Assembly (NCBI RefSeq): GCF_014126825.1 | Contig: NZ_CP059900.1 | Coordinates: 1,364,001-1,428,000 of the forward strand | Reading direction: 5' to 3' | Length of the DNA: 64,000 nucleotides | From: Tomitella gaofuii | Lineage (GTDB): Bacteria; Actinomycetota; Actinomycetes; Mycobacteriales; Mycobacteriaceae | Shown here: positions 1 through 64,000 of the stretch, one piece after another | How the letters are laid out: every line of letters begins with the position of its first letter | How positions within the stretch are numbered: the stretch's first letter is position 1 | Position numbers and translations under genes: made by a program | The notes under the pieces: model-generated | Told to the model about the DNA's origin: nothing | Seen by the model: only the letters and a program-made list of their open reading frames with translations | Database searches by the model: none

Positions 1-2
1 CT

Positions 3-1208
3 GTGATTCCCCCTGAGTCTACTACGATTGAGCCGATTCTAGATCAAATCCGTTGGACGATGGCGGGGCAGACGCCGGAACAGTTGTGGCGGGAACAACC
101 GTATTTGCGGATGGTTACCGGGTTTCTTGCGCGGAACGTGGCGCAACTTGGTTTGCATTGCTACCGGCATGATTCCGGTGGTGGGCGCGAGCGGGTGCGC
201 GATGGCGTGGTGGCGCGCATTCTGGGCCGGCCGAATCCGGAACAGACCGGATACGAGTTGATCCGGGACTTGGTGCACGACCTGAGCCTGTATGACGACG
301 CGTACCTGATGGTGGTCCGCGTGGTGGATAGTCCGACCGGCTGGGAGGTGCGGAACGTTCCGCCCCGGTGGGTGACGGGCGTTGTGGGCAAGACGGCGTA
401 CTCGGTGGACGGGTACTCGGTGGTGTTCCCGAAAGCAACACGTCCGGTGACGGTTCCGGCTGGGAACATTCTGCACTTTCACGGGTGGCATCCGGAAGAC
501 CGTTCGGGCGGCGTTACTCCGGTGGAGGCGTTGAAGGGCACTCTGCTGGAACAGGTGGAGGCTGCGGAGTATCGGCGTCAGTTGTGGGAACGCGGTGGTC
601 GTGTCGGTTCGTATATCTCGCGGCCGAAAGATGCGCCCGGTTGGTCAAACGAGGGGCGGGCGCGGTTCAAGCGGGGCTGGGCGGCGTCGTGGTCTGGCGA
701 CGGGGCGAAGGCTGGCGGTACTCCGGTGCTAGAGGACGGCATGGAGTTGAAGCGTGTCGGGTTCTCTGCGAAAGAGGAAGAGTTCGTAGAGGCGTCGAAA
801 TTGTCGCTTCAAACGGTGGCCGGCGTGTACTACGTGAATCCGACGATGCTGGGCCAGTTGGATAATGCGAACTACTCGAATGTGCGCGAGTTCCGAAAGA
901 TGTTGTATGGGGACACGTTGGGGCCGACGTTGGCGCAGTTGGAAGCGCGGTTGAATGCGTTTCTGTTGCCGATGCTTGGGGCTGGCGATGGCGAGTACGT
1001 GGAGTTCAACATTCGGGAGAAGTTGGAAGGCGACTTTAACGAGTCGGCTACGCAGATGTACCAAGCGGCGGGCGGTCCGTACATGACGCGCAATGAGATT
1101 AGGGCGCGGATGAATCTGCCGTCTATCGAGGGCGGAGACACGTTGATTGTTCCGTTGAATCTGGGGACACCTGAGGGGGGTGTGGATGGAAGCCAAGACG
1201 AAAAGTAG
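3..1208 (+). CDS. Portal protein, HK97 type (prophage 1)
   Basis: 401 aa, about the usual size for HK97-family portals, which form the dodecameric DNA channel at the capsid vertex and dock terminase and neck. Typical stretches are seen: a helical N-terminus, an internal section reading GNILHFHGW that precedes the clip region, and a C-terminal stretch (YYVNPTMLGQ...NVREFRKML) that matches the portal crown/wing of this family. GTG at position 3 is used as start. The window edge prevents checking for an upstream start or ribosome site. The prohead protease gene follows with a 23-nt overlap. Confidence 0.88.
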   Translation: MIPPESTTIEPILDQIRWTMAGQTPEQLWREQPYLRMVTGFLARNVAQLGLHCYRHDSGGGRERVRDGVVARILGRPNPEQTGYELIRDLVHDLSLYDDAYLMVVRVVDSPTGWEVRNVPPRWVTGVVGKTAYSVDGYSVVFPKATRPVTVPAGNILHFHGWHPEDRSGGVTPVEALKGTLLEQVEAAEYRRQLWERGGRVGSYISRPKDAPGWSNEGRARFKRGWAASWSGDGAKAGGTPVLEDGMELKRVGFSAKEEEFVEASKLSLQTVAGVYYVNPTMLGQLDNANYSNVREFRKMLYGDTLGPTLAQLEARLNAFLLPMLGAGDGEYVEFNIREKLEGDFNESATQMYQAAGGPYMTRNEIRARMNLPSIEGGDTLIVPLNLGTPEGGVDGSQDEK

Positions 1209-1806
1209 CGTTGGCCGGATTGAGGTCAAGGCGGATGGCGAAGAGGCGGGCGTGTTCAGTGCGTACGCGTCGGTGTTTGGTGTGCGGGATTCGTACGGTG
1301 ACGTGGTGGAAAAGGGCGCGTTCACTGACACGTTGAAAGAGTGGTCTGCTAAGGGTGCGACTATTCCGCTGTTGTTCGCGCACAAGAACAATGATCCTGA
1401 CTATTTCATCGGCTCTGTCAGTGAGGCGGTGGAGGATGAGACGGGGTTGCGGGTCCGCTGCAAGTTGGACTTGGATTCACCTAAGGGTGAACAGGTTTAC
1501 CGGCTGATTAAGGATGGCCGGCTGGCGGAAATGTCGTTCATGTACAACGTTCGTGATGGTGAGGACGTTGTGCCGGTGAAGGATGGTAAGCGGGATTGGG
1601 AGAACCGTTATTACTCGATCAAGTCGGTTGGGTTGTATGAGGTTTCTGTGGTGCATATTGGCGCTAATCCGGCTACGTCGATTAGTGATGTGAAGGCTGC
1701 CGGGGCTGAGCGGGATGCTGTTGTGCCGGTGGAGGATGAGGGCGCGGCTCAGCGGGTGAAGAGCGTTGAGGCGTTTGTGGCGAGTTTCGATCTTGGGGGT
1801 TACTGA
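1186..1806 (+). CDS. Prohead protease, HK97 family (prophage 1)
   Basis: 206 aa from ATG 1186. A GTG at 1180 is also in frame, but it lies inside the GAGGGGGG ribosome site (1173-1180), so the ATG is preferred. The N-terminal block FSAYASVFGVRDSYGDVVEKG is the signature of the U35/HK97 head maturation protease. The likely catalytic His is in LLFAHKNN and the Ser in LAEMSFMYN. It cleaves the capsid N-terminal delta domain during head maturation. It sits in the classic order portal-protease-capsid. Confidence 0.9.
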   Translation: MEAKTKSSVGRIEVKADGEEAGVFSAYASVFGVRDSYGDVVEKGAFTDTLKEWSAKGATIPLLFAHKNNDPDYFIGSVSEAVEDETGLRVRCKLDLDSPKGEQVYRLIKDGRLAEMSFMYNVRDGEDVVPVKDGKRDWENRYYSIKSVGLYEVSVVHIGANPATSISDVKAAGAERDAVVPVEDEGAAQRVKSVEAFVASFDLGGY

Positions 1807-1807
1807 T

Positions 1808-3028
1808 ATGGCTAAGACTATTCTGGAAAAGCGTTCCGCTGCCGTGGCTGAGGCGCAGAGCATTGTGGAGAGCGTGAAGAGCGCGGGGGACCTGGACGAG
1901 GGGCAGAGCGCGCGTCTGGGCGAGTTGCACACTGAAATCAAGGGCTTTGACGAGCATATCGCGCGCGCCAAGTCGGATGCTGCGATTGTCGAGCAGATCA
2001 AGAGCATGGGCAAGGTGGAGCACGAGGGCACGCCCCGTGGTGGCCACGCTGAGGTTCACGCCAAGACCATTGGCGAGCACTTTATCAAGTCGGTGGGTGA
2101 CCGGATCGCCAGCCGTGACGGTGGCCGGTTCTCTGTGCAGGGGCCGGAGTGGACGGGCGCTAAGGCTGCCACTGATCCTCAGTTGACCGGCGGCGGTGAC
2201 GGTGCCTATGCCGATTGGCTGGTGGATGTTGATACCAACATTCAGCGGGAGAAGCGGGAACGGCTCGTTATCGCGGACCTGTTGGGTACCGGTACCATTT
2301 CGGGGTCGTCTATCAAGTATTTTGTTGAGGGCGATTTCGAGGGCGATTTCGAGACCGTGGGCGAGGGCAAGAAGAAGCCTCAGGTGCACGTGGGTGACCC
2401 GACTCCGGTCGTGGATGCGCTCACCAAGATTGCGGCGTGGGTGCACCTGTCGGACGAGACTCTGGAAGACCTGCCGTTCCTCGTTTCCGAGATCAACAAC
2501 CGACTGATCTACAAGTTGGGCGTTGAGGAAGAGAAGCAGTTGCTTAGCGGCAACGGCACCGGCACTAATCTGTTGGGTCTGCTGAACCGTTCGGGTGTGC
2601 AGTCTGAGACTGCGGATGCTGCGGAGGACAACGCGGACGCTATCTTCCGTGCGACCACGAAGATTCAGAATGCGACCGACCTGACGGCGGATGGTATCGT
2701 GATTCACCCGCTGGATTACCAGGAGTTCCGTCTTTCGCGTGACGCGAACGGGCGTTACTTTGGTGGCGGCTATTTCGAGGGCAACGCTCAGCCTCCCCTC
2801 TGGGGCCTGAGTACCGTTGTTTCCCCGGTGGTGGAGCGCGGTAAGCCTCTGGTTGGCAACTTCCGTCAGTCGTCCACCCTGTACCGCAAGGGCGGTCTGC
2901 GGATCGACACCACGAACACCGATGGTGACGACTTCATTAACAACATGGTCAAGACCCGTGTTGAGGAGCGTGTGGCGTTGGCGGTCCGTCAGCCTCTCGC
3001 TCTGGTGAAGGTCGCTCTGACGGTGTAA
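1808..3028 (+). CDS. Major capsid protein, HK97 fold (prophage 1)
   Basis: 406 aa from ATG 1808, behind GGGGG at 1795-1799. An in-frame start 14 codons upstream lies inside the protease gene and is unlikely. Residues 1 to about 100 are charged and helical and would be the delta domain removed by the protease. The remainder has HK97-capsid features: a long spine region, then VEEEKQLLSGNGTG, then the C-terminal LALVKVALTV strand. It is the main shell subunit. Confidence 0.9.
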   Translation: MAKTILEKRSAAVAEAQSIVESVKSAGDLDEGQSARLGELHTEIKGFDEHIARAKSDAAIVEQIKSMGKVEHEGTPRGGHAEVHAKTIGEHFIKSVGDRIASRDGGRFSVQGPEWTGAKAATDPQLTGGGDGAYADWLVDVDTNIQREKRERLVIADLLGTGTISGSSIKYFVEGDFEGDFETVGEGKKKPQVHVGDPTPVVDALTKIAAWVHLSDETLEDLPFLVSEINNRLIYKLGVEEEKQLLSGNGTGTNLLGLLNRSGVQSETADAAEDNADAIFRATTKIQNATDLTADGIVIHPLDYQEFRLSRDANGRYFGGGYFEGNAQPPLWGLSTVVSPVVERGKPLVGNFRQSSTLYRKGGLRIDTTNTDGDDFINNMVKTRVEERVALAVRQPLALVKVALTV

Positions 3029-3086
3029 GTGGTTGCGGGGCGGGTGCTTTCGGGTGCCTGCCCCGTTCCCGGATTGGGGGTTCGTA

Positions 3087-3236
3087 GTGATTGTGAAGAA
3101 GATTCAGGCGGTGTCGTCTGGCGCGCATGATGCGCAGTACGCGTCTAAGGCGCAGATTGTCGGCGCGGACGGTAAGGCTATTGACCTGGCGGATATGTTG
3201 GCGCGGATTGAGGCGCTGGAAGCGGCGGCCGGCTAA
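3087..3236 (+). CDS. Small head-region protein, 49 aa
   Basis: GTG 3087 follows GGGGG at 3076-3080. An in-frame upstream start at 3033 would add an unlikely proline-rich leader. The C-terminal half, reading DLADMLARIEALEAAAG, is a short coiled coil. Its place directly after the capsid gene fits a head decoration or fibre-like protein, but no family is recognised. It is translationally coupled to the next gene by TAATG. Confidence 0.6.
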   Translation: MIVKKIQAVSSGAHDAQYASKAQIVGADGKAIDLADMLARIEALEAAAG

Positions 3237-3370
3237 TGGAAATGTACGAGTTGGTGCGCAACGGCATGGTTCACACTGTGCAGTTGACCAAGTTGGATGC
3301 TCAGCGGTATGGGGCTAAGCCTGTGTCGGTTAAGCCTGCGGTGAAGGCGCGGGGGAAGCGGTCGGGGTGA
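3236..3370 (+). CDS. Small basic head-region protein, 44 aa
   Basis: The start ATG overlaps the preceding TAA (TAATG). The protein is short and strongly basic at its C-terminus (KPAVKARGKRSG). Its stop TGA overlaps the ATG of the neck gene at 3370. Overlaps on both sides support that it is translated. No family recognised. The capsid-neck gap of many actinophages holds a similar small basic ORF. Confidence 0.55.
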   Translation: MEMYELVRNGMVHTVQLTKLDAQRYGAKPVSVKPAVKARGKRSG

Positions 3371-3906
3371 TGATTGACGCGGGGACGCTAGAGGCGTGGG
3401 CTCAGGGTGCGCTTGCTCAGGACGACCCGCGTACGGCGATGCTGTTTGATGCTGCGTTGGCGGATGTGCGGTCGTATTGCGGTTGGCATGTGTGGCCGTT
3501 GCGTACGGATACGTTGACGTTGAATGGTACGGGGGGCCGGTCGGTTCAGTTGCCGTCGTTGCGCGTGGCGGACGTGGAGAGCGTCACGGTTGGCGGGGCG
3601 GTGCTGGACGCGGACGTTTACGAGTGGTCGGCGGATGGCGAGTTGCGGCTGTTGCGTGGCGTGTTCCCGGACCGGTTTCGTTCCGTCACGGTGACGTTGG
3701 AGCATGGTTACGAGGATGCACCGGACGTTGCGGCGGTGGTCCTGTCGGTTGCGGCCCGCGCGGGTGCGTCACCGATGGGATACACGCGTGAACAGGTGGG
3801 TGGCATTTCGCTGACTCACGGCACGGTGGGCGGCATGGTCGCGGGCGGCACGTTCATGGCGGATGAGCGGGCAAAGTTGGACCGATACGTGGCGGAGGTG
3901 CACTAG
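3370..3906 (+). CDS. Head-tail connector (HK97 gp6-like)
   Basis: 178 aa from ATG 3370 (TGATG overlap with the preceding stop); a GTG at 3367 is the alternative. The pattern of an acidic N-terminal helix pair, a central beta section and a C-terminal helix, together with the position right after the capsid, fits the first head-to-tail adaptor ring that sits under the portal. Function is inferred from synteny more than from motifs. TAGTG couples it to the next gene. Confidence 0.6.
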   Translation: MIDAGTLEAWAQGALAQDDPRTAMLFDAALADVRSYCGWHVWPLRTDTLTLNGTGGRSVQLPSLRVADVESVTVGGAVLDADVYEWSADGELRLLRGVFPDRFRSVTVTLEHGYEDAPDVAAVVLSVAARAGASPMGYTREQVGGISLTHGTVGGMVAGGTFMADERAKLDRYVAEVH

Positions 3907-4250
3907 TGATCGGCTATACGACGCGGGTTCAGGTGGTGCGTCCGCTGGAAGAGCGGGACCGGTACGAGAACGTGCGCTACAACTACGAGGCGGGCGAGGT
4001 TCGGGACGTTCCGGCGCTTGTGTCGCTGCAACCGGTGGGCCAGGATTCGGACGATGAGAACCGGGTGATGGTCACGGGCACGTGGGTGTTGCGGACCCGT
4101 CCCGGCACTGACATTGATCTTGTGGAGACGGACCGGGTGCGTTCGTTTCACGGGGATATGAAGGTGGAGGGGATCGGGCGTTGGCCGCATCCGATTCGTC
4201 CGGGCGGCGTGCACCATGCGGAGGTTAAGTTGCAGGTGGTGACCGGGTGA
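3906..4250 (+). CDS. Head-tail stopper (neck protein)
   Basis: 114 aa, mostly beta, rich in Arg/Glu and starting with GTG inside TAGTG. Size, predicted beta content and position between the adaptor and the tail-completion protein match the stopper ring that holds packaged DNA in lambdoid siphoviruses. The gene at 40562-40939 is its positional counterpart in prophage 2. There is no diagnostic motif, so the call rests on gene order. Confidence 0.55.
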   Translation: MIGYTTRVQVVRPLEERDRYENVRYNYEAGEVRDVPALVSLQPVGQDSDDENRVMVTGTWVLRTRPGTDIDLVETDRVRSFHGDMKVEGIGRWPHPIRPGGVHHAEVKLQVVTG

Positions 4251-4513
4251 TGATGACGGATGAACAGTGGCAGGCTGTGGTTGGGTCTGCCCCGGTGCAG
4301 GCGGCGATTCTGCGGCGGGCTACGACTATCGCGGCGCGTGCCCGTTCGCTGAATGACGCTGAGGGCGGTAAGGCGCAGATCACGTTGGAGCGTGCGACGC
4401 GTGCGGATGGCCGGCCGGTGGTGAACGTGGTTAGTGACAATGCGGCGGAAGAGTACGGCACGAGCGGGACGCGGCGGCGTCGGGTGCTGCGGCGTGCTGC
4501 GTCTGGGGGTTGA
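4250..4513 (+). CDS. Neck / tail-completion protein (HK97 gp10-like)
   Basis: 87 aa from ATG 4250 (TGATG overlap); GTG 4247 is an alternative. The C-terminal signature VNVVSDNAAEEYGTS followed by RRRRVLRRA is also present in prophage 2 (40939-41211: VNVHSSDVEGEYGTS then RMRILRRA). The two are therefore homologues despite low overall similarity. Proteins of this type complete the head-tail joint. Confidence 0.65.
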   Translation: MMTDEQWQAVVGSAPVQAAILRRATTIAARARSLNDAEGGKAQITLERATRADGRPVVNVVSDNAAEEYGTSGTRRRRVLRRAASGG

Positions 4514-4516
4514 TGG

Positions 4517-4684
4517 ATGGCTAAGTACAGGGTGGCGTTCGCGGCTAAGGGGCGTGACGTTGGGAAGATCGTGGAGTTGGACCCGGTGGAGGCGCGCGAG
4601 TTGGTGAAGTATGGGCGTCTGGTGCCGGTGGTTGAGCGGCCGGCGCAGGTTGGGAAGCCTGCGGAGGGGAAGCCGGGTAAGTGA
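4517..4684 (+). CDS. Small tail-region protein, 55 aa
   Basis: The start is ATG 4517, behind GGGGG at 4505-4509. An ATG at 4513 ends after three codons. The sequence MAKYRVAFAAKGRDVGKIVELD resembles the N-terminus of the prophage 2 protein at 39791 (MPKYKVLAEQWDRR...), which lies near its capsid. Both look like small beta proteins of the head-tail region. The stop overlaps the GTG of the next gene. Confidence 0.5.
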   Translation: MAKYRVAFAAKGRDVGKIVELDPVEARELVKYGRLVPVVERPAQVGKPAEGKPGK

Positions 4685-5049
4685 TAGACCCGGTTGCCGT
4701 GTTCTGCGGGGTGTTGCGTGACCGGTTCGGGGTTGCGGTGTCTACGGACCTTCCCGCGCGTTTTGAGGACTATTTGCCGCATGTGCGGGTGATTGGCCTA
4801 CCGGGGCGCGTTGAGGCGCGTACGTGGCAATCTGGGGGCCTTTTGCGGGCCGTCCCGATGGATGTAGACGTGTTCGCGGAGACTCTGGGCGCGGCATCCG
4901 ACTTGGCGGGCGAGATTGACGCGTACATGGACGGTGCGCGCTTGGACGAGGGGCGGGCCGAAACGGCGTCTACTCCGCACGAGCGGCCGGACTACAACCC
5001 GAACGTGCGTCGCTTTGGGCTGATCGTGGATTGGCACTATCGACCATAA
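4681..5049 (+). CDS. Tail terminator protein
   Basis: 122 aa from GTG 4681, which overlaps the preceding stop. The order of helix, LPxRFEDYLPHVRVIGLPG, a central strand pair reading MDVDVFAE, and the C-terminal PNVRRFGLIVDWHYRP matches tail terminators that cap the tail tube. The counterpart at 41211 has the same DVEVFAPSL and FNPRVRRVGAEFSL elements. A strong terminator-like hairpin follows. Confidence 0.65.
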   Translation: MIDPVAVFCGVLRDRFGVAVSTDLPARFEDYLPHVRVIGLPGRVEARTWQSGGLLRAVPMDVDVFAETLGAASDLAGEIDAYMDGARLDEGRAETASTPHERPDYNPNVRRFGLIVDWHYRP

Positions 5050-5066
5050 CTAGCAACTGGACTGTT

Positions 5067-5100
5067 GCGCCTACCTCATCACGAGGTGGGCGCATTTTTT
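5067..5100 (+). terminator. Intrinsic terminator between tail-terminator and tail-tube genes
   Basis: An 11-bp stem (5067-5077 with 5083-5093, one G-U pair), a 5-nt loop, then ATTTTTT. This is a textbook rho-independent terminator, rare in this otherwise T-poor region. It would split the late operon or, more likely, act as a partial attenuator that sets the ratio of tail tube to head messages. Confidence 0.8.
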
Positions 5101-5121
5101 GTGCCCAAATGAGGGGGAATG

Positions 5122-5706
5122 ATGGCGGATTTTGATAGTGAGGCTGCGCGGCTCGGGATTACCGGTGCCCTGCGAGTCGGCAAGGTGGGTAGCGAAGCGC
5201 CTACGAAGATGGGTGCGTGGGCGGACCCGTGGAAGTCGTTGGGCTATATCAGCGGTGACGGCATCACGGAGACGTTGGACGAGTCGCGGGAAGAGTTCAC
5301 CCCGTGGCAGAAGTCGAGCCCGATTCGCACGAGCGTTACGAGTTCGGTGAAAAAGTTTCAGGCGGTCCTCTGGGAATCGAACTTTGAGACGATTTCCCTC
5401 TACTACCGTAAGGGTATTGAGGATTTCGAGGTGGACGGCGACATTGTTTCGTTCACTGAGGGGGACGCGCCGGCGCAGGACATTCGGGCGTTCGGCATTG
5501 ACGTGGTGGACGGCGTGTATGCGCGTCGGTTCACTCTTCCGTACGCGGAGGTGACGGACCGTGGCGATATTGTTTACAAGTCGGACACGATCATTGCCTA
5601 CGACGTGACGATTACCGCACTCGTGGGGCCGGATGGCATTTCGGTCAAGCGCGAGTTTAAGGAGGGGTGGAAGGTTCCGACTGCCCCTGACGGCGGCGGG
5701 GCCTGA
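5122..5706 (+). CDS. Major tail (tube) protein
   Basis: 194 aa from ATG 5122; ATG 5119 is in frame but almost touches the GAGGGGG ribosome site (5111-5117). The core LGYISGDGITETLDESREEF, then FQAVLWESNFETISLYYRKG, is shared with the prophage 2 tail protein (NVGYISPDGIELSFDEESNEF; IKLVLWEISRENIAYFLG), so they are homologous. It polymerises into the tail tube. It lacks the Ig-like C-terminal domain seen in the prophage 2 protein. Confidence 0.85.
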   Translation: MADFDSEAARLGITGALRVGKVGSEAPTKMGAWADPWKSLGYISGDGITETLDESREEFTPWQKSSPIRTSVTSSVKKFQAVLWESNFETISLYYRKGIEDFEVDGDIVSFTEGDAPAQDIRAFGIDVVDGVYARRFTLPYAEVTDRGDIVYKSDTIIAYDVTITALVGPDGISVKREFKEGWKVPTAPDGGGA

Positions 5707-5718
5707 TCCCCTGATGCT

Positions 5719-5774
5719 CGGGTGTGTGCGCGTGCTGGTAGGTCACCGCGTGCGCACCCGTTTCTAACCTACCA
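5719..5774 (+). terminator. Hairpin / possible pseudoknot after the tail-tube gene
   Basis: A 14-bp stem with three wobble pairs joins 5719-5732 with 5747-5760, followed by TTTCT. The loop segment TGGTAGGT (5736-5743) is perfectly complementary to ACCTACCA at 5767-5774. The RNA could therefore fold as an H-type pseudoknot or two alternative hairpins. It lies just ahead of the tail-chaperone gene and could be an attenuator or RNA-processing site. Confidence 0.55.
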
Positions 5775-5804
5775 ACTGTGATCTACCGGAATGAGGATAT
5801 GGCT

Positions 5805-6152
5805 ATGAGCACTTACGATCTGGACGCAATGGTTTCTCAGCGCGCGGAGGCTGTCGGCGGTGAGCGTGTCGAGTTCACTTACGGGGGCGAGACGTTCAGT
5901 TTCCCGCACCCGCTGTTCGCGGACGACGAGTTCAAGGACGGACTTGCGGACGTGCAGACCGATATGGAAATGGCAGAGCATTACCTTGGTGACCAGTACG
6001 ACAAGTTCATTGAGGTGGGCGGCAAGTCCGGGTTCATCGGCATTCTGTTGCAGAAGGTGCAGGAGGACGCTACCGACGTTGACGAGAAGGGAAATCCTAC
6101 TCTGTCGCGTCGGTCCTCCAACCGTGCCCAGAGGCGACAGAAGCGGCGCTAA
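5805..6152 (+). CDS. Tail assembly chaperone, short form (gpG-like)
   Basis: 115 aa from ATG 5805, 7 nt after AGGA; in-frame starts at 5778 and 5799 are less well placed. It is acidic, with FSFPHPLFADDEFKDGLADVQ near the middle and a basic tail. Its position between tail tube and tape measure and the slip site at 6089-6095 identify it as the G-type chaperone, which coats the tape measure during tail assembly. Confidence 0.8.
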   Translation: MSTYDLDAMVSQRAEAVGGERVEFTYGGETFSFPHPLFADDEFKDGLADVQTDMEMAEHYLGDQYDKFIEVGGKSGFIGILLQKVQEDATDVDEKGNPTLSRRSSNRAQRRQKRR

Positions 6153-6484
6153 TCGCTGAGTATGGTTTCGATGCTATCGCGGCTTTCTGGCGGGGGGAGA
6201 TTAGCGTCAGAAAGTTGCGGGCATTGGTCCAATGGTTGCCTGACGGGTCGGCACGACACAAGGCAATGAATGATGGGGTGCAGTGGGGCACTACGAATAG
6301 CCTACTGAACCTGATCGAATACCGGCTACGCGAGAATACGGCGCTGTTGTCGCGTGTGAACGGTGGGCGTCCTAAGGCTCAGAAATACAATCCCACCCCG
6401 TGGAAGCGCGAGGGGCATATGGGGCACGTCAACGGGCGCAGTGTTGAAGAGGTCAAGGCGTACTTGGATTCGCTCATGGCCTAA
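5805..6484 (+). CDS. Tail assembly chaperone, long form (gpG-T) by -1 frameshift
   Basis: The heptamer G GGA AAT (6089-6095) is in the correct zero-frame phase and matches the XXXYYYZ rule (lambda uses GGGAAAG). After the slip, reading continues in the -1 frame from 6095 through IAEYGFDAIAAFWRGEI and RALVQWLP to the stop at 6482-6484. The downstream frame is open from before the slip to 6484. The fused product is the G-T chaperone that brings tube subunits to the tape measure. Confidence 0.8.
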
Positions 6485-6505
6485 CAGTTTCGGGGGGTGT
6501 TTGCG

Positions 6506-9500
6506 GTGGCAAGTGACGGTACCGTTTGGATTCCGGTTCTGCCGTCTATGCGCGGGTTCGCTGCGCAAATGGTGGACGGTACCGGCGCTGCCGCTAAGCG
6601 CGCGTCGGGGGAGATTGAGAAGGAGTTCAGTAAGGCTGGGCAGGATGCCGGCAAGGCTGCGGCTGCGGGGATCAAGTCTGCGGTTGGGGATGTGCAGGCG
6701 GCGTCTAAGCAACTGGCGGATGCGCGCAAGGCTGAGGGGGACGCGGCTAAGCAAGTGCAGGCTGCGGAGAAGGAACTTGCGGGGCTGCGGAAGTCGGGTA
6801 CGGCGTCGGCTGATGAGGTGTCGGCGGCTGAGGGGCGGTTGGAGTCGGCGCACAAGGCGGTTTCGTCTGCGTCGGCTCAGACGGTGAGCGCTCAGCGTGA
6901 GTTGTCTACGGCGCATGGCAAGTTGGCTACGGAGTCTGAGGGGGCGGCGAGCGCGGCCCGGAAGTTGGCTGAGGCTCAGCGGAAGGAACAGGACGCGGCG
7001 GGCAAGGTGGCCGTTGCGGAGGAGAAACTTTCGGACTTGCAGGCGTCGGGTAAGGCGTCGTCGTCTCAGTTGGAGGCGGCTACGCAGTCGTTGGAGCGGG
7101 CTAAGAGTGGGCTTGCTACGGCGTCGGATCGTACGGCGGCGGCTGAGGCGAATCTTGCGTCTGAGTCGGATAAGGCGGCTGCGTCTGCGGCGAAGATGGC
7201 GGATCGGGCGGAAGAGTCCGGGGATGCTATGCGGCGCGCGGATGATGGCGGTAAGTCGTTTGGTTCGACGTTGTTGGATTTGGGGAAGAAGGCGGGCGCG
7301 GCGGCTATCGCGTTCGCGGGGATCAAGTCTATTGGTTCGATTTTCGGTGATGCGATTTCGCGGGCGTCGGATACGGTGGCGGCTGAGCAGTCGTTGAGCG
7401 GCTTGTATGGGTCTGCCGAGGATGCGGCGGACATGATGGACCGTATCGGGAACATTTCGAGTGGTTCCAAGATTGATACGGGCGCTTATACGGAGATGGC
7501 GCAGTCTCTCGGTTACCTGGGCGTTAAGGGTGCTCAGTCTGAGGGCATCATGCGGAATCTTGGTAAGGCGATTGTGGGTGCTGGCGGGGATTCGTCGGCG
7601 TTCGATACGGTTTCTGCGTCGCTTACCAAGATGCAGAATGAGGGCAAGGTCACCCGTGAATCGTTGAATCAACTTTCGGGGGCCGGCGTTCCGATTCTCG
7701 ATTCGTTGGCTACGAAGTTGGGCAAGGAAGTTCCCGACGTGCTGGATATGGTGTCCAACGGTCTCGTGGACGTGGACGACGTTCTGGGCGTGTTGGAAGA
7801 CGGTACCGGGCAGTGGATGGAACGGCTGATCGAGGCTGGCGGGGAAGTCGATAACACGTTTGGTGCCAGGTGGGCGCGCGCTAAGGATACGGTCATGGAG
7901 GCGTTGGGCACGGCGATTCTGCCTGTGTTGGAGCGTCTGTCTCCGGTCATTTCGGGCGTGGCCGATGGTGTCACGTGGTTGATCGGCGCATTCACGTCGT
8001 TGGGGGACAATGGCAACCCTGTGATTGATGCGGCGGCTGCGGCGTGGGGGTACCTGAAAGACGGTATCGGTACGGCTAAGGATGTGCTGGCGGGCACGGT
8101 TGATGTGTTGGCCAACGTGGTTGGTTGGATGGACCGGAACAAGACGGCGGTTATCACGGTGGCGAGCATTATCGGCACGGTGCTACTGCCGGCGTTGGTC
8201 ACGTACGGCATTCAGCAGACGGTGACGGCGGCTAAGGCTGTGGCCGCGTGGGTGGCGCAGGGTGCGGCTGCAACGGTGGAGGCTGCGAAGAACGTTGCCG
8301 CGTGGGTGACGTTGCGGGCGCAGGCTGTCGGTTCGGCTGCGGCTCAGGTGGCGGCGTCGTGGCGCGTGGTTGCCGGATGGGTTGCCGCTGGCGCGTCGGC
8401 TGTCGCTCAGGGCGCGGTGATTGCAGCGGCGTGGATTGGGGCTAAGGCGCAGGCGGTGGGCTCGTTCATCGCTATGGGCGCGTCCGCCACGGTTGAGGCT
8501 GCGAAGTCTGCGGCTGCGTGGGTGGCGTCGTCTGCCCGTACGGTCGCGGCGTTGGTCGCTCAGTCTGCCGGGTTCGTGGCGTCTAAGGCTGTGATGATTG
8601 CGGGCGCGGTCGCTACCGGGGTTATGACGGCGGCACAGTGGGCGCTTAACAGTGCGTTCCTGGCCAACCCGATTACGTGGATTGTTGCGCTCATCGTCGG
8701 TTTGGTCGCGGCAATCGTGTTGATTGCGACTAAGACGACTTGGTTTCAGGATATTTGGTCTGCGGTGTGGGACGCGGTTTCTGCGGCGTGGGATTGGGTC
8801 TGGGATAAGTTGTCTACCGGGTTCGGCTACTTGAAGGATGGGTTTCAATCCATCGCGGATAAGGTGGGCGAGGTCAAGGATTGGATTCTGGGCAAGTGGG
8901 ATGCGATTGTTGAGTTCGTTACCGGTCTTCCGAGTAAGATTTCGTCGGCGGCATCCGGCATGTGGGACGGAATCAAGGATGGATTCAAGAGTGTAGTCAA
9001 CACGGTTATTGGCTGGTGGAACGGTATGGCCGATAAGTTGACGTTCAAGATTCCGAACATTCCGGGTGTTCCGATGCGTGGCGAGACGATTTCGATTCTG
9101 CCGCACATTGGCACGTTGGCGCGTGGCGGTGTTGCGGGTGTTGGCGCGGATGGCCGGCTGTACGGTCCGGGTACGGGCACGTCGGATTCCATCCTTGGGG
9201 TGGATGATACGGGGTGGCCTACTGCGCGGGTTTCGGCTGGCGAGTTCGTGGTCAACGAGAAGGCGACGCGGGCGAATCTGCCGCTGTTGCAGGCTATCAA
9301 CGGTCAAGCGTTGGCGACTGGCGGGCTTGTGGACGCTCAGGATTGGGCGCGTGGCGAGTCTGGGAAGCCTTACCAGTACGCGGGGGTCGGTAACCCGTCG
9401 TGGGATTGCTCTAGTTACATGAGCGGTATCTACGCGGTGTTGACGGGGCAGGACCCGTATGCGCGGCACTTCACCACGGAATCCGATTTCGAGGCGTTGG

Positions 9501-10255
9501 GGTTCGTTCCGGGTCTTGGCGGTACGAACGATTTCAGTATCGGCGTCTACCGGGGCGGTGGTGGCCCGAATAGTCACATGGCGGGCACGTTGGGCGACTT
9601 GAACGTGGAGGCTGGCGCTAACGGTGTGATCGCTGGCGTGGGCGCTCAGGGCGCGGCGGACTTCCCGTTGACGTGGCACCTGCCGTTGGAAGGTGATCCT
9701 GGCGGAATGCCGAACGGTGACAGCACGATTGACCTGTCCGGTATCACGGGGGATGGGGCGAGTGCGGGTGTCACGGCTGCGTCTGGTGGCGGTTCTGATC
9801 CGGGCGGGGACACGGTGCGCGTGTACGTGACGAACTGGCCGGCCGGTGGCGTGTCTAGTGGCGCGTCGTTGCCGTCTGCGGCTTCGTCTGGCGTGTCGGT
9901 GTCGAGCACTCCCACTATGCCGTCTGGCGGCGGCGTTGGGGGCACTCAGGACGCGGACCCGTACGGGTTCGGGTTGTGGGTGACTGATCCTGCGGCGGCT
10001 GTGCTCGATGCACTGTTCGAGGTGTTGGACATTGGGGACGTGTTCGATGGCGAGCAAGTGGCCACGGATACGCGGAATCAGTTTGGTATTCCTGCCCCGG
10101 TGGTGCCCGGTAGTGAGGATGAGGCTACGGGCGGTCCTCAGGTGGTCGGCACGGTTGTGAATGGTGACGTGCATGTGACGGATTACGACGAGTTCGCGGA
10201 TAACCAAGAGCGGGATATGAATGCCCTTGTGGGGGCTGGGGGGGTGTTCGGCTGA
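6506..10255 (+). CDS. Tape measure protein with C-terminal NlpC/P60-like domain
   Basis: About 1249 aa from GTG 6506, behind GGGGGG at 6492-6497 and aligned with the prophage 2 start (TVW(I/V)PV). Order: a long alanine-rich coiled coil (about 20-260), a globular part with VPILDSLATKLGKEVPDVLDM typical of phage tape measures, hydrophobic helices (about 540-760), then a C-terminal domain (about 950-1060) with GKPYQYAGVGNPSWDCSSY and NSHMAGTL. The Cys and His there fit an NlpC/P60 peptidase that opens the cell wall for DNA entry. It sets tail length. Confidence 0.88.
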   Translation: MASDGTVWIPVLPSMRGFAAQMVDGTGAAAKRASGEIEKEFSKAGQDAGKAAAAGIKSAVGDVQAASKQLADARKAEGDAAKQVQAAEKELAGLRKSGTASADEVSAAEGRLESAHKAVSSASAQTVSAQRELSTAHGKLATESEGAASAARKLAEAQRKEQDAAGKVAVAEEKLSDLQASGKASSSQLEAATQSLERAKSGLATASDRTAAAEANLASESDKAAASAAKMADRAEESGDAMRRADDGGKSFGSTLLDLGKKAGAAAIAFAGIKSIGSIFGDAISRASDTVAAEQSLSGLYGSAEDAADMMDRIGNISSGSKIDTGAYTEMAQSLGYLGVKGAQSEGIMRNLGKAIVGAGGDSSAFDTVSASLTKMQNEGKVTRESLNQLSGAGVPILDSLATKLGKEVPDVLDMVSNGLVDVDDVLGVLEDGTGQWMERLIEAGGEVDNTFGARWARAKDTVMEALGTAILPVLERLSPVISGVADGVTWLIGAFTSLGDNGNPVIDAAAAAWGYLKDGIGTAKDVLAGTVDVLANVVGWMDRNKTAVITVASIIGTVLLPALVTYGIQQTVTAAKAVAAWVAQGAAATVEAAKNVAAWVTLRAQAVGSAAAQVAASWRVVAGWVAAGASAVAQGAVIAAAWIGAKAQAVGSFIAMGASATVEAAKSAAAWVASSARTVAALVAQSAGFVASKAVMIAGAVATGVMTAAQWALNSAFLANPITWIVALIVGLVAAIVLIATKTTWFQDIWSAVWDAVSAAWDWVWDKLSTGFGYLKDGFQSIADKVGEVKDWILGKWDAIVEFVTGLPSKISSAASGMWDGIKDGFKSVVNTVIGWWNGMADKLTFKIPNIPGVPMRGETISILPHIGTLARGGVAGVGADGRLYGPGTGTSDSILGVDDTGWPTARVSAGEFVVNEKATRANLPLLQAINGQALATGGLVDAQDWARGESGKPYQYAGVGNPSWDCSSYMSGIYAVLTGQDPYARHFTTESDFEALGFVPGLGGTNDFSIGVYRGGGGPNSHMAGTLGDLNVEAGANGVIAGVGAQGAADFPLTWHLPLEGDPGGMPNGDSTIDLSGITGDGASAGVTAASGGGSDPGGDTVRVYVTNWPAGGVSSGASLPSAASSGVSVSSTPTMPSGGGVGGTQDADPYGFGLWVTDPAAAVLDALFEVLDIGDVFDGEQVATDTRNQFGIPAPVVPGSEDEATGGPQVVGTVVNGDVHVTDYDEFADNQERDMNALVGAGGVFG

Positions 10256-11133
10256 TGGATGATGTACGTGTCTGGTGGACGAGTGCCCACCGGCGGCATG
10301 TTTGGGACCTGACTAATGGGCCTGTGTGGCTTGATGGTGGGGTTTCTGGGCAGCATTGGCCGGATTTCTCGCAGGTGACGGCGCAACCGGCGCGGAAGGC
10401 GGGTGCCCTGTATCGGGGTACCCGTTGGAATGCGCGGAAGGTTGGGCTGAACGTGATCGTCGGTGACCCGTTCTGGTCGGCTGAGGTGCGTACGGGGTTG
10501 AAGTATCGGCACCTTGAATCCGATTGGAACTATGACCTTTCGGAAGAGACTACGGGCCGGCTGTGTTGGGTGACGGGGCGCGGGTACCGGTGGCTTGATT
10601 GCCGGGTGGAAAAGGCTACTGATCCTAAGGGTACGACTGATCCGGCGCGGCATGGCGTGGGCCGGTATTCGTACGTACTGGCATCGGATGAGGCGTTCTA
10701 TTCGGGGTTCCCTGCCCGGTACACGGTGGCATCGCGCGCGGACGAGAAGGTGAAGGGGCGCGTGTGGAACGTCGGGGATTACGAGGCGTTCCCGATTTTG
10801 CGTGTGCACGGTCCTGCGCAATGGGTGTTGGACGCGGGGCGCGGCGAGATTGTGTTGCCTGAGATTCGTGATGGTGATTGGTGGGATATTGACACTGATC
10901 CCGACGTGTTGACGGTTACGGATAGTCAGGGGGTGAATCGGCGGGACGTGTTTAACTCTGAGTGGGCGACCGGCCCGGATTCCGGCGGGCTGTCTGTGAA
11001 TGCGCTTTCGGTGCCAGTGCCACCGGGTGAGCCGGTGGAGGTGAAGGCTACTCCGGTGGGTCGTCCGCCGATAGGTAAGGATCGGGCGCGGGTTGAGGCT
11101 GTCATTCACCCTCGTTACAGGCGGGCGTGGTGA
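10255..11133 (+). CDS. Distal tail / minor tail protein
   Basis: 292 aa; the ATG overlaps the tape-measure TGA (TGATG). The beta-rich protein, with GALYRGTRWNARKVGLNVIV near residue 60 and a C-terminal VEAVIHPRYRRAW, corresponds to the prophage 2 gene at 47351 (VKLTPRYERPYGRTL at its end). Both follow the tape measure, which is where the Dit-like ring gene lies in siphoviruses. It probably joins the tail tube to the tip. Confidence 0.7.
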   Translation: MDDVRVWWTSAHRRHVWDLTNGPVWLDGGVSGQHWPDFSQVTAQPARKAGALYRGTRWNARKVGLNVIVGDPFWSAEVRTGLKYRHLESDWNYDLSEETTGRLCWVTGRGYRWLDCRVEKATDPKGTTDPARHGVGRYSYVLASDEAFYSGFPARYTVASRADEKVKGRVWNVGDYEAFPILRVHGPAQWVLDAGRGEIVLPEIRDGDWWDIDTDPDVLTVTDSQGVNRRDVFNSEWATGPDSGGLSVNALSVPVPPGEPVEVKATPVGRPPIGKDRARVEAVIHPRYRRAW

Positions 11134-11137
11134 TGGC

Positions 11138-12451
11138 ATGGAGCGTCTAGACATTCGGTATCTGTCCAACGAGGGCAGGGAGTTGGGCAACATCACGGAT
11201 CATATCGAGGCCAAGTTCACGTTTGCGCGGAACAAGGCTGCGGCGGGGACGTTGGTGTTGCCGGGGGATTCACCGGCCGCACCACGGTTGCGTGAGTGTG
11301 CGCCCACGGCGTCGCGCCCGTACGGGGACACGGTGCCGGTGCACTTGCATTTCCGTGGGCAGAAATGGACCGGCCGCGTGCACACGTACGAGAACAAGGG
11401 CGTGTACGGGGATAAAACGTTGACGGCGCAGTTGGTGTCTGATTGGCGGCACATGGGCGGCGTGTTGGCGTACCCTAACCCGTTGTTGCCGTTGGTGTCT
11501 CAGTGGCCGAAGAATGACCCGTATATCGGGCCTATGGATACTGCGGTGCACTACTACATGTTGAAGAACAAGGGGCGGTACAACTTGCCGGTGCACATCG
11601 TGTGGCCGGAGGGCGTCGAGTGGTTCAACATTAATGAGTGGGTAAACTTTATGGCCCGCATGGCACCGTTTGACGAGTTGTTCAAGGATGCGCTGCGGGA
11701 CACGGGCGCGCACGTCGAGTTGTTCATGTGGACACCCGGTGATCCGCAACCGGGCGGTAGTACGTTGGTGAAGCCTACGCTGGTGTTGCGGATTAGTCCG
11801 CCGCGAAAGAACGTGGTGGTGGCGTGGGATGAGCGTGTGGGTGGCGGCATCCTGGAATCGAAAGTGTCGGGCAAAACGTCTACGGCTGCGCACGTCGTGG
11901 TGGGCGGCAAGACGTACGACTTCGTTAACAATCTGATTTCGGCGGGCGCGAACGCGATTATCAACGGTGCGCTGTCGTTCTTTGGTCTCGCTGGCGTTGG
12001 CAACATTATCACGAACGAACTTGACGACGTGTTCATGGCGTTCAACGCGTTTCACAATTGGGATACGGCTACGACTAACGGGCCGTTCTATCTGCGCGAG
12101 ACGTACGCGAATGGCGGGGCCGGCGGGTTCACTGCGGACGCGGTGCAGTCGGGCGCTACGGCGTTGTACGAGCACAAGGCGCGTAAGACGGTGCGTTTCA
12201 CTGTGGCGGACGGGTTGCCGTGGAGGTTCGGCGAGGATTTCCTGTTGAACGATATTGTGCGCGCGTTCATTGACGGCGAGTGGCATGAACAAGTGGTGGA
12301 CGCGGTAACGGTGTCCGAGACGCGCGATAAGGGCGTGTTGGTTGAGCCGGTGATCGGTGACGATGATATTGGGGCACCGCCGATTGCGAAGATGATTCGC
12401 CACGGGCAGGACACTATCAAGTGGTTGAAGGCGCTTAGTTTGGCGTCGTGA
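11138..12451 (+). CDS. Minor tail protein, Gp37-like
   Basis: 437 aa from ATG 11138; an ATG at 11133 ends after five codons and an in-frame start at 11093 lies inside the previous gene. The N-terminus LDIRYLSNEGRELGNITDHIEA is the typical opening of the siphovirus Gp37-like tail family. The end reads VEPVIGDDDIGAPPIAKMIR. The homologue at 48268 shares FLSTVDDAISGDF and the PYFGP motif (YIGP here). It is probably part of the tail-tip hub. Confidence 0.72.
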   Translation: MERLDIRYLSNEGRELGNITDHIEAKFTFARNKAAAGTLVLPGDSPAAPRLRECAPTASRPYGDTVPVHLHFRGQKWTGRVHTYENKGVYGDKTLTAQLVSDWRHMGGVLAYPNPLLPLVSQWPKNDPYIGPMDTAVHYYMLKNKGRYNLPVHIVWPEGVEWFNINEWVNFMARMAPFDELFKDALRDTGAHVELFMWTPGDPQPGGSTLVKPTLVLRISPPRKNVVVAWDERVGGGILESKVSGKTSTAAHVVVGGKTYDFVNNLISAGANAIINGALSFFGLAGVGNIITNELDDVFMAFNAFHNWDTATTNGPFYLRETYANGGAGGFTADAVQSGATALYEHKARKTVRFTVADGLPWRFGEDFLLNDIVRAFIDGEWHEQVVDAVTVSETRDKGVLVEPVIGDDDIGAPPIAKMIRHGQDTIKWLKALSLAS

Positions 12452-12462
12452 CGGGGGGCGCT

Positions 12463-13212
12463 ATGGCGTTGATTACGGAGAACGGTTGGAGTCAGTGCGG
12501 GGCCGGTGCGACGGTGCGCGCACTGGTCCCGGGGACGAAGAATGTTCGGGTGGAGGTTCGGGCCGGCATTGCGGCAACGATCCTGAACGCGTGGGTGGCG
12601 TGGTACCACGCAAACGTTGAATCGGTGGACCGGTACAAGCCACGAGACTATTGGGGCTGGTCTGCGACGAATGACGTGTGGAACAGTAACCACCTTTCGG
12701 GTACTGCGGTGGACTTGTGTGCGACTCAATATCCGTGGGGGCTGCGGACGATGCCTGAGGGGCGTCGGGCGAAGATTCGTGAGGGTCTGCGTCTGTTTGA
12801 GGGCACGATCTTTTGGGGTGCGGATTGGGGCCGTGCGGACGAAATGCACTACCAACTGAACTACCCGGAGGGCGACGCGCGTAATGCTGCGTTCGTGAAG
12901 AAACTAGAGGACGGCTATCTGGGCATTTACGGTCCGGGTGGTGGTAGCGGGGAAGAGGTGGCCGGATTGGCTATTAGTGAGAATCGGTTGCGTGAACTGA
13001 TTTACGAGTGCTTGGAAACGTTCGTGGGGCCGATTGGTTCTGACGTGAAGGATTGTCGTCAGCAGTTGACCGGGGCGCGGAATGACTTTGAGGGTTATCC
13101 GGGGTTCCCGCATGGCGGTAAGCGCACGTTGTATGACGTTGCGGTGGCCACGGCAGAGAAGAGCGGTGTACCGGGGTGCCATGATACGGCACCGGGTAAG
13201 GGGGTTGAGTGA
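12463..13212 (+). CDS. Endolysin, M15-type peptidase (LysA)
   Basis: 249 aa from ATG 12463 behind GGGGGG; GTG 12448 (GTGA overlap) is the alternative. The zinc-peptidase motifs SNHLSGTAVDL and DEMHYQ of the M15/VanY fold are present, so it should cut peptidoglycan stem peptides. A second module from about residue 165 (ETFVGPIGSDVKDCRQQLTG) recurs in the prophage 2 endolysin, which has a GH19 domain inserted between the two parts. The holin follows directly. Confidence 0.85.
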   Translation: MALITENGWSQCGAGATVRALVPGTKNVRVEVRAGIAATILNAWVAWYHANVESVDRYKPRDYWGWSATNDVWNSNHLSGTAVDLCATQYPWGLRTMPEGRRAKIREGLRLFEGTIFWGADWGRADEMHYQLNYPEGDARNAAFVKKLEDGYLGIYGPGGGSGEEVAGLAISENRLRELIYECLETFVGPIGSDVKDCRQQLTGARNDFEGYPGFPHGGKRTLYDVAVATAEKSGVPGCHDTAPGKGVE

Positions 13213-13442
13213 TGGCGGACATTTTCAGTTTGGACGGTTTGACGGAGGCGGCTAAGCGCACTGTGCGTACGTTTGCGCAGGCGTTGGCGTCGTTCCTGGG
13301 CGTGGGGTCGGGTTTGGCTGGCGTGGATTGGAAGGTGGCTCTTGGGGCCGCTGGCGGTGCTGCGCTGTTGTCGTTCTTGCACGCGGTATCTGGTGACGTG
13401 TCCGGGGGTAGTGGTGCCTCTGGCCGTCACGCGGTGACGTGA
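13212..13442 (+). CDS. Holin
   Basis: 76 aa from ATG 13212, which overlaps the endolysin stop. Two hydrophobic segments (about residues 22-35 and 40-58, with a GVDWKVALG turn between) and a short polar tail fit the r1t-type holin family. The prophage 2 gene at 52005 has the same plan with DLDWGNAAAVVG at the turn. It forms the membrane hole that times lysis. Confidence 0.78.
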   Translation: MADIFSLDGLTEAAKRTVRTFAQALASFLGVGSGLAGVDWKVALGAAGGAALLSFLHAVSGDVSGGSGASGRHAVT

Positions 13443-13822
13443 GCCTTGAAGAGCATCCGTGGGTTGCGTGGGTGAGTGTCGCGGGCGCGGTGGCTACTGG
13501 TCTCGTGGCACTGTCCGGGCGGGTGCGTGAGTTGTTGCGTCCGTTGTATGCGTGGCTGACGGATTCTGAGGTGCGGCATTTGGAGCGTGTGCGGCGTATC
13601 GAGGTGGCGGCTGCGGCGTTGAATGATGCGCGTAACGAAACGCTCATGAAGCAGATTGCGGCGTTGTCGTTGCAGTTGGATGCGTCTTTGCGGGCGTCGC
13701 GGGAGGCTGAGCAGCGGCACGCGGAGGAAATGGCTTCGTTGCGGGCGGAGTTGGCGGCGCAAACGAACGAGATTGTGGCGTTGCGCGCTGAGTTGGCGGA
13801 GTACAGGAACAAGGGGGAGTAA
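13439..13822 (+). CDS. Membrane-anchored coiled-coil lysis-cassette protein
   Basis: 127 aa from GTG 13439 (GTGA overlap with the holin). One N-terminal membrane segment (about residues 8-28), then a long coiled coil rich in Arg/Glu/Ala. The same plan and position occur in prophage 2 (52241). Proteins of this type next to actinophage holins are annotated as DUF2746-like. A role as second holin or spanin-like factor is possible but unproven. Confidence 0.65.
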   Translation: MSLEEHPWVAWVSVAGAVATGLVALSGRVRELLRPLYAWLTDSEVRHLERVRRIEVAAAALNDARNETLMKQIAALSLQLDASLRASREAEQRHAEEMASLRAELAAQTNEIVALRAELAEYRNKGE

Positions 13823-14907
13823 TGGCGAATTACGATGATGACGGGGCGGTGTTTGACGACCTTAGTCTGATGTTGACGGCGAACTTTATTGACTATGAGG
13901 ATTACCCTACGTCGGGGAACCTGATGGTTGAAGTTCGGAATGATCGGGGCCGTATTCAGTTGCCGCGTGGTCGTCGTGGTTTGCCTGGCCAGCCGGGGGA
14001 GGCGGCTAAGCCGTTCGACGGGATCAAGAGCATTCCGACTGCGGAGAATCTTCCGGCTGATCCGACAGAGGGGCAGAAGAGCACTGCCTACGTGGCGCAG
14101 GATACGGGCATCATGTGGGCGTGGGATGCCGAGTTGGCGAGTCCTGAGTTTCGGGAAGTCGGGTTGTTCCGGGGCGAGCGGGGGCCGCGTGGGGACACAG
14201 TGCAGATCGTAGCGGGGAGCATCACGACTACGGCACCGGGTAGTTCTCCGACGCAGGGGTTTACCGAGATTTCGGATGGCGTGTACCGGTGGGATGTGAC
14301 GTTGCCGCGTGGCGTTGAGGGGCCGGAAGGGCCGGTCGGTCCGCGTGGGCCGGCTGCGTCGGTGGAAGAGGCGGCGGATGTTGAGTATGACCGTCCGCCG
14401 GAGCCTGGCGACGTGCTGGTGTACGGGGATAGTGCTAAGTGGTCTCCGTCTCCGTTCTTCCGTGAGATTGGCCCGTACTCGCCTAAGTCTGAGGATTGGC
14501 GTTCGGGACAGGGGCAGTGGACGAGCGCAACGCAGTCGGTGATTGCGACTGTGGATATTCCGGGGTTGCCGTGGAAGTGGCGTCCTAAGGTGTTTGGGAA
14601 CGTGCAAATGGGTTCGGGTTTGGGCACGCGGGTGCAGTGTGAGGTCCGGTTGGGTTCGGATTCGGGGATCATTGTGGGCGTGGGTCCGGGGCGTGTGAAT
14701 GACAACGATCAACAGTGCACGATTTCGCCACGGTTTGGTGCTGACATTCATCCGAATAGTGATTCTGCGGTGGTGGAGGCTGGCGCGCCTGTCACGTTGT
14801 ATTTGATGCGTCGTCGCGTGTCGGGTGGCCTGTTGACGGCGTGGTTTGATTATCAGTCGCATTTGAATGTGTGGTGTGTTCCGGTGGACCTTGGCGGGTC
14901 TGTGTAG
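13822..14907 (+). CDS. Minor tail / fibre protein with collagen-like segments
   Basis: 361 aa; the ATG overlaps the preceding TAA (TAATG). Short Gly-X-Y runs (GRRGLPGQPGEA near residue 50, GVEGPEGPVGPRGPA near 170) alternate with beta segments, a pattern of trimeric tail fibres. The C-terminal 130 residues look like a jelly-roll binding head. It is the first of three likely receptor-binding tail genes after the lysis cassette. Confidence 0.65.
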   Translation: MANYDDDGAVFDDLSLMLTANFIDYEDYPTSGNLMVEVRNDRGRIQLPRGRRGLPGQPGEAAKPFDGIKSIPTAENLPADPTEGQKSTAYVAQDTGIMWAWDAELASPEFREVGLFRGERGPRGDTVQIVAGSITTTAPGSSPTQGFTEISDGVYRWDVTLPRGVEGPEGPVGPRGPAASVEEAADVEYDRPPEPGDVLVYGDSAKWSPSPFFREIGPYSPKSEDWRSGQGQWTSATQSVIATVDIPGLPWKWRPKVFGNVQMGSGLGTRVQCEVRLGSDSGIIVGVGPGRVNDNDQQCTISPRFGADIHPNSDSAVVEAGAPVTLYLMRRRVSGGLLTAWFDYQSHLNVWCVPVDLGGSV

Positions 14908-14919
14908 CGGGGGTGTTTG

Positions 14920-16590
14920 ATGGCGGTTTTTGAGTATGCGCGTCCTAAGGGCGTGGAGGTTGCGCCTTTTGATGAGCAGATCGCCACCAAGCGCATGTCT
15001 TTGTCGGACCTTGTGGCGTTGGATGAAACGTCGGTGGCGGCTGCGTATGACTTGGCCGGCCGCGCGTTGGACGCTGCACAGTCGGGTAGCGGAGGCGATG
15101 GCGGGGACGACGATTCCGGGGGCGTGAACTTGCGGGAGCCGTTTACTCGGGCGGGGGCGATGCCGTCCGGGTGGTCGGCGTTCTCCGGTCCGGGCGTGGC
15201 ATCCACCAACGTCACGGTTGGTGGTTCGGGTGTTTACGCGCCAAATAAGGGGATCGTGGTCGCTTTGCATGACACCCCGCTGGACACTGAATCCCAAATT
15301 ACTGAAATGCGTTTGACTCGTAATGACGTGGACACGGTGAATGCGGCTGGCACTGGCGGGTATCGTATTATGCCGTGCCTGGTTCTTCGTTCCGACCCTG
15401 ATGCCGAGTCGTTTATGTACGCTGGTATCGGTAACAGTCAAGTCGTGATTGGCCGTGCCGTTTCTTCGGGTGGTTCGTGGACGTTGCACGACAAAGAGAC
15501 CGTTGATACTGGCGTGCATATTGGCGACTTGGTTACGTTCAAGGCGGATGGTCCTCAGTATTCGATTAGGGTGAATGGGGCGCAACTGGCGTCTTGGTTT
15601 GATGTGACCAACTTGCATCCCACGACGGGCAGGCACGTCGGGTTTCGGACCGGCCGGGACACTTTTTTCGGTTACAAGTACGGGATTCTGAAAGATTGGC
15701 GTGGTGCTGATCTATCGCCTACTTTGACGACAGGTGTCGGCTGGCGTATTGCCCGCGCATCCGAGTCGACAGTATCCGTGACGAAGGGCGTCTTTTACAA
15801 AAACGTGTTTGACACGGTTGTGCGTTTGGCGGGTGTGGGCTCTAATCCTGGTCCGGGCGTTATCAACATTCATCAAACCGGTTGGTACGTGGTCCGTCTT
15901 CGTTTCGAGAGGACGACAGGGAAAATCACGGGATGGGCCTCCCTGTATCGACGTAAGCCGGATGGCCAAGACTACGAACTGATTAGTTCGTCTACCAAGG
16001 GGCATGAAAACAACGCATCGGGCACGTTTGTAGTGTACTTGGAAGAGGGGGACGTGCTGCGCGCGGGGCAAGATGGCCCGGATATGAGCATTAGCGGTAA
16101 CTCCACTTTGAACGGGACGGTGTTTGAGGGCGCGATGGTTTCAGGGTTGCGCGGTCTTCCGGGTGCCACGGGCGAGAAGGGGGACACGGGGCCGGCGAAC
16201 GCGTTGGAGATTGGCACGGTGGAGCGCGGCGAGGAAGCCGGGGCGACGATCACGGGTGACGCACCGGCGCAAGTCCTGAACCTGACTTTGCCTAAGGGGG
16301 ATACGGGCGCGGAATCGACGGTGCCGGGGCCGCGTGGCGAGCGGGGGCCTCAGGGTGAGCGTGGGCCTCAGGGTGAGCGGGGGCCTCAGGGGTTGAAGGG
16401 CGAGACGGGGGACCAGGGGCCTCAGGGTCCGCTTGGGAACACGGGCGCGCGTGGGCCTAAGGGTGACAAGGGAGATACGGGCGCGCGTGGGCCTAAGGGC
16501 GAGCAAGGCGATTCGAGTGCCTACCAGTTCGTCACTCAGTGGCCGACAGACCCCGTGCCGAACGTGGTGTACATGATGGCGGAGGCGTGA
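14920..16590 (+). CDS. Tail fibre with C-terminal collagen-like stalk
   Basis: 556 aa from ATG 14920; the upstream TTG is ignored. A globular part of about 400 residues contains a possible lectin or laminin-G-like sandwich (about 70-240). From about residue 410 there are perfect and near-perfect Gly-X-Y repeats, including three copies of GERGPQ. The end reads QFVTQWPTDPVPNVVYMMAEA. The repeated codons (ggg cct cag ggt gag cg) show recent expansion, so length polymorphism is expected. Confidence 0.7.
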   Translation: MAVFEYARPKGVEVAPFDEQIATKRMSLSDLVALDETSVAAAYDLAGRALDAAQSGSGGDGGDDDSGGVNLREPFTRAGAMPSGWSAFSGPGVASTNVTVGGSGVYAPNKGIVVALHDTPLDTESQITEMRLTRNDVDTVNAAGTGGYRIMPCLVLRSDPDAESFMYAGIGNSQVVIGRAVSSGGSWTLHDKETVDTGVHIGDLVTFKADGPQYSIRVNGAQLASWFDVTNLHPTTGRHVGFRTGRDTFFGYKYGILKDWRGADLSPTLTTGVGWRIARASESTVSVTKGVFYKNVFDTVVRLAGVGSNPGPGVINIHQTGWYVVRLRFERTTGKITGWASLYRRKPDGQDYELISSSTKGHENNASGTFVVYLEEGDVLRAGQDGPDMSISGNSTLNGTVFEGAMVSGLRGLPGATGEKGDTGPANALEIGTVERGEEAGATITGDAPAQVLNLTLPKGDTGAESTVPGPRGERGPQGERGPQGERGPQGLKGETGDQGPQGPLGNTGARGPKGDKGDTGARGPKGEQGDSSAYQFVTQWPTDPVPNVVYMMAEA

Positions 16591-16593
16591 ACC

Positions 16594-17298
16594 ATGCCGA
16601 TGATGATTGATGGCAAGACGTTGACGGCGATGCGTCAGGATGGTGTGGAGGTTGGGCAGGCTCGGGTGTGGCATCCGGATGGGCAGTGGTTCCGGGTGTT
16701 CCGTAAGCCGCAAGAGCCAAGATTCTTGGTCGTTAACCACACGATCACAGGCGTCGCCTACCGAGACGTGCCCGCGTGGGCCGATTATGTGGCGTTTTAC
16801 GTGTGGGGCGGTGGCGGTGGCGGTTCCGGGGGCGATGGCGGCGGGTTCCGTACCGGTACCGGCGGTGCGGCGGGGCAGGCGCGCGGCTTGGGTCCGCTGA
16901 GCCTTGTTACTTACCCTCTGAGGCGTCTAGCGATGATGGCGGGCGCGTATGGCGCGGGGGGCGCTAAGGAGTCGTCTGGGAAGGCTGGGGGCGATTCCGG
17001 GGTGCAGGCGACCTTGGACGGCAACACGTGGGAGGTATACCTTACCGCCAAAGGCGGGGCCGGAGGTTCCGGATACAACGGTACGGCGGGCGGCACCGCT
17101 GACTCGCTCAGGCTGCGTAATGGCGAGATGATTACCGGCGGCAAGGGCGGGTCCAACAACCAAGCCGGTACCGCACCGGGCGGCGGCGGTGGCGCGGGCA
17201 CCGGAGGCGTTTTCGGCAACGCCAACCCTGGCAAGCCTGGCGGTCGCGGTCGCGTGGCTGTGGCGTTCTGGAACGAGGATTGGCAGGCGGTGAACTAG
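16594..17298 (+). CDS. Glycine-rich tail-tip protein
   Basis: 234 aa starting MPMMIDGKTLTAMRQDGVEVGQARVW. The C-terminal two thirds have poly-glycine runs (GGGGGGSGGDGGG, GGGGGAGTGG), typical of the glycine-rich adhesin domains at the tips of actinophage and T-even-like fibres. The prophage 2 proteins at 52678 and 53784 have the same architecture. It is the last rightward gene of prophage 1, and its stop overlaps the end of the leftward helix-turn-helix gene. Confidence 0.7.
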   Translation: MPMMIDGKTLTAMRQDGVEVGQARVWHPDGQWFRVFRKPQEPRFLVVNHTITGVAYRDVPAWADYVAFYVWGGGGGGSGGDGGGFRTGTGGAAGQARGLGPLSLVTYPLRRLAMMAGAYGAGGAKESSGKAGGDSGVQATLDGNTWEVYLTAKGGAGGSGYNGTAGGTADSLRLRNGEMITGGKGGSNNQAGTAPGGGGGAGTGGVFGNANPGKPGGRGRVAVAFWNEDWQAVN

Positions 17299-17492
17299 CG
17301 GCGGTCGGTACGTGCGCCTTGCCCTGGCCGGCCCGCGTGCCACGCGCGCACTTCGTCCGCATCCCACAAGGGTGTCCTGCCGACGTACTCGATTGGTTGG
17401 GGTGCCCGGTGGCGGTTGACGTACGCCGACCACGTAGAGGCGGTGACCCCTACATGGTCGGCGCAGTCGGCGCGTAGCCAGCGTTCAGGCAT
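17295..17492 (-). CDS. Small helix-turn-helix protein (excisionase/MerR-like)
   Basis: 65 aa. LRADCADHVGVTASTWSAYV is a helix-turn-helix, and VGRTPLWDADEVRAWHAGRP is the wing-like segment of HTH_17/AlpA-type proteins. Such proteins act as excision directionality factors or small regulators. ATG 17492 overlaps the stop of the upstream membrane gene by ATGCCTGA, so translation is probably coupled. A longer in-frame start exists at 17540. No integrase lies beside it in this window. Confidence 0.6.
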   Translation of the reverse strand: MPERWLRADCADHVGVTASTWSAYVNRHRAPQPIEYVGRTPLWDADEVRAWHAGRPGQGARTDRR

Positions 17493-17640
17493 CGCGCGCC
17501 GGACGGTGGAGCCATGCACGCCATGCGACGAGCGCGCCAAGCGCGGCCCAGTATGGCCACGGCGAGCGGAACGCTACGAGGATGGACGCGGTACTGGCCA
17601 ACCCTACGAGGTCGGGCGGTATGCGTTTGACGATGTGCAT
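17485..17640 (-). CDS. Small two-TM membrane protein, 51 aa
   Basis: ATG 17640 is preceded by AAGGAACCGG on the minus strand. The protein has two hydrophobic stretches (LVGLASTASILVAF and PYWAALGALVAWRAW). A longer in-frame start at 17694 would add a charged leader without a ribosome site. No family recognised. As the middle gene of a leftward operon at the prophage edge it could act in exclusion or immunity, but this is inference from context only. Confidence 0.5.
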   Translation of the reverse strand: MHIVKRIPPDLVGLASTASILVAFRSPWPYWAALGALVAWRAWLHRPARDA

Positions 17641-17681
17641 TCCGGTTCCTTCCGTTGCGGAGGTTGTGGGACCCTGGGGGC

Positions 17682-17712
17682 GGGTCCGGGGCACTATTTC
17701 TGCCCCGGACCC
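17682..17712. terminator. Perfect 12-bp hairpin, probable bidirectional terminator
   Basis: GGGTCCGGGGCA (17682-17693) pairs perfectly with 17701-17712 around a 7-nt loop. It lies between the 38-aa and 51-aa leftward genes and could also stop rightward late transcripts of prophage 1. There is no U-tract, as is common in high-GC actinobacteria. Confidence 0.6.
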
Positions 17713-17718
17713 TTCCCG

Positions 17719-17835
17719 TCACCGCTTGCGGCGGTGCTTACCTGGTGGGCGGTTGCGGCGTCCCTGCAAGACCATGATCACGTTCAGGATCAGGCTTGCG
17801 ATGGGTACCGCATCGCGCCAGGTGAAGGGGTCCAA
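17719..17835 (-). CDS. Single-pass micro-protein with TTG start, 38 aa
   Basis: TTG 17835 lies 7 nt downstream of a perfect GGAGG on the minus strand, and the frame runs to TGA at 17719. The product has one membrane helix (VPIASLILNVIMVL) followed by a strongly basic tail (GRRNRPPGKHRRKR). It is the first gene after the promoter at 17903-17932. No family recognised. The plan, a short helix plus a cationic tail, is seen in many phage micro-proteins. Confidence 0.5.
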   Translation of the reverse strand: MDPFTWRDAVPIASLILNVIMVLQGRRNRPPGKHRRKR

Positions 17836-17902
17836 ATTTGAACCTCCACTCTTGAGTTGTTCCGGCTGGCTGCCGGGTCTGGCCTGTTGGCCTGACACCT
17901 AG

Positions 17903-17932
17903 AGTGTAGCAAACTGAGTTTGCAAAGTGCAA
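17903..17932 (-). promoter_or_regulatory. Leftward promoter with palindromic operator in its spacer
   Basis: On the minus strand, TTGCAC (17932-17927) and TACACT (17908-17903) are 18 bp apart. The spacer holds GCAAACT-G-AGTTTGC (17909-17923), a 7-bp inverted repeat with a one-base centre, so a dimeric repressor bound there would block polymerase. It drives the three-gene operon 17835-17295. The repressor of prophage 2 uses a very similar promoter (TTGCAC, 18 bp, TACAGT). Confidence 0.65.
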
Positions 17933-17940
17933 GTCGGTGG

Positions 17941-17982
17941 TCGTGGGGCAGGATCGCGTGTCGTGGGGCAAATCGTGGGGCA
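17941..17982. repeat. Three direct copies of TCGTGGGGCA
   Basis: The 10-mer occurs at 17941-17950, 17961-17970 and 17973-17982, about 130-170 bp from the att core. Clusters of short direct repeats at this distance are typical of integrase or excisionase arm-type binding sites. They would then serve the prophage 1 recombinase. A regulatory role for the neighbouring promoter is the alternative. Confidence 0.5.
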
Positions 17983-18076
17983 CACTCGTGACCTACGGTG
18001 TCCAACGATCCGGCGCGTGATGCGACACGGGAGTGGCATATACGCAGGTAGGGGCGTAGATATGCGTCCGTTCGTG

Positions 18077-18448
18077 TCATGTGCCGTCTGTCGGTGTCCT
18101 CGCAGGATTACGGACTTTTAATCCGCAGGTCGTCGGTTCGAGCCCGACAGGGGGCACCTGACCTCCACCTGGGCCGCCCGGGTGGGGGTCGTTTTGCGTG
18201 TGCAGCGCCCCGCCCCACATGAGCCAGTCGCGGTCAACGCCGAGCGCGAGGCTGATGCGCGCAACCTTCACGTCGAGCCCCCGGGACTGCCGGCCCTTCT
18301 CCATGCCTTGCCAGGAGCCGAAGGGGATTCCGCAGCGTTCCGCCGCTTCGCGTTGGGAGAGGCCGTACTCGGTGCGCACGAGAAGCAACCGATTGGCCAG
18401 GGTGTCGCTCGGCCTCCAGGGGGCCTGCTGTTCTGTCGGTGCGTTCAT
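18077..18448 (-). CDS. rep: Immunity repressor (XRE family) whose frame crosses the att core
   Basis: 123 aa in this lysogen. Residues 15-75 are an XRE helix-turn-helix domain (LSQREAAERCGIPFGSWQGMEKG). The tail from 98 to 111 is encoded by the att core, and the last 12 residues (VRNPARTPTDGT) by prophage 1 DNA. In the circular phage the same frame continues from the core into 62982-62900, giving 138 aa that end in EHEPAAAA. ATG 18448 lies 7 nt after the -10 box, so the mRNA is probably leaderless; an in-frame GTG at 18478 lies within the promoter. It should repress the early promoter at 18536-18564. Confidence 0.85.
   Translation of the reverse strand: MNAPTEQQAPWRPSDTLANRLLLVRTEYGLSQREAAERCGIPFGSWQGMEKGRQSRGLDVKVARISLALGVDRDWLMWGGALHTQNDPHPGGPGGGQVPPVGLEPTTCGLKVRNPARTPTDGT
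18115..18157 (+). other. attL: att core, tRNA-Lys(UUU) 3' fragment: prophage 1/prophage 2 junction
   Basis: This 43-bp sequence is identical to 62983-63025. It begins in the anticodon loop (CTTTTAA), continues through the variable region and T-arm (TCGGTTCGAGCCCGA) and ends after the acceptor strand AGGGGGCA. No D-arm or 5' acceptor strand lies upstream, so this is not a tRNA gene. It marks the left end of prophage 2 and the right end of prophage 1. On the minus strand it is read in frame by the repressor as VPPVGLEPTTCGLK. Confidence 0.92.
18160..18190. terminator. Hairpin just inside attL (phage-supplied terminator)
   Basis: A 14-bp stem with two G-U pairs (18160-18173 with 18177-18190) starts three bases after the tRNA-Lys 3' end. 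In a single lysogen this would replace the chromosomal tRNA terminator that integration displaces to attR (63034-63054). It is also inside the repressor coding sequence on the minus strand, encoding the PHPGGPGGG tail region. Confidence 0.6.
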
Positions 18449-18455
18449 GTGCGTG

Positions 18456-18485
18456 ACTGTAACGCACACTCCTGTCACTGTGCAA
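18456..18485 (-). promoter_or_regulatory. Repressor promoter, leaderless
   Basis: On the minus strand, TTGCAC (18485-18480) and TACAGT (18461-18456) are 18 bp apart. The expected start of transcription falls on the A of ATG 18448, and no Shine-Dalgarno precedes that ATG. A half-site CTGTCA (plus strand, 18472-18477), shared with the early operator, lies in the spacer and suggests autoregulation. Confidence 0.65.
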
Positions 18486-18535
18486 TGTTTTTACGCTCTT
18501 GCGTGGAGAAACATCACCGACACGCGGAAACATGA

Positions 18536-18564
18536 TTGACATCCGAATCTGTCAGTGACAGATT
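18536..18564 (+). promoter_or_regulatory. Early rightward promoter with 19-bp operator palindrome
   Basis: TTGACA (18536-18541) and CAGATT (18559-18564) are separated by 17 bp. AATCTGTCA-G-TGACAGATT (18546-18564) is a perfect 9-bp inverted repeat with a one-base centre, covering the spacer and the -10. The predicted transcript starts at the ATG of the Cro-like gene (18571), so this message is also leaderless. It is the likely main target of the repressor. Confidence 0.75.
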
Positions 18565-18570
18565 CACCGC

Positions 18571-18771
18571 ATGGCAACTCCACTCCAAGAGCTGATCGAG
18601 CTCAGGATGCCGCCGGGCCAGACCCTCCCGCTGTTCGTCAACAGTCGCCGACGCCGCGGCATCGGCCTGCGCCGCGTCGCCGAGGACATCTACGAGACCA
18701 CGAACGTCCGCGTCTCGCATGCAACCTTGCGGAACTGGTTCCCGGCCCAGCCATCCAGAAAGGCCAGCTAA
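18571..18771 (+). CDS. Cro-like small DNA-binding protein
   Basis: 66 aa. RRVAEDIYETTNVRVSHATLRNWF is a helix-turn-helix, and the protein has little else. It is the first rightward gene, divergent from the repressor, in the Cro position. ATG 18571 coincides with the expected transcription start. It would shut off repressor synthesis in lytic growth. Function is inferred from position and motif. Confidence 0.7.
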   Translation: MATPLQELIELRMPPGQTLPLFVNSRRRRGIGLRRVAEDIYETTNVRVSHATLRNWFPAQPSRKAS

Positions 18772-18777
18772 CCAAAG

Positions 18778-18808
18778 GGCCCGCCCGGGCTTCCCTCCCG
18801 GACGGGCC
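18778..18808 (+). terminator. Hairpin after the Cro-like gene
   Basis: A 12-bp stem with one mismatch joins 18778-18789 (GGCCCGCCCGGG) with 18797-18808, 7 nt after the stop of the 66-aa gene. There is no U-run. It would separate the immunity gene from the early operon and is a possible site of antitermination. Confidence 0.5.
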
Positions 18809-18833
18809 ACGACACACCAGCGAAAGGACCACT

Positions 18834-19664
18834 GTGTCCCCTCAGATACTACCCAGCACGTCCGGCGCCTCGCCGTTCGATGCGATCAAACGCACCCGCC
18901 CCGACGGCACCGAGTACTGGTCCGCCCGCGGACTGATGGAGGCGGAGAGGTACTCCCGGTGGGAAAAGTTCAAGACCGGCCTGTCACGAGCGATGGCGAC
19001 GGCCAGGAACCAGGGCCACGACGTAGAGGACCATTTTCCCCGATCGGTGCAGAAGGTCGCGATCGGCTCCGGCGCGACGCGGGACCGCGAGGATTACCAC
19101 CTCTCCCGATTCGCCGCTTACCTCGTCGCGATGAACGGCGATCCGAACATGCCGGAGGTCGCCGCGGCGCAGGCGTACTTCGCTGTCCGTACCCGGGAGG
19201 CCGAGACCACCAGGCCCGCGCTGACGGATGACGAGATCGTCGCCCAGGCACTCGCGATCACCACCCACCGGGTGCGCGAGCTCGAGTCCGTCGTCGAGGA
19301 CCTCAAGCCCGACGCCCGCGCCTGGCGGCAGCTGGCCGACGCGGACGGCAACTACGGGGTCGGCGACGCCGCGAAGATCCTGTCGCAGGACGCCGGGATC
19401 AGTGTCGGCCGCAACCGGCTGTTCACGGTGATGGAGGACGCGAAGTGGATCTACCGGCGCAAGGGGCCGCGCGGCGGGTGGTGCGCCTACCAGACGCAGG
19501 TCGAATGCGGCCGGCTCCATGAGCGCCCGGCCACGCCGTTCCTGAACCGCAAGACCGGCGAGTACGAGCTGCCGGCGCCGACGATCCGCATCACGGTCAA
19601 GGGCGTCGCGGATCTGCACGCGAAGCTCACCGACGGCCAGCTCGCGATCGGGGGAGTGGCATGA
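18834..19664 (+). CDS. Phage antirepressor
   Basis: 276 aa from GTG 18834, behind AAAGGA. The N-terminal part, reading FDAIKRTRPDGTEYWSARGLMEAERYSRWEKF, matches the BRO/DinD-type domain of phage antirepressors. The C-terminal part (about 165-276: GDAAKILSQDAGISVGRNRLFTVMEDAKWIYRR) is the KilA-C/ANT domain. Such proteins oppose the repressor or act as early regulators. The stop overlaps the next ATG (ATGA). Confidence 0.85.
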   Translation: MSPQILPSTSGASPFDAIKRTRPDGTEYWSARGLMEAERYSRWEKFKTGLSRAMATARNQGHDVEDHFPRSVQKVAIGSGATRDREDYHLSRFAAYLVAMNGDPNMPEVAAAQAYFAVRTREAETTRPALTDDEIVAQALAITTHRVRELESVVEDLKPDARAWRQLADADGNYGVGDAAKILSQDAGISVGRNRLFTVMEDAKWIYRRKGPRGGWCAYQTQVECGRLHERPATPFLNRKTGEYELPAPTIRITVKGVADLHAKLTDGQLAIGGVA

Positions 19665-20026
19665 GCGACCGAGACAACGTTCCTGCGGCGTCGGTGCGGA
19701 TTCCGCTGCACGTGCCGGACCCCTTGCAGGTGCTCGCCGAGATCGAGGCCCGCCGCCGGCACCCCGCGGCCGCCGCACAGCGCACGCCGATGGACACCGC
19801 GCAGGAGTTCCACGACGAGGTCGACGCGCAGACCGGGCGGATCCTGCCACGCCGCATCCCCGGCGCCGTGGAACCGACCGCCTGCAGCTTCGGGTTCGAG
19901 CCGGTCACCGGCTGGGACCGGTGGTCCGAACTGCCCCGCGCGCACAAGGCCGCACTGATCGGAGTCTCGACGCTCGCCGCCTGCCTCCTGGTCGCCGTCG
20001 CGCTCGTCGGTTCGTGGGGGTGGTGA
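19661..20026 (+). CDS. Early protein with C-terminal membrane helix, 121 aa
   Basis: The ATG overlaps the antirepressor TGA. The soluble N-terminal 95 residues show no recognisable domain. Residues about 98-120 (ALIGVSTLAACLLVAVALVG) form one membrane helix ending SWGW, so it is tail-anchored. It is coupled to the next gene by GTGA. Unknown function. Confidence 0.6.
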   Translation: MSDRDNVPAASVRIPLHVPDPLQVLAEIEARRRHPAAAAQRTPMDTAQEFHDEVDAQTGRILPRRIPGAVEPTACSFGFEPVTGWDRWSELPRAHKAALIGVSTLAACLLVAVALVGSWGW

Positions 20027-20436
20027 CCGTGGTAGCGACCGTGGGAACCAACCGCCCGGTGATCCCGGCGGACGGGTTGACCGTGCACCACGAGCAGGAG
20101 GAGGCCGCGCGCCGCGTCGTCGCGGGCAATTCCAGCAGCGCGGCCGAGGCGGCCGAGTTCATGGCCATGCTCGGCATCACCCCCGACAAGGCGGAGGTGC
20201 ACTCCCGCCCGACGTCACCGCTGTCGAAGAACCAGGCCGCCGCGCTGCGCGGCCGGACCAAAGCCAAGACGGTGCGGCTCAACGAACCGTGCGCCGGCGG
20301 CTGCGGCCAACTCCTCCGCCCGTACAAGATGCGCGCGGCGGAAGCGCCGGGGACGGTCGGCGCGACTGGCCGCGGCATGTGCTCGGGCTGCTACCGCAAG
20401 GCCCGGGCCGACGAGGCGCAGGAGGCGGCGCCGTGA
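20023..20436 (+). CDS. Early protein with four-cysteine zinc motif, 137 aa
   Basis: GTG 20023 overlaps the preceding stop. The C-terminal CAGGCGQLLRPYK...GMCSGCYRK gives a CxxxC...CxxC arrangement that probably binds zinc. The N-terminal part (GLTVHHEQEEAARRVVAG) is helical. No family recognised. It is one of several small zinc-ribbon proteins in this operon. Confidence 0.6.
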   Translation: MTVVATVGTNRPVIPADGLTVHHEQEEAARRVVAGNSSSAAEAAEFMAMLGITPDKAEVHSRPTSPLSKNQAAALRGRTKAKTVRLNEPCAGGCGQLLRPYKMRAAEAPGTVGATGRGMCSGCYRKARADEAQEAAP

Positions 20437-20600
20437 CCCTCTTCTGGCACGTCAGTCAGATCCCCGAAGGCGCCGTCGTCGTCGACCAGCTCTCGCGACG
20501 CTTCCACTTCCGCGGCGGACGGTTCGACGACGGCATGCACCAGCTCCACGCCGCCGACCTCGACTTCCCCCTCTTCCACGACACCGGAGACCACCCATGA
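20433..20600 (+). CDS. Small early protein, 55 aa
   Basis: GTG 20433 (GTGA overlap) gives MTLFWHVSQIPEGAVVVDQLSRRFHFRGGRF and ends FHDTGDHP. The ATG of the next gene overlaps its stop. Translational coupling on both sides supports expression. No domain or membrane segment. Unknown function. Confidence 0.5.
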   Translation: MTLFWHVSQIPEGAVVVDQLSRRFHFRGGRFDDGMHQLHAADLDFPLFHDTGDHP

Positions 20601-20743
20601 GACCGCTGCTCCCGCACCGCATCCGCCCCTGGTACCCGCCGCGCACCGACGCACATCCCCTCCGCCGGCCGGTGTCGGCGACGCCGATCTACGACCAGCT
20701 CGCCGCCGAGTACGGCTTCGACCCACTCGAGGAGACCCGATGA
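20597..20743 (+). CDS. Small early protein, 48 aa
   Basis: ATG 20597 overlaps the previous TGA, and its own TGA overlaps ATG 20740. The first half is basic and proline-rich (RPLLPHRIRPWYPPR); the end ATPIYDQLAAEYGFDPLEETR is helical. No family recognised. Confidence 0.5.
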   Translation: MRPLLPHRIRPWYPPRTDAHPLRRPVSATPIYDQLAAEYGFDPLEETR

Positions 20744-21108
20744 CCCGTGCAGATGTGTGCGCGCGGTGCGGGCACGCCCGCGTGCTCCACGAGACCGTGC
20801 CGACCGATCACCGATTCAAGGCCCCGCGGAAGAAGGATCGGGCGCCGGAGCCGCCGATCGGCCGGGACGAGCTGCGCGCGATCATCCGCGCCGAAGTGCG
20901 CGCCGAGCTCGCGCGGGCACGGCCGGAGATGGTGACGACGAACGAGTACCACGTACCGGAGCCGGTCCTGTCGCGTGATCAGGCGGTGCGCCTCGCCCAG
21001 GCTCCGCAGCCGGGCGAGTCGGCAGCCGACGCGGAGATCCGCCGCCGACTCGTGGGTTCAGCGCAGGTCGCCGAGATCATCGCCCGGGCACAGCGGGGTG
21101 ATCGGTGA
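20740..21108 (+). CDS. Early protein with CxxC pair, 122 aa
   Basis: Starts MTRADVCARCGHARVLHE, a CxxC plus His knuckle, followed by a charged coil (about 40-70, ELRAIIRAEVRAELARARPE). The stop overlaps the next ATG (TGATG). The zinc knuckle suggests a nucleic-acid or protein adaptor role, but nothing specific can be said. Confidence 0.55.
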   Translation: MTRADVCARCGHARVLHETVPTDHRFKAPRKKDRAPEPPIGRDELRAIIRAEVRAELARARPEMVTTNEYHVPEPVLSRDQAVRLAQAPQPGESAADAEIRRRLVGSAQVAEIIARAQRGDR

Positions 21109-21422
21109 TGCGCACGCTCCTCGAGTCCCTCGCGTCGACGCCCAGCCCCGCGTCCCCGCATGGCCGTCTCGGCGACCTGGACCGGGTCGGTGACGCCGCC
21201 CTCGAGGCGGCGGCGTGGATCCGGGAGCAGGACCCGCACGCCCTGCATGCGCTGCTGACGCGGATCGGTGGGGAACGCCCGGCCGCCCTCGCCGACATCG
21301 CGATGGCCCTGGCCGCCCTGGTCGACCCCGACGAGGAAGACGAGGAGCGGGCGGCGCGGGTGGAGGCGATCAGCGCGCCCCGCGTGCGTCTCGTCGGCCG
21401 CCGGTACGGGGGTGCGGCATGA
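21108..21422 (+). CDS. Small helical early protein, 104 aa
   Basis: ATG 21108 (TGATG overlap); GTG 21105 is also possible. The protein is nearly all helical (LDRVGDAALEAAAWIREQDPHALHALLTRI) with an acidic stretch DPDEEDEERAARVEA. No known domain. Coupled to the following gene by ATGA. Confidence 0.5.
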   Translation: MRTLLESLASTPSPASPHGRLGDLDRVGDAALEAAAWIREQDPHALHALLTRIGGERPAALADIAMALAALVDPDEEDEERAARVEAISAPRVRLVGRRYGGAA

Positions 21423-21706
21423 CGAGCTCCTACGCCCCGCGCGATGAGGACAGCATCGCCGACATGCTCGCTCCCCGGCCGATGCCGCTGGTGGAGGTGC
21501 ACTACGAAGTGCCGCCGACCAAGTCGGATCAGCGGCCGTACCGAACCGTGATCGGCCGGGTGGCCCTGGTCGACGCCGGACTCGTCGTGGTCGACCGTGA
21601 TGTGCCCACCCCGAAGGGGGTGCGGACGACGGAGATCCCCGCGGCCCGCGTGATCCAGATCGACCACCTGCCCGCCCCGCCCGACCAGACGACGCAGGAG
21701 GGCTGA
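21419..21706 (+). CDS. Small beta-rich early protein, 95 aa
   Basis: ATG 21419 overlaps the preceding stop. The middle VEVHYEVPPTKSDQRPYRTVIGRVALVDAGLVVVDRD reads as a small beta barrel, ending ARVIQIDHLPAPPDQ. It resembles short OB/SH3-like phage proteins, but no family is assigned. AGGAGG at its end may serve the next reading frame. Confidence 0.5.
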   Translation: MTSSYAPRDEDSIADMLAPRPMPLVEVHYEVPPTKSDQRPYRTVIGRVALVDAGLVVVDRDVPTPKGVRTTEIPAARVIQIDHLPAPPDQTTQEG

Positions 21707-22045
21707 TGGCAGCTGCCCCGCCGCACCCACCGGCGCACCACCACGTGCAGCCGGTGTGAGGCACCGATCGTGTGGGTGACCACGGCCAGTCGTGGCACCC
21801 GCCTCGCCCTCGACGCATCCCCCGATGACCACGGCGTGTTCCAGGTGGTCACCGGCGGCGCCGACGGGCTGATCGGCCGGCCCCTGGCGGGCAGCGACCT
21901 TGCCGCCGCGATCGCGGACGGCACGCCCTTGTTCATCCCGCATCGCCGCACCTGCACGGCGAACAAGTCCCACAACCCCATGCCCGACGACGTGCGCGCC
22001 GAGATCGCCCGGGGCGTTGGGCCGCGCCACCCCAGGAGAGACACC
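21706..22045 (+). pseudogene. Zinc-ribbon reading frame with displaced start
   Basis: ATG 21706 is well placed behind AGGAGG but opens a frame of only 17 codons. The frame one base away, without ATG or GTG until 21770, reads RTTTCSRCEAPIVWV through DGTPLFIPHRRTCTANKSHNP, a convincing zinc ribbon like the gene at 24830. A one-base indel in the CCCCGCCGC stretch, a CTG start at 21713, or recoding would reconcile them. The frame then runs without a stop into the ParB-like gene. Confidence 0.45.
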
Positions 22046-23617
22046 ATGACCACCCCCGAGACATCCCAGACAGGGCCATCCGTCCCCGCGGACGAGAAGT
22101 GGCTGAGCGACGTCACCGCGGTCCCCATCGAGAAGATCGTGCCGAACCCGCGGAATCCACGGCGCGAGGTCGCGGTCGACGCGGACCTGGTCCTGTCGAT
22201 CAAGGCGGTGGGCGTGCTGCAGCCGCTGATCGTCGTCCCGGACGGCCTGGCCGATCCTGTCGACGGCTGGGAGCGGTACATGGTGGTGGCCGGGCACCGC
22301 CGTCTGCAAGCCGCGATCAAGGCCGGCCTGGCCGAGGTGCCGTGCATGACCCTTGCTGGCCGCGATGACGCGCCGGACCAGATCGTGGCGATGCTCGCTG
22401 AGAACAAGGACCGCGCCGACCTGACCGTGTCGGAGGAGGCTGGGGCGTATCAGGCATTGCTCGACCTCGGGTTGACGCCGGCGAAGGTGGCGAAGAAGAC
22501 GGGGCGGTCGACCGCGCATGTCGGGGACCACTTGGTGTTGGCCCGTCAGTCGGAGAGAGTCCGCGGCTACGTCGACAATGGTCAGGCGAAGCTCTCCGAC
22601 GTCGCCGCGCTCGACGAGTTCTCGGATGACCACGAGGAGTACGAGAAGCTGGCCGGTCTGATCGGCTCGCCGTCGATGTTCCAGCTGCACCTCGAGTACG
22701 CCCGGCGGCGCCGCGACCGCGCCGCCGCCGCCAAGGCAGCCCGCGACGAGCTCGCCGGGCGCGGCATCAACGCGGTGACCCTCGACGAGCTCGGCGAAGA
22801 GATAGCCCAGGAGCAGATCGACGCGGGCGTGGACCCGGACGAGGTCGATGGGGCCGCCGACATCGACGACGTGTGGGAGGAACTCGACGCCGAACCCGAC
22901 GACCCCAAGTCCGCGGAAGTGCGCGCCCTCGTCGACGTGCACGAGTCGGAGCCGGTGGTGTGGCTGCGCCGCCGGCCCACCCCCGAACCCGGCAGCGAGC
23001 AGGAAGCCGCGCAGCGGGAGGAGTCGGCGGCGCAGGCCCGTCGCCGCGAAGAAGACCAGGCCATCAGACAGCAGACGGAGGAAGTCGCCGCCGCCGCGCG
23101 TGTCCGGTGGCGGCACCTGGCCGAGCAGGCGCGCGGCGTGTCGACCGCGGCCCGCGCGGAGGAGCTGTTGCGGCCGGTGGTGGTGAACCTCGCCGCCGAA
23201 CGGCTGCGCCAGTCGCCGCTCAAGCACGAGTACGTGCGGATCATCCTGGGCCTGCCGGAGGTGGAGGTCACCTGGGTGAACACGCGCGACGCGACGCCGG
23301 TCGAGGACATCGAGAAGGCGATCAGCAGGTTGAGCCGGCACCAGCTGGCCGCGGTCGCCTTCTTGCTCGACGAGGGGCCGCAGATGGAGATGAGCCTGCT
23401 CAATCCGCACAACTGGCGCGGCGCGACGGGCGCATCGTTCGGCCCCGCGGTCGAGGACTGGAAAGAACGGCTCTCCCTCGAGTGGGGCTACGAGCTCGCC
23501 GACATCGAGCGGGCCCTGGTGATCGAGGGCGAGACGGCCCGCGCCGCCGCGGCCCTCGAGGCGGAGAACGCCGAAGACGCCCCCGCCGACGGAGACGTGG
23601 GCGATGGGGCCGCGTAG
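22046..23617 (+). CDS. ParB/Spo0J-like nuclease-domain protein
   Basis: 523 aa from ATG 22046, behind AGGAGAG (22032-22038). Residues about 15-120 are a ParB N-terminal domain (VPIEKIVPNPRNPRREV, GVLQPLIVV, VVAGHRRLQAAIKAGLAEVPCM, AMLAENKDRADLTVSEEAGAYQALLDLG). A helix-turn-helix follows (TPAKVAKKTGRSTAHVGDHL). The C-terminal half is charged and specific to this lineage. Phage ParB-like proteins act in replication, partition or methyltransferase-linked roles. The frame is open upstream, so a longer product is possible. Confidence 0.82.
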   Translation: MTTPETSQTGPSVPADEKWLSDVTAVPIEKIVPNPRNPRREVAVDADLVLSIKAVGVLQPLIVVPDGLADPVDGWERYMVVAGHRRLQAAIKAGLAEVPCMTLAGRDDAPDQIVAMLAENKDRADLTVSEEAGAYQALLDLGLTPAKVAKKTGRSTAHVGDHLVLARQSERVRGYVDNGQAKLSDVAALDEFSDDHEEYEKLAGLIGSPSMFQLHLEYARRRRDRAAAAKAARDELAGRGINAVTLDELGEEIAQEQIDAGVDPDEVDGAADIDDVWEELDAEPDDPKSAEVRALVDVHESEPVVWLRRRPTPEPGSEQEAAQREESAAQARRREEDQAIRQQTEEVAAAARVRWRHLAEQARGVSTAARAEELLRPVVVNLAAERLRQSPLKHEYVRIILGLPEVEVTWVNTRDATPVEDIEKAISRLSRHQLAAVAFLLDEGPQMEMSLLNPHNWRGATGASFGPAVEDWKERLSLEWGYELADIERALVIEGETARAAAALEAENAEDAPADGDVGDGAA

Positions 23618-23784
23618 TGGATACCGCCGCCGCGGCCGACGACTGGTGGCATTCGCTGCCGCCGGATCGGCGGGTGCAGATCTGGCGGTGGGTCGACCGC
23701 CCCGCCGCCCCCGCGGAGACGCCCGGCCAAATGTCCATCCCCATCCGCTCATCGAGGAGGCGCCATGACCGCACCCACCGCTGA
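23617..23784 (+). CDS. Small early protein, 55 aa
   Basis: GTG 23617 is inside TAGTG at the end of the ParB-like gene. The sequence WWHSLPPDRRVQIWRWVDRP is tryptophan-rich and may be a protein-binding peptide. The C-terminus is arginine-rich and overlaps the next gene by 20 nt. No family recognised; the end could be an overlap artefact. Confidence 0.45.
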   Translation: MDTAAAADDWWHSLPPDRRVQIWRWVDRPAAPAETPGQMSIPIRSSRRRHDRTHR

Positions 23785-24514
23785 TGCCCCGCCCGTCGCG
23801 CGCGGCGTCGACGTCATCGTCGGCACCAAGGACCTGCGGGCCGCCCTGGCGTCGGTGCTCGCCCATGCGGGCGGGGACCCGGAGCTGCCGGAGCGGCACC
23901 GAGTCGTCTGCGAAGTCGGGCCGGAAGAGCTGATCTGGTGGGCCACCGACGGCATGTCCGCGGGCTTGGCTTGGCACGAGGTGCACTCGCACCAGGCGGA
24001 GGGGCTGGGCCGGTTCGCGATCCTGCCGGCGGATGCGAAGAAGCTGCTGTCGATCTTCAAGGCGGGCAAGGAAGCCGACGACGATCCGCAGTTCATCGTG
24101 CAGATTCAGGTAGTCCAGAAAGGTGACGAGCAGTTCGTCACCGTGACGGACCAGTCCGGGCTGCTGCCGGGACGGTCGTACCGGGTGCCGCAGGTGTACG
24201 GGACGGACTCGCCGGGGCCGGCCGTCGACCAGCTGCTCGCCCGGCTGCATCACAGCTCGGCCGCATGGTCGGAGGAGGCCGTCTTCAACGGCGAAGTGCT
24301 GGCCCGGTTCAAGGCGGCCACCGGCGCGTACCGGGCGCCGGTGCAAGTCGGCGCGGTCGCCCGGTCGAAGTCGTTGCTCGTCCGGTGCGGCGCGCACTTC
24401 ATCGGCGCGCTGATGTCGATCCACACGGCCGAGGAGGAAGAGAAAGAACGCGCCGCCTGGCGCGAGGCGTGGGCCGAGCGTCTGCCCCGCCCGGCGACGG
24501 GAGACCTGTCGTGA
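23765..24514 (+). CDS. DnaN-like sliding-clamp protein
   Basis: 249 aa from ATG 23765, behind GAGGAGG. The pattern TKDLRAALASVLAHAG, then RVVCEVGPEELIWWATDGMSAGLAW, then GRFAILPADAKKLLSIFK, then VTVTDQSGLLPGRSYRVP follows the repeated fold of the beta clamp. It is shorter than bacterial DnaN (about 370 aa), as in several actinophages. It would tether a polymerase or nuclease to DNA. The call rests on pattern, not on a single motif. Confidence 0.6.
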   Translation: MTAPTADAPPVARGVDVIVGTKDLRAALASVLAHAGGDPELPERHRVVCEVGPEELIWWATDGMSAGLAWHEVHSHQAEGLGRFAILPADAKKLLSIFKAGKEADDDPQFIVQIQVVQKGDEQFVTVTDQSGLLPGRSYRVPQVYGTDSPGPAVDQLLARLHHSSAAWSEEAVFNGEVLARFKAATGAYRAPVQVGAVARSKSLLVRCGAHFIGALMSIHTAEEEEKERAAWREAWAERLPRPATGDLS

Positions 24515-24708
24515 CCGCCCCCGCCGCTGCTGCCGCTGGCCTGGTCGTGGCCGGCGTTGTCGCCGCGGCCACCACCGGCGCGGTGGCGGCGTTCCTGGCC
24601 GCTGACTTCGTGTACGGCGCCGCCGCGACCGCGTTCGGCCTGCGCCGCCTGCCCACCCGACCCGCACGGCCCACGCCGCGCCCCTACCCCCCGAGGAGTT
24701 TCCGATGA
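24511..24708 (+). CDS. Small membrane protein, 65 aa
   Basis: GTG 24511 (GTGA overlap). Alanine- and valine-rich residues 8-42 span the membrane once or twice, followed by a proline/arginine tail (RRLPTRPARPTPRPYPP). Unknown role. It belongs to the chain of overlapped early genes. Confidence 0.5.
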   Translation: MTAPAAAAAGLVVAGVVAAATTGAVAAFLAADFVYGAAATAFGLRRLPTRPARPTPRPYPPRSFR

Positions 24709-24833
24709 CCCCCCTGCACGTCACCCCCGCCCCCGCCTACGGCGACGGCCGCGACTGGACCACCTGGCACGCCATCACCCAATGGCTCGCTTTCATCACG
24801 TGGACGCGCACCGGATGGGGGTCCTGGTCGTGA
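24705..24833 (+). CDS. Tryptophan-rich micro-protein, 42 aa
   Basis: ATG 24705 overlaps the previous TGA, and its stop overlaps the GTG at 24830. WTTWHAITQWLAFITWTRTGWGSWS has six tryptophans and could sit in the membrane interface. No family recognised. The double overlap supports translation. Confidence 0.45.
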   Translation: MTPLHVTPAPAYGDGRDWTTWHAITQWLAFITWTRTGWGSWS

Positions 24834-25120
24834 CCGCCCGTATCGCACCGCAGGCACCTGTGTGGGTGTCCGACCGGGCCGAACCCTGCCGGTCCTGCGG
24901 CACCGAGGTCGTCTGGTGCCGCACCGAGAAGGGCGCGCTGATGCCGGTGGACGCGAAGCCGTCGAAGGCGGGGAACATCGCCGTCTCCCGGGCCGGGTCC
25001 GCGCTGCATGCCGGGGTCGTGTCGCCGCGGCAGGCGGACGGCATGCGCGCCGCCGGCAGGCCGGTGTTCCTCGCCCACTTCGCTTCCTGCCCGCATGCGG
25101 ACCAGTGGAGGAAGAAGTGA
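24830..25120 (+). CDS. Zinc-ribbon protein, 96 aa
   Basis: GTG 24830 (GTGA overlap). CRSCGTEVVWCRTEKGALMPVDAKP followed by FASCPHADQWRKK forms a CxxC...C...CxH ribbon of a kind common in actinophage early regions. The displaced frame at 21706-22045 encodes a relative. Possible adaptor for host proteins or nucleic acid; function unknown. Confidence 0.65.
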   Translation: MTARIAPQAPVWVSDRAEPCRSCGTEVVWCRTEKGALMPVDAKPSKAGNIAVSRAGSALHAGVVSPRQADGMRAAGRPVFLAHFASCPHADQWRKK

Positions 25121-25272
25121 GCCGCCCCGCGGCCGTGGGTGACCGGGTCACCGTGCGCCCCGGCGTTTACGCCCACATCACGGCGATCCGCCGCAGCCCG
25201 TTCCCGTACGCCGAGCTCACCACCGAGCACGGCGACCGCATCACCATCCCCCTGTCGAAACTGGAGGCCTGA
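25117..25272 (+). CDS. Small beta protein, 51 aa
   Basis: GTG 25117 (GTGA overlap). The sequence VGDRVTVRPGVYAHITAIRR then AELTTEHGDRITIPLSKLEA is a short SH3-like or KOW-like barrel. Possibly nucleic-acid binding. No assigned family. A clear stop two bases before the next ATG closes this overlap chain. Confidence 0.5.
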   Translation: MSRPAAVGDRVTVRPGVYAHITAIRRSPFPYAELTTEHGDRITIPLSKLEA

Positions 25273-25273
25273 C

Positions 25274-25885
25274 ATGGACACCGACTTGATCCACAGCGCA
25301 GCGGAAGAGCTCGATCGCAACGACTACCCGCAAGCGGCACACGAGCTACGGGAGATCGCCACTGCGAAAGCAGTAGAAGCCGCCGCCGCCTTCGCGTCTG
25401 CCGTGCGCGCGCGCAGGGATGCGGAGACGCTACGTGAGGCGGATCGAATCCTGCGAGGAAGTCCGACTGTCGGCGCCCCGGACGCGAGCAGGGTGCTCCT
25501 CGCGGAGTCGGACCGGCTGCTACGGGCGTCGGAGCCTGAATCGGAGTGGTCTCCGGCCGTGGGCCAGTGGGCGCAGACCGTCACCGGGGCGGAGGACTTG
25601 GCCATCCCGCGTTGGGTGACCGTCGTCCTCGTGTTGAGTGAAGTGGACGGCGACGGCGAGGTGATCGTCGGGTGGGAGGGCCGGCCCGGCAACGGGGGCC
25701 GCACGTTCGGTTCCGTCCACGTGTCCGCGCTGGGCCCGGTGAACCCGCGCGTGTGGGGCCGCGACGACGTAGTTCCCGAGCACGTGGTGGTCCGCGACAG
25801 AGGAGGGGCCCTCATGGCCGGAAGCACGGCGCGCGTGATGCCCGGGTATGCCCCCTTCACCGAGGTGTTGGAGGCAGGCCGATGA
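25274..25885 (+). CDS. Early protein of unknown function, 203 aa
   Basis: ATG 25274, behind CTGGAGG. The N-terminal helical half (DLIHSAAEELDRNDYPQAAHELREIA) is followed by a beta part (RWVTVVLVLSEVDGDGEVIVGWEGRPG) and VPEHVVVRDRGGAL. No catalytic motif is seen. Its stop overlaps the LysB-like gene (ATGA). Confidence 0.55.
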   Translation: MDTDLIHSAAEELDRNDYPQAAHELREIATAKAVEAAAAFASAVRARRDAETLREADRILRGSPTVGAPDASRVLLAESDRLLRASEPESEWSPAVGQWAQTVTGAEDLAIPRWVTVVLVLSEVDGDGEVIVGWEGRPGNGGRTFGSVHVSALGPVNPRVWGRDDVVPEHVVVRDRGGALMAGSTARVMPGYAPFTEVLEAGR

Positions 25886-26613
25886 TCGACATCGTCACCG
25901 TGCAAGGCGTCGGCGAGAAGGTGGGGCAGCCGCAGTCGCGGATGGCCGAGTACGTCCTCGAGCACCTCAACCACAGCCAGTTTCGAGAGGTGCCGGTCAC
26001 CGACTACGTCACGGTCGGCCCGGTCGGGGTGAACCCGGGGCCCGCGCTGCAGACCGCGGTCGACCGGGTGAAGGCGTCGACGCTCGACGTCATCGACCGC
26101 ACCCCCAACCCCGCCGTCCTGGTCGGCTACTCCGGGGGCGCGATGGTGGCGCACCGGGTGGCCGACGAGGTCGGCCGCGGCCTGCATCCGCACCTCGATG
26201 TGCGCGGCGTCGTACTCATTGCGGATCCGCTCATGCCCCGCGGCGTCACCCCTGCGGGCTACGGGGTGGCCGGCGACGGGCCGATGAGTCTGACGATGCC
26301 GACGAAGTGGCTGTGGGATACGCAGGATCCGATCTGCTGCGCCGGGGACCCGTCCCCGTTGCACACCCTGTCGGATCAGATCATGGCGATGTGCCTGGGC
26401 GCGCCGGACGTGTGGGCGCAGGACCTCATCGACAGGCTCCGGTCGGGCCGGTGGCAGCCCACCGCGTGGAACTGGCTCGACCTGTTCGGCACGTTCCGCC
26501 GCTACTCGCGGGCGATCGACCAGATGGGCTTCTACCTGACCGGCGGCCACTTCGAGGCGTACCGGTATCGCGGCCACGAGGCCGCGGCGTGGATCCGGCA
26601 GGTGACGGCATGA
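25882..26613 (+). CDS. lysB: LysB-like mycolyl esterase (alpha/beta hydrolase)
   Basis: 243 aa. GYSGG at 82-86 gives the nucleophile Ser84. A candidate Asp lies in WDTQDPICCAGDPSP, and His in GGHFEAYRY; this order and the CC-GDP segment are typical of LysB and cutinase-like esterases of actinophages. LysB frees the mycolic-acid outer layer at lysis. It is unusual that the gene lies in the early operon, about 25 kb from the endolysin and holin. Confidence 0.75.
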   Translation: MIDIVTVQGVGEKVGQPQSRMAEYVLEHLNHSQFREVPVTDYVTVGPVGVNPGPALQTAVDRVKASTLDVIDRTPNPAVLVGYSGGAMVAHRVADEVGRGLHPHLDVRGVVLIADPLMPRGVTPAGYGVAGDGPMSLTMPTKWLWDTQDPICCAGDPSPLHTLSDQIMAMCLGAPDVWAQDLIDRLRSGRWQPTAWNWLDLFGTFRRYSRAIDQMGFYLTGGHFEAYRYRGHEAAAWIRQVTA

Positions 26614-26738
26614 GGCGCATCGCAGCCACCGCAACCACGGTCGCACTCGCCGGTGTCGGCCTGGCCGCCGGCGCCGTGCTCGTCGCCGCGTCGGTCGTCG
26701 AGGCCGTCGCGACCCGCCTCGAGGAGGCGGCGTGGTGA
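26610..26738 (+). CDS. Membrane micro-protein, 42 aa
   Basis: ATG 26610 overlaps the LysB-like stop, and its own stop overlaps GTG 26735. It has one hydrophobic helix (TVALAGVGLAAGAVLVAASVV) and a short amphipathic end. It could equally be an exported peptide. Because it directly follows the esterase, a helper role in export or lysis is possible but speculative. Confidence 0.45.
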   Translation: MRRIAATATTVALAGVGLAAGAVLVAASVVEAVATRLEEAAW

Positions 26739-26881
26739 CCACCTACGAGTGCGGGACCTGTTTCCTGTCGGACGCCGACTTTCCCGCGGGCCGCGATCCG
26801 GCGTCGTTCTTCACGCGGCGCGGCGGCGAGCAGTACTGCCTCGTCTGCGCCGAGCTTGTCGACGTGGGAGTCGGCCCGTGA
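26735..26881 (+). CDS. Zinc-ribbon micro-protein, 48 aa
   Basis: GTG 26735 (GTGA overlap). CGTCFLSDADF...EQYCLVCAEL gives two CxxC knuckles, a minimal zinc ribbon. The stop overlaps the next GTG. No specific family; it is one of at least five such proteins in this operon. Confidence 0.55.
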   Translation: MTTYECGTCFLSDADFPAGRDPASFFTRRGGEQYCLVCAELVDVGVGP

Positions 26882-27276
26882 GCCCGGTGACGCCTGCGGA
26901 CGTCATCGACCGGCATTCCCGCGTGGTCCTGCCGTTCCGCACGGCGGAGGTGGTGTGCGCGTGCGGGTGGCGGGCCGCGCTGGGGGCGAACGTGCACGTG
27001 GACGGGAGCCGGCTGTTCGCGGTGCACGTGGCCGGCGAGCTCGAGCGTGCGGGATTGCGGTTGACGGTGGCGCGCGAGTTCGCCGCGGTGACGGCACGGA
27101 TGGTGCGTCTCGAATTGGTCGCGGGGGAGCTGATGAAGCTGGCGAAGGCCTGGCAGGCGTCGGTCGTCGACTACGAGTTGCGCGCCGAGGACTACGACGC
27201 CTGGGCGGCCGCCAACGACCGGGTCGAGGCGGGCTACGAGCTGGAACGCGAGATCAAGAGGTGGACCGATGAATGA
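26878..27276 (+). CDS. Early protein, 132 aa, CxC N-terminus and helical body
   Basis: GTG 26878 overlaps the previous stop. VVCACGWRAALGANVHVDGSRLF is a short Cys-containing beta unit, and residues 55-132 are long helices (REFAAVTARMVRLELVAGELMKLAKAW). No family recognised. The gene ends in an 8-nt overlap with the next start. Confidence 0.5.
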   Translation: MSPVTPADVIDRHSRVVLPFRTAEVVCACGWRAALGANVHVDGSRLFAVHVAGELERAGLRLTVAREFAAVTARMVRLELVAGELMKLAKAWQASVVDYELRAEDYDAWAAANDRVEAGYELEREIKRWTDE

Positions 27277-27430
27277 CGAACGCTACGACGCGCTTGACCG
27301 GGCACGAGGGTTCGGCAGGTGCACCGATGGTCACCAGCTGAAGCCGATGGACGACGCCCCTGGCAGCGGGTTCCTGGTGTGCGAGCGGTGCGGCTCCGAG
27401 TTCTGGGCAGAGGAGGACGAGGATGCCTGA
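27269..27430 (+). CDS. Zinc-ribbon micro-protein, 53 aa
   Basis: ATG 27269 shares ATGAATGA with the preceding stop. CTDGHQLKPMDDAPGSGFLVCERCGSEFW has the cysteine spacing of a zinc ribbon. Its acidic end EEDEDA overlaps the start of the next gene. Unknown role. Confidence 0.5.
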   Translation: MNDERYDALDRARGFGRCTDGHQLKPMDDAPGSGFLVCERCGSEFWAEEDEDA

Positions 27431-28124
27431 CGATGTGATTGCCCGCGCGGAGCTGGCGATGGACAGCATCTCCGAGGGGCCCTGGCATGTCGATCACCCG
27501 ACGGGATTCCCGAGCGTCTGGCAGGGCGAGCCACACCGCGATGCGGCATTGGTATGCCCGTCGTCGATGCCCGGCGACGAGGGCGAGGCGAACGCCGCCT
27601 TCATCGCTGCAGCACCCGCCCTCGTGCGCGACCTGATGGCTGCGCTACAGGCTGCCCGCGCGACGAACACTCGCCTCAATAAGCGCTGCCAGCTCGCCGA
27701 CCGTGCCCTCGCGGAGAAGGTCTCGGAGCACGCCGGACGGTCATTCGGGCGGGGTTTGGCGAACTGGGCGGCGACCAAGTACCGGGAGGAACGCGACGAG
27801 GCGCGGGCCGAGGTGGACGATGCCCTGGACCAGGCCGCGCTTCGGGAGGCGGCGGCGGACCTGCTCCGCGCTCAACGTGACGAGGCGCTGGAAGAGGCGG
27901 AGAGGCTGAGGGAGGGCGATTGGGCGCTGCTCTCGCGAAACCTCTACAACGCCGAGGCTGTGCGTGACGAGGCGCGGTCCGCCATCGCACGGGTGCGGGA
28001 GCTGGCGGACGATGCGCCCTGGGTGAAGGTCCACGCGGGCGGCGGGAACATGGTCGACCAAAAGCGACTCGTCCCTGCGGGTGACCTCCTCCGCGCCCTG
28101 GACGGTGATGTCGGTGCTGCCTGA
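27423..28124 (+). CDS. Ead/Ea22-like phage protein
   Basis: 233 aa. ISEGPWHVDHPTGFPSVW near the start and EANAAFIAAAPALVRDLMAALQAAR are the conserved blocks of the Ead/Ea22 family of phage early proteins, whose biochemical role is unknown. The middle is coiled coil (about 95-190). It ends with a segment similar to its phage relatives (VPAGDLLRALDG). Confidence 0.65.
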   Translation: MPDDVIARAELAMDSISEGPWHVDHPTGFPSVWQGEPHRDAALVCPSSMPGDEGEANAAFIAAAPALVRDLMAALQAARATNTRLNKRCQLADRALAEKVSEHAGRSFGRGLANWAATKYREERDEARAEVDDALDQAALREAAADLLRAQRDEALEEAERLREGDWALLSRNLYNAEAVRDEARSAIARVRELADDAPWVKVHAGGGNMVDQKRLVPAGDLLRALDGDVGAA

Positions 28125-28374
28125 CGACCCGGATTACGAGGAGTGGCGGCGGCTGTTCCGTCTGCCGGACATCGGCGCGGAGATCCGGCGCGAGGAGGCC
28201 TTGCGTGCCCGGCGCGAGTTTCAGCACGACCTCGCGGAGACAGTATCCGCGTTCTGGGATGCGCTGCGGCCCGTAGTGGCGAGCACCCTCGTGGCGGTCG
28301 AGTACGCGGCGCGGGCGGTCGGTTTCGAGCCGCCGCCGTCCGGTACGCGGCGTGACTTCGGGGGTGCGTCGTGA
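28108..28374 (+). CDS. Small early protein, 88 aa
   Basis: ATG 28108 lies within the end of the previous gene; an in-frame start at 28081 is the alternative. PDDPDYEEWRRLFRLPDIGAEIRREEALRARREF is charged and helical, and the centre (LRPVVASTLVAVEYAARAVGF) is weakly hydrophobic. No domain recognised. GTGA overlap with the next gene. Confidence 0.5.
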   Translation: MSVLPDDPDYEEWRRLFRLPDIGAEIRREEALRARREFQHDLAETVSAFWDALRPVVASTLVAVEYAARAVGFEPPPSGTRRDFGGAS

Positions 28375-28568
28375 GCCCGGAGCATTGGCCGGGTGATGCC
28401 GGCGACCTTCTCGCTGCCGACCCGTACGGCGTCGTCGCTGACCGGCTGTGGGCCGCGATCGTCCGCACGCTCGGTCTCCTCGAGGATGCGCTGGGCCTGC
28501 CGATGGGGACCGTGCTCGGCGAGGTGGACGCGTCCGGGTGGGTGCGGGAGGTGCTCGATGGGCTCTGA
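28371..28568 (+). CDS. Small early protein, 65 aa
   Basis: GTG 28371 (GTGA overlap). Amphipathic helices (ADRLWAAIVRTLGLLEDALGLPMG). No cysteine pair or membrane helix. The end overlaps the RusA-like gene by 11 nt. Unknown. Confidence 0.5.
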   Translation: MSPEHWPGDAGDLLAADPYGVVADRLWAAIVRTLGLLEDALGLPMGTVLGEVDASGWVREVLDGL

Positions 28569-28947
28569 ACCACGCACCTGGGTGCTCGTCGCCGAGCTGC
28601 GCAAGCCGCCGATGACCGCGAACGAGCAGAGGCGCGCCACCTGGCGGACGATGCGCGCGGCGAAGTACGAGGCCGGCCAGCTTGTCTGGGCGCTCGCCAA
28701 GCGGGCCAGGGTGCCGCGGCTGCGCCGCGCGCGGGTCGACGTCGTCTGGCACGCCCCCACCCGCACCCGCCGCGACGCCGACGCGCTCGGCCCGTTCCTC
28801 AAGGCCACGCTCGACGGCCTCGTGCAGGCCGGCGTGCTCGGCGATGACGACTACCGGCACGTGCCCCGCGTCGGGTTGGGCGTCGAGATCGACCGGGCCC
28901 GGCCGCGCATCGAGATCACCATCACCGAACTAGGAGCCCCGGAGTGA
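28558..28947 (+). CDS. rusA: RusA-family Holliday-junction resolvase
   Basis: 129 aa from ATG 28558. The family core is present: HAPTRTRRDADALGPFLKATLDGL, then QAGVLGDDDYRHV, including the acidic residues of the RusA active site (RRDAD and GDDD). Such enzymes cut branched DNA before packaging or during recombination. Its neighbours DnaQ-like exonuclease, clamp and ParB make a replication module. Confidence 0.85.
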   Translation: MGSEPRTWVLVAELRKPPMTANEQRRATWRTMRAAKYEAGQLVWALAKRARVPRLRRARVDVVWHAPTRTRRDADALGPFLKATLDGLVQAGVLGDDDYRHVPRVGLGVEIDRARPRIEITITELGAPE

Positions 28948-29600
28948 CGGAAGAGGAGATCGACGCCCTCGTCGACGCCCAGCTCGCTCAAGAGCCGTCC
29001 GGCTACGACCACAATCTGGGCCAGCCGGAGTGCCCGCATTGCGGCGACGACTTCCACGGGCTCGCGGTGACGGAGCGGATGCGGCAGATGCGGAGCTTCG
29101 GCGAGGTCGACCCGGGCTACCGGTATGACGAGGACACTTCGCCGGTGGTGTGCCCGGGATCGCTGTTCATCGGACCACCCCCGCCGCCAACGCTCGACCC
29201 TCTCGAGTTGCTATTCGGCCGACTCCTGGCTCACGCCGACAGTGTGCCGGCCGAACGCGCCGCAGCAGTCCGTCTTCCGTCACGCGGCATCGAGCGAGTC
29301 TCCGAGGCGCTGCGCGCCTACACCCGATGGTCGCAGCGCGTGCTCCTCGGTGTGGGCGAAGGCACCGAGTCACGGATCCACGCCCCGTGGCTCGCGGGCA
29401 GCCGTGAGGTCATCGAACACGATGACGTGCCCGACGCCCCACTCATCCCCGAGCGCGCCCCGCAGCGCGCCCTCCCCTCCGCCCTCGCCCACGATGGCAC
29501 CCCGGATCCGCCTGGCCGGCCGCCGGTGCCGCGCCCGTCCACCCGCCCACCGATGTGGGCCCACGACCCCACACGCAGCCGAAGGAGCCGCAATGTCTGA
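28944..29600 (+). CDS. Zinc-knuckle protein with proline-rich tail, 218 aa
   Basis: GTG 28944 (GTGA overlap). CPHCGDDFHGLAVTERMRQMR near residue 30 is a zinc knuckle, and residues 160-218 are proline/arginine-rich and probably disordered. A similar N-terminal segment is known from actinophage early genes of unknown function. The end overlaps the exonuclease start by 8 nt. Confidence 0.5.
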   Translation: MTEEEIDALVDAQLAQEPSGYDHNLGQPECPHCGDDFHGLAVTERMRQMRSFGEVDPGYRYDEDTSPVVCPGSLFIGPPPPPTLDPLELLFGRLLAHADSVPAERAAAVRLPSRGIERVSEALRAYTRWSQRVLLGVGEGTESRIHAPWLAGSREVIEHDDVPDAPLIPERAPQRALPSALAHDGTPDPPGRPPVPRPSTRPPMWAHDPTRSRRSRNV

Positions 29601-30222
29601 CCGACCCGTGATCGTTGTCGATGTCGAGACGACGGGGCTCGACCCCGCCAAGCACACCGTGGTGGAGCTCGCCGCCGTCGACCTGGGCACCGGTGACCAC
29701 AGGGTGATCGTCCCCGGACTGCGCAAGGAGGACCTGGCCGCGGCGTCGCCGCGCGCGTGGACGGTGAACAAGTATTTCGAGCGGCGGGTGTATGAGCAGG
29801 CGATGGGCAAGTCGGCGCTCAATGACGCGCTGTGCGAGCTGTTCGGCTGGCTAGACGGGGCGACGTTGGCCGGCTGCAATCCGGCGTTCGACGCGGCGTT
29901 CCTGGCCGCGCTGTTTGCGGACCGGTGCGACGAAGGCGTACCGACGTGGCATCACCGGCTCGCGGATCTGTCCACGCTCACCGCGGCCGCGCTGCAGAAG
30001 GACCCGCTGAAGCTGCCGGGGCTCGACGTCTGCTGCGCGTGGTGGGGCGTGACGAACCAGGCGCCGCACACGGCGCTCGGCGACGCCCAGGCGACGGCCG
30101 AGTGCCTGCGCATGCTGCGCGCGCACTGCGATGACCGCGGGTCGGTCAGTCCCGACTACGAGGGCCACCAGCCGGCGCCGGAGCGGTACTCGGCGTCGGC
30201 GGCCGCGGAGGCGCGGCTGTGA
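29593..30222 (+). CDS. DnaQ-like 3'-5' exonuclease
   Basis: 209 aa from ATG 29593, behind AAGGAG. Exo I DVETTGL with E (residues 10-16), Exo II GCNPAFDAAFL and Exo III HTALGDAQAT are all present, so this is a DEDDh nuclease of the polymerase III epsilon type. It may proofread or process DNA in phage replication. A longer in-frame extension exists upstream but lacks a ribosome site. Confidence 0.88.
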   Translation: MSDRPVIVVDVETTGLDPAKHTVVELAAVDLGTGDHRVIVPGLRKEDLAAASPRAWTVNKYFERRVYEQAMGKSALNDALCELFGWLDGATLAGCNPAFDAAFLAALFADRCDEGVPTWHHRLADLSTLTAAALQKDPLKLPGLDVCCAWWGVTNQAPHTALGDAQATAECLRMLRAHCDDRGSVSPDYEGHQPAPERYSASAAAEARL

Positions 30223-30305
30223 TGCCCACCCCGGCCGGGCCCCGCGCCCCACCACTACGCACCCGCCGTGTCCTGCGCATTGTCCTGTTTCGTCCCGCCA
30301 GTTGA
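30222..30305 (+). CDS. Possible 27-aa leader peptide
   Basis: ATG 30222 overlaps the exonuclease stop (TGATG) and runs to TGA at 30303-30305. The peptide is basic and proline/arginine-rich (RAPPLRTRRVLRIVLFRPAS). The GAGGAGA ribosome site of the next gene directly follows. It may be a coupling leader or mere chance. Confidence 0.25.
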   Translation: MPTPAGPRAPPLRTRRVLRIVLFRPAS

Positions 30306-30317
30306 GGAGACCCGTAC

Positions 30318-32051
30318 GTGTTCTTCCAGATCGACGACCAGCTGACGAACTCCCGCAAACATCGGGAGCTCGCCGAGCAGGCGATGGCCGGGGATCTGCG
30401 CGGGCCGGCCGCGATCGGCCTGTGGACGATGTGCGGCGCCCAGTGCCAAGCCTCGCTCACCGACGGGGTCGTGTCCCGGCAGGACGCTGTCCGGGTCTTC
30501 CTCGCCCCCCAGGTGGTCGACGACTGCGCGGCTCTGCTCGTGCAGGTAGGCCTGTGGCATGCACCCGGACATGACTGCGCGCGGTGCGTGCAGCCTCCTG
30601 CCGACGCGTGGGTCTTCCACGACTGGTTCGACCTCGGCTACGACCGGGCCGACCAGGTGACGGTCACCCGCCGCAAACGGCGGGAGCTGAAGGACCAGAA
30701 GCTCATCAACGCCGTGTGGGCGCGCGACTGCGTCGACCCGGCCACGCCGACGACTGCCAAGTGCCGCTACTGCTCCGTGGTGGTCAACAGGAAGGACACC
30801 CGCTCAAAAGGCGGGCGCCGTCCGCACCTCGATCACGTCGACCCCACCCGGGCCGACGGCGCGAGGAACATTGTGATCGCCTGCGAGGACTGCAATCGCA
30901 GGAAGGGCAACCGCACGCCGGAGCAGGCCGACATGGTGCTGCTCGATCCGCCGCGCGGTGACGTCGGCTCGCCGCGGACCGTGGAGCCACCACGGCCCGC
31001 ACCCGCGGGCCCGGCACCGACAGCTGCGCCGGGAGGCGCCGCTATTCGCCCCGCCGCCGCCAGCGGCGCCAGGCACGAAGTCGTCTCGCCGCTGGGAAGC
31101 GCCGCGGAGACGCACGGCTCGCCGCTGGGAGGCGACGCAGAGCCCACCCCCGCGCCGGCCAGGCGCGCCGGGAACACCGAAGTCGTCTCGCCGGGTCATG
31201 CCGACGCAGAGACGCACAACGAGGTCTCGCCGGGTGAAGCCGACGCGGAGACCACAGGCTCGCCGGCCGCCGCCGACGCAGAGCCAACACCGCGTGCCGC
31301 AGCCAGCGGCGCGCACCACGAGAAGGTCTCGCCGGGTCATGCCGCCGCGGAGACTGTCCACCGCATCTCGCCGGACGCGTCCGACGCTGAGATGCCCGAC
31401 CGCGTCGGGCCCGTGCCCGCCCGGAGGGACTCGCCGGCCACGGCCGCCGCAGAGTCCCCCGGGGTGGGCACGGCCCCGACCACACCACCACTCGGCGCGG
31501 ACCAGGCGCCGACCACGGGCCGACCACGCGCGACCACGCGCGGTCGCACCCCAGGTCAACCACCATCACCACCTGCAACCACGACCGGACCACGCGCCGA
31601 CCACGACCCGGACCACGCAAACGAAGGTGTGCCCGCACGCGCGACGTACGCGCGCGTGGGCCAGGCAGGGTCAGGGCAGGGGTTGGGTTGGGGTCCGGGG
31701 AAGGGCCACGGCACGGCGGGGTCACCGCCTGCTGGTCCACCTGCCCGGTCTCGCCGTCGTCGCAGGGGTCGTGGCCGCGGTCCCCGCCCGTCCACTCCAC
31801 CTGCCGTTCCCTCACCAGCCTCTCCGCCCACCCCCGGACACCAGCCCTCACCACCACCTGCACCCGAACCTGCCGATGCCCGATGGGATGCCGGCCACGC
31901 CCCCGACGTCCCCACGCCGGGCCGGTTCGGTTCGCCGTGGCACGGCTGGCACGGACCGCCGTCGACGGTCACCGAAACCACCTGCCCCGATCACGATCTG
32001 CCCGAACCATGCCGCCGCTGCGCCGCTACGACTGGAGACGCCGATGCCTGA
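30318..32051 (+). CDS. Replication-initiator-like / HNH fusion with long disordered repeat tail
   Basis: 577 aa from GTG 30318, behind GAGGAGA. Residues 1-130 (FFQIDDQLTNSRKHRELA, AAIGLWTMCGAQC, LTDGVVSRQDA) resemble the N-terminal domain of actinophage replication initiators. Residues about 150-215 are an HNH nuclease (CRYCSVVVNRKDTRSKGG, LDHVDP, ACEDCNRRKGN). From about 255 to 380 there are about seven degenerate repeats around VSPGHADAET, followed by a Pro/Arg-rich tail. The join of initiator and HNH is uncommon. It ends overlapping the next gene. Confidence 0.65.
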   Translation: MFFQIDDQLTNSRKHRELAEQAMAGDLRGPAAIGLWTMCGAQCQASLTDGVVSRQDAVRVFLAPQVVDDCAALLVQVGLWHAPGHDCARCVQPPADAWVFHDWFDLGYDRADQVTVTRRKRRELKDQKLINAVWARDCVDPATPTTAKCRYCSVVVNRKDTRSKGGRRPHLDHVDPTRADGARNIVIACEDCNRRKGNRTPEQADMVLLDPPRGDVGSPRTVEPPRPAPAGPAPTAAPGGAAIRPAAASGARHEVVSPLGSAAETHGSPLGGDAEPTPAPARRAGNTEVVSPGHADAETHNEVSPGEADAETTGSPAAADAEPTPRAAASGAHHEKVSPGHAAAETVHRISPDASDAEMPDRVGPVPARRDSPATAAAESPGVGTAPTTPPLGADQAPTTGRPRATTRGRTPGQPPSPPATTTGPRADHDPDHANEGVPARATYARVGQAGSGQGLGWGPGKGHGTAGSPPAGPPARSRRRRRGRGRGPRPSTPPAVPSPASPPTPGHQPSPPPAPEPADARWDAGHAPDVPTPGRFGSPWHGWHGPPSTVTETTCPDHDLPEPCRRCAATTGDADA

Positions 32052-32736
32052 CCCGACCGTCACCGACACCGATGGGTTCTTCCTCGACCGCCCGGGCCAG
32101 CAGGAGCTCCGCGGGCTGCTCGAGCAGATCCCGGGCCTCGTCGAGGACCTGGCCGTGACCGTGACCCGGCAAGACCGGGTGCGCTCCGGTGGCCGCGGCC
32201 GCTCGGGCCGCCTCGACGCCAGCCCGATGCCCGTGAACCTGCACGCCGTGGAAATGCGCGACGAGCTGCACGCCGTGCTGGCCGGGTGGGTGCGCCGCAC
32301 CTGCGAGGCACGGCAGCTCACCTACGACGGGACCGGGGATCTGCTGGGTGTGGCACGGTGGCTGCGCCGGTGGCTGATCGCCGTGGCGCTGACCGACGGC
32401 GCCGACGACGTCGTCGCGCAGGTGGCCGCCGCGATGCGCCGGTGCCGCCGCGCCGTGGACCTGCCGCCCGAAGACGGCGTGCAGCTCGACGACCGGCAGG
32501 TGCAGCGGGCGCGGATGCTCACGTTCAGCAGGCAGGGCATCCGGGACATGTGCCGGCAGATCGGCGGGGACGCGCGCGGTGTGACGAAGCGGCGCCTCGA
32601 AACGCTCATCGACGGTGGCCATGTGGTGCCGGTGCGGGTGATCCGGGTGGGCCGGGATCAGACGGACATCTACCGGCTCGGCGATGTGCTCGACGCGCAC
32701 GCTGCCGTGCCGCAACGCACCCGCGCGTCCGGGTAG
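32044..32736 (+). CDS. Early protein, 230 aa, helix-turn-helix-like C-terminus
   Basis: ATG 32044 shares ATGCCTGA with the preceding stop. The body is helical (ELRGLLEQIPGLVEDLAVTVTRQDRVRSGG), and the C-terminal FSRQGIRDMCRQIGGDARGVTKRRLETLIDGGHVVPVRVIRVGRDQTDIYRL-like segment reads as a winged helix-turn-helix. It may bind DNA at the end of the early operon. No family assigned. A hairpin follows. Confidence 0.55.
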   Translation: MPDPTVTDTDGFFLDRPGQQELRGLLEQIPGLVEDLAVTVTRQDRVRSGGRGRSGRLDASPMPVNLHAVEMRDELHAVLAGWVRRTCEARQLTYDGTGDLLGVARWLRRWLIAVALTDGADDVVAQVAAAMRRCRRAVDLPPEDGVQLDDRQVQRARMLTFSRQGIRDMCRQIGGDARGVTKRRLETLIDGGHVVPVRVIRVGRDQTDIYRLGDVLDAHAAVPQRTRASG

Positions 32737-32774
32737 TGCCCCTTACGTGCGGGCTCGTGCTACGCTCAGCGCGT

Positions 32775-32802
32775 AGCGCGAGGTGAATGTTCACCCCGCG
32801 CT
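32775..32802 (+). terminator. Terminator of the early operon
   Basis: A 13-bp stem with one mismatch (AGCGCGAGGTGAA at 32775-32787 with 32790-32802), followed by TTCGTGTTCTT. It lies 39 nt after the stop of the last early gene. The 395-bp stretch 32737-33131 has no convincing gene. Confidence 0.65.
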
Positions 32803-32912
32803 TTCGTGTTCTTCCCGCGTCACGCCGGTGCTCAGTCGGAGTGGATGACGGTCAAGCTCGGCCCATGACCCCGTTGATGAATCGGGTGAGGTCGTGCTGC
32901 GCGGGAGCAAGC

Positions 32913-32991
32913 TCCCTCGGCTGCACTCCTTTCTGGGTAGTCATTCGAGCTGCACCCCGCATGGCAAATAAGCTGGGGCGCAGCCGAGGGA
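32913..32991. repeat. 12-bp inverted repeat in the gene-free stretch before the late genes
   Basis: TCCCTCGGCTGC (32913-32924) and GCAGCCGAGGGA (32980-32991) are perfect inverted repeats around 55 nt. That interval holds CTGCACCCCGC and AGCTGGGGCG, which can pair internally. This looks like a structured RNA or a replication/packaging site. On the minus strand a 30- to 36-codon frame overlaps it and is too weak to call. Confidence 0.45.
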
Positions 32992-33131
32992 ACCTACGCC
33001 TCGCCCCGGCGACCACCGTGCCCCCGCTCTGAACCCATGGCGGGGGCACGCGCACGTCGGCCTTCCCCGTTCGCGGCCGGGTGCGCGCTGGTGCGGCGAG
33101 GTTCGGCCCGTGGCCTGAGGAGGCGGTCGTC

Positions 33132-33821
33132 GTGATCGAGATCGTGTCGTTCGGGTTCGACCGCGGGCCGCGGCCACACGCCGACGTGGTGTGCGACTGC
33201 CGGCGGTTGCCGAACCCGCACGACGTGCCGGGTCTGCGCCCGCGCGATGGGCGCAGCGCCCAGGTGAAGGACTGGCTCCTCGGCCACGACGCGGTGACTC
33301 GGTACATCGACGAGCAGGCCCGGTGCATCGCGCAGCGCGCTGCGCGCGGTGACGTCGCGGTGGCCGTCGGGTGCAGCGCCGGGCGGCACCGGTCGGTCGT
33401 GGTCGCCGAGGCGCTGGCCGAGCAGCTCGCCGATGAGCACACCGCGCTTCTGCGGCATGCCGCTCTCGGCGCGGCCACGGCCAAGCGCACGGCGGGCCGC
33501 GGCAAGACGTCGGAGCGCGGCCTTGGGTGGAGGCACCAGCAGCAACGCGACCGGCTCCTCAAGGGGCACGTCGACGGTGCACCGTGCTGGTGGTGCGGGG
33601 CGCCGATGTTCCGTGACGGCAGCGCGAACCCGGACGGCAAGCCGCTGGCCGCGGACCATGAGCAGTCGCGGCGCGACGGCGGGGCGCTGGCGACCCGGCT
33701 GCTGCACTCGTCGTGCAACGCGGCACGGGGCGCGGGGGACCGTGATGACGCGCGCCCGGCGGCGCGCGCGGTGGGCCGCGTGGTGGCGCCGCGGCGGCTG
33801 GCGATGGCGTGGCCGACCTGA
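33132..33821 (+). CDS. RapZ C-terminal-like domain fused to HNH nuclease
   Basis: 229 aa from GTG 33132, behind GAGGAGG (33117-33123). Residues 1-115 match the RapZ C-terminal (RNA-binding) domain: SFGFDRGPRPHADVVCDCRRLPNPH, DWLLGHDAVTRYI, VAVGCSAGRHRSVVVAEALA. Residues about 155-205 are an HNH unit (CWWCGAPM, LAADHEQSRRDGGALATRLLHSSCNAARG). Each part is known in actinophages, but the fusion is unusual. As the gene before terminase it may supply the HNH that assists packaging, or a guided RNA/DNA nickase. Confidence 0.75.
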   Translation: MIEIVSFGFDRGPRPHADVVCDCRRLPNPHDVPGLRPRDGRSAQVKDWLLGHDAVTRYIDEQARCIAQRAARGDVAVAVGCSAGRHRSVVVAEALAEQLADEHTALLRHAALGAATAKRTAGRGKTSERGLGWRHQQQRDRLLKGHVDGAPCWWCGAPMFRDGSANPDGKPLAADHEQSRRDGGALATRLLHSSCNAARGAGDRDDARPAARAVGRVVAPRRLAMAWPT

Positions 33822-33901
33822 CCGACGGCATTACCGCTGGTCACAGACCTGCGCTGCGTATCGGTGCAGGTCAGAGACCCGCGAGTAATCGTCGTACGTA
33901 G

Positions 33902-33928
33902 GGGGTCCCCGGAAATATCTGGGGCCCC
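33902..33928. other. GC-rich hairpin upstream of terminase (packaging-site candidate)
   Basis: GGGGTCCCC (33902-33910) pairs with 33920-33928 (one G-U) around an AT-rich loop GGAAATATCT. The 180-bp gap 33822-34001 has no gene and precedes the small terminase. Cos or pac sites of siphoviruses lie here, so this is a candidate. It could also be a terminator for the RapZ-HNH gene. Confidence 0.4.
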
Positions 33929-34001
33929 GTCCCCTGACCCACCCACCGACGTCACGAGTCAGATTTCCCTCGACGGCGAAAAAATCGGGAGGCGGTGAGC
34001 G

Positions 34002-34406
34002 GTGAACGACGGGGCGGGCACGGACCTGCGGGCGGGCTTCCAGCCGGAGCAGATGTCCGAGCGCGGACGGCACTTGTGGGATGCGCTGGCCCCCGGGTTC
34101 AAGGTGGACGCCGGGCGGCTGGTACTGCTCGCCGAGGCGTGCCGGCTGGTCGCCTCGCTCGACCAGCTGGACCGGCTGATCTCCGGCGAAGTCAGCGCAT
34201 GGGCGCAGATCGACGCGCCGGACGGCGACGGCGAGTACGTGCTGCGTATCGACGGTGCGCTGTCGGAGCGCCGGTCGGTGATGGGCGTGCTGCGGCTGAC
34301 GATCCGCCAGCTCGAGACGGAGGAGACGACCAGCGAGGGAGGTGGGTTGCTCGATGCGCTCGCCGCAGCCCGAGCTGAGCGGCTGGCAACAGCCCCGGTT
34401 TCGTAA
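34002..34406 (+). CDS. Terminase small subunit
   Basis: 134 aa from GTG 34002, behind GGGAGG (33989-33994). The helical N-terminus LSERGRHLWDALAPGFKVDAGRLVLLAEACRLVASLDQLDRLISG matches small terminases of actinophages, which have a similar HLWDAL...LLEEACR pattern. It recognises phage DNA for packaging and overlaps the large subunit gene by about 50 nt. Confidence 0.8.
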   Translation: MNDGAGTDLRAGFQPEQMSERGRHLWDALAPGFKVDAGRLVLLAEACRLVASLDQLDRLISGEVSAWAQIDAPDGDGEYVLRIDGALSERRSVMGVLRLTIRQLETEETTSEGGGLLDALAAARAERLATAPVS

Positions 34407-35925
34407 CGTCCCCGACTACGTCGACTCGCTGGCCGACGAGGTGCTCGACCTGGCGGCAGTGGTGGGGCGCGTGCAGATCCCCTGGCAGATCGACGCGACC
34501 ACCGACTTCATGGGCGTCGGCCGCGACGGCCGGTGGGCGGCGTCGAAGTGCGCGATCCTGTGCGCCCGGCAGAACGGCAAGAACGGGATCGCCGAGAACA
34601 TGGAGCTCGGCTGGCTGGTGCTCGAGCCGGGCGTGCGGATCCTGCACACCGCCCACGAGATGCCGGCGGCGATCAACTCCATGAACAAGCTCGTGCAGCT
34701 GCTCGAGGCGCACCCGGACTTGCGGGCGATGATCCCCCGTGGCGGCGTGCGCCGACGCGGCGGCGAGGAGGGCATCAAGCTGCGGAACGGGTCGTCGATC
34801 ATGTTCCGCACCCGCACCGACAGCGTCGCCCGGTCGTTCAGCTTCGACCGGGTCGTGATCGACGAGGCGATGATCTACTCTCCCGAGTCGCGCAACGCGA
34901 TCGCGGCGACGATGACGACCGGCAAGAACCCGCAGACGATCTACCTTGGCAGCGCGCCGAACTTCCTCGAGCATCCGAACTGTGAGATTTGGTCCTCGAT
35001 CATCCGGGCCGGCCGTAGCGGCGCGGACCCGACGCTGGCGTACATCGAGTACTCGGCGCCGGAGGACGCCGACCCTGGCGCGCAGGATTCGATCCTGCGG
35101 GCGAACCCGTCGACCGGATACCTGACGTCCTTCGGCTATCTGCACGGCGAGTTCGAGTCGGCGCGGGCGCTCGGCGAGTCCGGGATCGCCGGGTACAAGG
35201 TCGAACGGCTGTCGATCCCGGTGTTCCCGCCGGACCCGGAAGAGGCCGCGGCGCACGAACCGATCGCGGACATGACCTGCTGGGACGCGGGTGAGATCGG
35301 GGAGTCTTTCTCTCCCCCCGTCACCGGCGCGTCGGCGTTGGGCGTGGCCCGGGACTGGGGCGGCGAAATGACCGCGGTCGTGTCCGCGGCGTTCTGCGAA
35401 GACGAGAGCGTGCACCTGGAGGTGGGCGCCGCGGGGGCGCCGAATACGCACGCCGATGTCGAGTTCCTGGCGGGAGCGGTGGACCTGCAGGATCCGGTGG
35501 CCGTGGCGATGGACGCGAAGTCGCCGACCACCGTGCTCGAGCCGGGGCTGTTGCTTAAGGGCATCGAAGCGGTGAAGTCGTCGGCCGGCGAGATGGGGCA
35601 GGCGTGCTTGATGCTCGTCACCTGGATCGCCGAGGGACGGATCACCCATTCGGGGGACCCGCTGCTCACCGAGCCGCTCGCGCTGGTGAAGAAACGACCG
35701 ATCGGGACGACGGGCGCGTGGGGCCTGGACTGGCGGTGCGAGGCGAACATCGCGCCGCTCGTCGCAGCGGCGCTCGCCCTGTGGGCGCTGGTCACCCGGT
35801 CGGCGCAGGCGCCGGATCCGCAGCCGCCCGCGCCCGCAGGAATCGACGACCACACGACCACTACCGCCTGGGACAGCGACGACGAAGCGGCGGGTACGAG
35901 CTTCCTCGCCACGGCGGGGTTCTGA
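34354..35925 (+). CDS. Terminase large subunit
   Basis: 523 aa from ATG 34354; GTG 34342 is in frame but lies in the GAGGGAGG ribosome site. The ATPase part has ILCARQNGKNG (Walker A) near residue 70 and FDRVVIDEAM (Walker B) near 170. The nuclease part begins about residue 330 (ALGVARDWGGEMTAVV) with DAKSPT and GAWGLDWRCEANIAPLVAAALALWA. This is the usual size and layout. It powers DNA packaging. Confidence 0.92.
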   Translation: MRSPQPELSGWQQPRFRNVPDYVDSLADEVLDLAAVVGRVQIPWQIDATTDFMGVGRDGRWAASKCAILCARQNGKNGIAENMELGWLVLEPGVRILHTAHEMPAAINSMNKLVQLLEAHPDLRAMIPRGGVRRRGGEEGIKLRNGSSIMFRTRTDSVARSFSFDRVVIDEAMIYSPESRNAIAATMTTGKNPQTIYLGSAPNFLEHPNCEIWSSIIRAGRSGADPTLAYIEYSAPEDADPGAQDSILRANPSTGYLTSFGYLHGEFESARALGESGIAGYKVERLSIPVFPPDPEEAAAHEPIADMTCWDAGEIGESFSPPVTGASALGVARDWGGEMTAVVSAAFCEDESVHLEVGAAGAPNTHADVEFLAGAVDLQDPVAVAMDAKSPTTVLEPGLLLKGIEAVKSSAGEMGQACLMLVTWIAEGRITHSGDPLLTEPLALVKKRPIGTTGAWGLDWRCEANIAPLVAAALALWALVTRSAQAPDPQPPAPAGIDDHTTTTAWDSDDEAAGTSFLATAGF

Positions 35926-35941
35926 CGAGAGGAGATGGGCT

Positions 35942-37225
35942 GTGGCAGAAGCGACCGCACCGGCGCCTCTCTCCGAGATCGGCTACGCGGCCGGCGGCAA
36001 CGGAAGCGCATCGTCGATTGACGACGAGACGACCCCGGAGCTGCGCTGGCCGGCGAACCTGCCGGTCTACAACCGGATGCGCCGTGAGGACGCGCAGGTG
36101 ATCTCCGTGCTGCGGGCGATCACCTTGCCGCTCAAGCGCACCGTGTGGCGGGTCGATCCGAACGGCGCGCGCGACGAAGTCGTGCAGCACGTCGCCGACG
36201 ACTTGAACCTGCCGATCGTCGGCCAGCCGGAGCGGAACACCGGACGGACGCGTGGCCGGTTCTCGTGGAACGAGCACCTCGATCAGGCGCTCCTGATGAT
36301 GCCGTACGGGCACATGTTCTTCGAGCAGGTGTATCGGATCGACGAGGCGAACCGGGTGCGTCTGCGCAAGCTGGCGCCGCGCATGCCCCTGTCGATACAG
36401 GAGATCGAAGTCGCGCGCGACGGCGGACTCGAGTGGATCGAGCAGACCCGCGATATGCGGGCCGTCACGGGGCGTCGCGTGCGGATCCCGGTGTCCCGTC
36501 TCGTCGCGTACGTCTGCGACAAGGAAGGCGCCGACTGGACTGGCAACAGCGTTCTGCGCCAGTGCTACGCGCCGTGGATGATCAAGAACGCGATGCTTCG
36601 CCTGGCGCCGCAGGTCGTGCAGCGGAACGGCATGGGCGTGCCGATCTACGAGGCTCCGGCCGGCGCCTCGGATGCGGACATTGCGAAGGGCCGCAAGATG
36701 GCCTCCGACTTTCAGGCTGGCCGGCGCGCGGGCGGCGCCGTGCCGTCGGGGGCCAAGCTGAGCCTGTTGGGGATCAGTGGGAACCTGCCGGATCCGATGC
36801 CGCTCATCGTCTACTCGGACGCGCAGATCGGGAAGTCGGTGCTTGCGCACTTCCTCAACCTCGACGGTAAGGGCGGTTCCTACGCGCTGGCGGGCACGCA
36901 GGCTGACGCGTTCGTGCAGTCGCTGCAGACCCGCGCCGCCTACATCCAGTCGGTCGCGAACGCGCACATCGTCGAGGACCTTGTCGACGTGAACTTCGGG
37001 CTCGACGAGCGGGCGCCGCGCCTGGTGTTCGACGAGATCGGTGCCCGGCACGCGGCCACGGCCGAGGCGCTCAAGGCTCTGCGGGACGGGGGCCTGATCT
37101 TCCCGGACCGTCCGCTCGAGGAGTTCCTGCGTCAGATGTACGGGCTGCCCCCGATGGCGTTGCCGCCAGAACCCGGGACGTCCGGGCGGGAATCGACAAC
37201 CCCTTCGGAGGGAGACGAATCGTGA
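35942..37225 (+). CDS. Portal protein, DUF935/Gp29-like
   Basis: 427 aa from GTG 35942, behind GAGAGGAGATGGG. LPVYNRMRREDAQVISVLRAITLPLKRTVWRVDP and the C-terminal NAHIVEDLVDVNFGLDERAPRLVFDEIG are hallmarks of the DUF935-type portal. This differs from the HK97-type portal of prophage 1, so the two head modules are of distinct origin. The stop overlaps the protease start. Confidence 0.85.
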   Translation: MAEATAPAPLSEIGYAAGGNGSASSIDDETTPELRWPANLPVYNRMRREDAQVISVLRAITLPLKRTVWRVDPNGARDEVVQHVADDLNLPIVGQPERNTGRTRGRFSWNEHLDQALLMMPYGHMFFEQVYRIDEANRVRLRKLAPRMPLSIQEIEVARDGGLEWIEQTRDMRAVTGRRVRIPVSRLVAYVCDKEGADWTGNSVLRQCYAPWMIKNAMLRLAPQVVQRNGMGVPIYEAPAGASDADIAKGRKMASDFQAGRRAGGAVPSGAKLSLLGISGNLPDPMPLIVYSDAQIGKSVLAHFLNLDGKGGSYALAGTQADAFVQSLQTRAAYIQSVANAHIVEDLVDVNFGLDERAPRLVFDEIGARHAATAEALKALRDGGLIFPDRPLEEFLRQMYGLPPMALPPEPGTSGRESTTPSEGDES

Positions 37226-38427
37226 CGAAAACGTGGTGCCGTATCAACGCGGCCACCAAGGACGCCCCGCCGGAGATCTTCATCTACGACGTCATCGGGT
37301 CCTGGTTCAGAGACACCGACGCGGCGACGATCGCCCAGCAGATCAAGGACCTCGACGCCGACGAGCTGCGGGTCCGCATCAACAGCCCCGGCGGCGACGC
37401 CTTCGACGGAATCGCGATCTTCAACGCCCTGCGGGCGAATGACGCGCGGGTGACCGTGGTGGTCGACGGACTGGCTGCCTCGGCGGCGTCGGTGATCGCG
37501 ATGGCCGGTGACGTGATCGTGATGGGCCCCGGATCGCAGTTGATGATTCACGAGCCCTGGCTGTTCACCGAAGGCAGCGCAGGCGATCTGCGCAAGGACG
37601 CCGACCGGCTCGACAAGCTGGCCACCTCGATCACTTCGATCTATGCGGCGCGCGCGGGCGGTGACGTCGATCAGTGGCGCGAGCTCGTCGCCGACGAGAC
37701 GTGGTTCACCGCAGACGAGGCGGTCGACGCGGGACTCGCTGACCGGGTCGACAGCTCTGCTGCCCCCGATGCGCGCGCCCGGGCGGGCGCGTGGTCGATG
37801 AAGAACTTCCGCTTCGCTGGGCGTGAGCACGCGCCGGCGCCGCGGATCCCCTCGGCCGAGGCGGTCGAGGTTCCCGAGAGGAAAGGGGGCGTCATGCCCA
37901 CCCTGATGGAGGACCTGCGTCAGCGCCTCGGTACTGCCGAGGATGCCGACGAGAAGACAGTGCTGGCCGCGTTGGACGAGGCGCTCGCTGAGCAGGCCGG
38001 AGACGGTGCCGGCGGCCTCAGCCTGGGCGTCGTCGCGACCGGCGGCGGCGGAGGCGGTGGCGGCGCCGTCGTCGGAAAGCTGGACCTGGCCGCAGAGATG
38101 GAGAAGCGCGGCATGGTCGCGGTCGACTCGGAGACGCTCGAGCAGCTGCGCGCCGGGGCGGAGGCGGGCGCTGCGGCGCGCGCACGGCAGGAGCAGGCCG
38201 AGCGCGAAGCGCTGGTCGACGCGAAGATCCAGTCCGGCGCGGTGCCGCCTGCCCGTCGCGACCACTGGATCGCGGCGTTCGCCGGGGATCCGGAGGGCGT
38301 ACGCGAGGCGCTCGCGGCGATGCCTGACGGCCTGATCCCGCTCGCGGAGATCGGGCACGCAGGCGAGCCGGAGGAGCCGGCGGCCGACATCCGCGAGTCC
38401 GCCGAGTACAAGAGCTGGGAGTGCTGA
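37222..38427 (+). CDS. Head maturation protease (ClpP-like, S14) with C-terminal scaffold
   Basis: 401 aa. The N-terminal 200 residues are a ClpP-fold protease: VRINSPGGDAFDGIAIFNAL, Ser87 in GLAASAASVIAMAG, His110 in QLMIHEP. The C-terminal part from about residue 225 is charged and helical (DLAAEMEKRGMVAVDSETLEQL) and is the scaffolding portion. A strong internal ribosome site and ATG at 37894 suggest the scaffold is also made alone. Confidence 0.88.
   Translation: MTKTWCRINAATKDAPPEIFIYDVIGSWFRDTDAATIAQQIKDLDADELRVRINSPGGDAFDGIAIFNALRANDARVTVVVDGLAASAASVIAMAGDVIVMGPGSQLMIHEPWLFTEGSAGDLRKDADRLDKLATSITSIYAARAGGDVDQWRELVADETWFTADEAVDAGLADRVDSSAAPDARARAGAWSMKNFRFAGREHAPAPRIPSAEAVEVPERKGGVMPTLMEDLRQRLGTAEDADEKTVLAALDEALAEQAGDGAGGLSLGVVATGGGGGGGGAVVGKLDLAAEMEKRGMVAVDSETLEQLRAGAEAGAAARARQEQAEREALVDAKIQSGAVPPARRDHWIAAFAGDPEGVREALAAMPDGLIPLAEIGHAGEPEEPAADIRESAEYKSWEC
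37894..38427 (+). CDS. Nested capsid scaffold protein (in-frame internal start)
   Basis: 177 aa, starting MPTLMEDLRQRLG. ATG 37894 is in frame with the protease and is preceded by GAGGAAAGGGGG (37878-37889), a much better ribosome site than expected inside a gene. The same arrangement is known for lambda C/Nu3, where the protease C-terminus doubles as scaffold. The product is alanine/glutamate-rich with a GGGGGGGG linker, as expected for a scaffold. Confidence 0.6.
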   Translation: MPTLMEDLRQRLGTAEDADEKTVLAALDEALAEQAGDGAGGLSLGVVATGGGGGGGGAVVGKLDLAAEMEKRGMVAVDSETLEQLRAGAEAGAAARARQEQAEREALVDAKIQSGAVPPARRDHWIAAFAGDPEGVREALAAMPDGLIPLAEIGHAGEPEEPAADIRESAEYKSWEC

Positions 38428-38428
38428 C

Positions 38429-38833
38429 ATGTCAGGAATCAACGTCAAGTTCAAGACGGGGCCGATCACCTTTGAGGCAGAGGCGAAGGTGACCGGCGGG
38501 CAGGTTGTCGTGCCGGGCACGGCGGCCCGCACGATCAAGCCGGCGGCGGCGGGGGCGGCGAACGTGCTGGGCGTGGCCCTCACCGACGCCGCACCCGAAG
38601 GCGCGTCGACGAACTTCGTGGCGGTACCGACGCACGCCGCGGTGGCCACGTGCCCCGCGGTCGTGCCGATCGCATCGGACGGTACCGCGGCCGCCGGTGA
38701 CCTGGTGGTCGCCGACGCGGACGGCGCGGTGAAGAAGTCCGCGGGAACCGAGACGGTCGGCGAGATCGTCGGCCGAGTCATCGAGAAGAAGTCGGACACC
38801 GCCAACACGGTGCTGGTCCGGCTGGGCATCTGA
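38429..38833 (+). CDS. Capsid decoration protein (DUF2190-like)
   Basis: 134 aa from ATG 38429. ITFEAEAKVTGGQVVVPGTAART, then NVLGVALTDAAPEG, then AAGDLVVADADGAVKKSAG follow the small beta fold of head decoration proteins that lie between scaffold/protease and capsid genes in many siphoviruses. They stabilise the mature shell. Prophage 1 lacks a counterpart. Confidence 0.7.
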   Translation: MSGINVKFKTGPITFEAEAKVTGGQVVVPGTAARTIKPAAAGAANVLGVALTDAAPEGASTNFVAVPTHAAVATCPAVVPIASDGTAAAGDLVVADADGAVKKSAGTETVGEIVGRVIEKKSDTANTVLVRLGI

Positions 38834-38847
38834 GGAGAGCAACTGCC

Positions 38848-39774
38848 ATGACGAAGAGCATCGTGTCCATCTTCGATGGGCCCCAGGTCACCGTCTCCCA
38901 GCTGCTCGGCAGCCCGACGGTCATCCCCACCCGCGTGGTCGAGCTGGTCCGGAACAACCTGCTGGTCGAGGCGATCTTCCGCAACGGAGGCAAGCCCGCG
39001 AGCCCGGTCGTCCAGTTCACGAAGTCGGCGCCTGTGTTCCTCGACGGAGGCCCGGAGGTCGTCGGCGAGTTCGGCGAGATCCCCGTGTTCGGGTCCGATG
39101 AGGCCGAGCCGGACTTCGCTGTCGGCCACAAGATCGCGCTCGGCGTGCGCGTGTCGCGTGAGATGCGGGACTTCAATCAGCTCGACCGCGTCAACAAGCA
39201 GGTGCGGGCGGCGTCGAACACCGTCATCCGCTCGAACGAGAAGTCGCTGCAGGCCGCGCTCACTGGCGCGTCGCTGCAGTCGGTCGCGGCCACCGACGAG
39301 TGGTCGGCGTCGGCGGGCACGCCCCGCCACGACATCGCGGCCGCGATAGAGAAGGTCAACGGCGCCGTGTTCGACGGAGACTCCGAGCAGCCGCTCGGCT
39401 ACCTGGCCGACAGCATCGTCGTCAACCCTGCGGTGCTGCCGGCGCTGATGGACTCCTCCGAGTTCAAGGGGCTGTTCACCGGCAACATCGCTGACCAGAA
39501 CATCGCCTACACCGGCGTGCTGCCGTCCAGCCTGATGGGCATGACGGTGTTCACCTCGCGGTTCTGGCCGAAGACCAAGGCGCTCGTTCTGCAGCGCGGG
39601 ATCACCGGGTTCTACGCGGACCCGCGGCCGATGGAGGCCACCGGAATGTATGGCGAGGGCGGCGGGCCGAACGGCGGGCCGACCGAGTCGTGGCGTTCCG
39701 ACGTCTCCCAGATCCGCGCGGTCGGCGTGGACGAGCCGCTCTCGGCCTGCTGGATCAGCGGCATCGCAGCGTGA
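38848..39774 (+). CDS. Major capsid protein (prophage 2)
   Basis: 308 aa from ATG 38848, behind GAGGAGAG. TRVVELVRNNLLVEAIFRNGG, then KIALGVRVSREMRDFNQLDRVN, then LGYLADSIVVNPAVLPALM and the GVDEPLSACWISGIAA end match actinophage capsid proteins with the HK97 fold. It is shorter than the prophage 1 capsid and without an obvious delta domain, in line with a separate scaffold. Confidence 0.85.
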   Translation: MTKSIVSIFDGPQVTVSQLLGSPTVIPTRVVELVRNNLLVEAIFRNGGKPASPVVQFTKSAPVFLDGGPEVVGEFGEIPVFGSDEAEPDFAVGHKIALGVRVSREMRDFNQLDRVNKQVRAASNTVIRSNEKSLQAALTGASLQSVAATDEWSASAGTPRHDIAAAIEKVNGAVFDGDSEQPLGYLADSIVVNPAVLPALMDSSEFKGLFTGNIADQNIAYTGVLPSSLMGMTVFTSRFWPKTKALVLQRGITGFYADPRPMEATGMYGEGGGPNGGPTESWRSDVSQIRAVGVDEPLSACWISGIAA

Positions 39775-39790
39775 GGGTGGTGGCCTGACA

Positions 39791-40186
39791 ATGCCGAAGT
39801 ACAAGGTGCTGGCAGAGCAGTGGGATCGTCGGTTGTCGTCGGCCGCGGAGGCGCCGGTGTTCCAGCGTCACCGGGCCGGCGACGTCGTCGAGATCTCCAA
39901 GGCCGAGGGCGAGCGGCATGCGCGCCGGGGAGTCGTCAAGGCTGTGCGCCGGGCTTCCGCGACGTCGGAAGCCGCCGCAGATCCGGTCCCGGTGGCCGAG
40001 CCCGCCGGGACGCAGGACGGTGCCGCCGAGGAAGTGGCCGAACCCGAGGGCGCAGAGGCGGGGCCCGAGCGTCCGCGGATGACGGCGACCCGGGACACGT
40101 GGGCCGAGTACGCGCTCGCCCGCGGCCTGCCCATCGAGCAGGTGGCGGAGATGGACCGGGACGCGTTGATCGCGGCCCTGTCGTGA
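39791..40186 (+). CDS. Head-region protein, 131 aa
   Basis: ATG 39791. The N-terminal part MPKYKVLAEQWDRRL...GDVVEISKAEGERHARRGVVKAV is a small beta domain shared in outline with prophage 1 gene 4517. A proline/glutamate linker follows, then TWAEYALARGLPIEQVAEMDRDALIAAL, a SAP/Rho-N-like helical motif. It is probably structural. Position: between capsid and first connector. Confidence 0.5.
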   Translation: MPKYKVLAEQWDRRLSSAAEAPVFQRHRAGDVVEISKAEGERHARRGVVKAVRRASATSEAAADPVPVAEPAGTQDGAAEEVAEPEGAEAGPERPRMTATRDTWAEYALARGLPIEQVAEMDRDALIAALS

Positions 40187-40199
40187 TCGGAGACTGACA

Positions 40200-40562
40200 G
40201 TGGCAGCGTTCGCGACCGTCGAGCAGCTTGTGGCGCAGTGGCGTCCACTCAAGGCGACGGAGAAGGTGCGGGCCGAGAAGCTGCTGGACATGGCGGCGGT
40301 GCTGATCCGCCGGCACGTGACGGTCGTGCCGGGCTCGGAAGACGAGTCGACGGCGCGGCAGGTGTCGCTCGAAATGGTGCGCGCGGCGCTGCTGCCCGGC
40401 GTGCACGAGGGTAAGTCGTCGTACTCGGATACTGCGGGTGACGTGGTCGAGTCGGCGACGCTGCTGAATCCGGCGGCGACTTTGCGGTTCACTCGCGATC
40501 AGAAGGATCTGTTCGGTGTGGGGACCGCGTCCGCCCCGCAGTGGTTCTTCGGGGATTGCTGA
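40200..40562 (+). CDS. Head-tail adaptor
   Basis: 120 aa from GTG 40200. VEQLVAQWRPLKATEKVRAEKLLDMAAVLIR and the C-terminal ATLRFTRDQKDLFGV are characteristic of Gp19/Gp15-type adaptors that follow the capsid in actinophages. It should form the first ring below the portal. TGATG overlap with the next gene. Confidence 0.72.
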   Translation: MAAFATVEQLVAQWRPLKATEKVRAEKLLDMAAVLIRRHVTVVPGSEDESTARQVSLEMVRAALLPGVHEGKSSYSDTAGDVVESATLLNPAATLRFTRDQKDLFGVGTASAPQWFFGDC

Positions 40563-40939
40563 TGTACGACTACTTCGGCGTCGCGGTCGTGTGGCCGGTG
40601 CAGCGTGAGGAGCGGTACGGCGCCGCGGTGTGGGTGTACGACGAGGTCGTGCCGGGTGTGCAGGTCAGCCCCGTCGACTTCGGCGTCGAGGTGCAGATGC
40701 TCGGCGCATCCGAGGAAGTCACCGGCGGCGGCGGTCAGCAGGCGCAGGACGCATACCGGCAGGCGGTGCGGACTGGGTACCGGATCGTCTCCCCGCCGGG
40801 CACGCACATCGACGTCGCACCCCAGTGCCGGGTGCGGGTGCCGGGCATCGGGGATCTCGACGTGGTCGGCGATCCGGACCAACGTCTCCATCCCCGCGTC
40901 GGGCACACCACGATCCGCTGTGAGAGGAAGGTGGGCTGA
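40562..40939 (+). CDS. Head-tail stopper
   Basis: 125 aa from ATG 40562 (TGATG). The C-terminal HIDVAPQCRVRVPGIGDLDVVGDPDQRLHPRVGH is a beta-rich neck motif equivalent to the prophage 1 segment MKVEGIGRWPHPIRPGGVHHAEV. It should close the portal channel before tail attachment. Confidence 0.6.
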   Translation: MYDYFGVAVVWPVQREERYGAAVWVYDEVVPGVQVSPVDFGVEVQMLGASEEVTGGGGQQAQDAYRQAVRTGYRIVSPPGTHIDVAPQCRVRVPGIGDLDVVGDPDQRLHPRVGHTTIRCERKVG

Positions 40940-41211
40940 TGGGCGTCGACGTGCACGACGTGTTCGAGCAGGCCAACCAGTCCGACGAGTTGCGTGCCGC
41001 GGTGCGCCAGCGTGCCACGAACATGGTGCAGCGGGCGCGCCGCATCGACGCGAAGGAGACGGATTCGCGCAACGAGTTCCACCTCGCCGAGGAGTTCCGA
41101 AGGGATGGACGGTACGTCGTCAACGTCCATTCGTCGGATGTGGAGGGCGAGTACGGGACGTCGCGGGCCAAGCGGATGCGGATCCTGCGCCGGGCGATGG
41201 GAGGCCGGTGA
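40939..41211 (+). CDS. Neck / tail-completion protein
   Basis: 90 aa; ATG inside TGATG. It shares the VNVHSSDVEGEYGTS...RMRILRRAMGGR end with prophage 1 gene 4250-4513. Helical N-terminal half (DVFEQANQSDELRAAVRQRATNMVQRARR). HK97 gp10-like by synteny. Confidence 0.65.
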   Translation: MGVDVHDVFEQANQSDELRAAVRQRATNMVQRARRIDAKETDSRNEFHLAEEFRRDGRYVVNVHSSDVEGEYGTSRAKRMRILRRAMGGR

Positions 41212-41609
41212 TGGGCGACAGGGACCTGCTGGCGTTCGTCATCGACCTGCTGACGGACTGCCTGCCCGATGCGGTGGTAGCGGATCGGCTGCCGCCGCTG
41301 CAGCAGCTCGAGGACGCGCTTCCAGTGGTGCTCGTCGATGAGCCGCCGGGGGAGGACCCGATCGTTCCGTGGGGCGGTGTTGCTCCGATCATCGACAACT
41401 CGGCGTTCGACGTCGAAGTGTTCGCCCCGTCGCTGGCGGCGACGAAGCCTCTCACCCGCATCATCCGGGACGTGATGTTCTCGCTGCCGCAGGTGGCCGC
41501 ATCCCCGGTGACGCGGGTGTCGATGCCGTCCGGCTGGGCGACAAGGCCGGACTTCAATCCGCGTGTGCGCCGCGTGGGAGCCGAGTTTTCTCTCGACGCG
41601 CACGCCTGA
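41211..41609 (+). CDS. Tail terminator protein
   Basis: 132 aa from ATG 41211 (TGATG overlap). LLTDCLPDAVVADRLPP, then FDVEVFAPSLAATKPL, then the C-terminal FNPRVRRVGAEFSLDA match the layout of the prophage 1 tail terminator. It caps the tail tube and joins it to the neck. A hairpin terminator follows at 41650. Confidence 0.65.
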   Translation: MGDRDLLAFVIDLLTDCLPDAVVADRLPPLQQLEDALPVVLVDEPPGEDPIVPWGGVAPIIDNSAFDVEVFAPSLAATKPLTRIIRDVMFSLPQVAASPVTRVSMPSGWATRPDFNPRVRRVGAEFSLDAHA

Positions 41610-41649
41610 CTGTCCCTGCTCGGCGCTCGTCGAGCCAATCCGACAAGCA

Positions 41650-41674
41650 AGCCCCGGCCCATCTGGCCGGGGCT
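41650..41674 (+). terminator. Hairpin between tail terminator and tail tube genes
   Basis: A perfect 10-bp stem, AGCCCCGGCC (41650-41659) with 41665-41674, around CATCT. It sits at exactly the same gene boundary as the terminator at 5067 in prophage 1. Without a U-run it may act as attenuator or RNA-stability element for the abundant tail-tube message. Confidence 0.65.
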
Positions 41675-41704
41675 GTGTCATCCCCACGTGAGGAGTGATC
41701 AGAC

Positions 41705-42586
41705 ATGGCCGAGCAGGCTGTCCTGGAAGGCTTCAACAAGAAGAACACGACCGTCGCGAAGACCGGCGCGGTACGGCTGGCCGGTGTCGGCGTCGCGCCG
41801 TCGACGACGATCGGGCCGTACGACAAGTCGGTGCACCGCAACGTCGGCTACATCAGCCCGGACGGCATCGAGCTGTCGTTCGACGAGGAGTCGAACGAGT
41901 TCATCCCGTGGCAGGAGGTCGTCGCGATCCGCAAGGATCTGACCAAGTCGGTCAAGTCGATCAAGCTGGTGCTGTGGGAGATCTCCCGCGAGAACATCGC
42001 CTACTTCCTCGGCGTCGACCCCGCCGCCATCGTCGCGGGCCAGGACGGTGAGTTCTACTTCGACGAGGCCGGGCTGCCTGAGTTCGCCCACTACCAGCTG
42101 AACCTCGACATCATCGACGGAATCCGCAAGGTGCGGCTGATCGGCTTCGACACGCAGGTGTCCGCGCGCGGCGCGATCAAGTTCGTCAACTCGGATCTGT
42201 TCAGCCTCGAGGTGACGATCAGCTTCTTCCCGGCGTCGGCCACCGACTACCCGGATCTGGCGGGCAAGACGTGCCGGTGGATCTTTGGCGGCTTCGACAC
42301 GGACGCGTCGACCCAGCCGGGAGCACTCGAGGTGCTGACCACGAACCTGGCTGACGCCACCACCGGCACCGCCTACTCGCGGTCTCTCACCGCGTCGGGT
42401 GGCACGGCGCCGTACTCGTGGGCGGTGACGACCGGGACGCTGCCGGACGGGCTGACCTTGTCGTCGGCGGGCGAGATCGCCGGCACCCCGACCACGGCGG
42501 GCGCCGAGACGTTCACCGTGACGGTCACCGATTCGGCGACCACCCCGGCGACGGCAACCAAGGAGCTCACCCTCACCGTCTCCTGA
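41705..42586 (+). CDS. Major tail protein with C-terminal Ig-like domain
   Basis: 293 aa from ATG 41705. Residues 1-200 form the tube subunit (NVGYISPDGIELSFDEESNEFIPWQ; IKLVLWEISREN). Residues about 208-293 are a putative Ig domain of the He_PIG type (GTAYSRSLTASGGTAPYSWAV; LPDGLTLSSAGEIAGTPT). Such domains decorate the tail surface and may bind cell-surface sugars. The prophage 1 tube lacks it. Confidence 0.85.
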   Translation: MAEQAVLEGFNKKNTTVAKTGAVRLAGVGVAPSTTIGPYDKSVHRNVGYISPDGIELSFDEESNEFIPWQEVVAIRKDLTKSVKSIKLVLWEISRENIAYFLGVDPAAIVAGQDGEFYFDEAGLPEFAHYQLNLDIIDGIRKVRLIGFDTQVSARGAIKFVNSDLFSLEVTISFFPASATDYPDLAGKTCRWIFGGFDTDASTQPGALEVLTTNLADATTGTAYSRSLTASGGTAPYSWAVTTGTLPDGLTLSSAGEIAGTPTTAGAETFTVTVTDSATTPATATKELTLTVS

Positions 42587-42602
42587 CCGAGACGCCCTCG
42601 AC

Positions 42603-42640
42603 CGGGCGGCGGCGGGTCGTCAGGCCCCCGCCGCCGCCCG
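42603..42640 (+). terminator. Strong hairpin after the tail-tube gene
   Basis: A perfect 14-bp stem (42603-42616 with 42627-42640; GGGCGGCGGCGGG core) and a 10-nt loop, followed by ACCTATCTATT. It occupies the same place as the hairpin at 5719 in prophage 1. It probably limits read-through into the chaperone and tape-measure genes or protects the 3' end of the tube message. Confidence 0.7.
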
Positions 42641-42681
42641 ACCTATCTATTCGGCCTGACGTTCGGAAGGGAAGGCCTGAC

Positions 42682-43065
42682 ATGCCCGGAATCAACGTGG
42701 AGGAACTTTACGCCCAGCGCGCCGAGGCGACCGGTGTCGACGGTGATCGGATCCCGTTCGACTTCGCCGGCCGTACGTGGACGTTCCGCGATCCGCAGAC
42801 GCTGACTGACGAGGAGAAGGAGGAGATCTCCGAGATCGACTTCGACCCCGACATGGCCGCCTGGTACATGGGCGACGACCAGTACGCCGAGTTCGTGGCC
42901 GCGACGGCGACGATCGAGGGCGCCGACGGCAAGCAGCTCGAGATCCAGGGCGGCTCGGGCATCTTCCTGCTCGCCTTCCAGGAGCACATGTCGCGAGTGC
43001 GTGACGCGGTGGAGACGCGCCCTACACGAGCCTCGACGTCCTCGCGCCGTCGCCGGAGGCGGTAG
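42682..43065 (+). CDS. Tail assembly chaperone, short form
   Basis: 127 aa from ATG 42682, behind GGAAGGGAAGG. IPFDFAGRTWTFRDPQTLTDEEKEEI and the acidic middle match actinophage G-type chaperones. The end is arginine-rich (SSRRRRRR), which is the translation of the overlap region where the downstream frame begins. A long form by frameshift is expected. Confidence 0.75.
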   Translation: MPGINVEELYAQRAEATGVDGDRIPFDFAGRTWTFRDPQTLTDEEKEEISEIDFDPDMAAWYMGDDQYAEFVAATATIEGADGKQLEIQGGSGIFLLAFQEHMSRVRDAVETRPTRASTSSRRRRRR

Positions 43066-43427
43066 AGGCCGCCTGCGAGCAGACGTACGGCTGGGACGTG
43101 GTCGCCGCGTTTCACCGCGGCGACATCACGCTGCGCAAGCTGCGGGTCCTGGTCAAGTATCTGCCGCAGGAATCGCCCGTCTACTGGCGGCGCACTGATG
43201 ACCGCCCGTACGACCTAAAGACCGACCTGGCCTGGCAGACGCTGTGGGTTCTGCTCGGCCTGCTCGTGACCACGAGGAAGGCGTACGGCGACAAGTCGGC
43301 GGAGATGCCTTCCGACGACATGCCCCGCTTCCCGTGGTCGGAGCTCGTCCGCGCGAACCAGTCGAAGCTCGGACACGTTCCGCCGGAGCTGGCGGAGCAG
43401 GCGCAAGCCTGGCTCGATTCCCTGTGA
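42682..43427 (+). CDS. Tail assembly chaperone, long form (frameshift inferred)
   Basis: The -1 frame is open from 43005 to 43427 and reads YTSLDVLAPSPEAVEAACEQTYGW, then VAAFHRGDITLRKLRVLVKYLPQESPVYW, a typical T part. It has no ribosome site or good start near 43005, so it must be reached by frameshift within 43005-43065. No canonical XXXYYYZ heptamer is seen there; ACGCGCCCT (43015-43023) is the best guess. The slip site is therefore uncertain. Confidence 0.55.
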
Positions 43428-43454
43428 CCGTTCTCGTCGTGAGGTGGTGATCTC

Positions 43455-46400
43455 GTGGCCGACACCGTGTGGGTGCCGGTGGCCCCGTCGCTCAAAGGGT
43501 TCGCGTCGAAGGTCATCAAGGAGGCGTCCGGCGCGGCGCGCTCGTCCGGCCGTGAGTTCACTGCAGGGTTCGGCAAGGCGGGCGCGGCTGCGGGCGACGC
43601 GGCGGCCGACGGGCTGGCGGCGTCGGCCGCGCAGATCGACAAGGCCTCGAAGACCCTCGGCGATGCCCGCGCGCGAGAGGCGGACCTCGCGGGGAAGGTG
43701 GGCATCGCCGAGGCCAAGCTGAAGGACCTGCGCGAGTCCGGTTCGGCGACGAACCTGCAGCTGACCCGCGCGGAGGAGGGGCTGGCGTCGGCGCAGCGTC
43801 GCGCCGAGACGGCGTCCACGCAGACGGCCCGTGCGGCGAAGGATCTCAAGGCGGCGCGCGACGGCGGGGAAGGCACGGTGCGCACGGTCGCCCGGGCTGA
43901 GGACAACCTGTCGGCGGCGAAGGACCGTGCCGCTGATGCAGCCGGGAAGCTGACGGTCGAGGAGATGCGCCTCGACAGGCTGCGTGATGATGCGTCGACG
44001 TCCGGCGAGAAGCTCGCCCGGGCCGAGGCTGCGGTGCGTAAGGCCCGCGCCGAGGTCGAGTCCACTACTGAGCAGGTGACGGCGAAGGAGAAGCTGCACG
44101 AGGCGGCGGTGCGGGACGCTGCGGACGCGGCCGCCGATTCGGGCCGTGAGTCACGGCAGGGAGCCGAAGGGCTCGAGACATACGGGGACAAGGCTTCCGG
44201 CGCGGTATCGCAGATCAAGGACTTCGTAGGGGCCGCGGCCGGTATCGGCGCGGCGGTGGCCGTGGGGATGGAGGCGATCAACCAGGCGCAGCTCACGGAC
44301 ACCCTGGCAGCGTCGCTGGGTGCGACGCCGGACAAGGCCGCCGAGTACGGGCGCCTGGCCGGTGACCTGTACTCGCGCGGGTTGGGTGAGTCGATGGAGT
44401 CTGTGACGCAGGCGGTCGGCGTCGTCGCGTCGAGCTTCGAGGGGCTCGGCGGCGCGGAGCTCGACGCGGCCACGCAGAACGCGCTGAACTTCTCGAAGGT
44501 CTTCCAGGTGGACGTGCCGCAGGCGGTGCAGACCGCGTCGCAGCTGGTGACGAACGGGCTTGCCGCGGACACGACGCAGGCGTTCGATCTGATGACGACC
44601 GCGTTCCAGCGGGTGCCGGCGGCGATGCGGGAGGAGCTGCCGGAGATCCTCAACGAGTACGGCACGAACTTCCGGGCGCTGGGCTTCTCTGGCGAGCAGG
44701 CGTTCGGGCTTCTCGTCTCCGCGGCCGATCAGGGCAAGTGGGCGCTCGATAAGACCGGTGACGCGCTCAAGGAGTTCACGATCCGCGGCTCCGATATGTC
44801 GAAGGCTTCGACGAGTGCGTTCGAGGCAGTCGGCTTGAATGCTGAGCAGATGGCGGCGAAGATCGCCGGCGGCGGTGAGGGTGCGCGCGAGGCGCTGCAG
44901 CAGACTGCGCAGGCGCTGCTGCAGATGGAGAATCCGGCGGACCGGGCGAACGCGGCGATCGCCTTGTTCGGCACTCCGCTCGAAGATCTGTCTGTGGACC
45001 AGATTCCTCAGTTCCTGCAGGCCATCTCTGACGGGTCGGGCGGGATGGCGGGGTTCGCCGGATCGGCCCAGCAGATGGGCGACACGCTTAATGGCAATGC
45101 GGGGAACGCGCTCGAGTCGCTGAAGCGGACGGTGCAGCAGGGGCTCGTGCAGGCGCTGACCGATATGGCCTCGTGGATGCAGCGCAACGCCGACCTGCTC
45201 AAGACCGTCGCGCTGGTGGCGGCCCCGCTGGTAGCGGCGTTCGCGGCATACCGGCTCGCGGTTACGGGGATCACGATCGCGACGACGGCGTGGAACACGA
45301 TCCAGATGCTGCTCAACCGGACGATGACTATGAACCCGGTGGGGCTGATCGTCGCTGCCCTCGCAGGGCTGGTGACTGCCCTAGTGCTGGCCTACCAGCA
45401 TTCGGAGACGTTCCGGAACATCGTGCAGGCCGCGTGGAACGGGATCAAGACGGCCGTGTCGTGGGCGTGGAACTCGGTGATCAAGCCCGTGTTCACTGCC
45501 CTGTGGGGGTGGATCACCGGGACGCTGATGCCGGTGGTGACCGCGCTGTGGCGGAACGTGATCCAGCCGGCGTTCGCGGGGATCGGCAACGTCATCTCGT
45601 GGGCGTGGAACAACATCATCATGCCGGTGTTCAACGCCTACAAGTTCTACATCACCGAGATCATCGTGCCCGCGGTGATGTTCCTGTGGAACAACGTGAT
45701 CAAGCCTGCGTTCGCGGGGATCGGCAACATCATCTCGTTCGCGTGGAACAGCGTGATCATGCCGGTGTTCAACTTCCTCAAGTCCGGGGTACAGGCGGTC
45801 GGCGACATCGCGATGTGGCTGTGGAATAACGCGATCAAGCCCGCGTGGGATGGGATCTCCGGCGCGATCGACTTCGCCTGGAACAACGTGATCAAGCCCG
45901 CCTTCGACTTCATCAAGGACGGATTCTCCGGAGTCGGCGACACATTCTCCGCGGTCGGCGACACGATCTCCGGAATCTGGCAGGGCATCGTGCACGCCGT
46001 CGCCGTGGCGGTGAAGGCCATCGGGTCGATCCTGCAGAAGATCAACATCCCCGACTGGGTGCCCGGCCTCGGCGGCAAGGGACTCGGCGGGCTCGGCGAC
46101 AGCCTCGTCTCGTGGGCCGACGCGCACATGGCCGACGGAGGACTGTTCCGCGGCCGCGGCGGGCCCCGAGATGACGCGAACCTGGTGGCCCTGTCGGACC
46201 GCGAGTTCGTTGTCAACGCGCGGGCGACCGCAGCGAACCTGCCGCTGCTGCAGGCCGTGAACGCCGGGTGGGTTCCGCCCGCGTCGCTGTTGCACGAGAT
46301 GGTGCCGGGCTTCGCTGACGGCGGTCTCGTCTCCAAGCAGGAGCTGGCCCTGTTCGCCCAGGGAGTCGAGGGCCAGCCGTACGTGTGGGGAGGCGTCCAC

Positions 46401-47354
46401 TGGGGCGACTGCTCCGGCGCGGTGTCGGCACTCGCCCGGTACGCGGTGGGCATGGACCCGTGGGGTGGCCGGTTCGCCACCGGCAACGAGGAGTCCGCGC
46501 TGGCGTCGATGGGCTTCCAGCCGGGCCTCGGCCCAGCCGGGTCGCTGAACATCGGCTGGTACAACGGCGGCCCCTACGGCGGGCACACGGCGGCGACCCT
46601 GCCGAACGGCGTGAACTTCGAGATGGGCGGCGCCCGCGGGGACGGCCAGTACGGCGGGAACGCGGTGGGCGCGGCGTGGGGACAGTTCACCGACCACGCG
46701 CATCTGCCGCCGGAGTTCTTCCTCGGCGGTGACCCGAAGTCGGTGCCGATGACAGATGCCTCGCAGATGGGCGGGCTGCTTGCCCCGTCGGGTGGCCTGG
46801 GCACGATGGCTTCCGGCGGCGGGGGTACCTCGTCGGGCGTCTCTTCAGCCGGCGGCGGGAGCGGCGCATCGGCCGGCGGCGGATCCGGCGTGGGCGCCGC
46901 GTCGGCGGCCGGTGATGCGGTGCGCGTGTTCGTGACGAACTGGCCTTCCGGCGGGTTCGAGGACACGACGCCGACCGGACCGGGCGTGCCGCCGCCCGAC
47001 GGTACGGCAGCGCCTGCTGGGGGCGCTGTCGGTGGGGCGTCGGCGACGGCGGCCGGGGACCGGTTGGCGACGCCGTTGGAGATCGGCGCCCAGATCGGGG
47101 CGGATGCGCTCGCCGAGATGGGAAACGACGTCACCGGGCGCATCGGCCTGTCGAACATGTTCTCGTCGCCGCAGCTGGTGAACGAGCAGGCCCGGGTGTC
47201 GCCCGGCCAGCAGACGCAGGCCGGGAATGCGCCGGTGACGGTGAACGCGGAGATCGTCGTCAACGGTGTGCGTGACGCGGAGGATGCGGCGAACAAGACG
47301 GTCGAGGCGCTCGGTGAGCGACTGTCCGTAGTGATGGGGAGGGCCGGCCGGTGA
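43455..47354 (+). CDS. Tape measure protein with NlpC/P60-like domain and Trp repeats
   Basis: 1299 aa from GTG 43455. Coiled coil (about 20-240), phage tape-measure core (KAAEYGRLAGDLYSRGLGES), hydrophobic helices (about 580-650), then tandem units around WNNVIKPAFAGIGN (about 655-820). The C-terminal domain from about 955 has EGQPYVWGGVHWGDCSGAVSALARYA with the catalytic Cys and GGHTAATLPNG with the His, i.e. an NlpC/P60-type peptidase. It sets tail length and probably drills peptidoglycan. Confidence 0.88.
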   Translation: MADTVWVPVAPSLKGFASKVIKEASGAARSSGREFTAGFGKAGAAAGDAAADGLAASAAQIDKASKTLGDARAREADLAGKVGIAEAKLKDLRESGSATNLQLTRAEEGLASAQRRAETASTQTARAAKDLKAARDGGEGTVRTVARAEDNLSAAKDRAADAAGKLTVEEMRLDRLRDDASTSGEKLARAEAAVRKARAEVESTTEQVTAKEKLHEAAVRDAADAAADSGRESRQGAEGLETYGDKASGAVSQIKDFVGAAAGIGAAVAVGMEAINQAQLTDTLAASLGATPDKAAEYGRLAGDLYSRGLGESMESVTQAVGVVASSFEGLGGAELDAATQNALNFSKVFQVDVPQAVQTASQLVTNGLAADTTQAFDLMTTAFQRVPAAMREELPEILNEYGTNFRALGFSGEQAFGLLVSAADQGKWALDKTGDALKEFTIRGSDMSKASTSAFEAVGLNAEQMAAKIAGGGEGAREALQQTAQALLQMENPADRANAAIALFGTPLEDLSVDQIPQFLQAISDGSGGMAGFAGSAQQMGDTLNGNAGNALESLKRTVQQGLVQALTDMASWMQRNADLLKTVALVAAPLVAAFAAYRLAVTGITIATTAWNTIQMLLNRTMTMNPVGLIVAALAGLVTALVLAYQHSETFRNIVQAAWNGIKTAVSWAWNSVIKPVFTALWGWITGTLMPVVTALWRNVIQPAFAGIGNVISWAWNNIIMPVFNAYKFYITEIIVPAVMFLWNNVIKPAFAGIGNIISFAWNSVIMPVFNFLKSGVQAVGDIAMWLWNNAIKPAWDGISGAIDFAWNNVIKPAFDFIKDGFSGVGDTFSAVGDTISGIWQGIVHAVAVAVKAIGSILQKINIPDWVPGLGGKGLGGLGDSLVSWADAHMADGGLFRGRGGPRDDANLVALSDREFVVNARATAANLPLLQAVNAGWVPPASLLHEMVPGFADGGLVSKQELALFAQGVEGQPYVWGGVHWGDCSGAVSALARYAVGMDPWGGRFATGNEESALASMGFQPGLGPAGSLNIGWYNGGPYGGHTAATLPNGVNFEMGGARGDGQYGGNAVGAAWGQFTDHAHLPPEFFLGGDPKSVPMTDASQMGGLLAPSGGLGTMASGGGGTSSGVSSAGGGSGASAGGGSGVGAASAAGDAVRVFVTNWPSGGFEDTTPTGPGVPPPDGTAAPAGGAVGGASATAAGDRLATPLEIGAQIGADALAEMGNDVTGRIGLSNMFSSPQLVNEQARVSPGQQTQAGNAPVTVNAEIVVNGVRDAEDAANKTVEALGERLSVVMGRAGR

Positions 47355-48271
47355 GCCGTGTGGTGCAAATGATCCGCCGCAACGCGGACGGGATCGACGA
47401 GCTGGTGCTCGATGTGGCCGGCCCGGAGATGGGCGCCCAGGGCGTGCTGCTCGGCAAGGGATCGCTCAAGGCGATGTATCACGCGCCGCGCACGACGCCG
47501 CAGCAGGTGCTCGCGTCGCTGCCCGGGGCGATCCCGTCACGCGACCGCGTCGAGACCCGCGTGTTCACACTGATCGTCCGCACCGAGGCGCACGGCGGGG
47601 ATTCGTGGGAGGACGTCGATTCGCTGCTGTGGTCGGTGGCCCGGCCGGGCGTGTACTGGATCATCCGTGTCGAGTCCGACGATGGGGGCGAGGCGCGGGA
47701 GATCACGGTGCGTCGCACGGGCACGCCGAAGCTGACAGCGCCGGACGGGACGGATCCCGCGCGCGCGGGGTATGCGGTGTGGGAGATCGAGGTGACGGCG
47801 TTCGACCCGTGGTGGTACGGGCCGCCGGTCGTTGACGAGTTCGTGAACCCGTCGTCGGGCACGCATTCGGAGACGCTGGTCCTGCCGAACACGGGGGACC
47901 ATGATGCGTGGCTGCGCTGGATCATCCGCGAGTCGGAAGCGGCGCAGACATGGACGATCCCGGACGGTCTCGGCGTCTACCCGGAAGGGCACGCGAAGGC
48001 AGGCCAGCGGATCATGCACACGCTGCCCGAGCTTGCGGCTGGCAAGCACGGCATGGTGGACACGTCGCCGCAGCGGATCCCGCTGTCGGTGCTCGACGAG
48101 CCGATGGCGTTCGGCAAGCTGCGGCAAACCAGGTGGACGCACGCGATCCCGCCGAGTCGCGGCGGAGAGGGACCCTTCGAGTTCCCGGTGACGGTGACCG
48201 GGTCGGCGACCGCGGGCATCCGGGTCAAGCTGACACCCCGCTATGAGCGGCCGTACGGGAGGACGCTGTGA
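47351..48271 (+). CDS. Distal tail (Dit-like) protein
   Basis: 306 aa; GTG overlaps the tape-measure stop (GTGA). TPQQVLASLPGAIPSRDRVETRVFTLIVRTEAHGG then the central VWEIEVTAFDPWWYGPP are typical of actinophage minor tail proteins of the Dit class. The end ITPRYERPYGR-like segment parallels prophage 1. It links tube and tip. Confidence 0.75.
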   Translation: MSRVVQMIRRNADGIDELVLDVAGPEMGAQGVLLGKGSLKAMYHAPRTTPQQVLASLPGAIPSRDRVETRVFTLIVRTEAHGGDSWEDVDSLLWSVARPGVYWIIRVESDDGGEAREITVRRTGTPKLTAPDGTDPARAGYAVWEIEVTAFDPWWYGPPVVDEFVNPSSGTHSETLVLPNTGDHDAWLRWIIRESEAAQTWTIPDGLGVYPEGHAKAGQRIMHTLPELAAGKHGMVDTSPQRIPLSVLDEPMAFGKLRQTRWTHAIPPSRGGEGPFEFPVTVTGSATAGIRVKLTPRYERPYGRTL

Positions 48272-49914
48272 CCGCGCCCGCGGCGCTGGCCGGGTTCGAC
48301 GAGGTCGAGGCCTACCACGACGCATGGTGGGACGAGATCGTCGCGCAGGCGCAGGCCCCGGCCGAGGTCGACATCTACGACAAGGACTGGCGGTTCCTCT
48401 CGACCGTTGATGATGCGATCTCCGGCGACTTCACCGACCTGTACAACGACGCCGGCGAGGGCAAGCTCGCCCAGCTTGCGGCGAACCCGGTGGCACAGTG
48501 GATCTCGGAGAACGTCACCGAAGCCGAGGACCTGCACGTCCGGGTGACGCAGTCGCACACCGAGTGGGCGGGCAAGGCGCAGACCATCGAGGAGTCGATG
48601 GACTCGGACGGCTTCGAGTCGATGAACATCAGCTTCCTTCACGACTTGCAGCACGCGAAGAAGATCTACTGCTACCCGAACCCGTTCTTCCTGCTGCAGG
48701 TGCAGTGGCCGAAGATCTACCCCTACTTCGGGCCGTCCGTCACCGGTGTGAAGACGCTGCTGCACCTGAACTTGCTGCGCCGGTACCAGCCGTTCTGGCG
48801 GTTGCCCGCGGACATCTTCTCCAAAACGGCGTGGGCGCAGGACTTCGAGGCGGCGAACTGGCCGCACATCGTCAACCCTCGTGGCACCGGACTGTTCAAC
48901 GACACGTCGATGCACTGCATCATCGCCACCCGGATGGGCAACTTCTACGACGTCGTCAAGGCCATCCTCGAGGACGCGGGCCTGCAGCTGACCGCGACCC
49001 GCTGGTTGCCCGGGGACGAGCAGCCGTTCCCCGAGTACGCGACGATCACGATGCCGACTCTCATCTGGGACGTCGTCGACAAGGGAGGGGTGCGCGGTAA
49101 GACGGGCACGCTGCTCGACGGGTTCATGCCGTTTGTTCGGTCGATCCTCGGCGACAACATTCAGGAGACGAAGACCCCGGTCCCGTACGAAGAGCCGAAG
49201 GAGTACTCCGAGGACAAGTGGGGGACGGTCAAGGAGGTGCCGGCCGTCGTCTGGTACGCCGCCCAGCGGTACACCACGGCCACGGGGACCGGCCAGTCCG
49301 GGATCGTGAAGTGGCGCAAGACCCAGCACAAGGCGATCGCGTCGGCGATCCTCACCGGCGGCAAGTCGCCGGGCTGGGTGAACACCGGGGTGAAGCTGAT
49401 CGCGAACGCGATCCTCGGCTACATCGGCATGATCTTCCTCAACCCCGGCTTGGCGCTGGGCATCTTTGACGAGCAGATCGAGGACGTGATCCTCGCATTC
49501 GCGCGCGCGGACCTGACGAACCTGCGCGACGAAATGGGCCGCGACGCCTACGGCGAGTACTGGGAGTCGTCGGGGCAGAACGGGTTCTCCCCGTCGACGC
49601 TGGCCGCGTTCCGCACCGGGCAGATGGCCGTGCAGCCGTACACGTCGTTCCAGGTGGAGGTCGTCAACGGCCAGCCCTACTGGTACGGCATGCACGCCGT
49701 CATGGGTGACCGGGTGTCGATGGAGCTCGGAATGTCGGGGGTCCTCTACACCGACCAGATCCGCACGGCACGGCTCACCTTCGGCCCGAACGATCCGGTC
49801 GGCTGGACGCTGGCGGTCGGCAAGGACGACGACGACACCTCGCCGACGGCCCGCCTGGCCCGTGTACTGCAGGCGGTGTCGACGATCGCCCAGCAGATCG
49901 CAGTCCAATCGTGA
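48268..49914 (+). CDS. Minor tail protein, Gp37-like
   Basis: 548 aa from GTG 48268 (GTGA). The pattern WRFLSTVDDAISGDFTDLYNDAGEGKLAQL, then YPYFGPSVTGVKTLLHLNLLRRYQPFW, then the long C-terminal VNTGVKLIANAILGYIGMIFLNPGLALGIFDEQIEDVILAF resembles the prophage 1 protein at 11138 (LISAGANAIINGALSFFGLAGV). Tail-tip hub component. Confidence 0.75.
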   Translation: MTAPAALAGFDEVEAYHDAWWDEIVAQAQAPAEVDIYDKDWRFLSTVDDAISGDFTDLYNDAGEGKLAQLAANPVAQWISENVTEAEDLHVRVTQSHTEWAGKAQTIEESMDSDGFESMNISFLHDLQHAKKIYCYPNPFFLLQVQWPKIYPYFGPSVTGVKTLLHLNLLRRYQPFWRLPADIFSKTAWAQDFEAANWPHIVNPRGTGLFNDTSMHCIIATRMGNFYDVVKAILEDAGLQLTATRWLPGDEQPFPEYATITMPTLIWDVVDKGGVRGKTGTLLDGFMPFVRSILGDNIQETKTPVPYEEPKEYSEDKWGTVKEVPAVVWYAAQRYTTATGTGQSGIVKWRKTQHKAIASAILTGGKSPGWVNTGVKLIANAILGYIGMIFLNPGLALGIFDEQIEDVILAFARADLTNLRDEMGRDAYGEYWESSGQNGFSPSTLAAFRTGQMAVQPYTSFQVEVVNGQPYWYGMHAVMGDRVSMELGMSGVLYTDQIRTARLTFGPNDPVGWTLAVGKDDDDTSPTARLARVLQAVSTIAQQIAVQS

Positions 49915-49926
49915 GGAGGCCTGACC

Positions 49927-50526
49927 ATGGATGAGCAGCAGCGGATCGAGGAGGCGAAGACGCGGGCCCGCGCCCGCGCGCGGGCGGCCGCCCGCAAATC
50001 GGCGGCCACGCCGCCGCCGAAGTTCCGGCCCCCGGACCCCGAACCGGCAGGCCCGGATCCGGGGCCCGCGCGGTACCGGTGGGTCTTCCACGCGCCGCAG
50101 GGCACCCCGCCCGGGGCGGGGGAGGAGATGGGCTTCCAGATGCCGGTCGAGCTCGCCGACCTGTACGCGCGGCACGCCGAGCGTGCCGGCCTGATCCACG
50201 TCGACGACGTCGCCGCGCTGGCAGACAAGGACGGGACGGTGGCGGTGGCGGGCCTGCCCCGCCAGGTGATCCGGCACGACCCGCCCGAGGCTGGCCCGGA
50301 GTGCTGGGTGAACCCCGGCAAGTGGGTGCCGATGAATGCGCCGCCGCCCAAGCGCGTCGAGCCCGAGCCGGTCGACGTCGAGGCACTGTCGGACGACCAG
50401 GTGAAGGCGCTGAAGGTGGAGCGCGAAGCGATCGACGAGGCGCTGCGGCGCCGCAGCGTGTGGGAGCAGAAGATGCGCGTCGCCGACGATCCGGCCGCGC
50501 ACCGCGGCCACGGCAAGGAGGTGTGA
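49927..50526 (+). CDS. Tail-region protein, 199 aa
   Basis: ATG 49927, behind GAGGAGG. An Arg/Ala-rich N-terminal helix (RARARARAAARKS), a beta centre (RYRWVFHAPQGTPPG...MGFQMPVELADLYARHAERAGL) and a charged C-terminal helix. Commonly found between the Gp37-like protein and endolysin in Gordonia-type phages. Function unknown. Absent from prophage 1. Confidence 0.5.
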   Translation: MDEQQRIEEAKTRARARARAAARKSAATPPPKFRPPDPEPAGPDPGPARYRWVFHAPQGTPPGAGEEMGFQMPVELADLYARHAERAGLIHVDDVAALADKDGTVAVAGLPRQVIRHDPPEAGPECWVNPGKWVPMNAPPPKRVEPEPVDVEALSDDQVKALKVEREAIDEALRRRSVWEQKMRVADDPAAHRGHGKEV

Positions 50527-50528
50527 CA

Positions 50529-51917
50529 GTGAGTTTCCGGACCGCCTACGGGCACACCCATTCGGAGAACGGGTGGAGGATGTGCAACAGGGACGAGTGC
50601 GACATCGTCCGCATCCCCGAGTTGTATCTCACCGACACAGCGCCGATCCGCACGGGTGCGCCATTGACGATCCTCGGCGCCTGGCTGTACTGGTATGACC
50701 GCAACGTCGAGGAGATCGTCACGCCGATATGGGGGTGGTCCCGCGAGAACGCGGTCGCCACGTCGAACCACCTGTCCGGCACGGCCGTGGACGTGAACGC
50801 GCCCCGCTACCCGTGGGGTGCGCGCAGGATGCCGGCCGACAAGATCGCCAAGGTCCGCCAAGGTCTTGCTCTGTTCGAGGGCACAGTGTTCTGGGGCGCC
50901 GACTGGCAGCGTGCAGACGAAATGCACTACCAGATGGCCCATAGCGAAGGCGACGCGCGCAACGAGGCGTTCGCGGCCAAGCTCCGCGACGGCTACCTCG
51001 GCATCTGGGCACCCGAGCGCGGCGGCCCGCAGGGCCTGACCGCCGAGGTGCTCTCGGAGGCGATGGGCGGGGCGATCGGTGTCTCCCGGTACGCGGAGCT
51101 GCTGCCCGCGTTCACCGCGGCGATGCGCGCCGCCGACGTCACCACGGTGGAGCGGGCGGCCATGTGGTGCGCCCAGCTCGGCCACGAGTCCGGCGGGCTG
51201 CGGTGGATGCAGGAGATCTGGGGGCCCACGGTCGCCCAGCGCGGCTACGAAGGCCGCGCCGACCTCGGGAACTCGCAGCCGGGTGACGGCTACCGGTTCC
51301 ACGGGCGCGGGCCGATCCAGGTGACCGGCCGGGCGAACTACACCGAGTGCTCCCGCTGGGCCTACGAGCAGGGCCTGGTGCCGACGTCGTCGTTCTTCGT
51401 GGACAACCCGCACGCGCTGGCAGACGACACGACCGGGTTCATCGGCGCGGTCTGGTACTGGGTCACCCGCGGGCTCAACGGATACGCGGACCGCCGGGAT
51501 CTCGAGGGCGCGACCCGCTGCATCAACGGCGGGACCAACGGCCTCGCCGACCGCCGACGCCGCTACAACCACTGCCTCGCCCTCGGCGAAGCGCTACTAC
51601 CGGAGGAGGACCACATGACAGCACAAGACGTCGCCGAGTTGAAGACATTCATCGGCGACTTCATCACCGGCTTCGTCGGCCCGATGGGCTCGGACACCAA
51701 GGACGTGCGCGCCCAGCTCACCGGATCGCGCGATCTCGTCTACACGACAGATGAGCACGGGAACCGGGTCGTCGACGTCGCCGCGTCGTGGCCGGGCTGG
51801 CGGCAGCTCGGCGGCCGCACCCTCGTCGATGCCATCGCGGTGATCGGCGTGGAGCTCGGCATCGACGGCTTCGAGCTGCCGCCCGGCGAGAACCCCGACG
51901 ACTCCGCCGACGAGTAG
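50529..51917 (+). CDS. lysA: Endolysin: M15 peptidase + GH19-type glycosidase + C-terminal module
   Basis: 462 aa from GTG 50529; the frame is open far upstream, but GTG 50529 aligns with prophage 1. Residues 1-155 are M15 (SNHLSGTAVDVNAPRYPWG; DEMHYQMA). Residues about 170-350 are GH19/chitinase-like (WCAQLGHESGGLRWMQEIWGP, RFHGRGPIQVTGRANY, CINGG). The end (FITGFVGPMGSDTKDVRAQLTGS) is the module shared with prophage 1. It should cut both peptide and glycan bonds. Confidence 0.88.
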   Translation: MSFRTAYGHTHSENGWRMCNRDECDIVRIPELYLTDTAPIRTGAPLTILGAWLYWYDRNVEEIVTPIWGWSRENAVATSNHLSGTAVDVNAPRYPWGARRMPADKIAKVRQGLALFEGTVFWGADWQRADEMHYQMAHSEGDARNEAFAAKLRDGYLGIWAPERGGPQGLTAEVLSEAMGGAIGVSRYAELLPAFTAAMRAADVTTVERAAMWCAQLGHESGGLRWMQEIWGPTVAQRGYEGRADLGNSQPGDGYRFHGRGPIQVTGRANYTECSRWAYEQGLVPTSSFFVDNPHALADDTTGFIGAVWYWVTRGLNGYADRRDLEGATRCINGGTNGLADRRRRYNHCLALGEALLPEEDHMTAQDVAELKTFIGDFITGFVGPMGSDTKDVRAQLTGSRDLVYTTDEHGNRVVDVAASWPGWRQLGGRTLVDAIAVIGVELGIDGFELPPGENPDDSADE

Positions 51918-51952
51918 CCGAGCCGGCCACAACTTCATACGCACCCGAACCC

Positions 51953-51980
51953 GACCCCCGCTGTAGTGCCCGCGGGGGTC
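51953..51980 (+). terminator. Hairpin between endolysin and holin
   Basis: GACCCCCGC (51953-51961) pairs perfectly with 51972-51980, followed by TTCGC. Short spacing to the holin ribosome site (AGGAGG, 51993-51998) suggests it may tune holin relative to endolysin expression. Confidence 0.55.
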
Positions 51981-52004
51981 TTCGCATACCCGCAGGAGGA
52001 CGCA

Positions 52005-52244
52005 ATGTGGACCATCAACTTCTGGAAAGACACCGGCGAGCGCGCGGTGAAGACCGCCGTGCAGGCGCTGCTCGCCCTGCTCGCCGTGGGAACGACGGTC
52101 CTCGACCTCGACTGGGGTAACGCGGCCGCCGTCGTCGGCACGGCGGCACTCGTCTCCGTGCTGACCTCGCTCGTCTCGTCGGGCATCGGTGACCACGATT
52201 CGCCGTCGCTGCTGCCCGCGCGCGGCCGCCAGCGCGGGGAGTGA
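52005..52244 (+). CDS. Holin (r1t-like)
   Basis: 79 aa from ATG 52005, behind AGGAGGA. Two membrane helices (TAVQALLALLAVGTTVLDL and AAVVGTAALVSVLTSLVSS) around DLDWGNA, then a polar basic tail. Same plan as prophage 1 holin. It triggers lysis timing. Confidence 0.78.
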   Translation: MWTINFWKDTGERAVKTAVQALLALLAVGTTVLDLDWGNAAAVVGTAALVSVLTSLVSSGIGDHDSPSLLPARGRQRGE

Positions 52245-52681
52245 CGGTGGGGTCGGTTCCCGCGTCCGTCGACCCTGTGCTGTGGGCGATCATCGCCGTC
52301 GCAGGCGTGGTGGTCACGCCGATCACGATTGCCCTGATCCGCCTGTACCGCGATACGCGGGAGGTCAAGGACCAGGTGTCCAACGCGCATTCGACAAATC
52401 TGCGTGAGGAGCAGGACGCGAGGCACGGGGAGATCCTCGACCGTATGTCGTCGCAGGATCGGGTCCTCGGCGAGCTCGAGCGGCGCACGGCGCGGATCGG
52501 CGGCGAGGTGCGCGAGGACCGGGAGACATTCGCCCGGCTGCGCTCCGAGGACCGCTCGGAGTTTCAGCGGGTCCGTGACGCGGACCGGTCCGAGTTCCTG
52601 CGGCTGCGCGCGGAGACGCATGCCGCGATCCGCCGGGCGGACGCGTCGATCGCGAAGCACCATCCGGAGGACACGCTGTGA
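52241..52681 (+). CDS. Membrane-anchored coiled-coil lysis-cassette protein
   Basis: 146 aa from GTG 52241 (GTGA overlap). One membrane helix (VLWAIIAVAGVVVTPITIALI), then charged coiled coil containing two imperfect repeats of DRSEFxRxRxDR (about 105-125). DUF2746-like by position and plan, as in prophage 1 gene 13439. Confidence 0.65.
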   Translation: MTVGSVPASVDPVLWAIIAVAGVVVTPITIALIRLYRDTREVKDQVSNAHSTNLREEQDARHGEILDRMSSQDRVLGELERRTARIGGEVREDRETFARLRSEDRSEFQRVRDADRSEFLRLRAETHAAIRRADASIAKHHPEDTL

Positions 52682-53787
52682 CTACGCCCAGTGGGGAGCA
52701 GCCGGAAGACTTCCGCGGCTACGACCAGATCTCGGGGCTGCAGGACGAGCAGGCGCCAGGCGCGTCGCTGCTCGACCCGGCCGAGCAGGCGCGGCAGAAC
52801 TTCTTTGGGAACATCCTCGGCGGGTTCCTCTCGGTCGCCGCCGCGATTGGGAACATGGTCGGCGACTTCATCGCCGGAGTCGGTGACCTGTTCGAGGGCG
52901 TCCTCGATCTGATCGTGGGCACCGTCGACAACACGTACATCGCCCAGCTGCCGGTCGTGTCGAATCACACCTCGGAGCTGATCGAGGTGCGGGCAACGAT
53001 CGAGCGGCTGATCCTGCAGGGCGACGCCACCGTGTACACCGGGTCCGGCACTCACCACATCTCCGATGGTGTGTCATCGGTGTACCTGATCGCCATCGGT
53101 GGTGGGGGCGGCGGCGCGGGCGGCAAGTGGAACCTGAACTACAACCTCATCTACCCCGGCGCCGGTGGTGGCGGGGGCGGCGAGATCCACGTGAGCATCC
53201 CAGTCGCTCTGGTGCCGGACCGGATCCTGAACATTGAGCTCTACACCGGCGGATACGGCGGATCCTACGACGGTAATCCGGGGGCCGGCGGCGGTGACGC
53301 TCGCGTGTCGACGACGTCGGGCGACGTCCTCGTCGCGGGCGGCGGCGACGGCGGGTTCGGCGGCGATCAGGCGCGGTACGCGCGGCCGAACTCGGGTGGG
53401 TCCGGAATGATTCGCGGCGGGCACGGCGGCCACGGAGCCTATCCGGGCGACCAGCTCGACGGCCAGGACGGCGGCGACTCGGTGATGCAGCAGGAGCTGC
53501 ACGGCGGGGGCGGTGGCGGAGGCGGCGGAGGCTCCGGCAGCACTGTCGCCGGCTCCGGCGGCCAGGGCGGCATCGCCCGCGGCGGCCAGCGCGGGCAGTC
53601 GGGTGCGGATCCGGCGGGCATCACAGCGACCGGCGGTGGCGGCGGGTCAGGCAGCACCGACGTGTACGACCGCCCGGATGGCGGCTACCCGGGGGGCGGC
53701 GGTGGTGGTGGATACGCGGATGGCTCACGCGCTCGCTACGGAGGTACTGGCGCAGGTCCATGCGTGTTCGTGGTCGAGCAGATATGA
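52678..53787 (+). CDS. Glycine-rich tail fibre protein
   Basis: 369 aa from GTG 52678 (GTGA). The N-terminal 110 residues hold a hydrophobic region (FFGNILGGFLSVAAAIGNMVGDF) that probably trimerises on the tail. The rest is a glycine-rich adhesin (GGGGGGAGGKW, GGGGGGGGGGSGS) ending FVVEQI. Likely receptor-binding tip, homologous in type to 16594 in prophage 1. ATGA coupling to the next gene. Confidence 0.7.
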   Translation: MTTPSGEQPEDFRGYDQISGLQDEQAPGASLLDPAEQARQNFFGNILGGFLSVAAAIGNMVGDFIAGVGDLFEGVLDLIVGTVDNTYIAQLPVVSNHTSELIEVRATIERLILQGDATVYTGSGTHHISDGVSSVYLIAIGGGGGGAGGKWNLNYNLIYPGAGGGGGGEIHVSIPVALVPDRILNIELYTGGYGGSYDGNPGAGGGDARVSTTSGDVLVAGGGDGGFGGDQARYARPNSGGSGMIRGGHGGHGAYPGDQLDGQDGGDSVMQQELHGGGGGGGGGGSGSTVAGSGGQGGIARGGQRGQSGADPAGITATGGGGGSGSTDVYDRPDGGYPGGGGGGGYADGSRARYGGTGAGPCVFVVEQI

Positions 53788-54485
53788 CGGCGCCGACTCT
53801 CGCCTATCACTCGGTGGTGGACGTGTTCACCGCGGACGGCACTTGGTACAAGCCGGTGGGTTTGGCGTACGCGATCGTCGTGCTCACCGGCGGTGGTGGC
53901 GGCGGCGGCTGGGCGACCAGCGGCATCGCGGGCATCGAGGTCGGAGGCGGCGGGGGCGGCGCCCTCAGATCGAAGCCGATCCCCGCCTCACTGCTCCCCG
54001 ACGCCGTGCAGATCGTGGTCGGCGCAGGCGGGGTCTACCGGCAGTCTGACGGCGGCGATTCCTGGTTCGGCGCCGACTACCGGGCGCCGGGCGGGCAGTG
54101 CGGGGAGGACCACCCGCTGGGCGGCATGGGCGGCGTGTCTCCGCTGCGCGGCGGGCAGGGCGGCGCGGGCAGCGGCGCGTGGGGCGAGGCCGTCACGGCC
54201 CTGCCTGCGCAGCTGCTGTGCGGCGGCGGAGGAGGTGCTGGCGTGGGCGATGCGTGGGGCGGCCAGTCGGGCATGAACCTGCGGTCCGACGGGACGACCA
54301 CGACGAACGCGCCGCTGCTGTGGCCGGGGGTGCACCAGGCCGGGCATGGCGGCGCGCCGCGCAGCGGGGGGGCCGGCCAGCAGTTTCCGCAGTGGCCGGC
54401 CGGGGGAGGGGGCGCCCGTCAGGACGGGGCGGCCGGGTCGGTCGCGATCATCCAGGTCGTTTCAAACATCACTGACATCACATAG
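53784..54485 (+). CDS. Glycine-rich tail-tip protein
   Basis: 233 aa from ATG 53784. VDVFTADGTWYKPVGLAYAIVVLTGGGGGGG is the start of a polyglycine sandwich domain as in the preceding gene (VYLIAIGGGGGG), so the pair probably arose by duplication. It ends GSVAIIQVVSNITDIT. Likely a second receptor-binding subunit. Confidence 0.68.
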   Translation: MTAPTLAYHSVVDVFTADGTWYKPVGLAYAIVVLTGGGGGGGWATSGIAGIEVGGGGGGALRSKPIPASLLPDAVQIVVGAGGVYRQSDGGDSWFGADYRAPGGQCGEDHPLGGMGGVSPLRGGQGGAGSGAWGEAVTALPAQLLCGGGGGAGVGDAWGGQSGMNLRSDGTTTTNAPLLWPGVHQAGHGGAPRSGGAGQQFPQWPAGGGGARQDGAAGSVAIIQVVSNITDIT

Positions 54486-54491
54486 GAGGCC

Positions 54492-54836
54492 ATGGTGGTA
54501 CCGACCGCGCATCTGATCGACGATGACGTGCCCGGATTCGCCGGGGAAGCGAAGAAGTACCGGCTCTCCGAGCCGATCCGCCACGTCGAGGGCGGCCGCG
54601 AGCAGGCCGAGCACGAGGTGATCGTGTTCATCTCGACCAAGTTCAACAACCCGGAGACCGTGGTGACCACGGCCCGGAGGGGTGCGTCGATCCGCCGGCT
54701 GCCCGGCTCGATCCAGGGGTTCACGAACCACGAGTACAGCCTCTTCGTGGCGGGCTACGCGCTGGGCGCACCGGACCTCGCCGCACCTGCGGAGGCCGGC
54801 GGCGCGCCGGGCACGGCCGACGGCGAGGCGGGCTGA
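54492..54836 (+). CDS. Tail-associated protein, 114 aa
   Basis: ATG 54492, just after AGGAGG. KKYRLSEPIRHVEGGREQAEHEVIVFISTKFNNPET is beta-rich; the end is Ala/Gly-rich. Found next to LtfC-like genes in Gordonia-type phages. Precise role unknown. The stop overlaps ATG 54836. Confidence 0.5.
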   Translation: MVVPTAHLIDDDVPGFAGEAKKYRLSEPIRHVEGGREQAEHEVIVFISTKFNNPETVVTTARRGASIRRLPGSIQGFTNHEYSLFVAGYALGAPDLAAPAEAGGAPGTADGEAG

Positions 54837-55165
54837 TGATCAACATCGGCATCGGGCCGGACAGCGGCATCGTCCACCTGTCCAAGGGGGCCGGGCTTTC
54901 CTGGGTCTTCCGCTGGGAGCAGGAGCAGCCCACCGACCCCACTGAGTTCCCGGCCGGGGCCACGCTCGAGCTGATCATCGGCGCGGCCACGTTCCCGTTC
55001 CTCATCGACGGCGACACCGCGACGATCAGCATCGAGCCCACCGTGACCGACGCGATCGAGAACAACACCGGCGGGATTCTGCGGTTCACCGAGTCCGGCG
55101 AGCTGCCTGAGAATCTGGGCATCCTCAAGGTCAAGCGGCACGACCCGCAAACCCGGAGGTTCTGA
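54836..55165 (+). CDS. LtfC-like tail protein
   Basis: 109 aa. GLSWVFRWEQEQPTDPTEFPAGATLELIIG and the C-terminal LRFTESGELPENLGILKVKRHDPQTRRF match the small LtfC/p132-like domain found before long fibre genes in actinophages. It may connect the fibre to the baseplate. ATG overlaps the preceding TGA; the next ATG overlaps its own stop. Confidence 0.65.
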   Translation: MINIGIGPDSGIVHLSKGAGLSWVFRWEQEQPTDPTEFPAGATLELIIGAATFPFLIDGDTATISIEPTVTDAIENNTGGILRFTESGELPENLGILKVKRHDPQTRRF

Positions 55166-56952
55166 TGGCGCGCCTGGTCGGTTACACGGATTCGGCGGCG
55201 GGCCTGTCCGGGCTGGGGTCGTCCATCACGATCAGCGGCGGCACGACCGTGCCGGTGGTCGGATCCTGGCATCGGCCCGGCGGAACGCTGGTGCCGGTCG
55301 CGGGTCGCGATGGCACGTCCATCGAGGTGCGCGGCACGGTGGACACGTGGGCGGACCTGCCTGCGGGCCTCGGCGCCGCGGACGAGGGCGCGTTGTACAT
55401 CGTCCGCGCGGACGGCCTGGGCTACGTGTGGGGTGGAGACGCGTGGCCACCGGACGGGGAGGGCATCCAGATCCGCGGGCCGAAGGGCGACACGGGCCGG
55501 GGCATCACGACGGTGCAGACCGCGCCCGGCGGGTTCCTGGTCGCCTATTCGGATGCGACGTCGCAGACGGTGCCGGTGCCCGCGGTGCAGGCGGCCGAGG
55601 ATGATGCGGCCGCGGCGGCGGCGAGCGCGGCCGCGGCGCATGATGCGGAAGTGGCGGCCGCGGGGTCGGCGGCCGCGGCGGATGCGGATGCGGCGCAGAC
55701 CGGACTCGACCGGCAGGCCACCGGCGCCGACGCCACGGCGACCGCGGCCGACCGGACGCAGACTGGCCTCGACGCGCAGGCCACCGGCGCCGATGCTGCG
55801 GCGACCGCGGCCGACCGTGTCCAGACCGGCCTGGACGCGCAGGCCACCGCGGCCGACCGGACACAGACTGGGCTGGACGCCACGGCAACGGCTGCGGATC
55901 GGGCCGCGACAGGCCAGGACGCGGCGGCAGCGGACGGGTCGGCGACGTCGGCCGCCCAGTCGGCGGCGGATGCGGATGCGGACGCCACGGCCACCGCGGC
56001 AGACCGTGTCCAGACCGGCCAGGACGCGCAGGCCACGGCCGCAGATCGAGTCGCCGCGGGCCAGGCGGCAGCGGACGCGGCGGCGTCGGCACAGGCGGCG
56101 GCGGACGATGCGGCCCAGACCGCACTGGACCGGCAGGCCACCGGCGCCGATGCCACGGCGACGGCGGCGGACCGGGTCGCCACGGGCGGCGACGCCACCG
56201 CGACGGCAGCGGACCGGGTGCAGACGGGCCTCGACCGGGACGCGGCAGCAGCCTCGGCATTGTCGGCGTCGGATGATGCGGACCGGGCCGAGCAGGCGGC
56301 GGCGAACGCCGAGACGGGCGCGCCCGCCGGCGGGTGGACCCTCACGGACCTGGCGTCGCCGGTGCAGTCATCCCTCGCCGCGGCGGACACCGCCTCCCAG
56401 CCGGGGCACACGCACCTCATTTCAGATGTGACCGGGCTGCAGGGCGAGCTGGACGGCAAGAGCCCGGTCGGCCATACCCACACCACGGCGGACGTGACCG
56501 GGCTGCAGGCGGCTATTGACGACGCCGTGGCCGCCCTGGTGAACGGGGCACCGGGCGCGCTGGACACGCTGAACGAGCTCGCCGCCGCGCTCGACAACGA
56601 CCCGAACTTCGCGGCCACGGTGAACGCGGAGATCGGTACGAAGGCCGACAAGACGTACGTCGACGCCGGCCTGGCGGGGAAAGCGGACACCGTGCACACG
56701 CACACGGCGTCGCAGATCAGTGACGCCTCGGCGACCGGGCGGGGTGTGTTGACGGGCACGGCGGCGCAGGCGCGGTCGTCGATCGGTGTGCCCGCGCTAG
56801 CGGATATGCAGGCGCTGGTGGAGCAGTACCGGCCAGCGGGGATCACCCATTCGGGGACGGGCCCGCCGCCGACCACGATCCCGGGCGCGAAGGTCGGCGA
56901 CTGGTGGCTCGACGAGGCGACGATGGACTACTACAAGATCACGGGGATCTGA
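55165..56952 (+). CDS. Long tail fibre with 14-residue repeat stalk
   Basis: 595 aa. A collagen-like GPKGDTG occurs near residue 115. Residues about 150-385 are tandem units around TAADRVQTGLDAQA, giving a coiled-coil stalk. Then come two GHTHxxxDVTGLQ units (about 415-450), a further alpha-helical part (LDTLNELAAALDNDPNFA, common to many phage fibres) and a C-terminal WWLDEATMDYYKITGI. Length variation is likely. Confidence 0.78.
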   Translation: MARLVGYTDSAAGLSGLGSSITISGGTTVPVVGSWHRPGGTLVPVAGRDGTSIEVRGTVDTWADLPAGLGAADEGALYIVRADGLGYVWGGDAWPPDGEGIQIRGPKGDTGRGITTVQTAPGGFLVAYSDATSQTVPVPAVQAAEDDAAAAAASAAAAHDAEVAAAGSAAAADADAAQTGLDRQATGADATATAADRTQTGLDAQATGADAAATAADRVQTGLDAQATAADRTQTGLDATATAADRAATGQDAAAADGSATSAAQSAADADADATATAADRVQTGQDAQATAADRVAAGQAAADAAASAQAAADDAAQTALDRQATGADATATAADRVATGGDATATAADRVQTGLDRDAAAASALSASDDADRAEQAAANAETGAPAGGWTLTDLASPVQSSLAAADTASQPGHTHLISDVTGLQGELDGKSPVGHTHTTADVTGLQAAIDDAVAALVNGAPGALDTLNELAAALDNDPNFAATVNAEIGTKADKTYVDAGLAGKADTVHTHTASQISDASATGRGVLTGTAAQARSSIGVPALADMQALVEQYRPAGITHSGTGPPPTTIPGAKVGDWWLDEATMDYYKITGI

Positions 56953-56953
56953 C

Positions 56954-57322
56954 ATGGCGATCACAGCGGAGAAGGTGGGCGCGTTGGGAGGGGCGACCAT
57001 GTGGGCTGGCGAGGTCACCGGCTTCACGGTCCCGCAGTGGACGGCGTCGCCGATCCCGGTGCCGGCAACGACAGCGGGCGGCGAGCTGCCGCCAGGCCAG
57101 TACCGGGTGCACATGTTCACCCTCGCTACGTCGCCGATCATCGTGACGTACTTTCTGGGCCAGCAGTGCCCGTCGAAGTATTCGCAGGTCGGCATCCTGT
57201 CCACTGATGTGACGCTGACCGCGGCGACGGTGCCGCAGATGATGGCCACGAACAACGGCCAAGGAGACCGACCGTTGGAATGGGCCCTGTGCATCGCGTA
57301 TCCGCTGGGAGGTACGGCATGA
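56954..57322 (+). CDS. Tail-tip accessory protein, 122 aa
   Basis: ATG 56954 lies 1 nt after the fibre stop. MAITAEKVGALGG matches the start of the next two genes (MAITARLVGKLGGG; MITARLVGRLGGG), so the three form a small family. Beta-rich body (PGQYRVHMFTLATSPIIVTYFLGQ). Probably a fibre-tip or adhesion protein. Confidence 0.55.
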   Translation: MAITAEKVGALGGATMWAGEVTGFTVPQWTASPIPVPATTAGGELPPGQYRVHMFTLATSPIIVTYFLGQQCPSKYSQVGILSTDVTLTAATVPQMMATNNGQGDRPLEWALCIAYPLGGTA

Positions 57323-57338
57323 TTGCCGCGCGCAACGA

Positions 57339-57358
57339 CTCTCTCTCTCTCTCTCTCT
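57339..57358 (+). repeat. (CT)10 microsatellite between tail genes
   Basis: Ten uninterrupted CT units, very unusual in this GC-rich sequence. A frame from ATG 57319 (ATGA overlap with 57322) crosses the tract and ends at 57447. Loss of one unit would instead end that frame at TGA 57384-57386, immediately before ATG 57387. Repeat number could therefore alter translational coupling of the next tail gene. Confidence 0.85.
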
Positions 57359-57386
57359 CGGCCGGTCGCCGCGGGTGGTGGGCTGA

Positions 57387-57734
57387 ATGGCCATCACAGC
57401 GCGGCTCGTCGGCAAGCTTGGCGGAGGCATGGAGCAGACGCCCGTGACGGACAGCTCTTACGGCTCCTCGTGGAAGACGATCTGCGAGGTCACAGTCCCC
57501 GATGGGGAGACGTGGGTGGTCGTCGGCGACGGCGTGCTGGATTCGGGGCGTTCGACGCGCACAGCGTACTTCCGGGTCGGGGGGTCGCTCAGCCAGGAGG
57601 CGTCCGGGTCGGCATCGGTGACTGCAGCGTCCGTGGTGACGGGCCCGGAGGCTGTGCGTGTGCAGATCTCGGGTGGCTCGTCGGTGACGACGGCATCGTT
57701 CGACGGCACGGTGTATGCGGCGAAGGTGAGCTGA
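57387..57734 (+). CDS. Tail-tip accessory protein, 115 aa (paralogue)
   Basis: ATG 57387. The opening MAITARLVGKLGGGMEQTPV is nearly identical to the next gene (MITARLVGRLGGGMEQTPL), also at DNA level, showing recent tandem duplication with diverged C-termini. Beta sandwich pattern (WKTICEVTVPDGETWVVVGDG). Its start lies 28 nt after the CT tract. Confidence 0.6.
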   Translation: MAITARLVGKLGGGMEQTPVTDSSYGSSWKTICEVTVPDGETWVVVGDGVLDSGRSTRTAYFRVGGSLSQEASGSASVTAASVVTGPEAVRVQISGGSSVTTASFDGTVYAAKVS

Positions 57735-57753
57735 CTGGTGCGGCGGTGGTCGC

Positions 57754-58089
57754 ATGATCACCGCGCGGCTGGTGGGAAGGCTGGGCGGAGGCATGGAGCA
57801 GACGCCCCTGGTGGGCGGCCCCTATGCGGGGACCGTCACGCTCCACACGGTGACTGTGCCCGCCGGTGAGACCTGGGTGTGTGCGATCACGGGCGCCGCG
57901 TCGGGCGACCCGTCGTATCGCTCGTACCGGATCACGTTCGGCGGAAAGGACTTGTCTACCTCGTCGGGCGTGCACACCTACCGGTACGCTGTCGTCCTCG
58001 CAGGGGGGACGACTACCACCCTGGAGAAATCCGGGAGCGCGGACGTGACGGTCGATCTGGTGGTGCACACGGCCACGCTCGACGTGTGA
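57754..58089 (+). CDS. Tail-tip accessory protein, 111 aa (paralogue)
   Basis: ATG 57754. The N-terminal 20 residues copy the preceding gene. The rest (VTLHTVTVPAGETWVCAITGAASG...TTTTLEKSGSADVTVDLVVHTATLDV) keeps the same fold but differs in surface loops, as expected for receptor-binding variants. Last rightward structural gene. Confidence 0.6.
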   Translation: MITARLVGRLGGGMEQTPLVGGPYAGTVTLHTVTVPAGETWVCAITGAASGDPSYRSYRITFGGKDLSTSSGVHTYRYAVVLAGGTTTTLEKSGSADVTVDLVVHTATLDV

Positions 58090-58164
58090 CAGGCCCGGTT
58101 CCTGTTCCCGCCCAACGGAAGGCGTGCCAAACAAGGGCGCGTGCCCCGTTTTAGGGTGTGGGTG

Positions 58165-58617
58165 CGCCGCTCCACCCCTCCCAGGAGAGCGGCGTATCCC
58201 TGGCCCCCGATGCCGGGACCGGCCCCGCCTGAGGCGTTCCAACCACCGGGCGGGGCCGGAGCATGCCGGGGCGCCGCGCTCCTGCTGGTTGGCGGACCGG
58301 CCGGGCGCGGCGCCCCGATTTACCACTGGGCTCGGCCGTAGTGGTCGGCCTACGATCAGGGGTAGCTGGACATTGCGTGATCGGCAGTGCCGGCCGACCG
58401 GCCCCGCGCCCGGGATCCCAGAGCCCCGCGCTCGGGGCCGCGTCGTGCGCGCGCAGCGGCGGCGGGTGTTGCATCGGGCGCAAGAGGAAGGCGCGGGTTG
58501 CCGTATTCCTGCCGCTGATGGAACACGGTCGGGGTAGAGTCCGCGCTGGTCGCAGCTCAGAGGGGCGGCGGCCACCCCGGCCCCCGCGCGTGGACGACGC
58601 ACGGGGGCCGGCCGCCG
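58165..58617. other. Gene-free stretch with four strong hairpins
   Basis: Region 58090-58621 has no convincing gene. It contains inverted repeats 58165-58172/58187-58194 (8 bp), 58219-58229/58249-58259 (11 bp), 58267-58278/58306-58317 (12 bp, then ATTTACC) and a two-step stem 58566-58573 + 58579-58586 with 58602-58609 + 58610-58617. They form a terminator array between late genes and the leftward gene at 58622, or a structured RNA. Confidence 0.55.
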
Positions 58618-58621
58618 TGCC

Positions 58622-58873
58622 TCAGTAGATCGGTACGCTCTGCCGCTTCTGCAGCTCGACCCACCCTTCGGGCGGCCACACCTCGCCGGGCAGGTACGGA
58701 CTCAGCGCCCAGCGCTCGGGTCGGCCGCAGCATGGACAGTGCGGGAAGACGCCGTGCGCGGGAGCCTGCACGAAGACGTACTTGCCGTGGCGGCTCATCC
58801 AGAGCCCGCCCCGGGGGAGCGGATCGCCGGTGCGCCTATACCGTCCGCTGGTCTTCACATCATTCGGAGCCAT
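58622..58873 (-). CDS. Leftward small protein with CPCCG motif, 83 aa
   Basis: ATG 58873 is preceded by GGCGGAGAG on the minus strand; a longer frame to 59071 lacks a site. SGRYRRTGDPLPRGG then GVFPHCPCCGRPERWALSP resemble a zinc-binding YxCxxCG-like protein in which the first cysteine pair is lost. As a gene opposite to the late operon it may be expressed in the lysogen. Function unknown. Confidence 0.5.
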   Translation of the reverse strand: MAPNDVKTSGRYRRTGDPLPRGGLWMSRHGKYVFVQAPAHGVFPHCPCCGRPERWALSPYLPGEVWPPEGWVELQKRQSVPIY

Positions 58874-59064
58874 CAGCTCTCCGCCTTCCACTCGTCTGAC
58901 CGGCGGTTTGCCGATCGCACGCGACGGTAGACAGACGGGGTGCAGGACCAAGCCCGCATCATGTTGTGCACCACACGACAGAAGTGGGCAGCCTCCTCCG
59001 CGCGCCGCTGAGGGTGCGCTACTCTGTGGGCAGTGACCCGAAATACACAGAGCCAAGCGGATGT

Positions 59065-59095
59065 CAAGCATGCTTGTGGATTACTTTGTGGATAA
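59065..59095. promoter_or_regulatory. Palindrome and two DnaA-box-like sites before immA
   Basis: CAAGCATGCTTG (59065-59076) is a perfect 12-bp palindrome. It overlaps TGTGGATTA (59075-59083) and is followed by TGTGGATAA (59087-59095). The latter is a perfect complement of TTATCCACA, the DnaA-box consensus. They lie 50-80 bp before the protease start and may form an operator for an XRE partner or for DnaA. Confidence 0.4.
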
Positions 59096-59145
59096 CTGGC
59101 GTTGTACCTGATGAGGGGCTACCGGAAAGGCTGAGGAGGTGCTCG

Positions 59146-59643
59146 ATGTTGATCAAGGATGCTGCCCGGCAAGCGGCGGAGGCCGCGCTCGACACGTACT
59201 TGCCCCGGAAGTTTCCTGTGGACCCGTTCAGCATCGCCCGGGAGATGGACATCGACGTACAGTTCGCTCCTCTCGACGACGATACGTCTGGGATGATCAT
59301 CTCCGAGGAGGGTAAGCGGCCGCGGATCCTGCTCGAGATCACTGACGCCCCGACCCGCCAGCGCTTCACGTGTGCGCACGAGATTGGGCACTACGTTGAG
59401 CGCACGAACCGTATTAACGCGCCTCGGAAGTTCGCGTTCGTGGACCGCAGAGTGCCTCGGCACCGTGACGCACACGAGTTCTACGCTGACGAGTTCGCAG
59501 GCAATTTACTGATGCCGGCGAACGAAGTCATACGGATGGCGGACGAAGGAGTCCACCCGATTGCGATGGCGGAACACTTCGACGTGTCGCTGCCAGCTAT
59601 GCGCGTGCGGCTGAAGATCCTCGGCAAAGCTGTCGCTGCGTGA
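59146..59643 (+). CDS. immA: ImmA/IrrE-family zinc metalloprotease
   Basis: 165 aa from ATG 59146, behind GAGGAGGT (59133-59140). CAHEIGHYV gives the zinc-binding His78, Glu79 and His82, and EFYADEFAGNLLMP supplies the third ligand and the family signature. ImmA-type proteases cleave XRE repressors, so it might cleave rep or another regulator. Unlike classical ImmA it has no adjacent XRE gene; its partner here is a 2-TM protein (GTGA overlap). Confidence 0.85.
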   Translation: MLIKDAARQAAEAALDTYLPRKFPVDPFSIAREMDIDVQFAPLDDDTSGMIISEEGKRPRILLEITDAPTRQRFTCAHEIGHYVERTNRINAPRKFAFVDRRVPRHRDAHEFYADEFAGNLLMPANEVIRMADEGVHPIAMAEHFDVSLPAMRVRLKILGKAVAA

Positions 59644-60011
59644 CTGATGATGATGCGCGTGCGTTAGACGCATACGAGCAGTACTCCGGCCTCAGCGTTG
59701 ACGCGCTCGCCGAGCCACAGAGTGAACAGCCTACCGCGACATTCGACGAGGCAAACGAGAGTGCGCGCGAAGCGCTCAAGCGTAAACGGCAAGACAACAA
59801 GCAACGCGGCCACTTCTATAGTTGGGCGACGTGGGTCGCAGTCGGCTGTATTTCCGGGAACTTCGGGATATTCGTGGCTTACATGTGTTCGCAGTGGGGG
59901 CGAATCTCCGACACGGTGATGGTGGCGTGGATCTCCGCGACGATCGTTGAGGTAATCGGCATAGTTGTGATCATCGCGAAGTACTTGTTCCATCACGACG
60001 ACGAGTCATAG
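59640..60011 (+). CDS. 2-TM membrane protein coupled to ImmA protease
   Basis: 123 aa from GTG 59640 (GTGA overlap). The N-terminal 60 residues are acidic and helical; two membrane helices follow (about 66-85 WVAVGCISGNFGIFVAYM and 95-116 MVAWISATIVEVIGIVVIIA). The plan, a soluble sensor part plus a paired helix, resembles 2TM effectors of defence modules. Toxin, exclusion or signalling roles are possible. Operon with the protease suggests it is regulated or cleaved by it. Confidence 0.6.
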   Translation: MTDDDARALDAYEQYSGLSVDALAEPQSEQPTATFDEANESAREALKRKRQDNKQRGHFYSWATWVAVGCISGNFGIFVAYMCSQWGRISDTVMVAWISATIVEVIGIVVIIAKYLFHHDDES

Positions 60012-60341
60012 CCATTTACATTTGAATGCGACTCGGACCGTCGGACAGGGCCCCAGCGCCAGTGGAGTCAGCGATGCTTGGCCGGGCGAATGCGCCGCGC
60101 GCGTGTAGACCGTCCGAATGACACGGCTGTGCTTCCCGCGGTGGCTGAGCTGAGACATCTTGGACGGTCACACAGGTGCGCGCCGCCGAGTAAGGTTGGC
60201 CACGTGCGGTTGAAAACACAGCCGTTCCTGGGCATCACTACCGGCCCGTGAACGGGGGGCGGTAGCCGATGAGTCGGCCGCCGCACACGCGCACCTCGCG
60301 GCGGCGGCCATGCAGCTCGAGTCGAGGAGGAGTGCAGCTTT
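60012..60341. other. Intergenic region before the STAS gene
   Basis: About 330 bp without a convincing gene. It contains GACCGTCC near 60107 and its inverted copy GGACGGTC near 60153, and a possible -10 TAAGGT near 60191. These could form an operator/promoter for the STAS gene. Nothing firmer can be said. Confidence 0.35.
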
Positions 60342-60782
60342 ATGCCAGTACTTCAACCTGCTGCCCCGTGGGCAGATGCCTGCGGTTTCGTGGAGTCCAT
60401 GTTGTGCGACGGCGCCGTCGATGCCGGTGTCTTCACAATCGACCGGGTGATCCTGGGCCCGACGGTCCTGCTGTCCTTGTCCGGGACGGCGGATGATCCA
60501 CAGCCGGCCCGTCTCGCTGACGCGTTGGCCGGGCTGCTCGATGACCCGACCGCCGGCGGCGTCGTGGTCGACGCGACTAGCGTCGATTTCATGAACTCGC
60601 CGAGCTTGGCCACCCTGATGGATTTCTGCGGTGCTGCCCGCTACGAGCAGGTGGCGTGCGTGGTGGTGGCGTCGCGTCCGGTGGCACGGCCGTTGCGGAT
60701 GATCGGCGCCGACGTGGAGCTGCGCCGCAATGTGGGCGAGGCGCTCGCCTACTGCGACGCGCAGGCCGCCATGCGGGTGTGA
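60342..60782 (+). CDS. STAS-domain protein (anti-anti-sigma-like)
   Basis: 146 aa from ATG 60342, behind GAGGAGGAG. ILGPTVLLSLSGTADD, then GGVVVDATSVDFMNSPSLATLMDFC, then ACVVVASRPVARPLRMIGADVELRRNVGEAL follow the STAS fold of SpoIIAA-like antagonists. The usual DSSG phospho-site reads NSPS, so partner-switching by phosphorylation on Ser is possible but altered. It is cargo unrelated to phage growth and may alter host stress-sigma signalling in lysogens. Confidence 0.72.
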   Translation: MPVLQPAAPWADACGFVESMLCDGAVDAGVFTIDRVILGPTVLLSLSGTADDPQPARLADALAGLLDDPTAGGVVVDATSVDFMNSPSLATLMDFCGAARYEQVACVVVASRPVARPLRMIGADVELRRNVGEALAYCDAQAAMRV

Positions 60783-60891
60783 CCGACCATGCTGGGGCAT
60801 CGGGGGCGGAACCGGCGGCGCGCCGGGTGCGTCCAAGTAAGTGTCCGCATCCCCCTGCGGACGAACGGCGCGCACCCCCCTGCGCGTCGGC

Positions 60892-60923
60892 AACGGCCCC
60901 GGACCATTCGGTCCGGGGCCGTT
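60892..60923. terminator. Bidirectional terminator between STAS and lipoprotein genes
   Basis: AACGGCCCCGGACC (60892-60905) pairs perfectly over 14 bp with 60910-60923 around ATTC. The two flanking genes converge on it. The AA/TT ends help release in both directions. A smaller 7-bp hairpin lies at 60843-60862. Confidence 0.85.
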
Positions 60924-61006
60924 CTGCGGTCGCAGGGTAAGTAGTCGCGCCCGCTAGGGTCTTCGTGGTCCAGCTCATGCAGCATGCGCCGGATCCGTGA
61001 GCCGTC

Positions 61007-61798
61007 TCAGCTTGCGCAGTCCTGAGTCCATCCGGTGGTGCCGTCCGTGAACATGGTCGTGCCCGGCTGGTACATCGTCGGGTCGTCCATGCAGTAGTCG
61101 ATGGTCTTACCGGTGAGCGGCTGAGGTTCGCCGCGGGGTGCTCCGGTGAACCCGACCGGCGGCGCGCTGTCCGCAGTCGTGACCGACTGCTCGACGGCTG
61201 CCGGCGCCGGTGGCGCCAGGTCCTGTGCGGGCTCGGCGTTCGCCGGGGGAGGCATATGCTTGGTGGCTACGGGCGCAGGCTGCGCCGCGGGGACGTTCTC
61301 CGGCATGGAGGACTTTGCGGTGGCGCTCGGCGCGGGCTCCGTGCTGGCCTTGGTGCCGGGCCGGATAGGCAGGTCGGGCGCGTCCGGTCCGCAATCGCTC
61401 TTCCACCCGTCACCTGTGCGCACCCACAGGTCCGTGTGCGGACCTTCCTCGTCGACGTAGGCGAGAGCCGCGGTATCGCCGGCGACGTACACGTCGGTGA
61501 CCGTGACCGGGCCGGGCGGGTCCTGCGCGAACGCGTCGGCGAGCCCGTCCTTCCCGCCGAGCATCATCGACATGATCGCCCGGCAGCCGATGGTGAGTTC
61601 ATCCCACGCCCCCTCGGGTCCGCTGCGCGCATTGTCGAACGCGGTGCGGATGGCGTCCGCGTCAGTGTCGGGTGACTGTACGGCGGGCGCATCAGAGGCC
61701 GGCGTGCTACTTGAGCTGTCGGCGATGCTGCTGCCGCAGCCCGCGAGGGCGAGCGCGGCGGCGAGGGCCGGTAAGGCGGCGGTAGCGCGCGTCTTCAT
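61007..61798 (-). CDS. Secreted lipoprotein (prophage cargo)
   Basis: 263 aa from ATG 61798, behind GAAGGAGA on the minus strand; an in-frame start 15 codons upstream is less likely. Signal peptide residues 1-20 end in the lipobox LALAGC, with acyl-Cys21. The mature protein has a Ser-rich linker, a small globular domain (about 60-150: AIRTAFDNARSGPEGAWDELTIGCRAIMSMM), a Pro/Ala-rich linker and a C-terminal two-Cys segment (IDYCMDDP...WTQDCAS). Surface cargo; superinfection exclusion or host-surface change are candidates. Confidence 0.75.
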   Translation of the reverse strand: MKTRATAALPALAAALALAGCGSSIADSSSSTPASDAPAVQSPDTDADAIRTAFDNARSGPEGAWDELTIGCRAIMSMMLGGKDGLADAFAQDPPGPVTVTDVYVAGDTAALAYVDEEGPHTDLWVRTGDGWKSDCGPDAPDLPIRPGTKASTEPAPSATAKSSMPENVPAAQPAPVATKHMPPPANAEPAQDLAPPAPAAVEQSVTTADSAPPVGFTGAPRGEPQPLTGKTIDYCMDDPTMYQPGTTMFTDGTTGWTQDCAS

Positions 61799-61839
61799 TG
61801 GTCTCCTTCGATGATCGTCGGTCGGTTCAACCGATTGGA

Positions 61840-62730
61840 TCATGCCGCACGGTCGAACGGGCGGAGACGCTCGACCGCTTGGTTCCGTCGAATGTCGGAG
61901 ACCTTGGTGTAGATCTGCGTCGTGGCGAGTGACCGGTGCCGGAGCAGCTCCTGCACCGTGCGCAGGTCGGCGCCGTCGTCGAGCAGGGTGGTGCCGAACC
62001 AGTGCCGCAGTGAGTGGGGTGTGCCGGCGACCTTGGCCCGTCGCATGGCCCGGCCGACGACATCGGACACGGACCTGGACCGGACGTGCTCACCGGCGGG
62101 GAGCCGTGAGTTCGCGGGGAACCAGTGGCCTCGGCGCGGCATCGTCGCCGCGGCCTCGAGGAGGAGCGGGTGCAGGGGGATCAGCGCGATCCGCCCGCCC
62201 TTGCCTCGGACGCGGAGGGTGTGGTCGTCGAGGTCGAAGTCCTCGCCGGACACCTTGGCGATCTCGTGGACTCGGAGGCCTGCGAGCGCGGCGAGCAGGA
62301 CCATGACCCTGGTCTTGGTGCGCATGCGCGAGGTGAGCAGGATCAGCAAGTCGCGGTCGGAGACGGGGCGGGGGAGCCGGTCGGGGTACTTCGGCGTGCC
62401 CACCTTCAGCATGGGGTTGTCGGCGCGCAGGTCCTGGGTGTGGAGCCACTTGAACCAGGCGGCGAGGTAGGAGTGGTAGGTCGCGGCCGTGGACTGTGAC
62501 CACTCGTCGTGGCTGGCGATCCATCGGACGATGTCGATCGGCTGGGCATGTGCCGGCTGCAGCTCGGTCTCGGTGGCGAACGCGGTGATGACTCGGATGC
62601 GTTCGGTGATCGTGACGCGGGCGAGGCGGGCAGCGGACTGGTGAACTTCCCAGTCGTCCAGATGCAGGGGGCGCGGTGTTTCCATGGGGGGATTCTTGCG
62701 TGCCGCTGCGCTTTGCCGGGGGAAGTTCAT
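61840..62730 (-). CDS. int: Tyrosine integrase
   Basis: 296 aa from ATG 62730, whose ATGA overlaps the stop of the 58-aa gene; a longer frame to 62889 is ignored. The catalytic set is complete: Arg153 (AGLRVHE), Lys177 (RGKGGR), His239 and Arg242 (HSLRHW), His265 (LRHRS), Tyr274 (TTQIYTKV). The N-terminal core-binding/SAM-like domain is at about 30-125. The protein ends in FDRAA, a possible ClpXP-type degron. It lies 250 bp from attR and recombines at the tRNA-Lys 3' end. Confidence 0.93.
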   Translation of the reverse strand: MNFPRQSAAARKNPPMETPRPLHLDDWEVHQSAARLARVTITERIRVITAFATETELQPAHAQPIDIVRWIASHDEWSQSTAATYHSYLAAWFKWLHTQDLRADNPMLKVGTPKYPDRLPRPVSDRDLLILLTSRMRTKTRVMVLLAALAGLRVHEIAKVSGEDFDLDDHTLRVRGKGGRIALIPLHPLLLEAAATMPRRGHWFPANSRLPAGEHVRSRSVSDVVGRAMRRAKVAGTPHSLRHWFGTTLLDDGADLRTVQELLRHRSLATTQIYTKVSDIRRNQAVERLRPFDRAA

Positions 62731-62903
62731 CGAATCGTTAGATCGTTGGGGTGCACCGTGTCTCGGGCCCGGGTGTCCTCGAACCAGACGACGACGCCGG
62801 ACTTGTGGACGCGGCGGATCCAGCAGGGGCGGTCGTGGTTCTGGAGGATGCCGACGTAGGTGACGGCGAGGCCGATCCGGGCGCGGCATTCATCGAGGGT
62901 CAT
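62727..62903 (-). CDS. 58-aa protein between repressor tail and integrase
   Basis: ATG 62903 to TGA 62727 on the minus strand. The sequence MTLDECRARIGLAVTYVGIL then CWIRRVHKSGVVVWFEDTRARDTVHPNDL is a compact alpha/beta protein with a real-protein composition. Its start overlaps by ATGA the stop that the phage-form repressor would use at 62900, and its stop overlaps the integrase ATG. It is thus the middle gene of a coupled rep-orf58-int operon that exists only in circular phage DNA. Possible excision or integration co-factor. Confidence 0.75.
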   Translation of the reverse strand: MTLDECRARIGLAVTYVGILQNHDRPCWIRRVHKSGVVVWFEDTRARDTVHPNDLTIR

Positions 62904-62982
62904 GCCGCGGCCGCCGGCTCGTGTTCCTGCGGGGAGGCTCGGCGGCTGACGAATCTGATGACCTGAGCGTCGAACGTCGGAT

Positions 62983-63025
62983 CTTTTAATCCGCAGGTCG
63001 TCGGTTCGAGCCCGACAGGGGGCAC
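62983..63025 (+). other. attR: att core, right end of prophage 2 (tRNA-Lys 3' fragment)
   Basis: Identical over 43 bp to 18115-18157; flanks differ (GGAT before, GCTGCC after, against CGGA and CTGACC). No tRNA 5' half precedes it. To its right lie a hairpin and the tRNA-Glu gene, i.e. native chromosome. On the minus strand the repressor frame leaves the core here and runs to TGA at 62900. Confidence 0.92.
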
Positions 63026-63033
63026 GCTGCCGG

Positions 63034-63054
63034 CCGGGCGCGTTCCGCGTCCGG
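63034..63054 (+). terminator. Native tRNA-Lys terminator displaced to attR
   Basis: CCGGGCGCG (63034-63042) pairs with 63046-63054 (one G-U) around TTC, 9 bp after the tRNA-Lys 3' end. It would have terminated the tRNA-Lys transcript before phage insertion. The phage brings a comparable hairpin at the other end (18160-18190). Confidence 0.55.
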
Positions 63055-63161
63055 CCGCCCGGTGACCTCGGGCCGATTTGGCGGAGCGGGAGGGCATGTC
63101 ATATGCTTCTCTCGCTCCCAACGGAAAGCCGTTGAGGGTACTTGCCGAGCCTGCTCGGCGA

Positions 63162-63234
63162 GCCCCCTTCGTCTAGCGGCCTAGGACACCGCCCTTTCAA
63201 GGCGGCGGCGCGGGTTCGAATCCCGTAGGGGGTA
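63162..63234 (+). tRNA. tRNA-Glu(TTC)
   Basis: 73 nt without encoded CCA. Acceptor GCCCCCT with AGGGGGT, anticodon loop CTTTCAA with TTC at 63196-63198, T-loop TTCGAAT, and D-arm present. It is the first host gene to the right of prophage 2. Confidence 0.95.
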
Positions 63235-63248
63235 CGGTCTCACCGGCA

Positions 63249-63271
63249 GTGCAGTATCGCGTGCAGTATCG
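63249..63271 (+). repeat. Two direct copies of GTGCAGTATCG after tRNA-Glu
   Basis: The 11-mer occurs at 63249-63259 and 63261-63271. A 7-bp inverted repeat CGTGATC/GATCACG follows at 63270-63289. Direct repeats right behind a tRNA gene recall integrase arm sites, possibly the scar of another integrative element, or transcription signals of the tRNA cluster. Confidence 0.4.
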
Positions 63272-63374
63272 TGATCGACGATGATCACGACGCGGACCAG
63301 GCGATTCGGTTCCGGCGGCGGGACATGGTAGAAATTACTACCGGAAGCACTGGCTTCCAGGCAGTACACAGCTA

Positions 63375-63448
63375 GGCCCTGTGGCGCAGTTGGTTAGCGC
63401 GCCGCCCTGTCACGGCGGAGGTCGCGGGTTCGAGTCCCGTCAGGGTCG
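63375..63448 (+). tRNA. tRNA-Asp(GTC)
   Basis: 74 nt. Acceptor GGCCCTG with CAGGGTC, anticodon GTC in CCTGTCACGG, T-loop TTCGAGT. CCA is not encoded. Lies 140 bp after tRNA-Glu. Confidence 0.95.
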
Positions 63449-63480
63449 CACAAGGTTTCGGTGGTACGCCGAGACCTTCC

Positions 63481-63554
63481 GGCCAGGTAGCTCAGTTGGT
63501 ACGAGCGTCCGCCTGAAAAGCGGAAGGTCGCCGGTTCGACCCCGGCCCTGGCCA
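63481..63554 (+). tRNA. tRNA-Phe(GAA)
   Basis: 74 nt. Acceptor GGCCAGG with CCTGGCC, anticodon GAA in CCTGAAAAGCGG, T-loop TTCGACC. The order Lys-Glu-Asp-Phe is familiar from mycobacteria and relatives, which supports assigning the att core to tRNA-Lys. Confidence 0.95.
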
Positions 63555-63566
63555 CAACATCATGTA

Positions 63567-63611
63567 AGCGGACACCCCGGTCGCCCTCGTGGCGCCGGGG
63601 TGTCCGCTTTC
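63567..63611 (+). terminator. Terminator of the tRNA cluster
   Basis: AGCGGACACCCCGG (63567-63580) pairs perfectly over 14 bp with 63595-63608, followed by TTTCTG. It lies 12 nt after tRNA-Phe. Confidence 0.88.
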
Positions 63612-63684
63612 TGCATCAGGCGCTCACTGCCGGGGGGAGAGGCGACGAGCGCGCGATTTCCGCCGCCGGATAGCCTGGCGGAAC

Positions 63685-63737
63685 GCGGCCACGGCCCGTC
63701 CCGCGGCGCATTGCGGCGGGGGACGGGCCGTGGCCGC
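63685..63737. other. 18-bp perfect hairpin upstream of thioesterase gene
   Basis: Positions 63685-63702 (GCGGCCACGGCCCGTCCC) pair without mismatch with 63720-63737 around a 17-nt loop. It lies 57 bp before the thioesterase start and may be a second terminator, an attenuator in its leader, or a small mobile palindrome. Confidence 0.6.
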
Positions 63738-63794
63738 CGACGGCCGTCGCATGAAGGGCCGCAGACAAGTCCGCCCGCAACGAGGAGTGCAGCC

Positions 63795-64000
63795 GTGCCG
63801 CAGAACACCCACCCGCTCGATGCTTCGCTGGAACTGGCCGCGGGAGACGACGGGACCTGCACCGGCGCCACTTCTGCGGCGTACGCGAACATGGTGGGCC
63901 CGTTCGGCGGCAATACGGCCGCAGTGCTGCTGCGGGCCGCCGAGCGTCACCCCGAGCGCATCGGCGAGCCCGTGGCGCTGACGGTGAACTTCGCGGGGCC
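63795..64000 (+). CDS. Thioesterase-family protein (5' part, cut by window)
   Basis: GTG 63795, behind GAGGAG (63782-63787); 68 codons visible, still open at the window end. LDASLELAAGDDGTCTGATSAAYANMVGPFGGNTAAVLLRAAERHPERIGEP is the N-terminal hot-dog repeat of actinobacterial TesB-like acyl-CoA thioesterases, with VALTVNFAG as the following strand. A host chromosomal gene outside the prophage. Confidence 0.8.
   Translation, partial: MPQNTHPLDASLELAAGDDGTCTGATSAAYANMVGPFGGNTAAVLLRAAERHPERIGEPVALTVNFAG

Follow-up and report, generated by a model that had tools for sequence, protein, structure and literature searches.

Two prophages in one tRNA-Lys gene of Tomitella gaofuii: probable integration-dependent immunity and a repressor end encoded by the neighbouring prophage

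Results

The stretch of T. gaofuii DNA that was analysed (the window, 64,000 nucleotides) belongs to a genome of 4.35 Mb and contains two identical copies of a 43-bp core (CTTTTAATCCG...GGGGCAC), at 18115-18157 and 62983-63025. The two copies bound a prophage, here called prophage 2, with the repressor gene at its left end and the integrase gene near its right end. The features used below are as follows.

1 to 18125 (continued outside the window): prophage 1, described below
18077..18448, minus strand: repressor, integrated form, 123 aa, with a helix-turn-helix (HTH) at about residues 17-77, a Gly/Pro linker and then antisense-tRNA-Lys codons
18109..18125, plus strand: attR core of prophage 1, 17 bp, TACGGACTTTTAATCCG; the other copy lies outside the window (L003, 14692-14708)
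18115..18157, plus strand: attL core of prophage 2, the 3' part of tRNA-Lys-TTT; one of the identical 43-bp pair
18115..63025, plus strand: prophage 2, 44,911 bp, core-bounded, with terminase, portal, head protease, major head protein and tape measure
18159..18191, plus strand: terminator-like hairpin just 3' of the tRNA end, within the repressor linker codons (z -4.6)
18545..18565, no strand: candidate operator in the divergent control region, a perfect 10+1+10 palindrome, GAATCTGTCA-G-TGACAGATTC
18555..19664, plus strand: divergent antirepressor-like gene with a KilA-C ANT domain (Pfam, PHROG); start uncertain
61840..62730, minus strand: tyrosine integrase, 296 aa, C-terminus PFDRAA (PF00589, 2.9e-23; PHROG)
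62727..62903, minus strand: 58-aa open reading frame (ORF) between repressor tail and integrase, with an ATGA overlap with each neighbour
62900..62982, minus strand: 3' remnant of the phage-form repressor, DPTFDAQVIRFVSRRASPQEHEPAAAA, a candidate degron; the first base of its codon 1 lies in the core
62983..63025, plus strand: attR core of prophage 2; the other of the 43-bp pair

Five of the ten prophage 2 proteins scanned matched terminase, portal, head protease, major head protein and tape measure families. The PHROG entry that best matched the tape-measure protein (43455-47354) carries the label endolysin, and tape-measure families scored only a little lower. The ORF 55165-56952 contains tandem repeats at 55580-56219, their periods ranging from 15 to 63 bp. 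Near the attR end, at 58966-60011, a small ORF that weakly resembles holins (E 0.0012) comes after a gene for an IrrE-like M78 peptidase.

The attachment site is a tRNA gene (tRNA-Lys) and the integrase is of the tyrosine type, as in integration-dependent immunity. ARAGORN called no tRNA-Lys within the window. The tRNA-Lys-TTT pattern was found at three places genome-wide, two of them the att cores and the third a copy carried by prophage 1, and only this third place was called as a tRNA gene by ARAGORN. The empty site, with an intact tRNA-Lys, is present in a same-genus genome (G003). The exact 43-bp core and a degenerate pattern for the tail (QEHEPAAAA followed by a TGA stop) were both without a match in the viral contigs scanned, and hence no free-phage copy of the prophage 2 attP was found among them.

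The repressor matched PHROG 2328, transcriptional repressor, at 2.9e-20, and the Pfam family HTH_31 at E=2e-5, which is below the Pfam cut-off. As in integration-dependent immunity, the attP core lies inside its reading frame. The integrated gene, read on the minus strand from 18448 to 18077, encodes 123 aa with the C-terminus VRNPARTPTDGT. The frame crosses the cores at attL and attR in the same phase, and joining the two prophage ends in silico produced an attP at which the repressor runs on to 138 aa and ends in EHEPAAAA. The prophage form is thus shorter than the phage form, its stop codon coming from beyond attL. A first-pass annotation of the window had reported this in-phase crossing, both forms and an integrase ending in RAA, and each of these was reproduced here.

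At the right end, ATGA overlaps on the same strand join the repressor tail to the 58-aa ORF and the 58-aa ORF to the integrase gene, so that a complete repressor gene is linked to the integrase gene only in the phage form. For the 58-aa ORF, neither Pfam nor PHROG gave a match with an E of 0.1 or lower, and tblastn returned only weak matches (E 0.09, 4 records). Gene product gp48 of TillyBobJoe, which occupies the same gene position, weakly resembles it (45% over 42 aa, E 0.09). The EHEPAAAA end of the phage-form repressor and the PFDRAA end of the integrase both appear ssrA-like. The host tmRNA tag is ANSKQSADSFALAA; because this tag ends in ALAA, an -AA end would be of the kind expected for host proteases that recognise the tag. 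The first-pass annotation had taken the alanine-rich C-terminus for a plausible ClpXP degron.

Between the repressor and the antirepressor-like gene, the palindrome at 18545-18565 is a candidate for the repressor operator. A 19-nt pattern derived from it had its sole match in the 64 kb there when up to 3 mismatches were allowed (0.00 expected), and its 13-nt centre, with 1 mismatch, also matched only there (0.08 expected). The half-site CTGTCACTG is present at 18472-18480. No sigma-70-like promoter was detected around the repressor. Two terminator-like hairpins were found in the 851 bases scanned, with 0.5 expected. The hairpin at 18159-18191 could block tRNA transcription from entering the repressor gene; a strong hairpin follows the tRNA end directly in all three Tomitella phages (window, L031 and L116), with z values of -4.6, -4.2 and -6.9. 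As a general trait, a hairpin in the repressor linker was rejected: of 15 loci tried, 13 had a core, and z was -2.4 or lower in only 6 of these 13, namely the three Tomitella phages and three of the ten others.

The DNA to the left of the prophage 2 attL core is not plain host DNA. It is the attR of another prophage, prophage 1, which extends over positions 1-18125 of the window and 14692-20000 of L003 and sits between the split parts of the tRNA-Lys gene. The 5' part of this gene, about 42 kb away, ends in TACGGACTTTTAATCCG, and the same 17 bp occur again at 18109-18125. Prophage 1 has portal, head and tail genes inside the window, has its own integrase, and splits the anticodon arm of the tRNA. 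It also carries its own intact tRNA-Lys-TTT (L003, 14837-14910), called by ARAGORN. At neither prophage 1 junction did ARAGORN call a tRNA-Lys, and the 17-bp core does not rebuild the tRNA. The prophage 1 integrase is 58% identical to that of Gordonia phage Banquo (best among 15 of 1326 matching records), a phage that also encodes a tRNA-Lys(ttt).

Since the left neighbour is the attR of prophage 1, the ten C-terminal residues of the 123-aa form, NPARTPTDGT, are encoded by prophage 1. In a plain lysogen the repressor is predicted to have 117 aa and the C-terminus VRSSTN. The 123-aa form given by the first-pass annotation is real at this locus, but its ending is an effect of the tandem prophage.

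The window integrase is 100% identical to an integrase of T. cavernea JCM 18542. The T. cavernea prophage and prophage 2 align at 83-97% identity in stretches that cover 76% of prophage 2, with 96.6% identity over 20.8 kb. No alignment was obtained between the repressor region (window 18158-18778) and the T. cavernea contig (G002:C25, L031), whose repressor differs from that of the window (37% identity) and is read in another frame. The stretch from core to tail differs in length by 2 bp, and both repressors reach the identical PQEHEPAAAA end and stop. Among the systems compared, T. cavernea is the most telling case for the frame of the putative degron being kept.

Att cores beside related integrases were then compared with random points. 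There were 15 integrase loci, a set that excludes nine distant loci (L018-L026). A core-like match of at least 27/43 was present in nine; of these, L083 and L086 are close duplicates of L082 and were omitted, and the window and Tomitella G001 were added, giving nine cores. L017 (19/43) and L084 (23/43) had no usable core in 1.2 kb of upstream sequence, and L078, L079, L081 and L085, which start no more than about 100 bases from the integrase match, lack the upstream region. A tail was counted when at least one of the three frames had the right end and 15 aa or more to the stop. A frame ending in -AA was found at 7/9 cores and one ending in [AVL]A at 8/9, compared with 538/13,426 (4.0%) and 864/13,426 (6.4%) at random points in the same sequences. 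The miss, L016, has a weak core-like match (27/43) and no -AA or -VA frame. The integrase itself ended in -AA or -VA at 12 of the 15 related loci, while control frames ended in -AA in 12/623 and in [AVL]A in 21/623.

In all five paired systems the repressor frame at attL was the -AA/-VA tail frame at attR. The pairs are the window and four relatives, which are all the systems with both att sites readable, and three frames are in use: f0 in the window, f1 in Gordonia sp. OPL2, and f2 in T. cavernea, Mycobacterium sp. MYCO198283 and Tomitella G001. In G001 the attL/attR pairing was deduced across two contigs. Chance agreement would be 1/3 per pair and about 0.004 for five pairs, of which the window and T. 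cavernea share the tail by descent. G007 and G008 stand outside this count, being present as the phage form only. By these counts, which come from a small comparison set, the in-phase tail, as a sequence feature, exceeds chance.

The ends of other relatives were more varied. Searching by repressor gave 21 viral-contig loci, of which 8 have an integrase downstream and the other 13 are outside the count. The phage form ends in -AA in 6/8 (two of them, L090 and L093, alike) and in -IAS in 2/8 (L089 and L100). Of the named phages, Clown and NM241 have repressors ending in -AA, and Santhid and Butters in -VA. In phiT45-1 the repressor ends in -RIT and the integrase in -TVT, and the remnant in prophiGD36-2, which has the closest repressor, ends in -ERIAS. 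Because of such relatives, we regard the -AA end as usual and not universal for repressors of the integration-dependent kind, and its presence in the window, judged from the reading frame, is clear. Members without the tag presumably rely on other degradation systems (PMC8092301; this and the other papers are cited from excerpts of their text).

Discussion

We consider it very likely that prophage 2 uses integration-dependent immunity. The att cores and reading frames, the tails, the overlaps between genes and the frame coupling in relatives can be read directly in the DNA; proteolysis, a stable tail-less repressor, its repressing action and the operator are what we infer. The gene order in the phage genome would be repressor, 58-aa ORF and integrase, with attP inside the repressor gene toward its 3' end. 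By analogy with mycobacteriophage BPs, the 138-aa repressor (...PQEHEPAAAA) and the integrase (...DRAA), with their ssrA-like ends, would both be expected to be short-lived. After recombination at tRNA-Lys the codons of the tail would lie at the opposite end of the prophage. The integrated repressor would take its end from beyond attL: in a plain lysogen it would have 117 aa and end in VRSSTN, and with the tandem prophage it has 123 aa and ends in NPARTPTDGT. A repressor without the tail would be stable and would confer immunity, so integration would both fix the prophage and stabilise its repressor.

The arrangement might instead be an accident, in which the tRNA antisense strand happens to be open, attP lies at the repressor 3' end by chance and the alanine-rich end is a coincidence of high GC. 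Prophage 2 does have a GC content of about 70%, and the antisense strand of an intact tRNA-Lys (in L031) is open for 12 to 20 codons from the core start in all three frames. Against these points, such ends arise by chance at 4-6% per core and were observed at 7 or 8 of 9, the frames agree in 5/5 pairs with three frames in use, and the T. cavernea tail is still in frame despite the frame change. On the core controls and the frame coupling we reject a chance origin of the tail, and we consider this reading largely refuted and its probability close to nil. A tail that inactivates the phage-form repressor by a route other than proteolysis, for example by disturbing oligomerisation, would make the -AA end incidental, and it would suit tails that vary outside their last residues and relatives that end in IAS or IT. 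What recurs, however, is the extreme C-terminus (-AA or -VA), and the integrases largely share it (12/15); in BPs the two repressor forms bind DNA alike and the long one is degraded (PMC4557955). We therefore hold a non-proteolytic tail to be very unlikely.

Decay of prophage 2, with repressor and tail as relics of a lost switch, was also weighed. The tandem insertion splits the tRNA gene and alters the ending of the repressor, and about one quarter of prophage 2 is without alignment to the T. cavernea relative. The integrase frame, the ATGA overlaps and the identical 43-bp cores are nevertheless all intact, family matches were obtained for most of the structural proteins examined (ten proteins were scanned), and 20.8 kb are 96.6% identical to the T. 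cavernea prophage. Decay is thus improbable, and integration-dependent immunity with a proteolytic tag is the reading that we adopt.

Prophage 1 looks different in kind. In tRNA-dependent lysogeny the core is 8 to 17 bp long, the tRNA is not rebuilt and the phage carries a tRNA of the same isotype (PMC10865867). Prophage 1 is alike in its 17-bp core, in a tRNA that is not rebuilt and in its own tRNA-Lys-TTT, and so looks like this arrangement in Tomitella; it is unlike in its host and in being nested with an integration-dependent prophage. With some reserve, as an idea more doubtful than not by a wide measure, we propose that a single tRNA gene holds two nested strategies of lysogeny, that prophage 1 engages in cross-talk by setting the C-terminus of the prophage 2 repressor, and that repressor body and degron are separate modules joined at attP. 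If so, three forms of the repressor (138 aa in the phage, 123 aa in the tandem and 117 aa without prophage 1) could differ in stability or activity, and short length changes would restore the frame after a repressor swap. The sequence evidence for a kept degron frame is that different repressors, in different frames, reach the same PQEHEPAAAA end through one att core. The tandem pair is also a testable case of one prophage altering the repressor of another.

Comparison with known systems

The window system belongs to a known design, of which there are cases in print and named relatives with an intervening ORF, and it adds Tomitella as a new case. The first-pass annotation had likened it to BPs, and named the mycobacteriophages Brujita and Charlie as reportedly of the same design. 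That likeness stood; the distinctions claimed alongside it did not, since the proteins have phage relatives and published examples exist both for tRNA-Lys sites and for an intervening gene. The proteins, described as different, have relatives: over residues 1-87 the repressor is 59.8% identical to those of the Mycobacterium abscessus prophages prophiGD36-2 and prophiGD05-2, and over 70-72 residues it is 64-66% identical to those of Gordonia phages Santhid, Jojo24, Reyja and Tarzan and of phiT45-1. The integrase is 66.5% identical to that of Rem711 and 59-61% to those of Butters, Phrann and like phages. As for the site, the Gordonia cluster CW phages are described as having an integration-dependent system at tRNA-Lys, and for the added gene, GMA5 is described as having a further ORF that separates integrase and repressor (PMC5559632); such a gene is also annotated in prophiGD36-2, TillyBobJoe and Dmitri.

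In BPs an ssrA-like tag leads to degradation of the longer repressor, and the shorter one is stable and active (PMC4557955; review PMC9262239), and integration-dependent immunity is described for mycobacteriophage clusters G, I, N and P (PMC4557955). Prophage 2 resembles this group in an attP within the repressor gene, a longer phage form with -AA, a similar integrase end and a tRNA attB, and its integrase is 59% identical to that of the Charlievirus Butters. It differs in the 58-aa ORF, the Tomitella host and an integrated end that comes from another prophage. The design is also in print for Bifidobacterium prophages (PMC6109161). In M. abscessus prophages the integrase is beside the repressor or 3 to 5 genes off (PMC8092301). 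Of these prophages, prophiGD36-2 and prophiGD05-2 share the repressor similarity given above; the prophiGD36-2 record annotates attP within the repressor and has a gene between the repressor remnant and the integrase. Unlike prophage 2, prophiGD36-2 has no match to the tRNA-Lys core (best 24/43) and its remnant ends in ERIAS, not AA. TillyBobJoe and Dmitri have the repressor-ORF-integrase order of prophage 2, but their repressors are absent from the 33 matches of the window repressor; that of Dmitri is 67% like the T. cavernea prophage repressor. The CW phages Jeanie and GMA5, compared through their description in PMC5559632, share the tRNA-Lys site and, in GMA5, the extra ORF.

Judged by titles and the beginnings of abstracts, the literature matches included none on Tomitella phages. 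On the same basis, among the matches listed, there was none on the pairing of a tRNA-dependent with an integration-dependent prophage or on the frame of a degron being preserved when the repressor is exchanged, both of which are weak negatives. The nearest parallel to the tandem is M. abscessus T36, in which two prophages occupy one tRNA site and the repressor of the second is found where it adjoins the first (PMC9934374). As described there, both partners in T36 are integration-dependent, whereas prophage 1 looks tRNA-dependent and splits the anticodon arm. What the window adds to the known design is thus a second prophage in the same tRNA gene that writes the new ending of the repressor.
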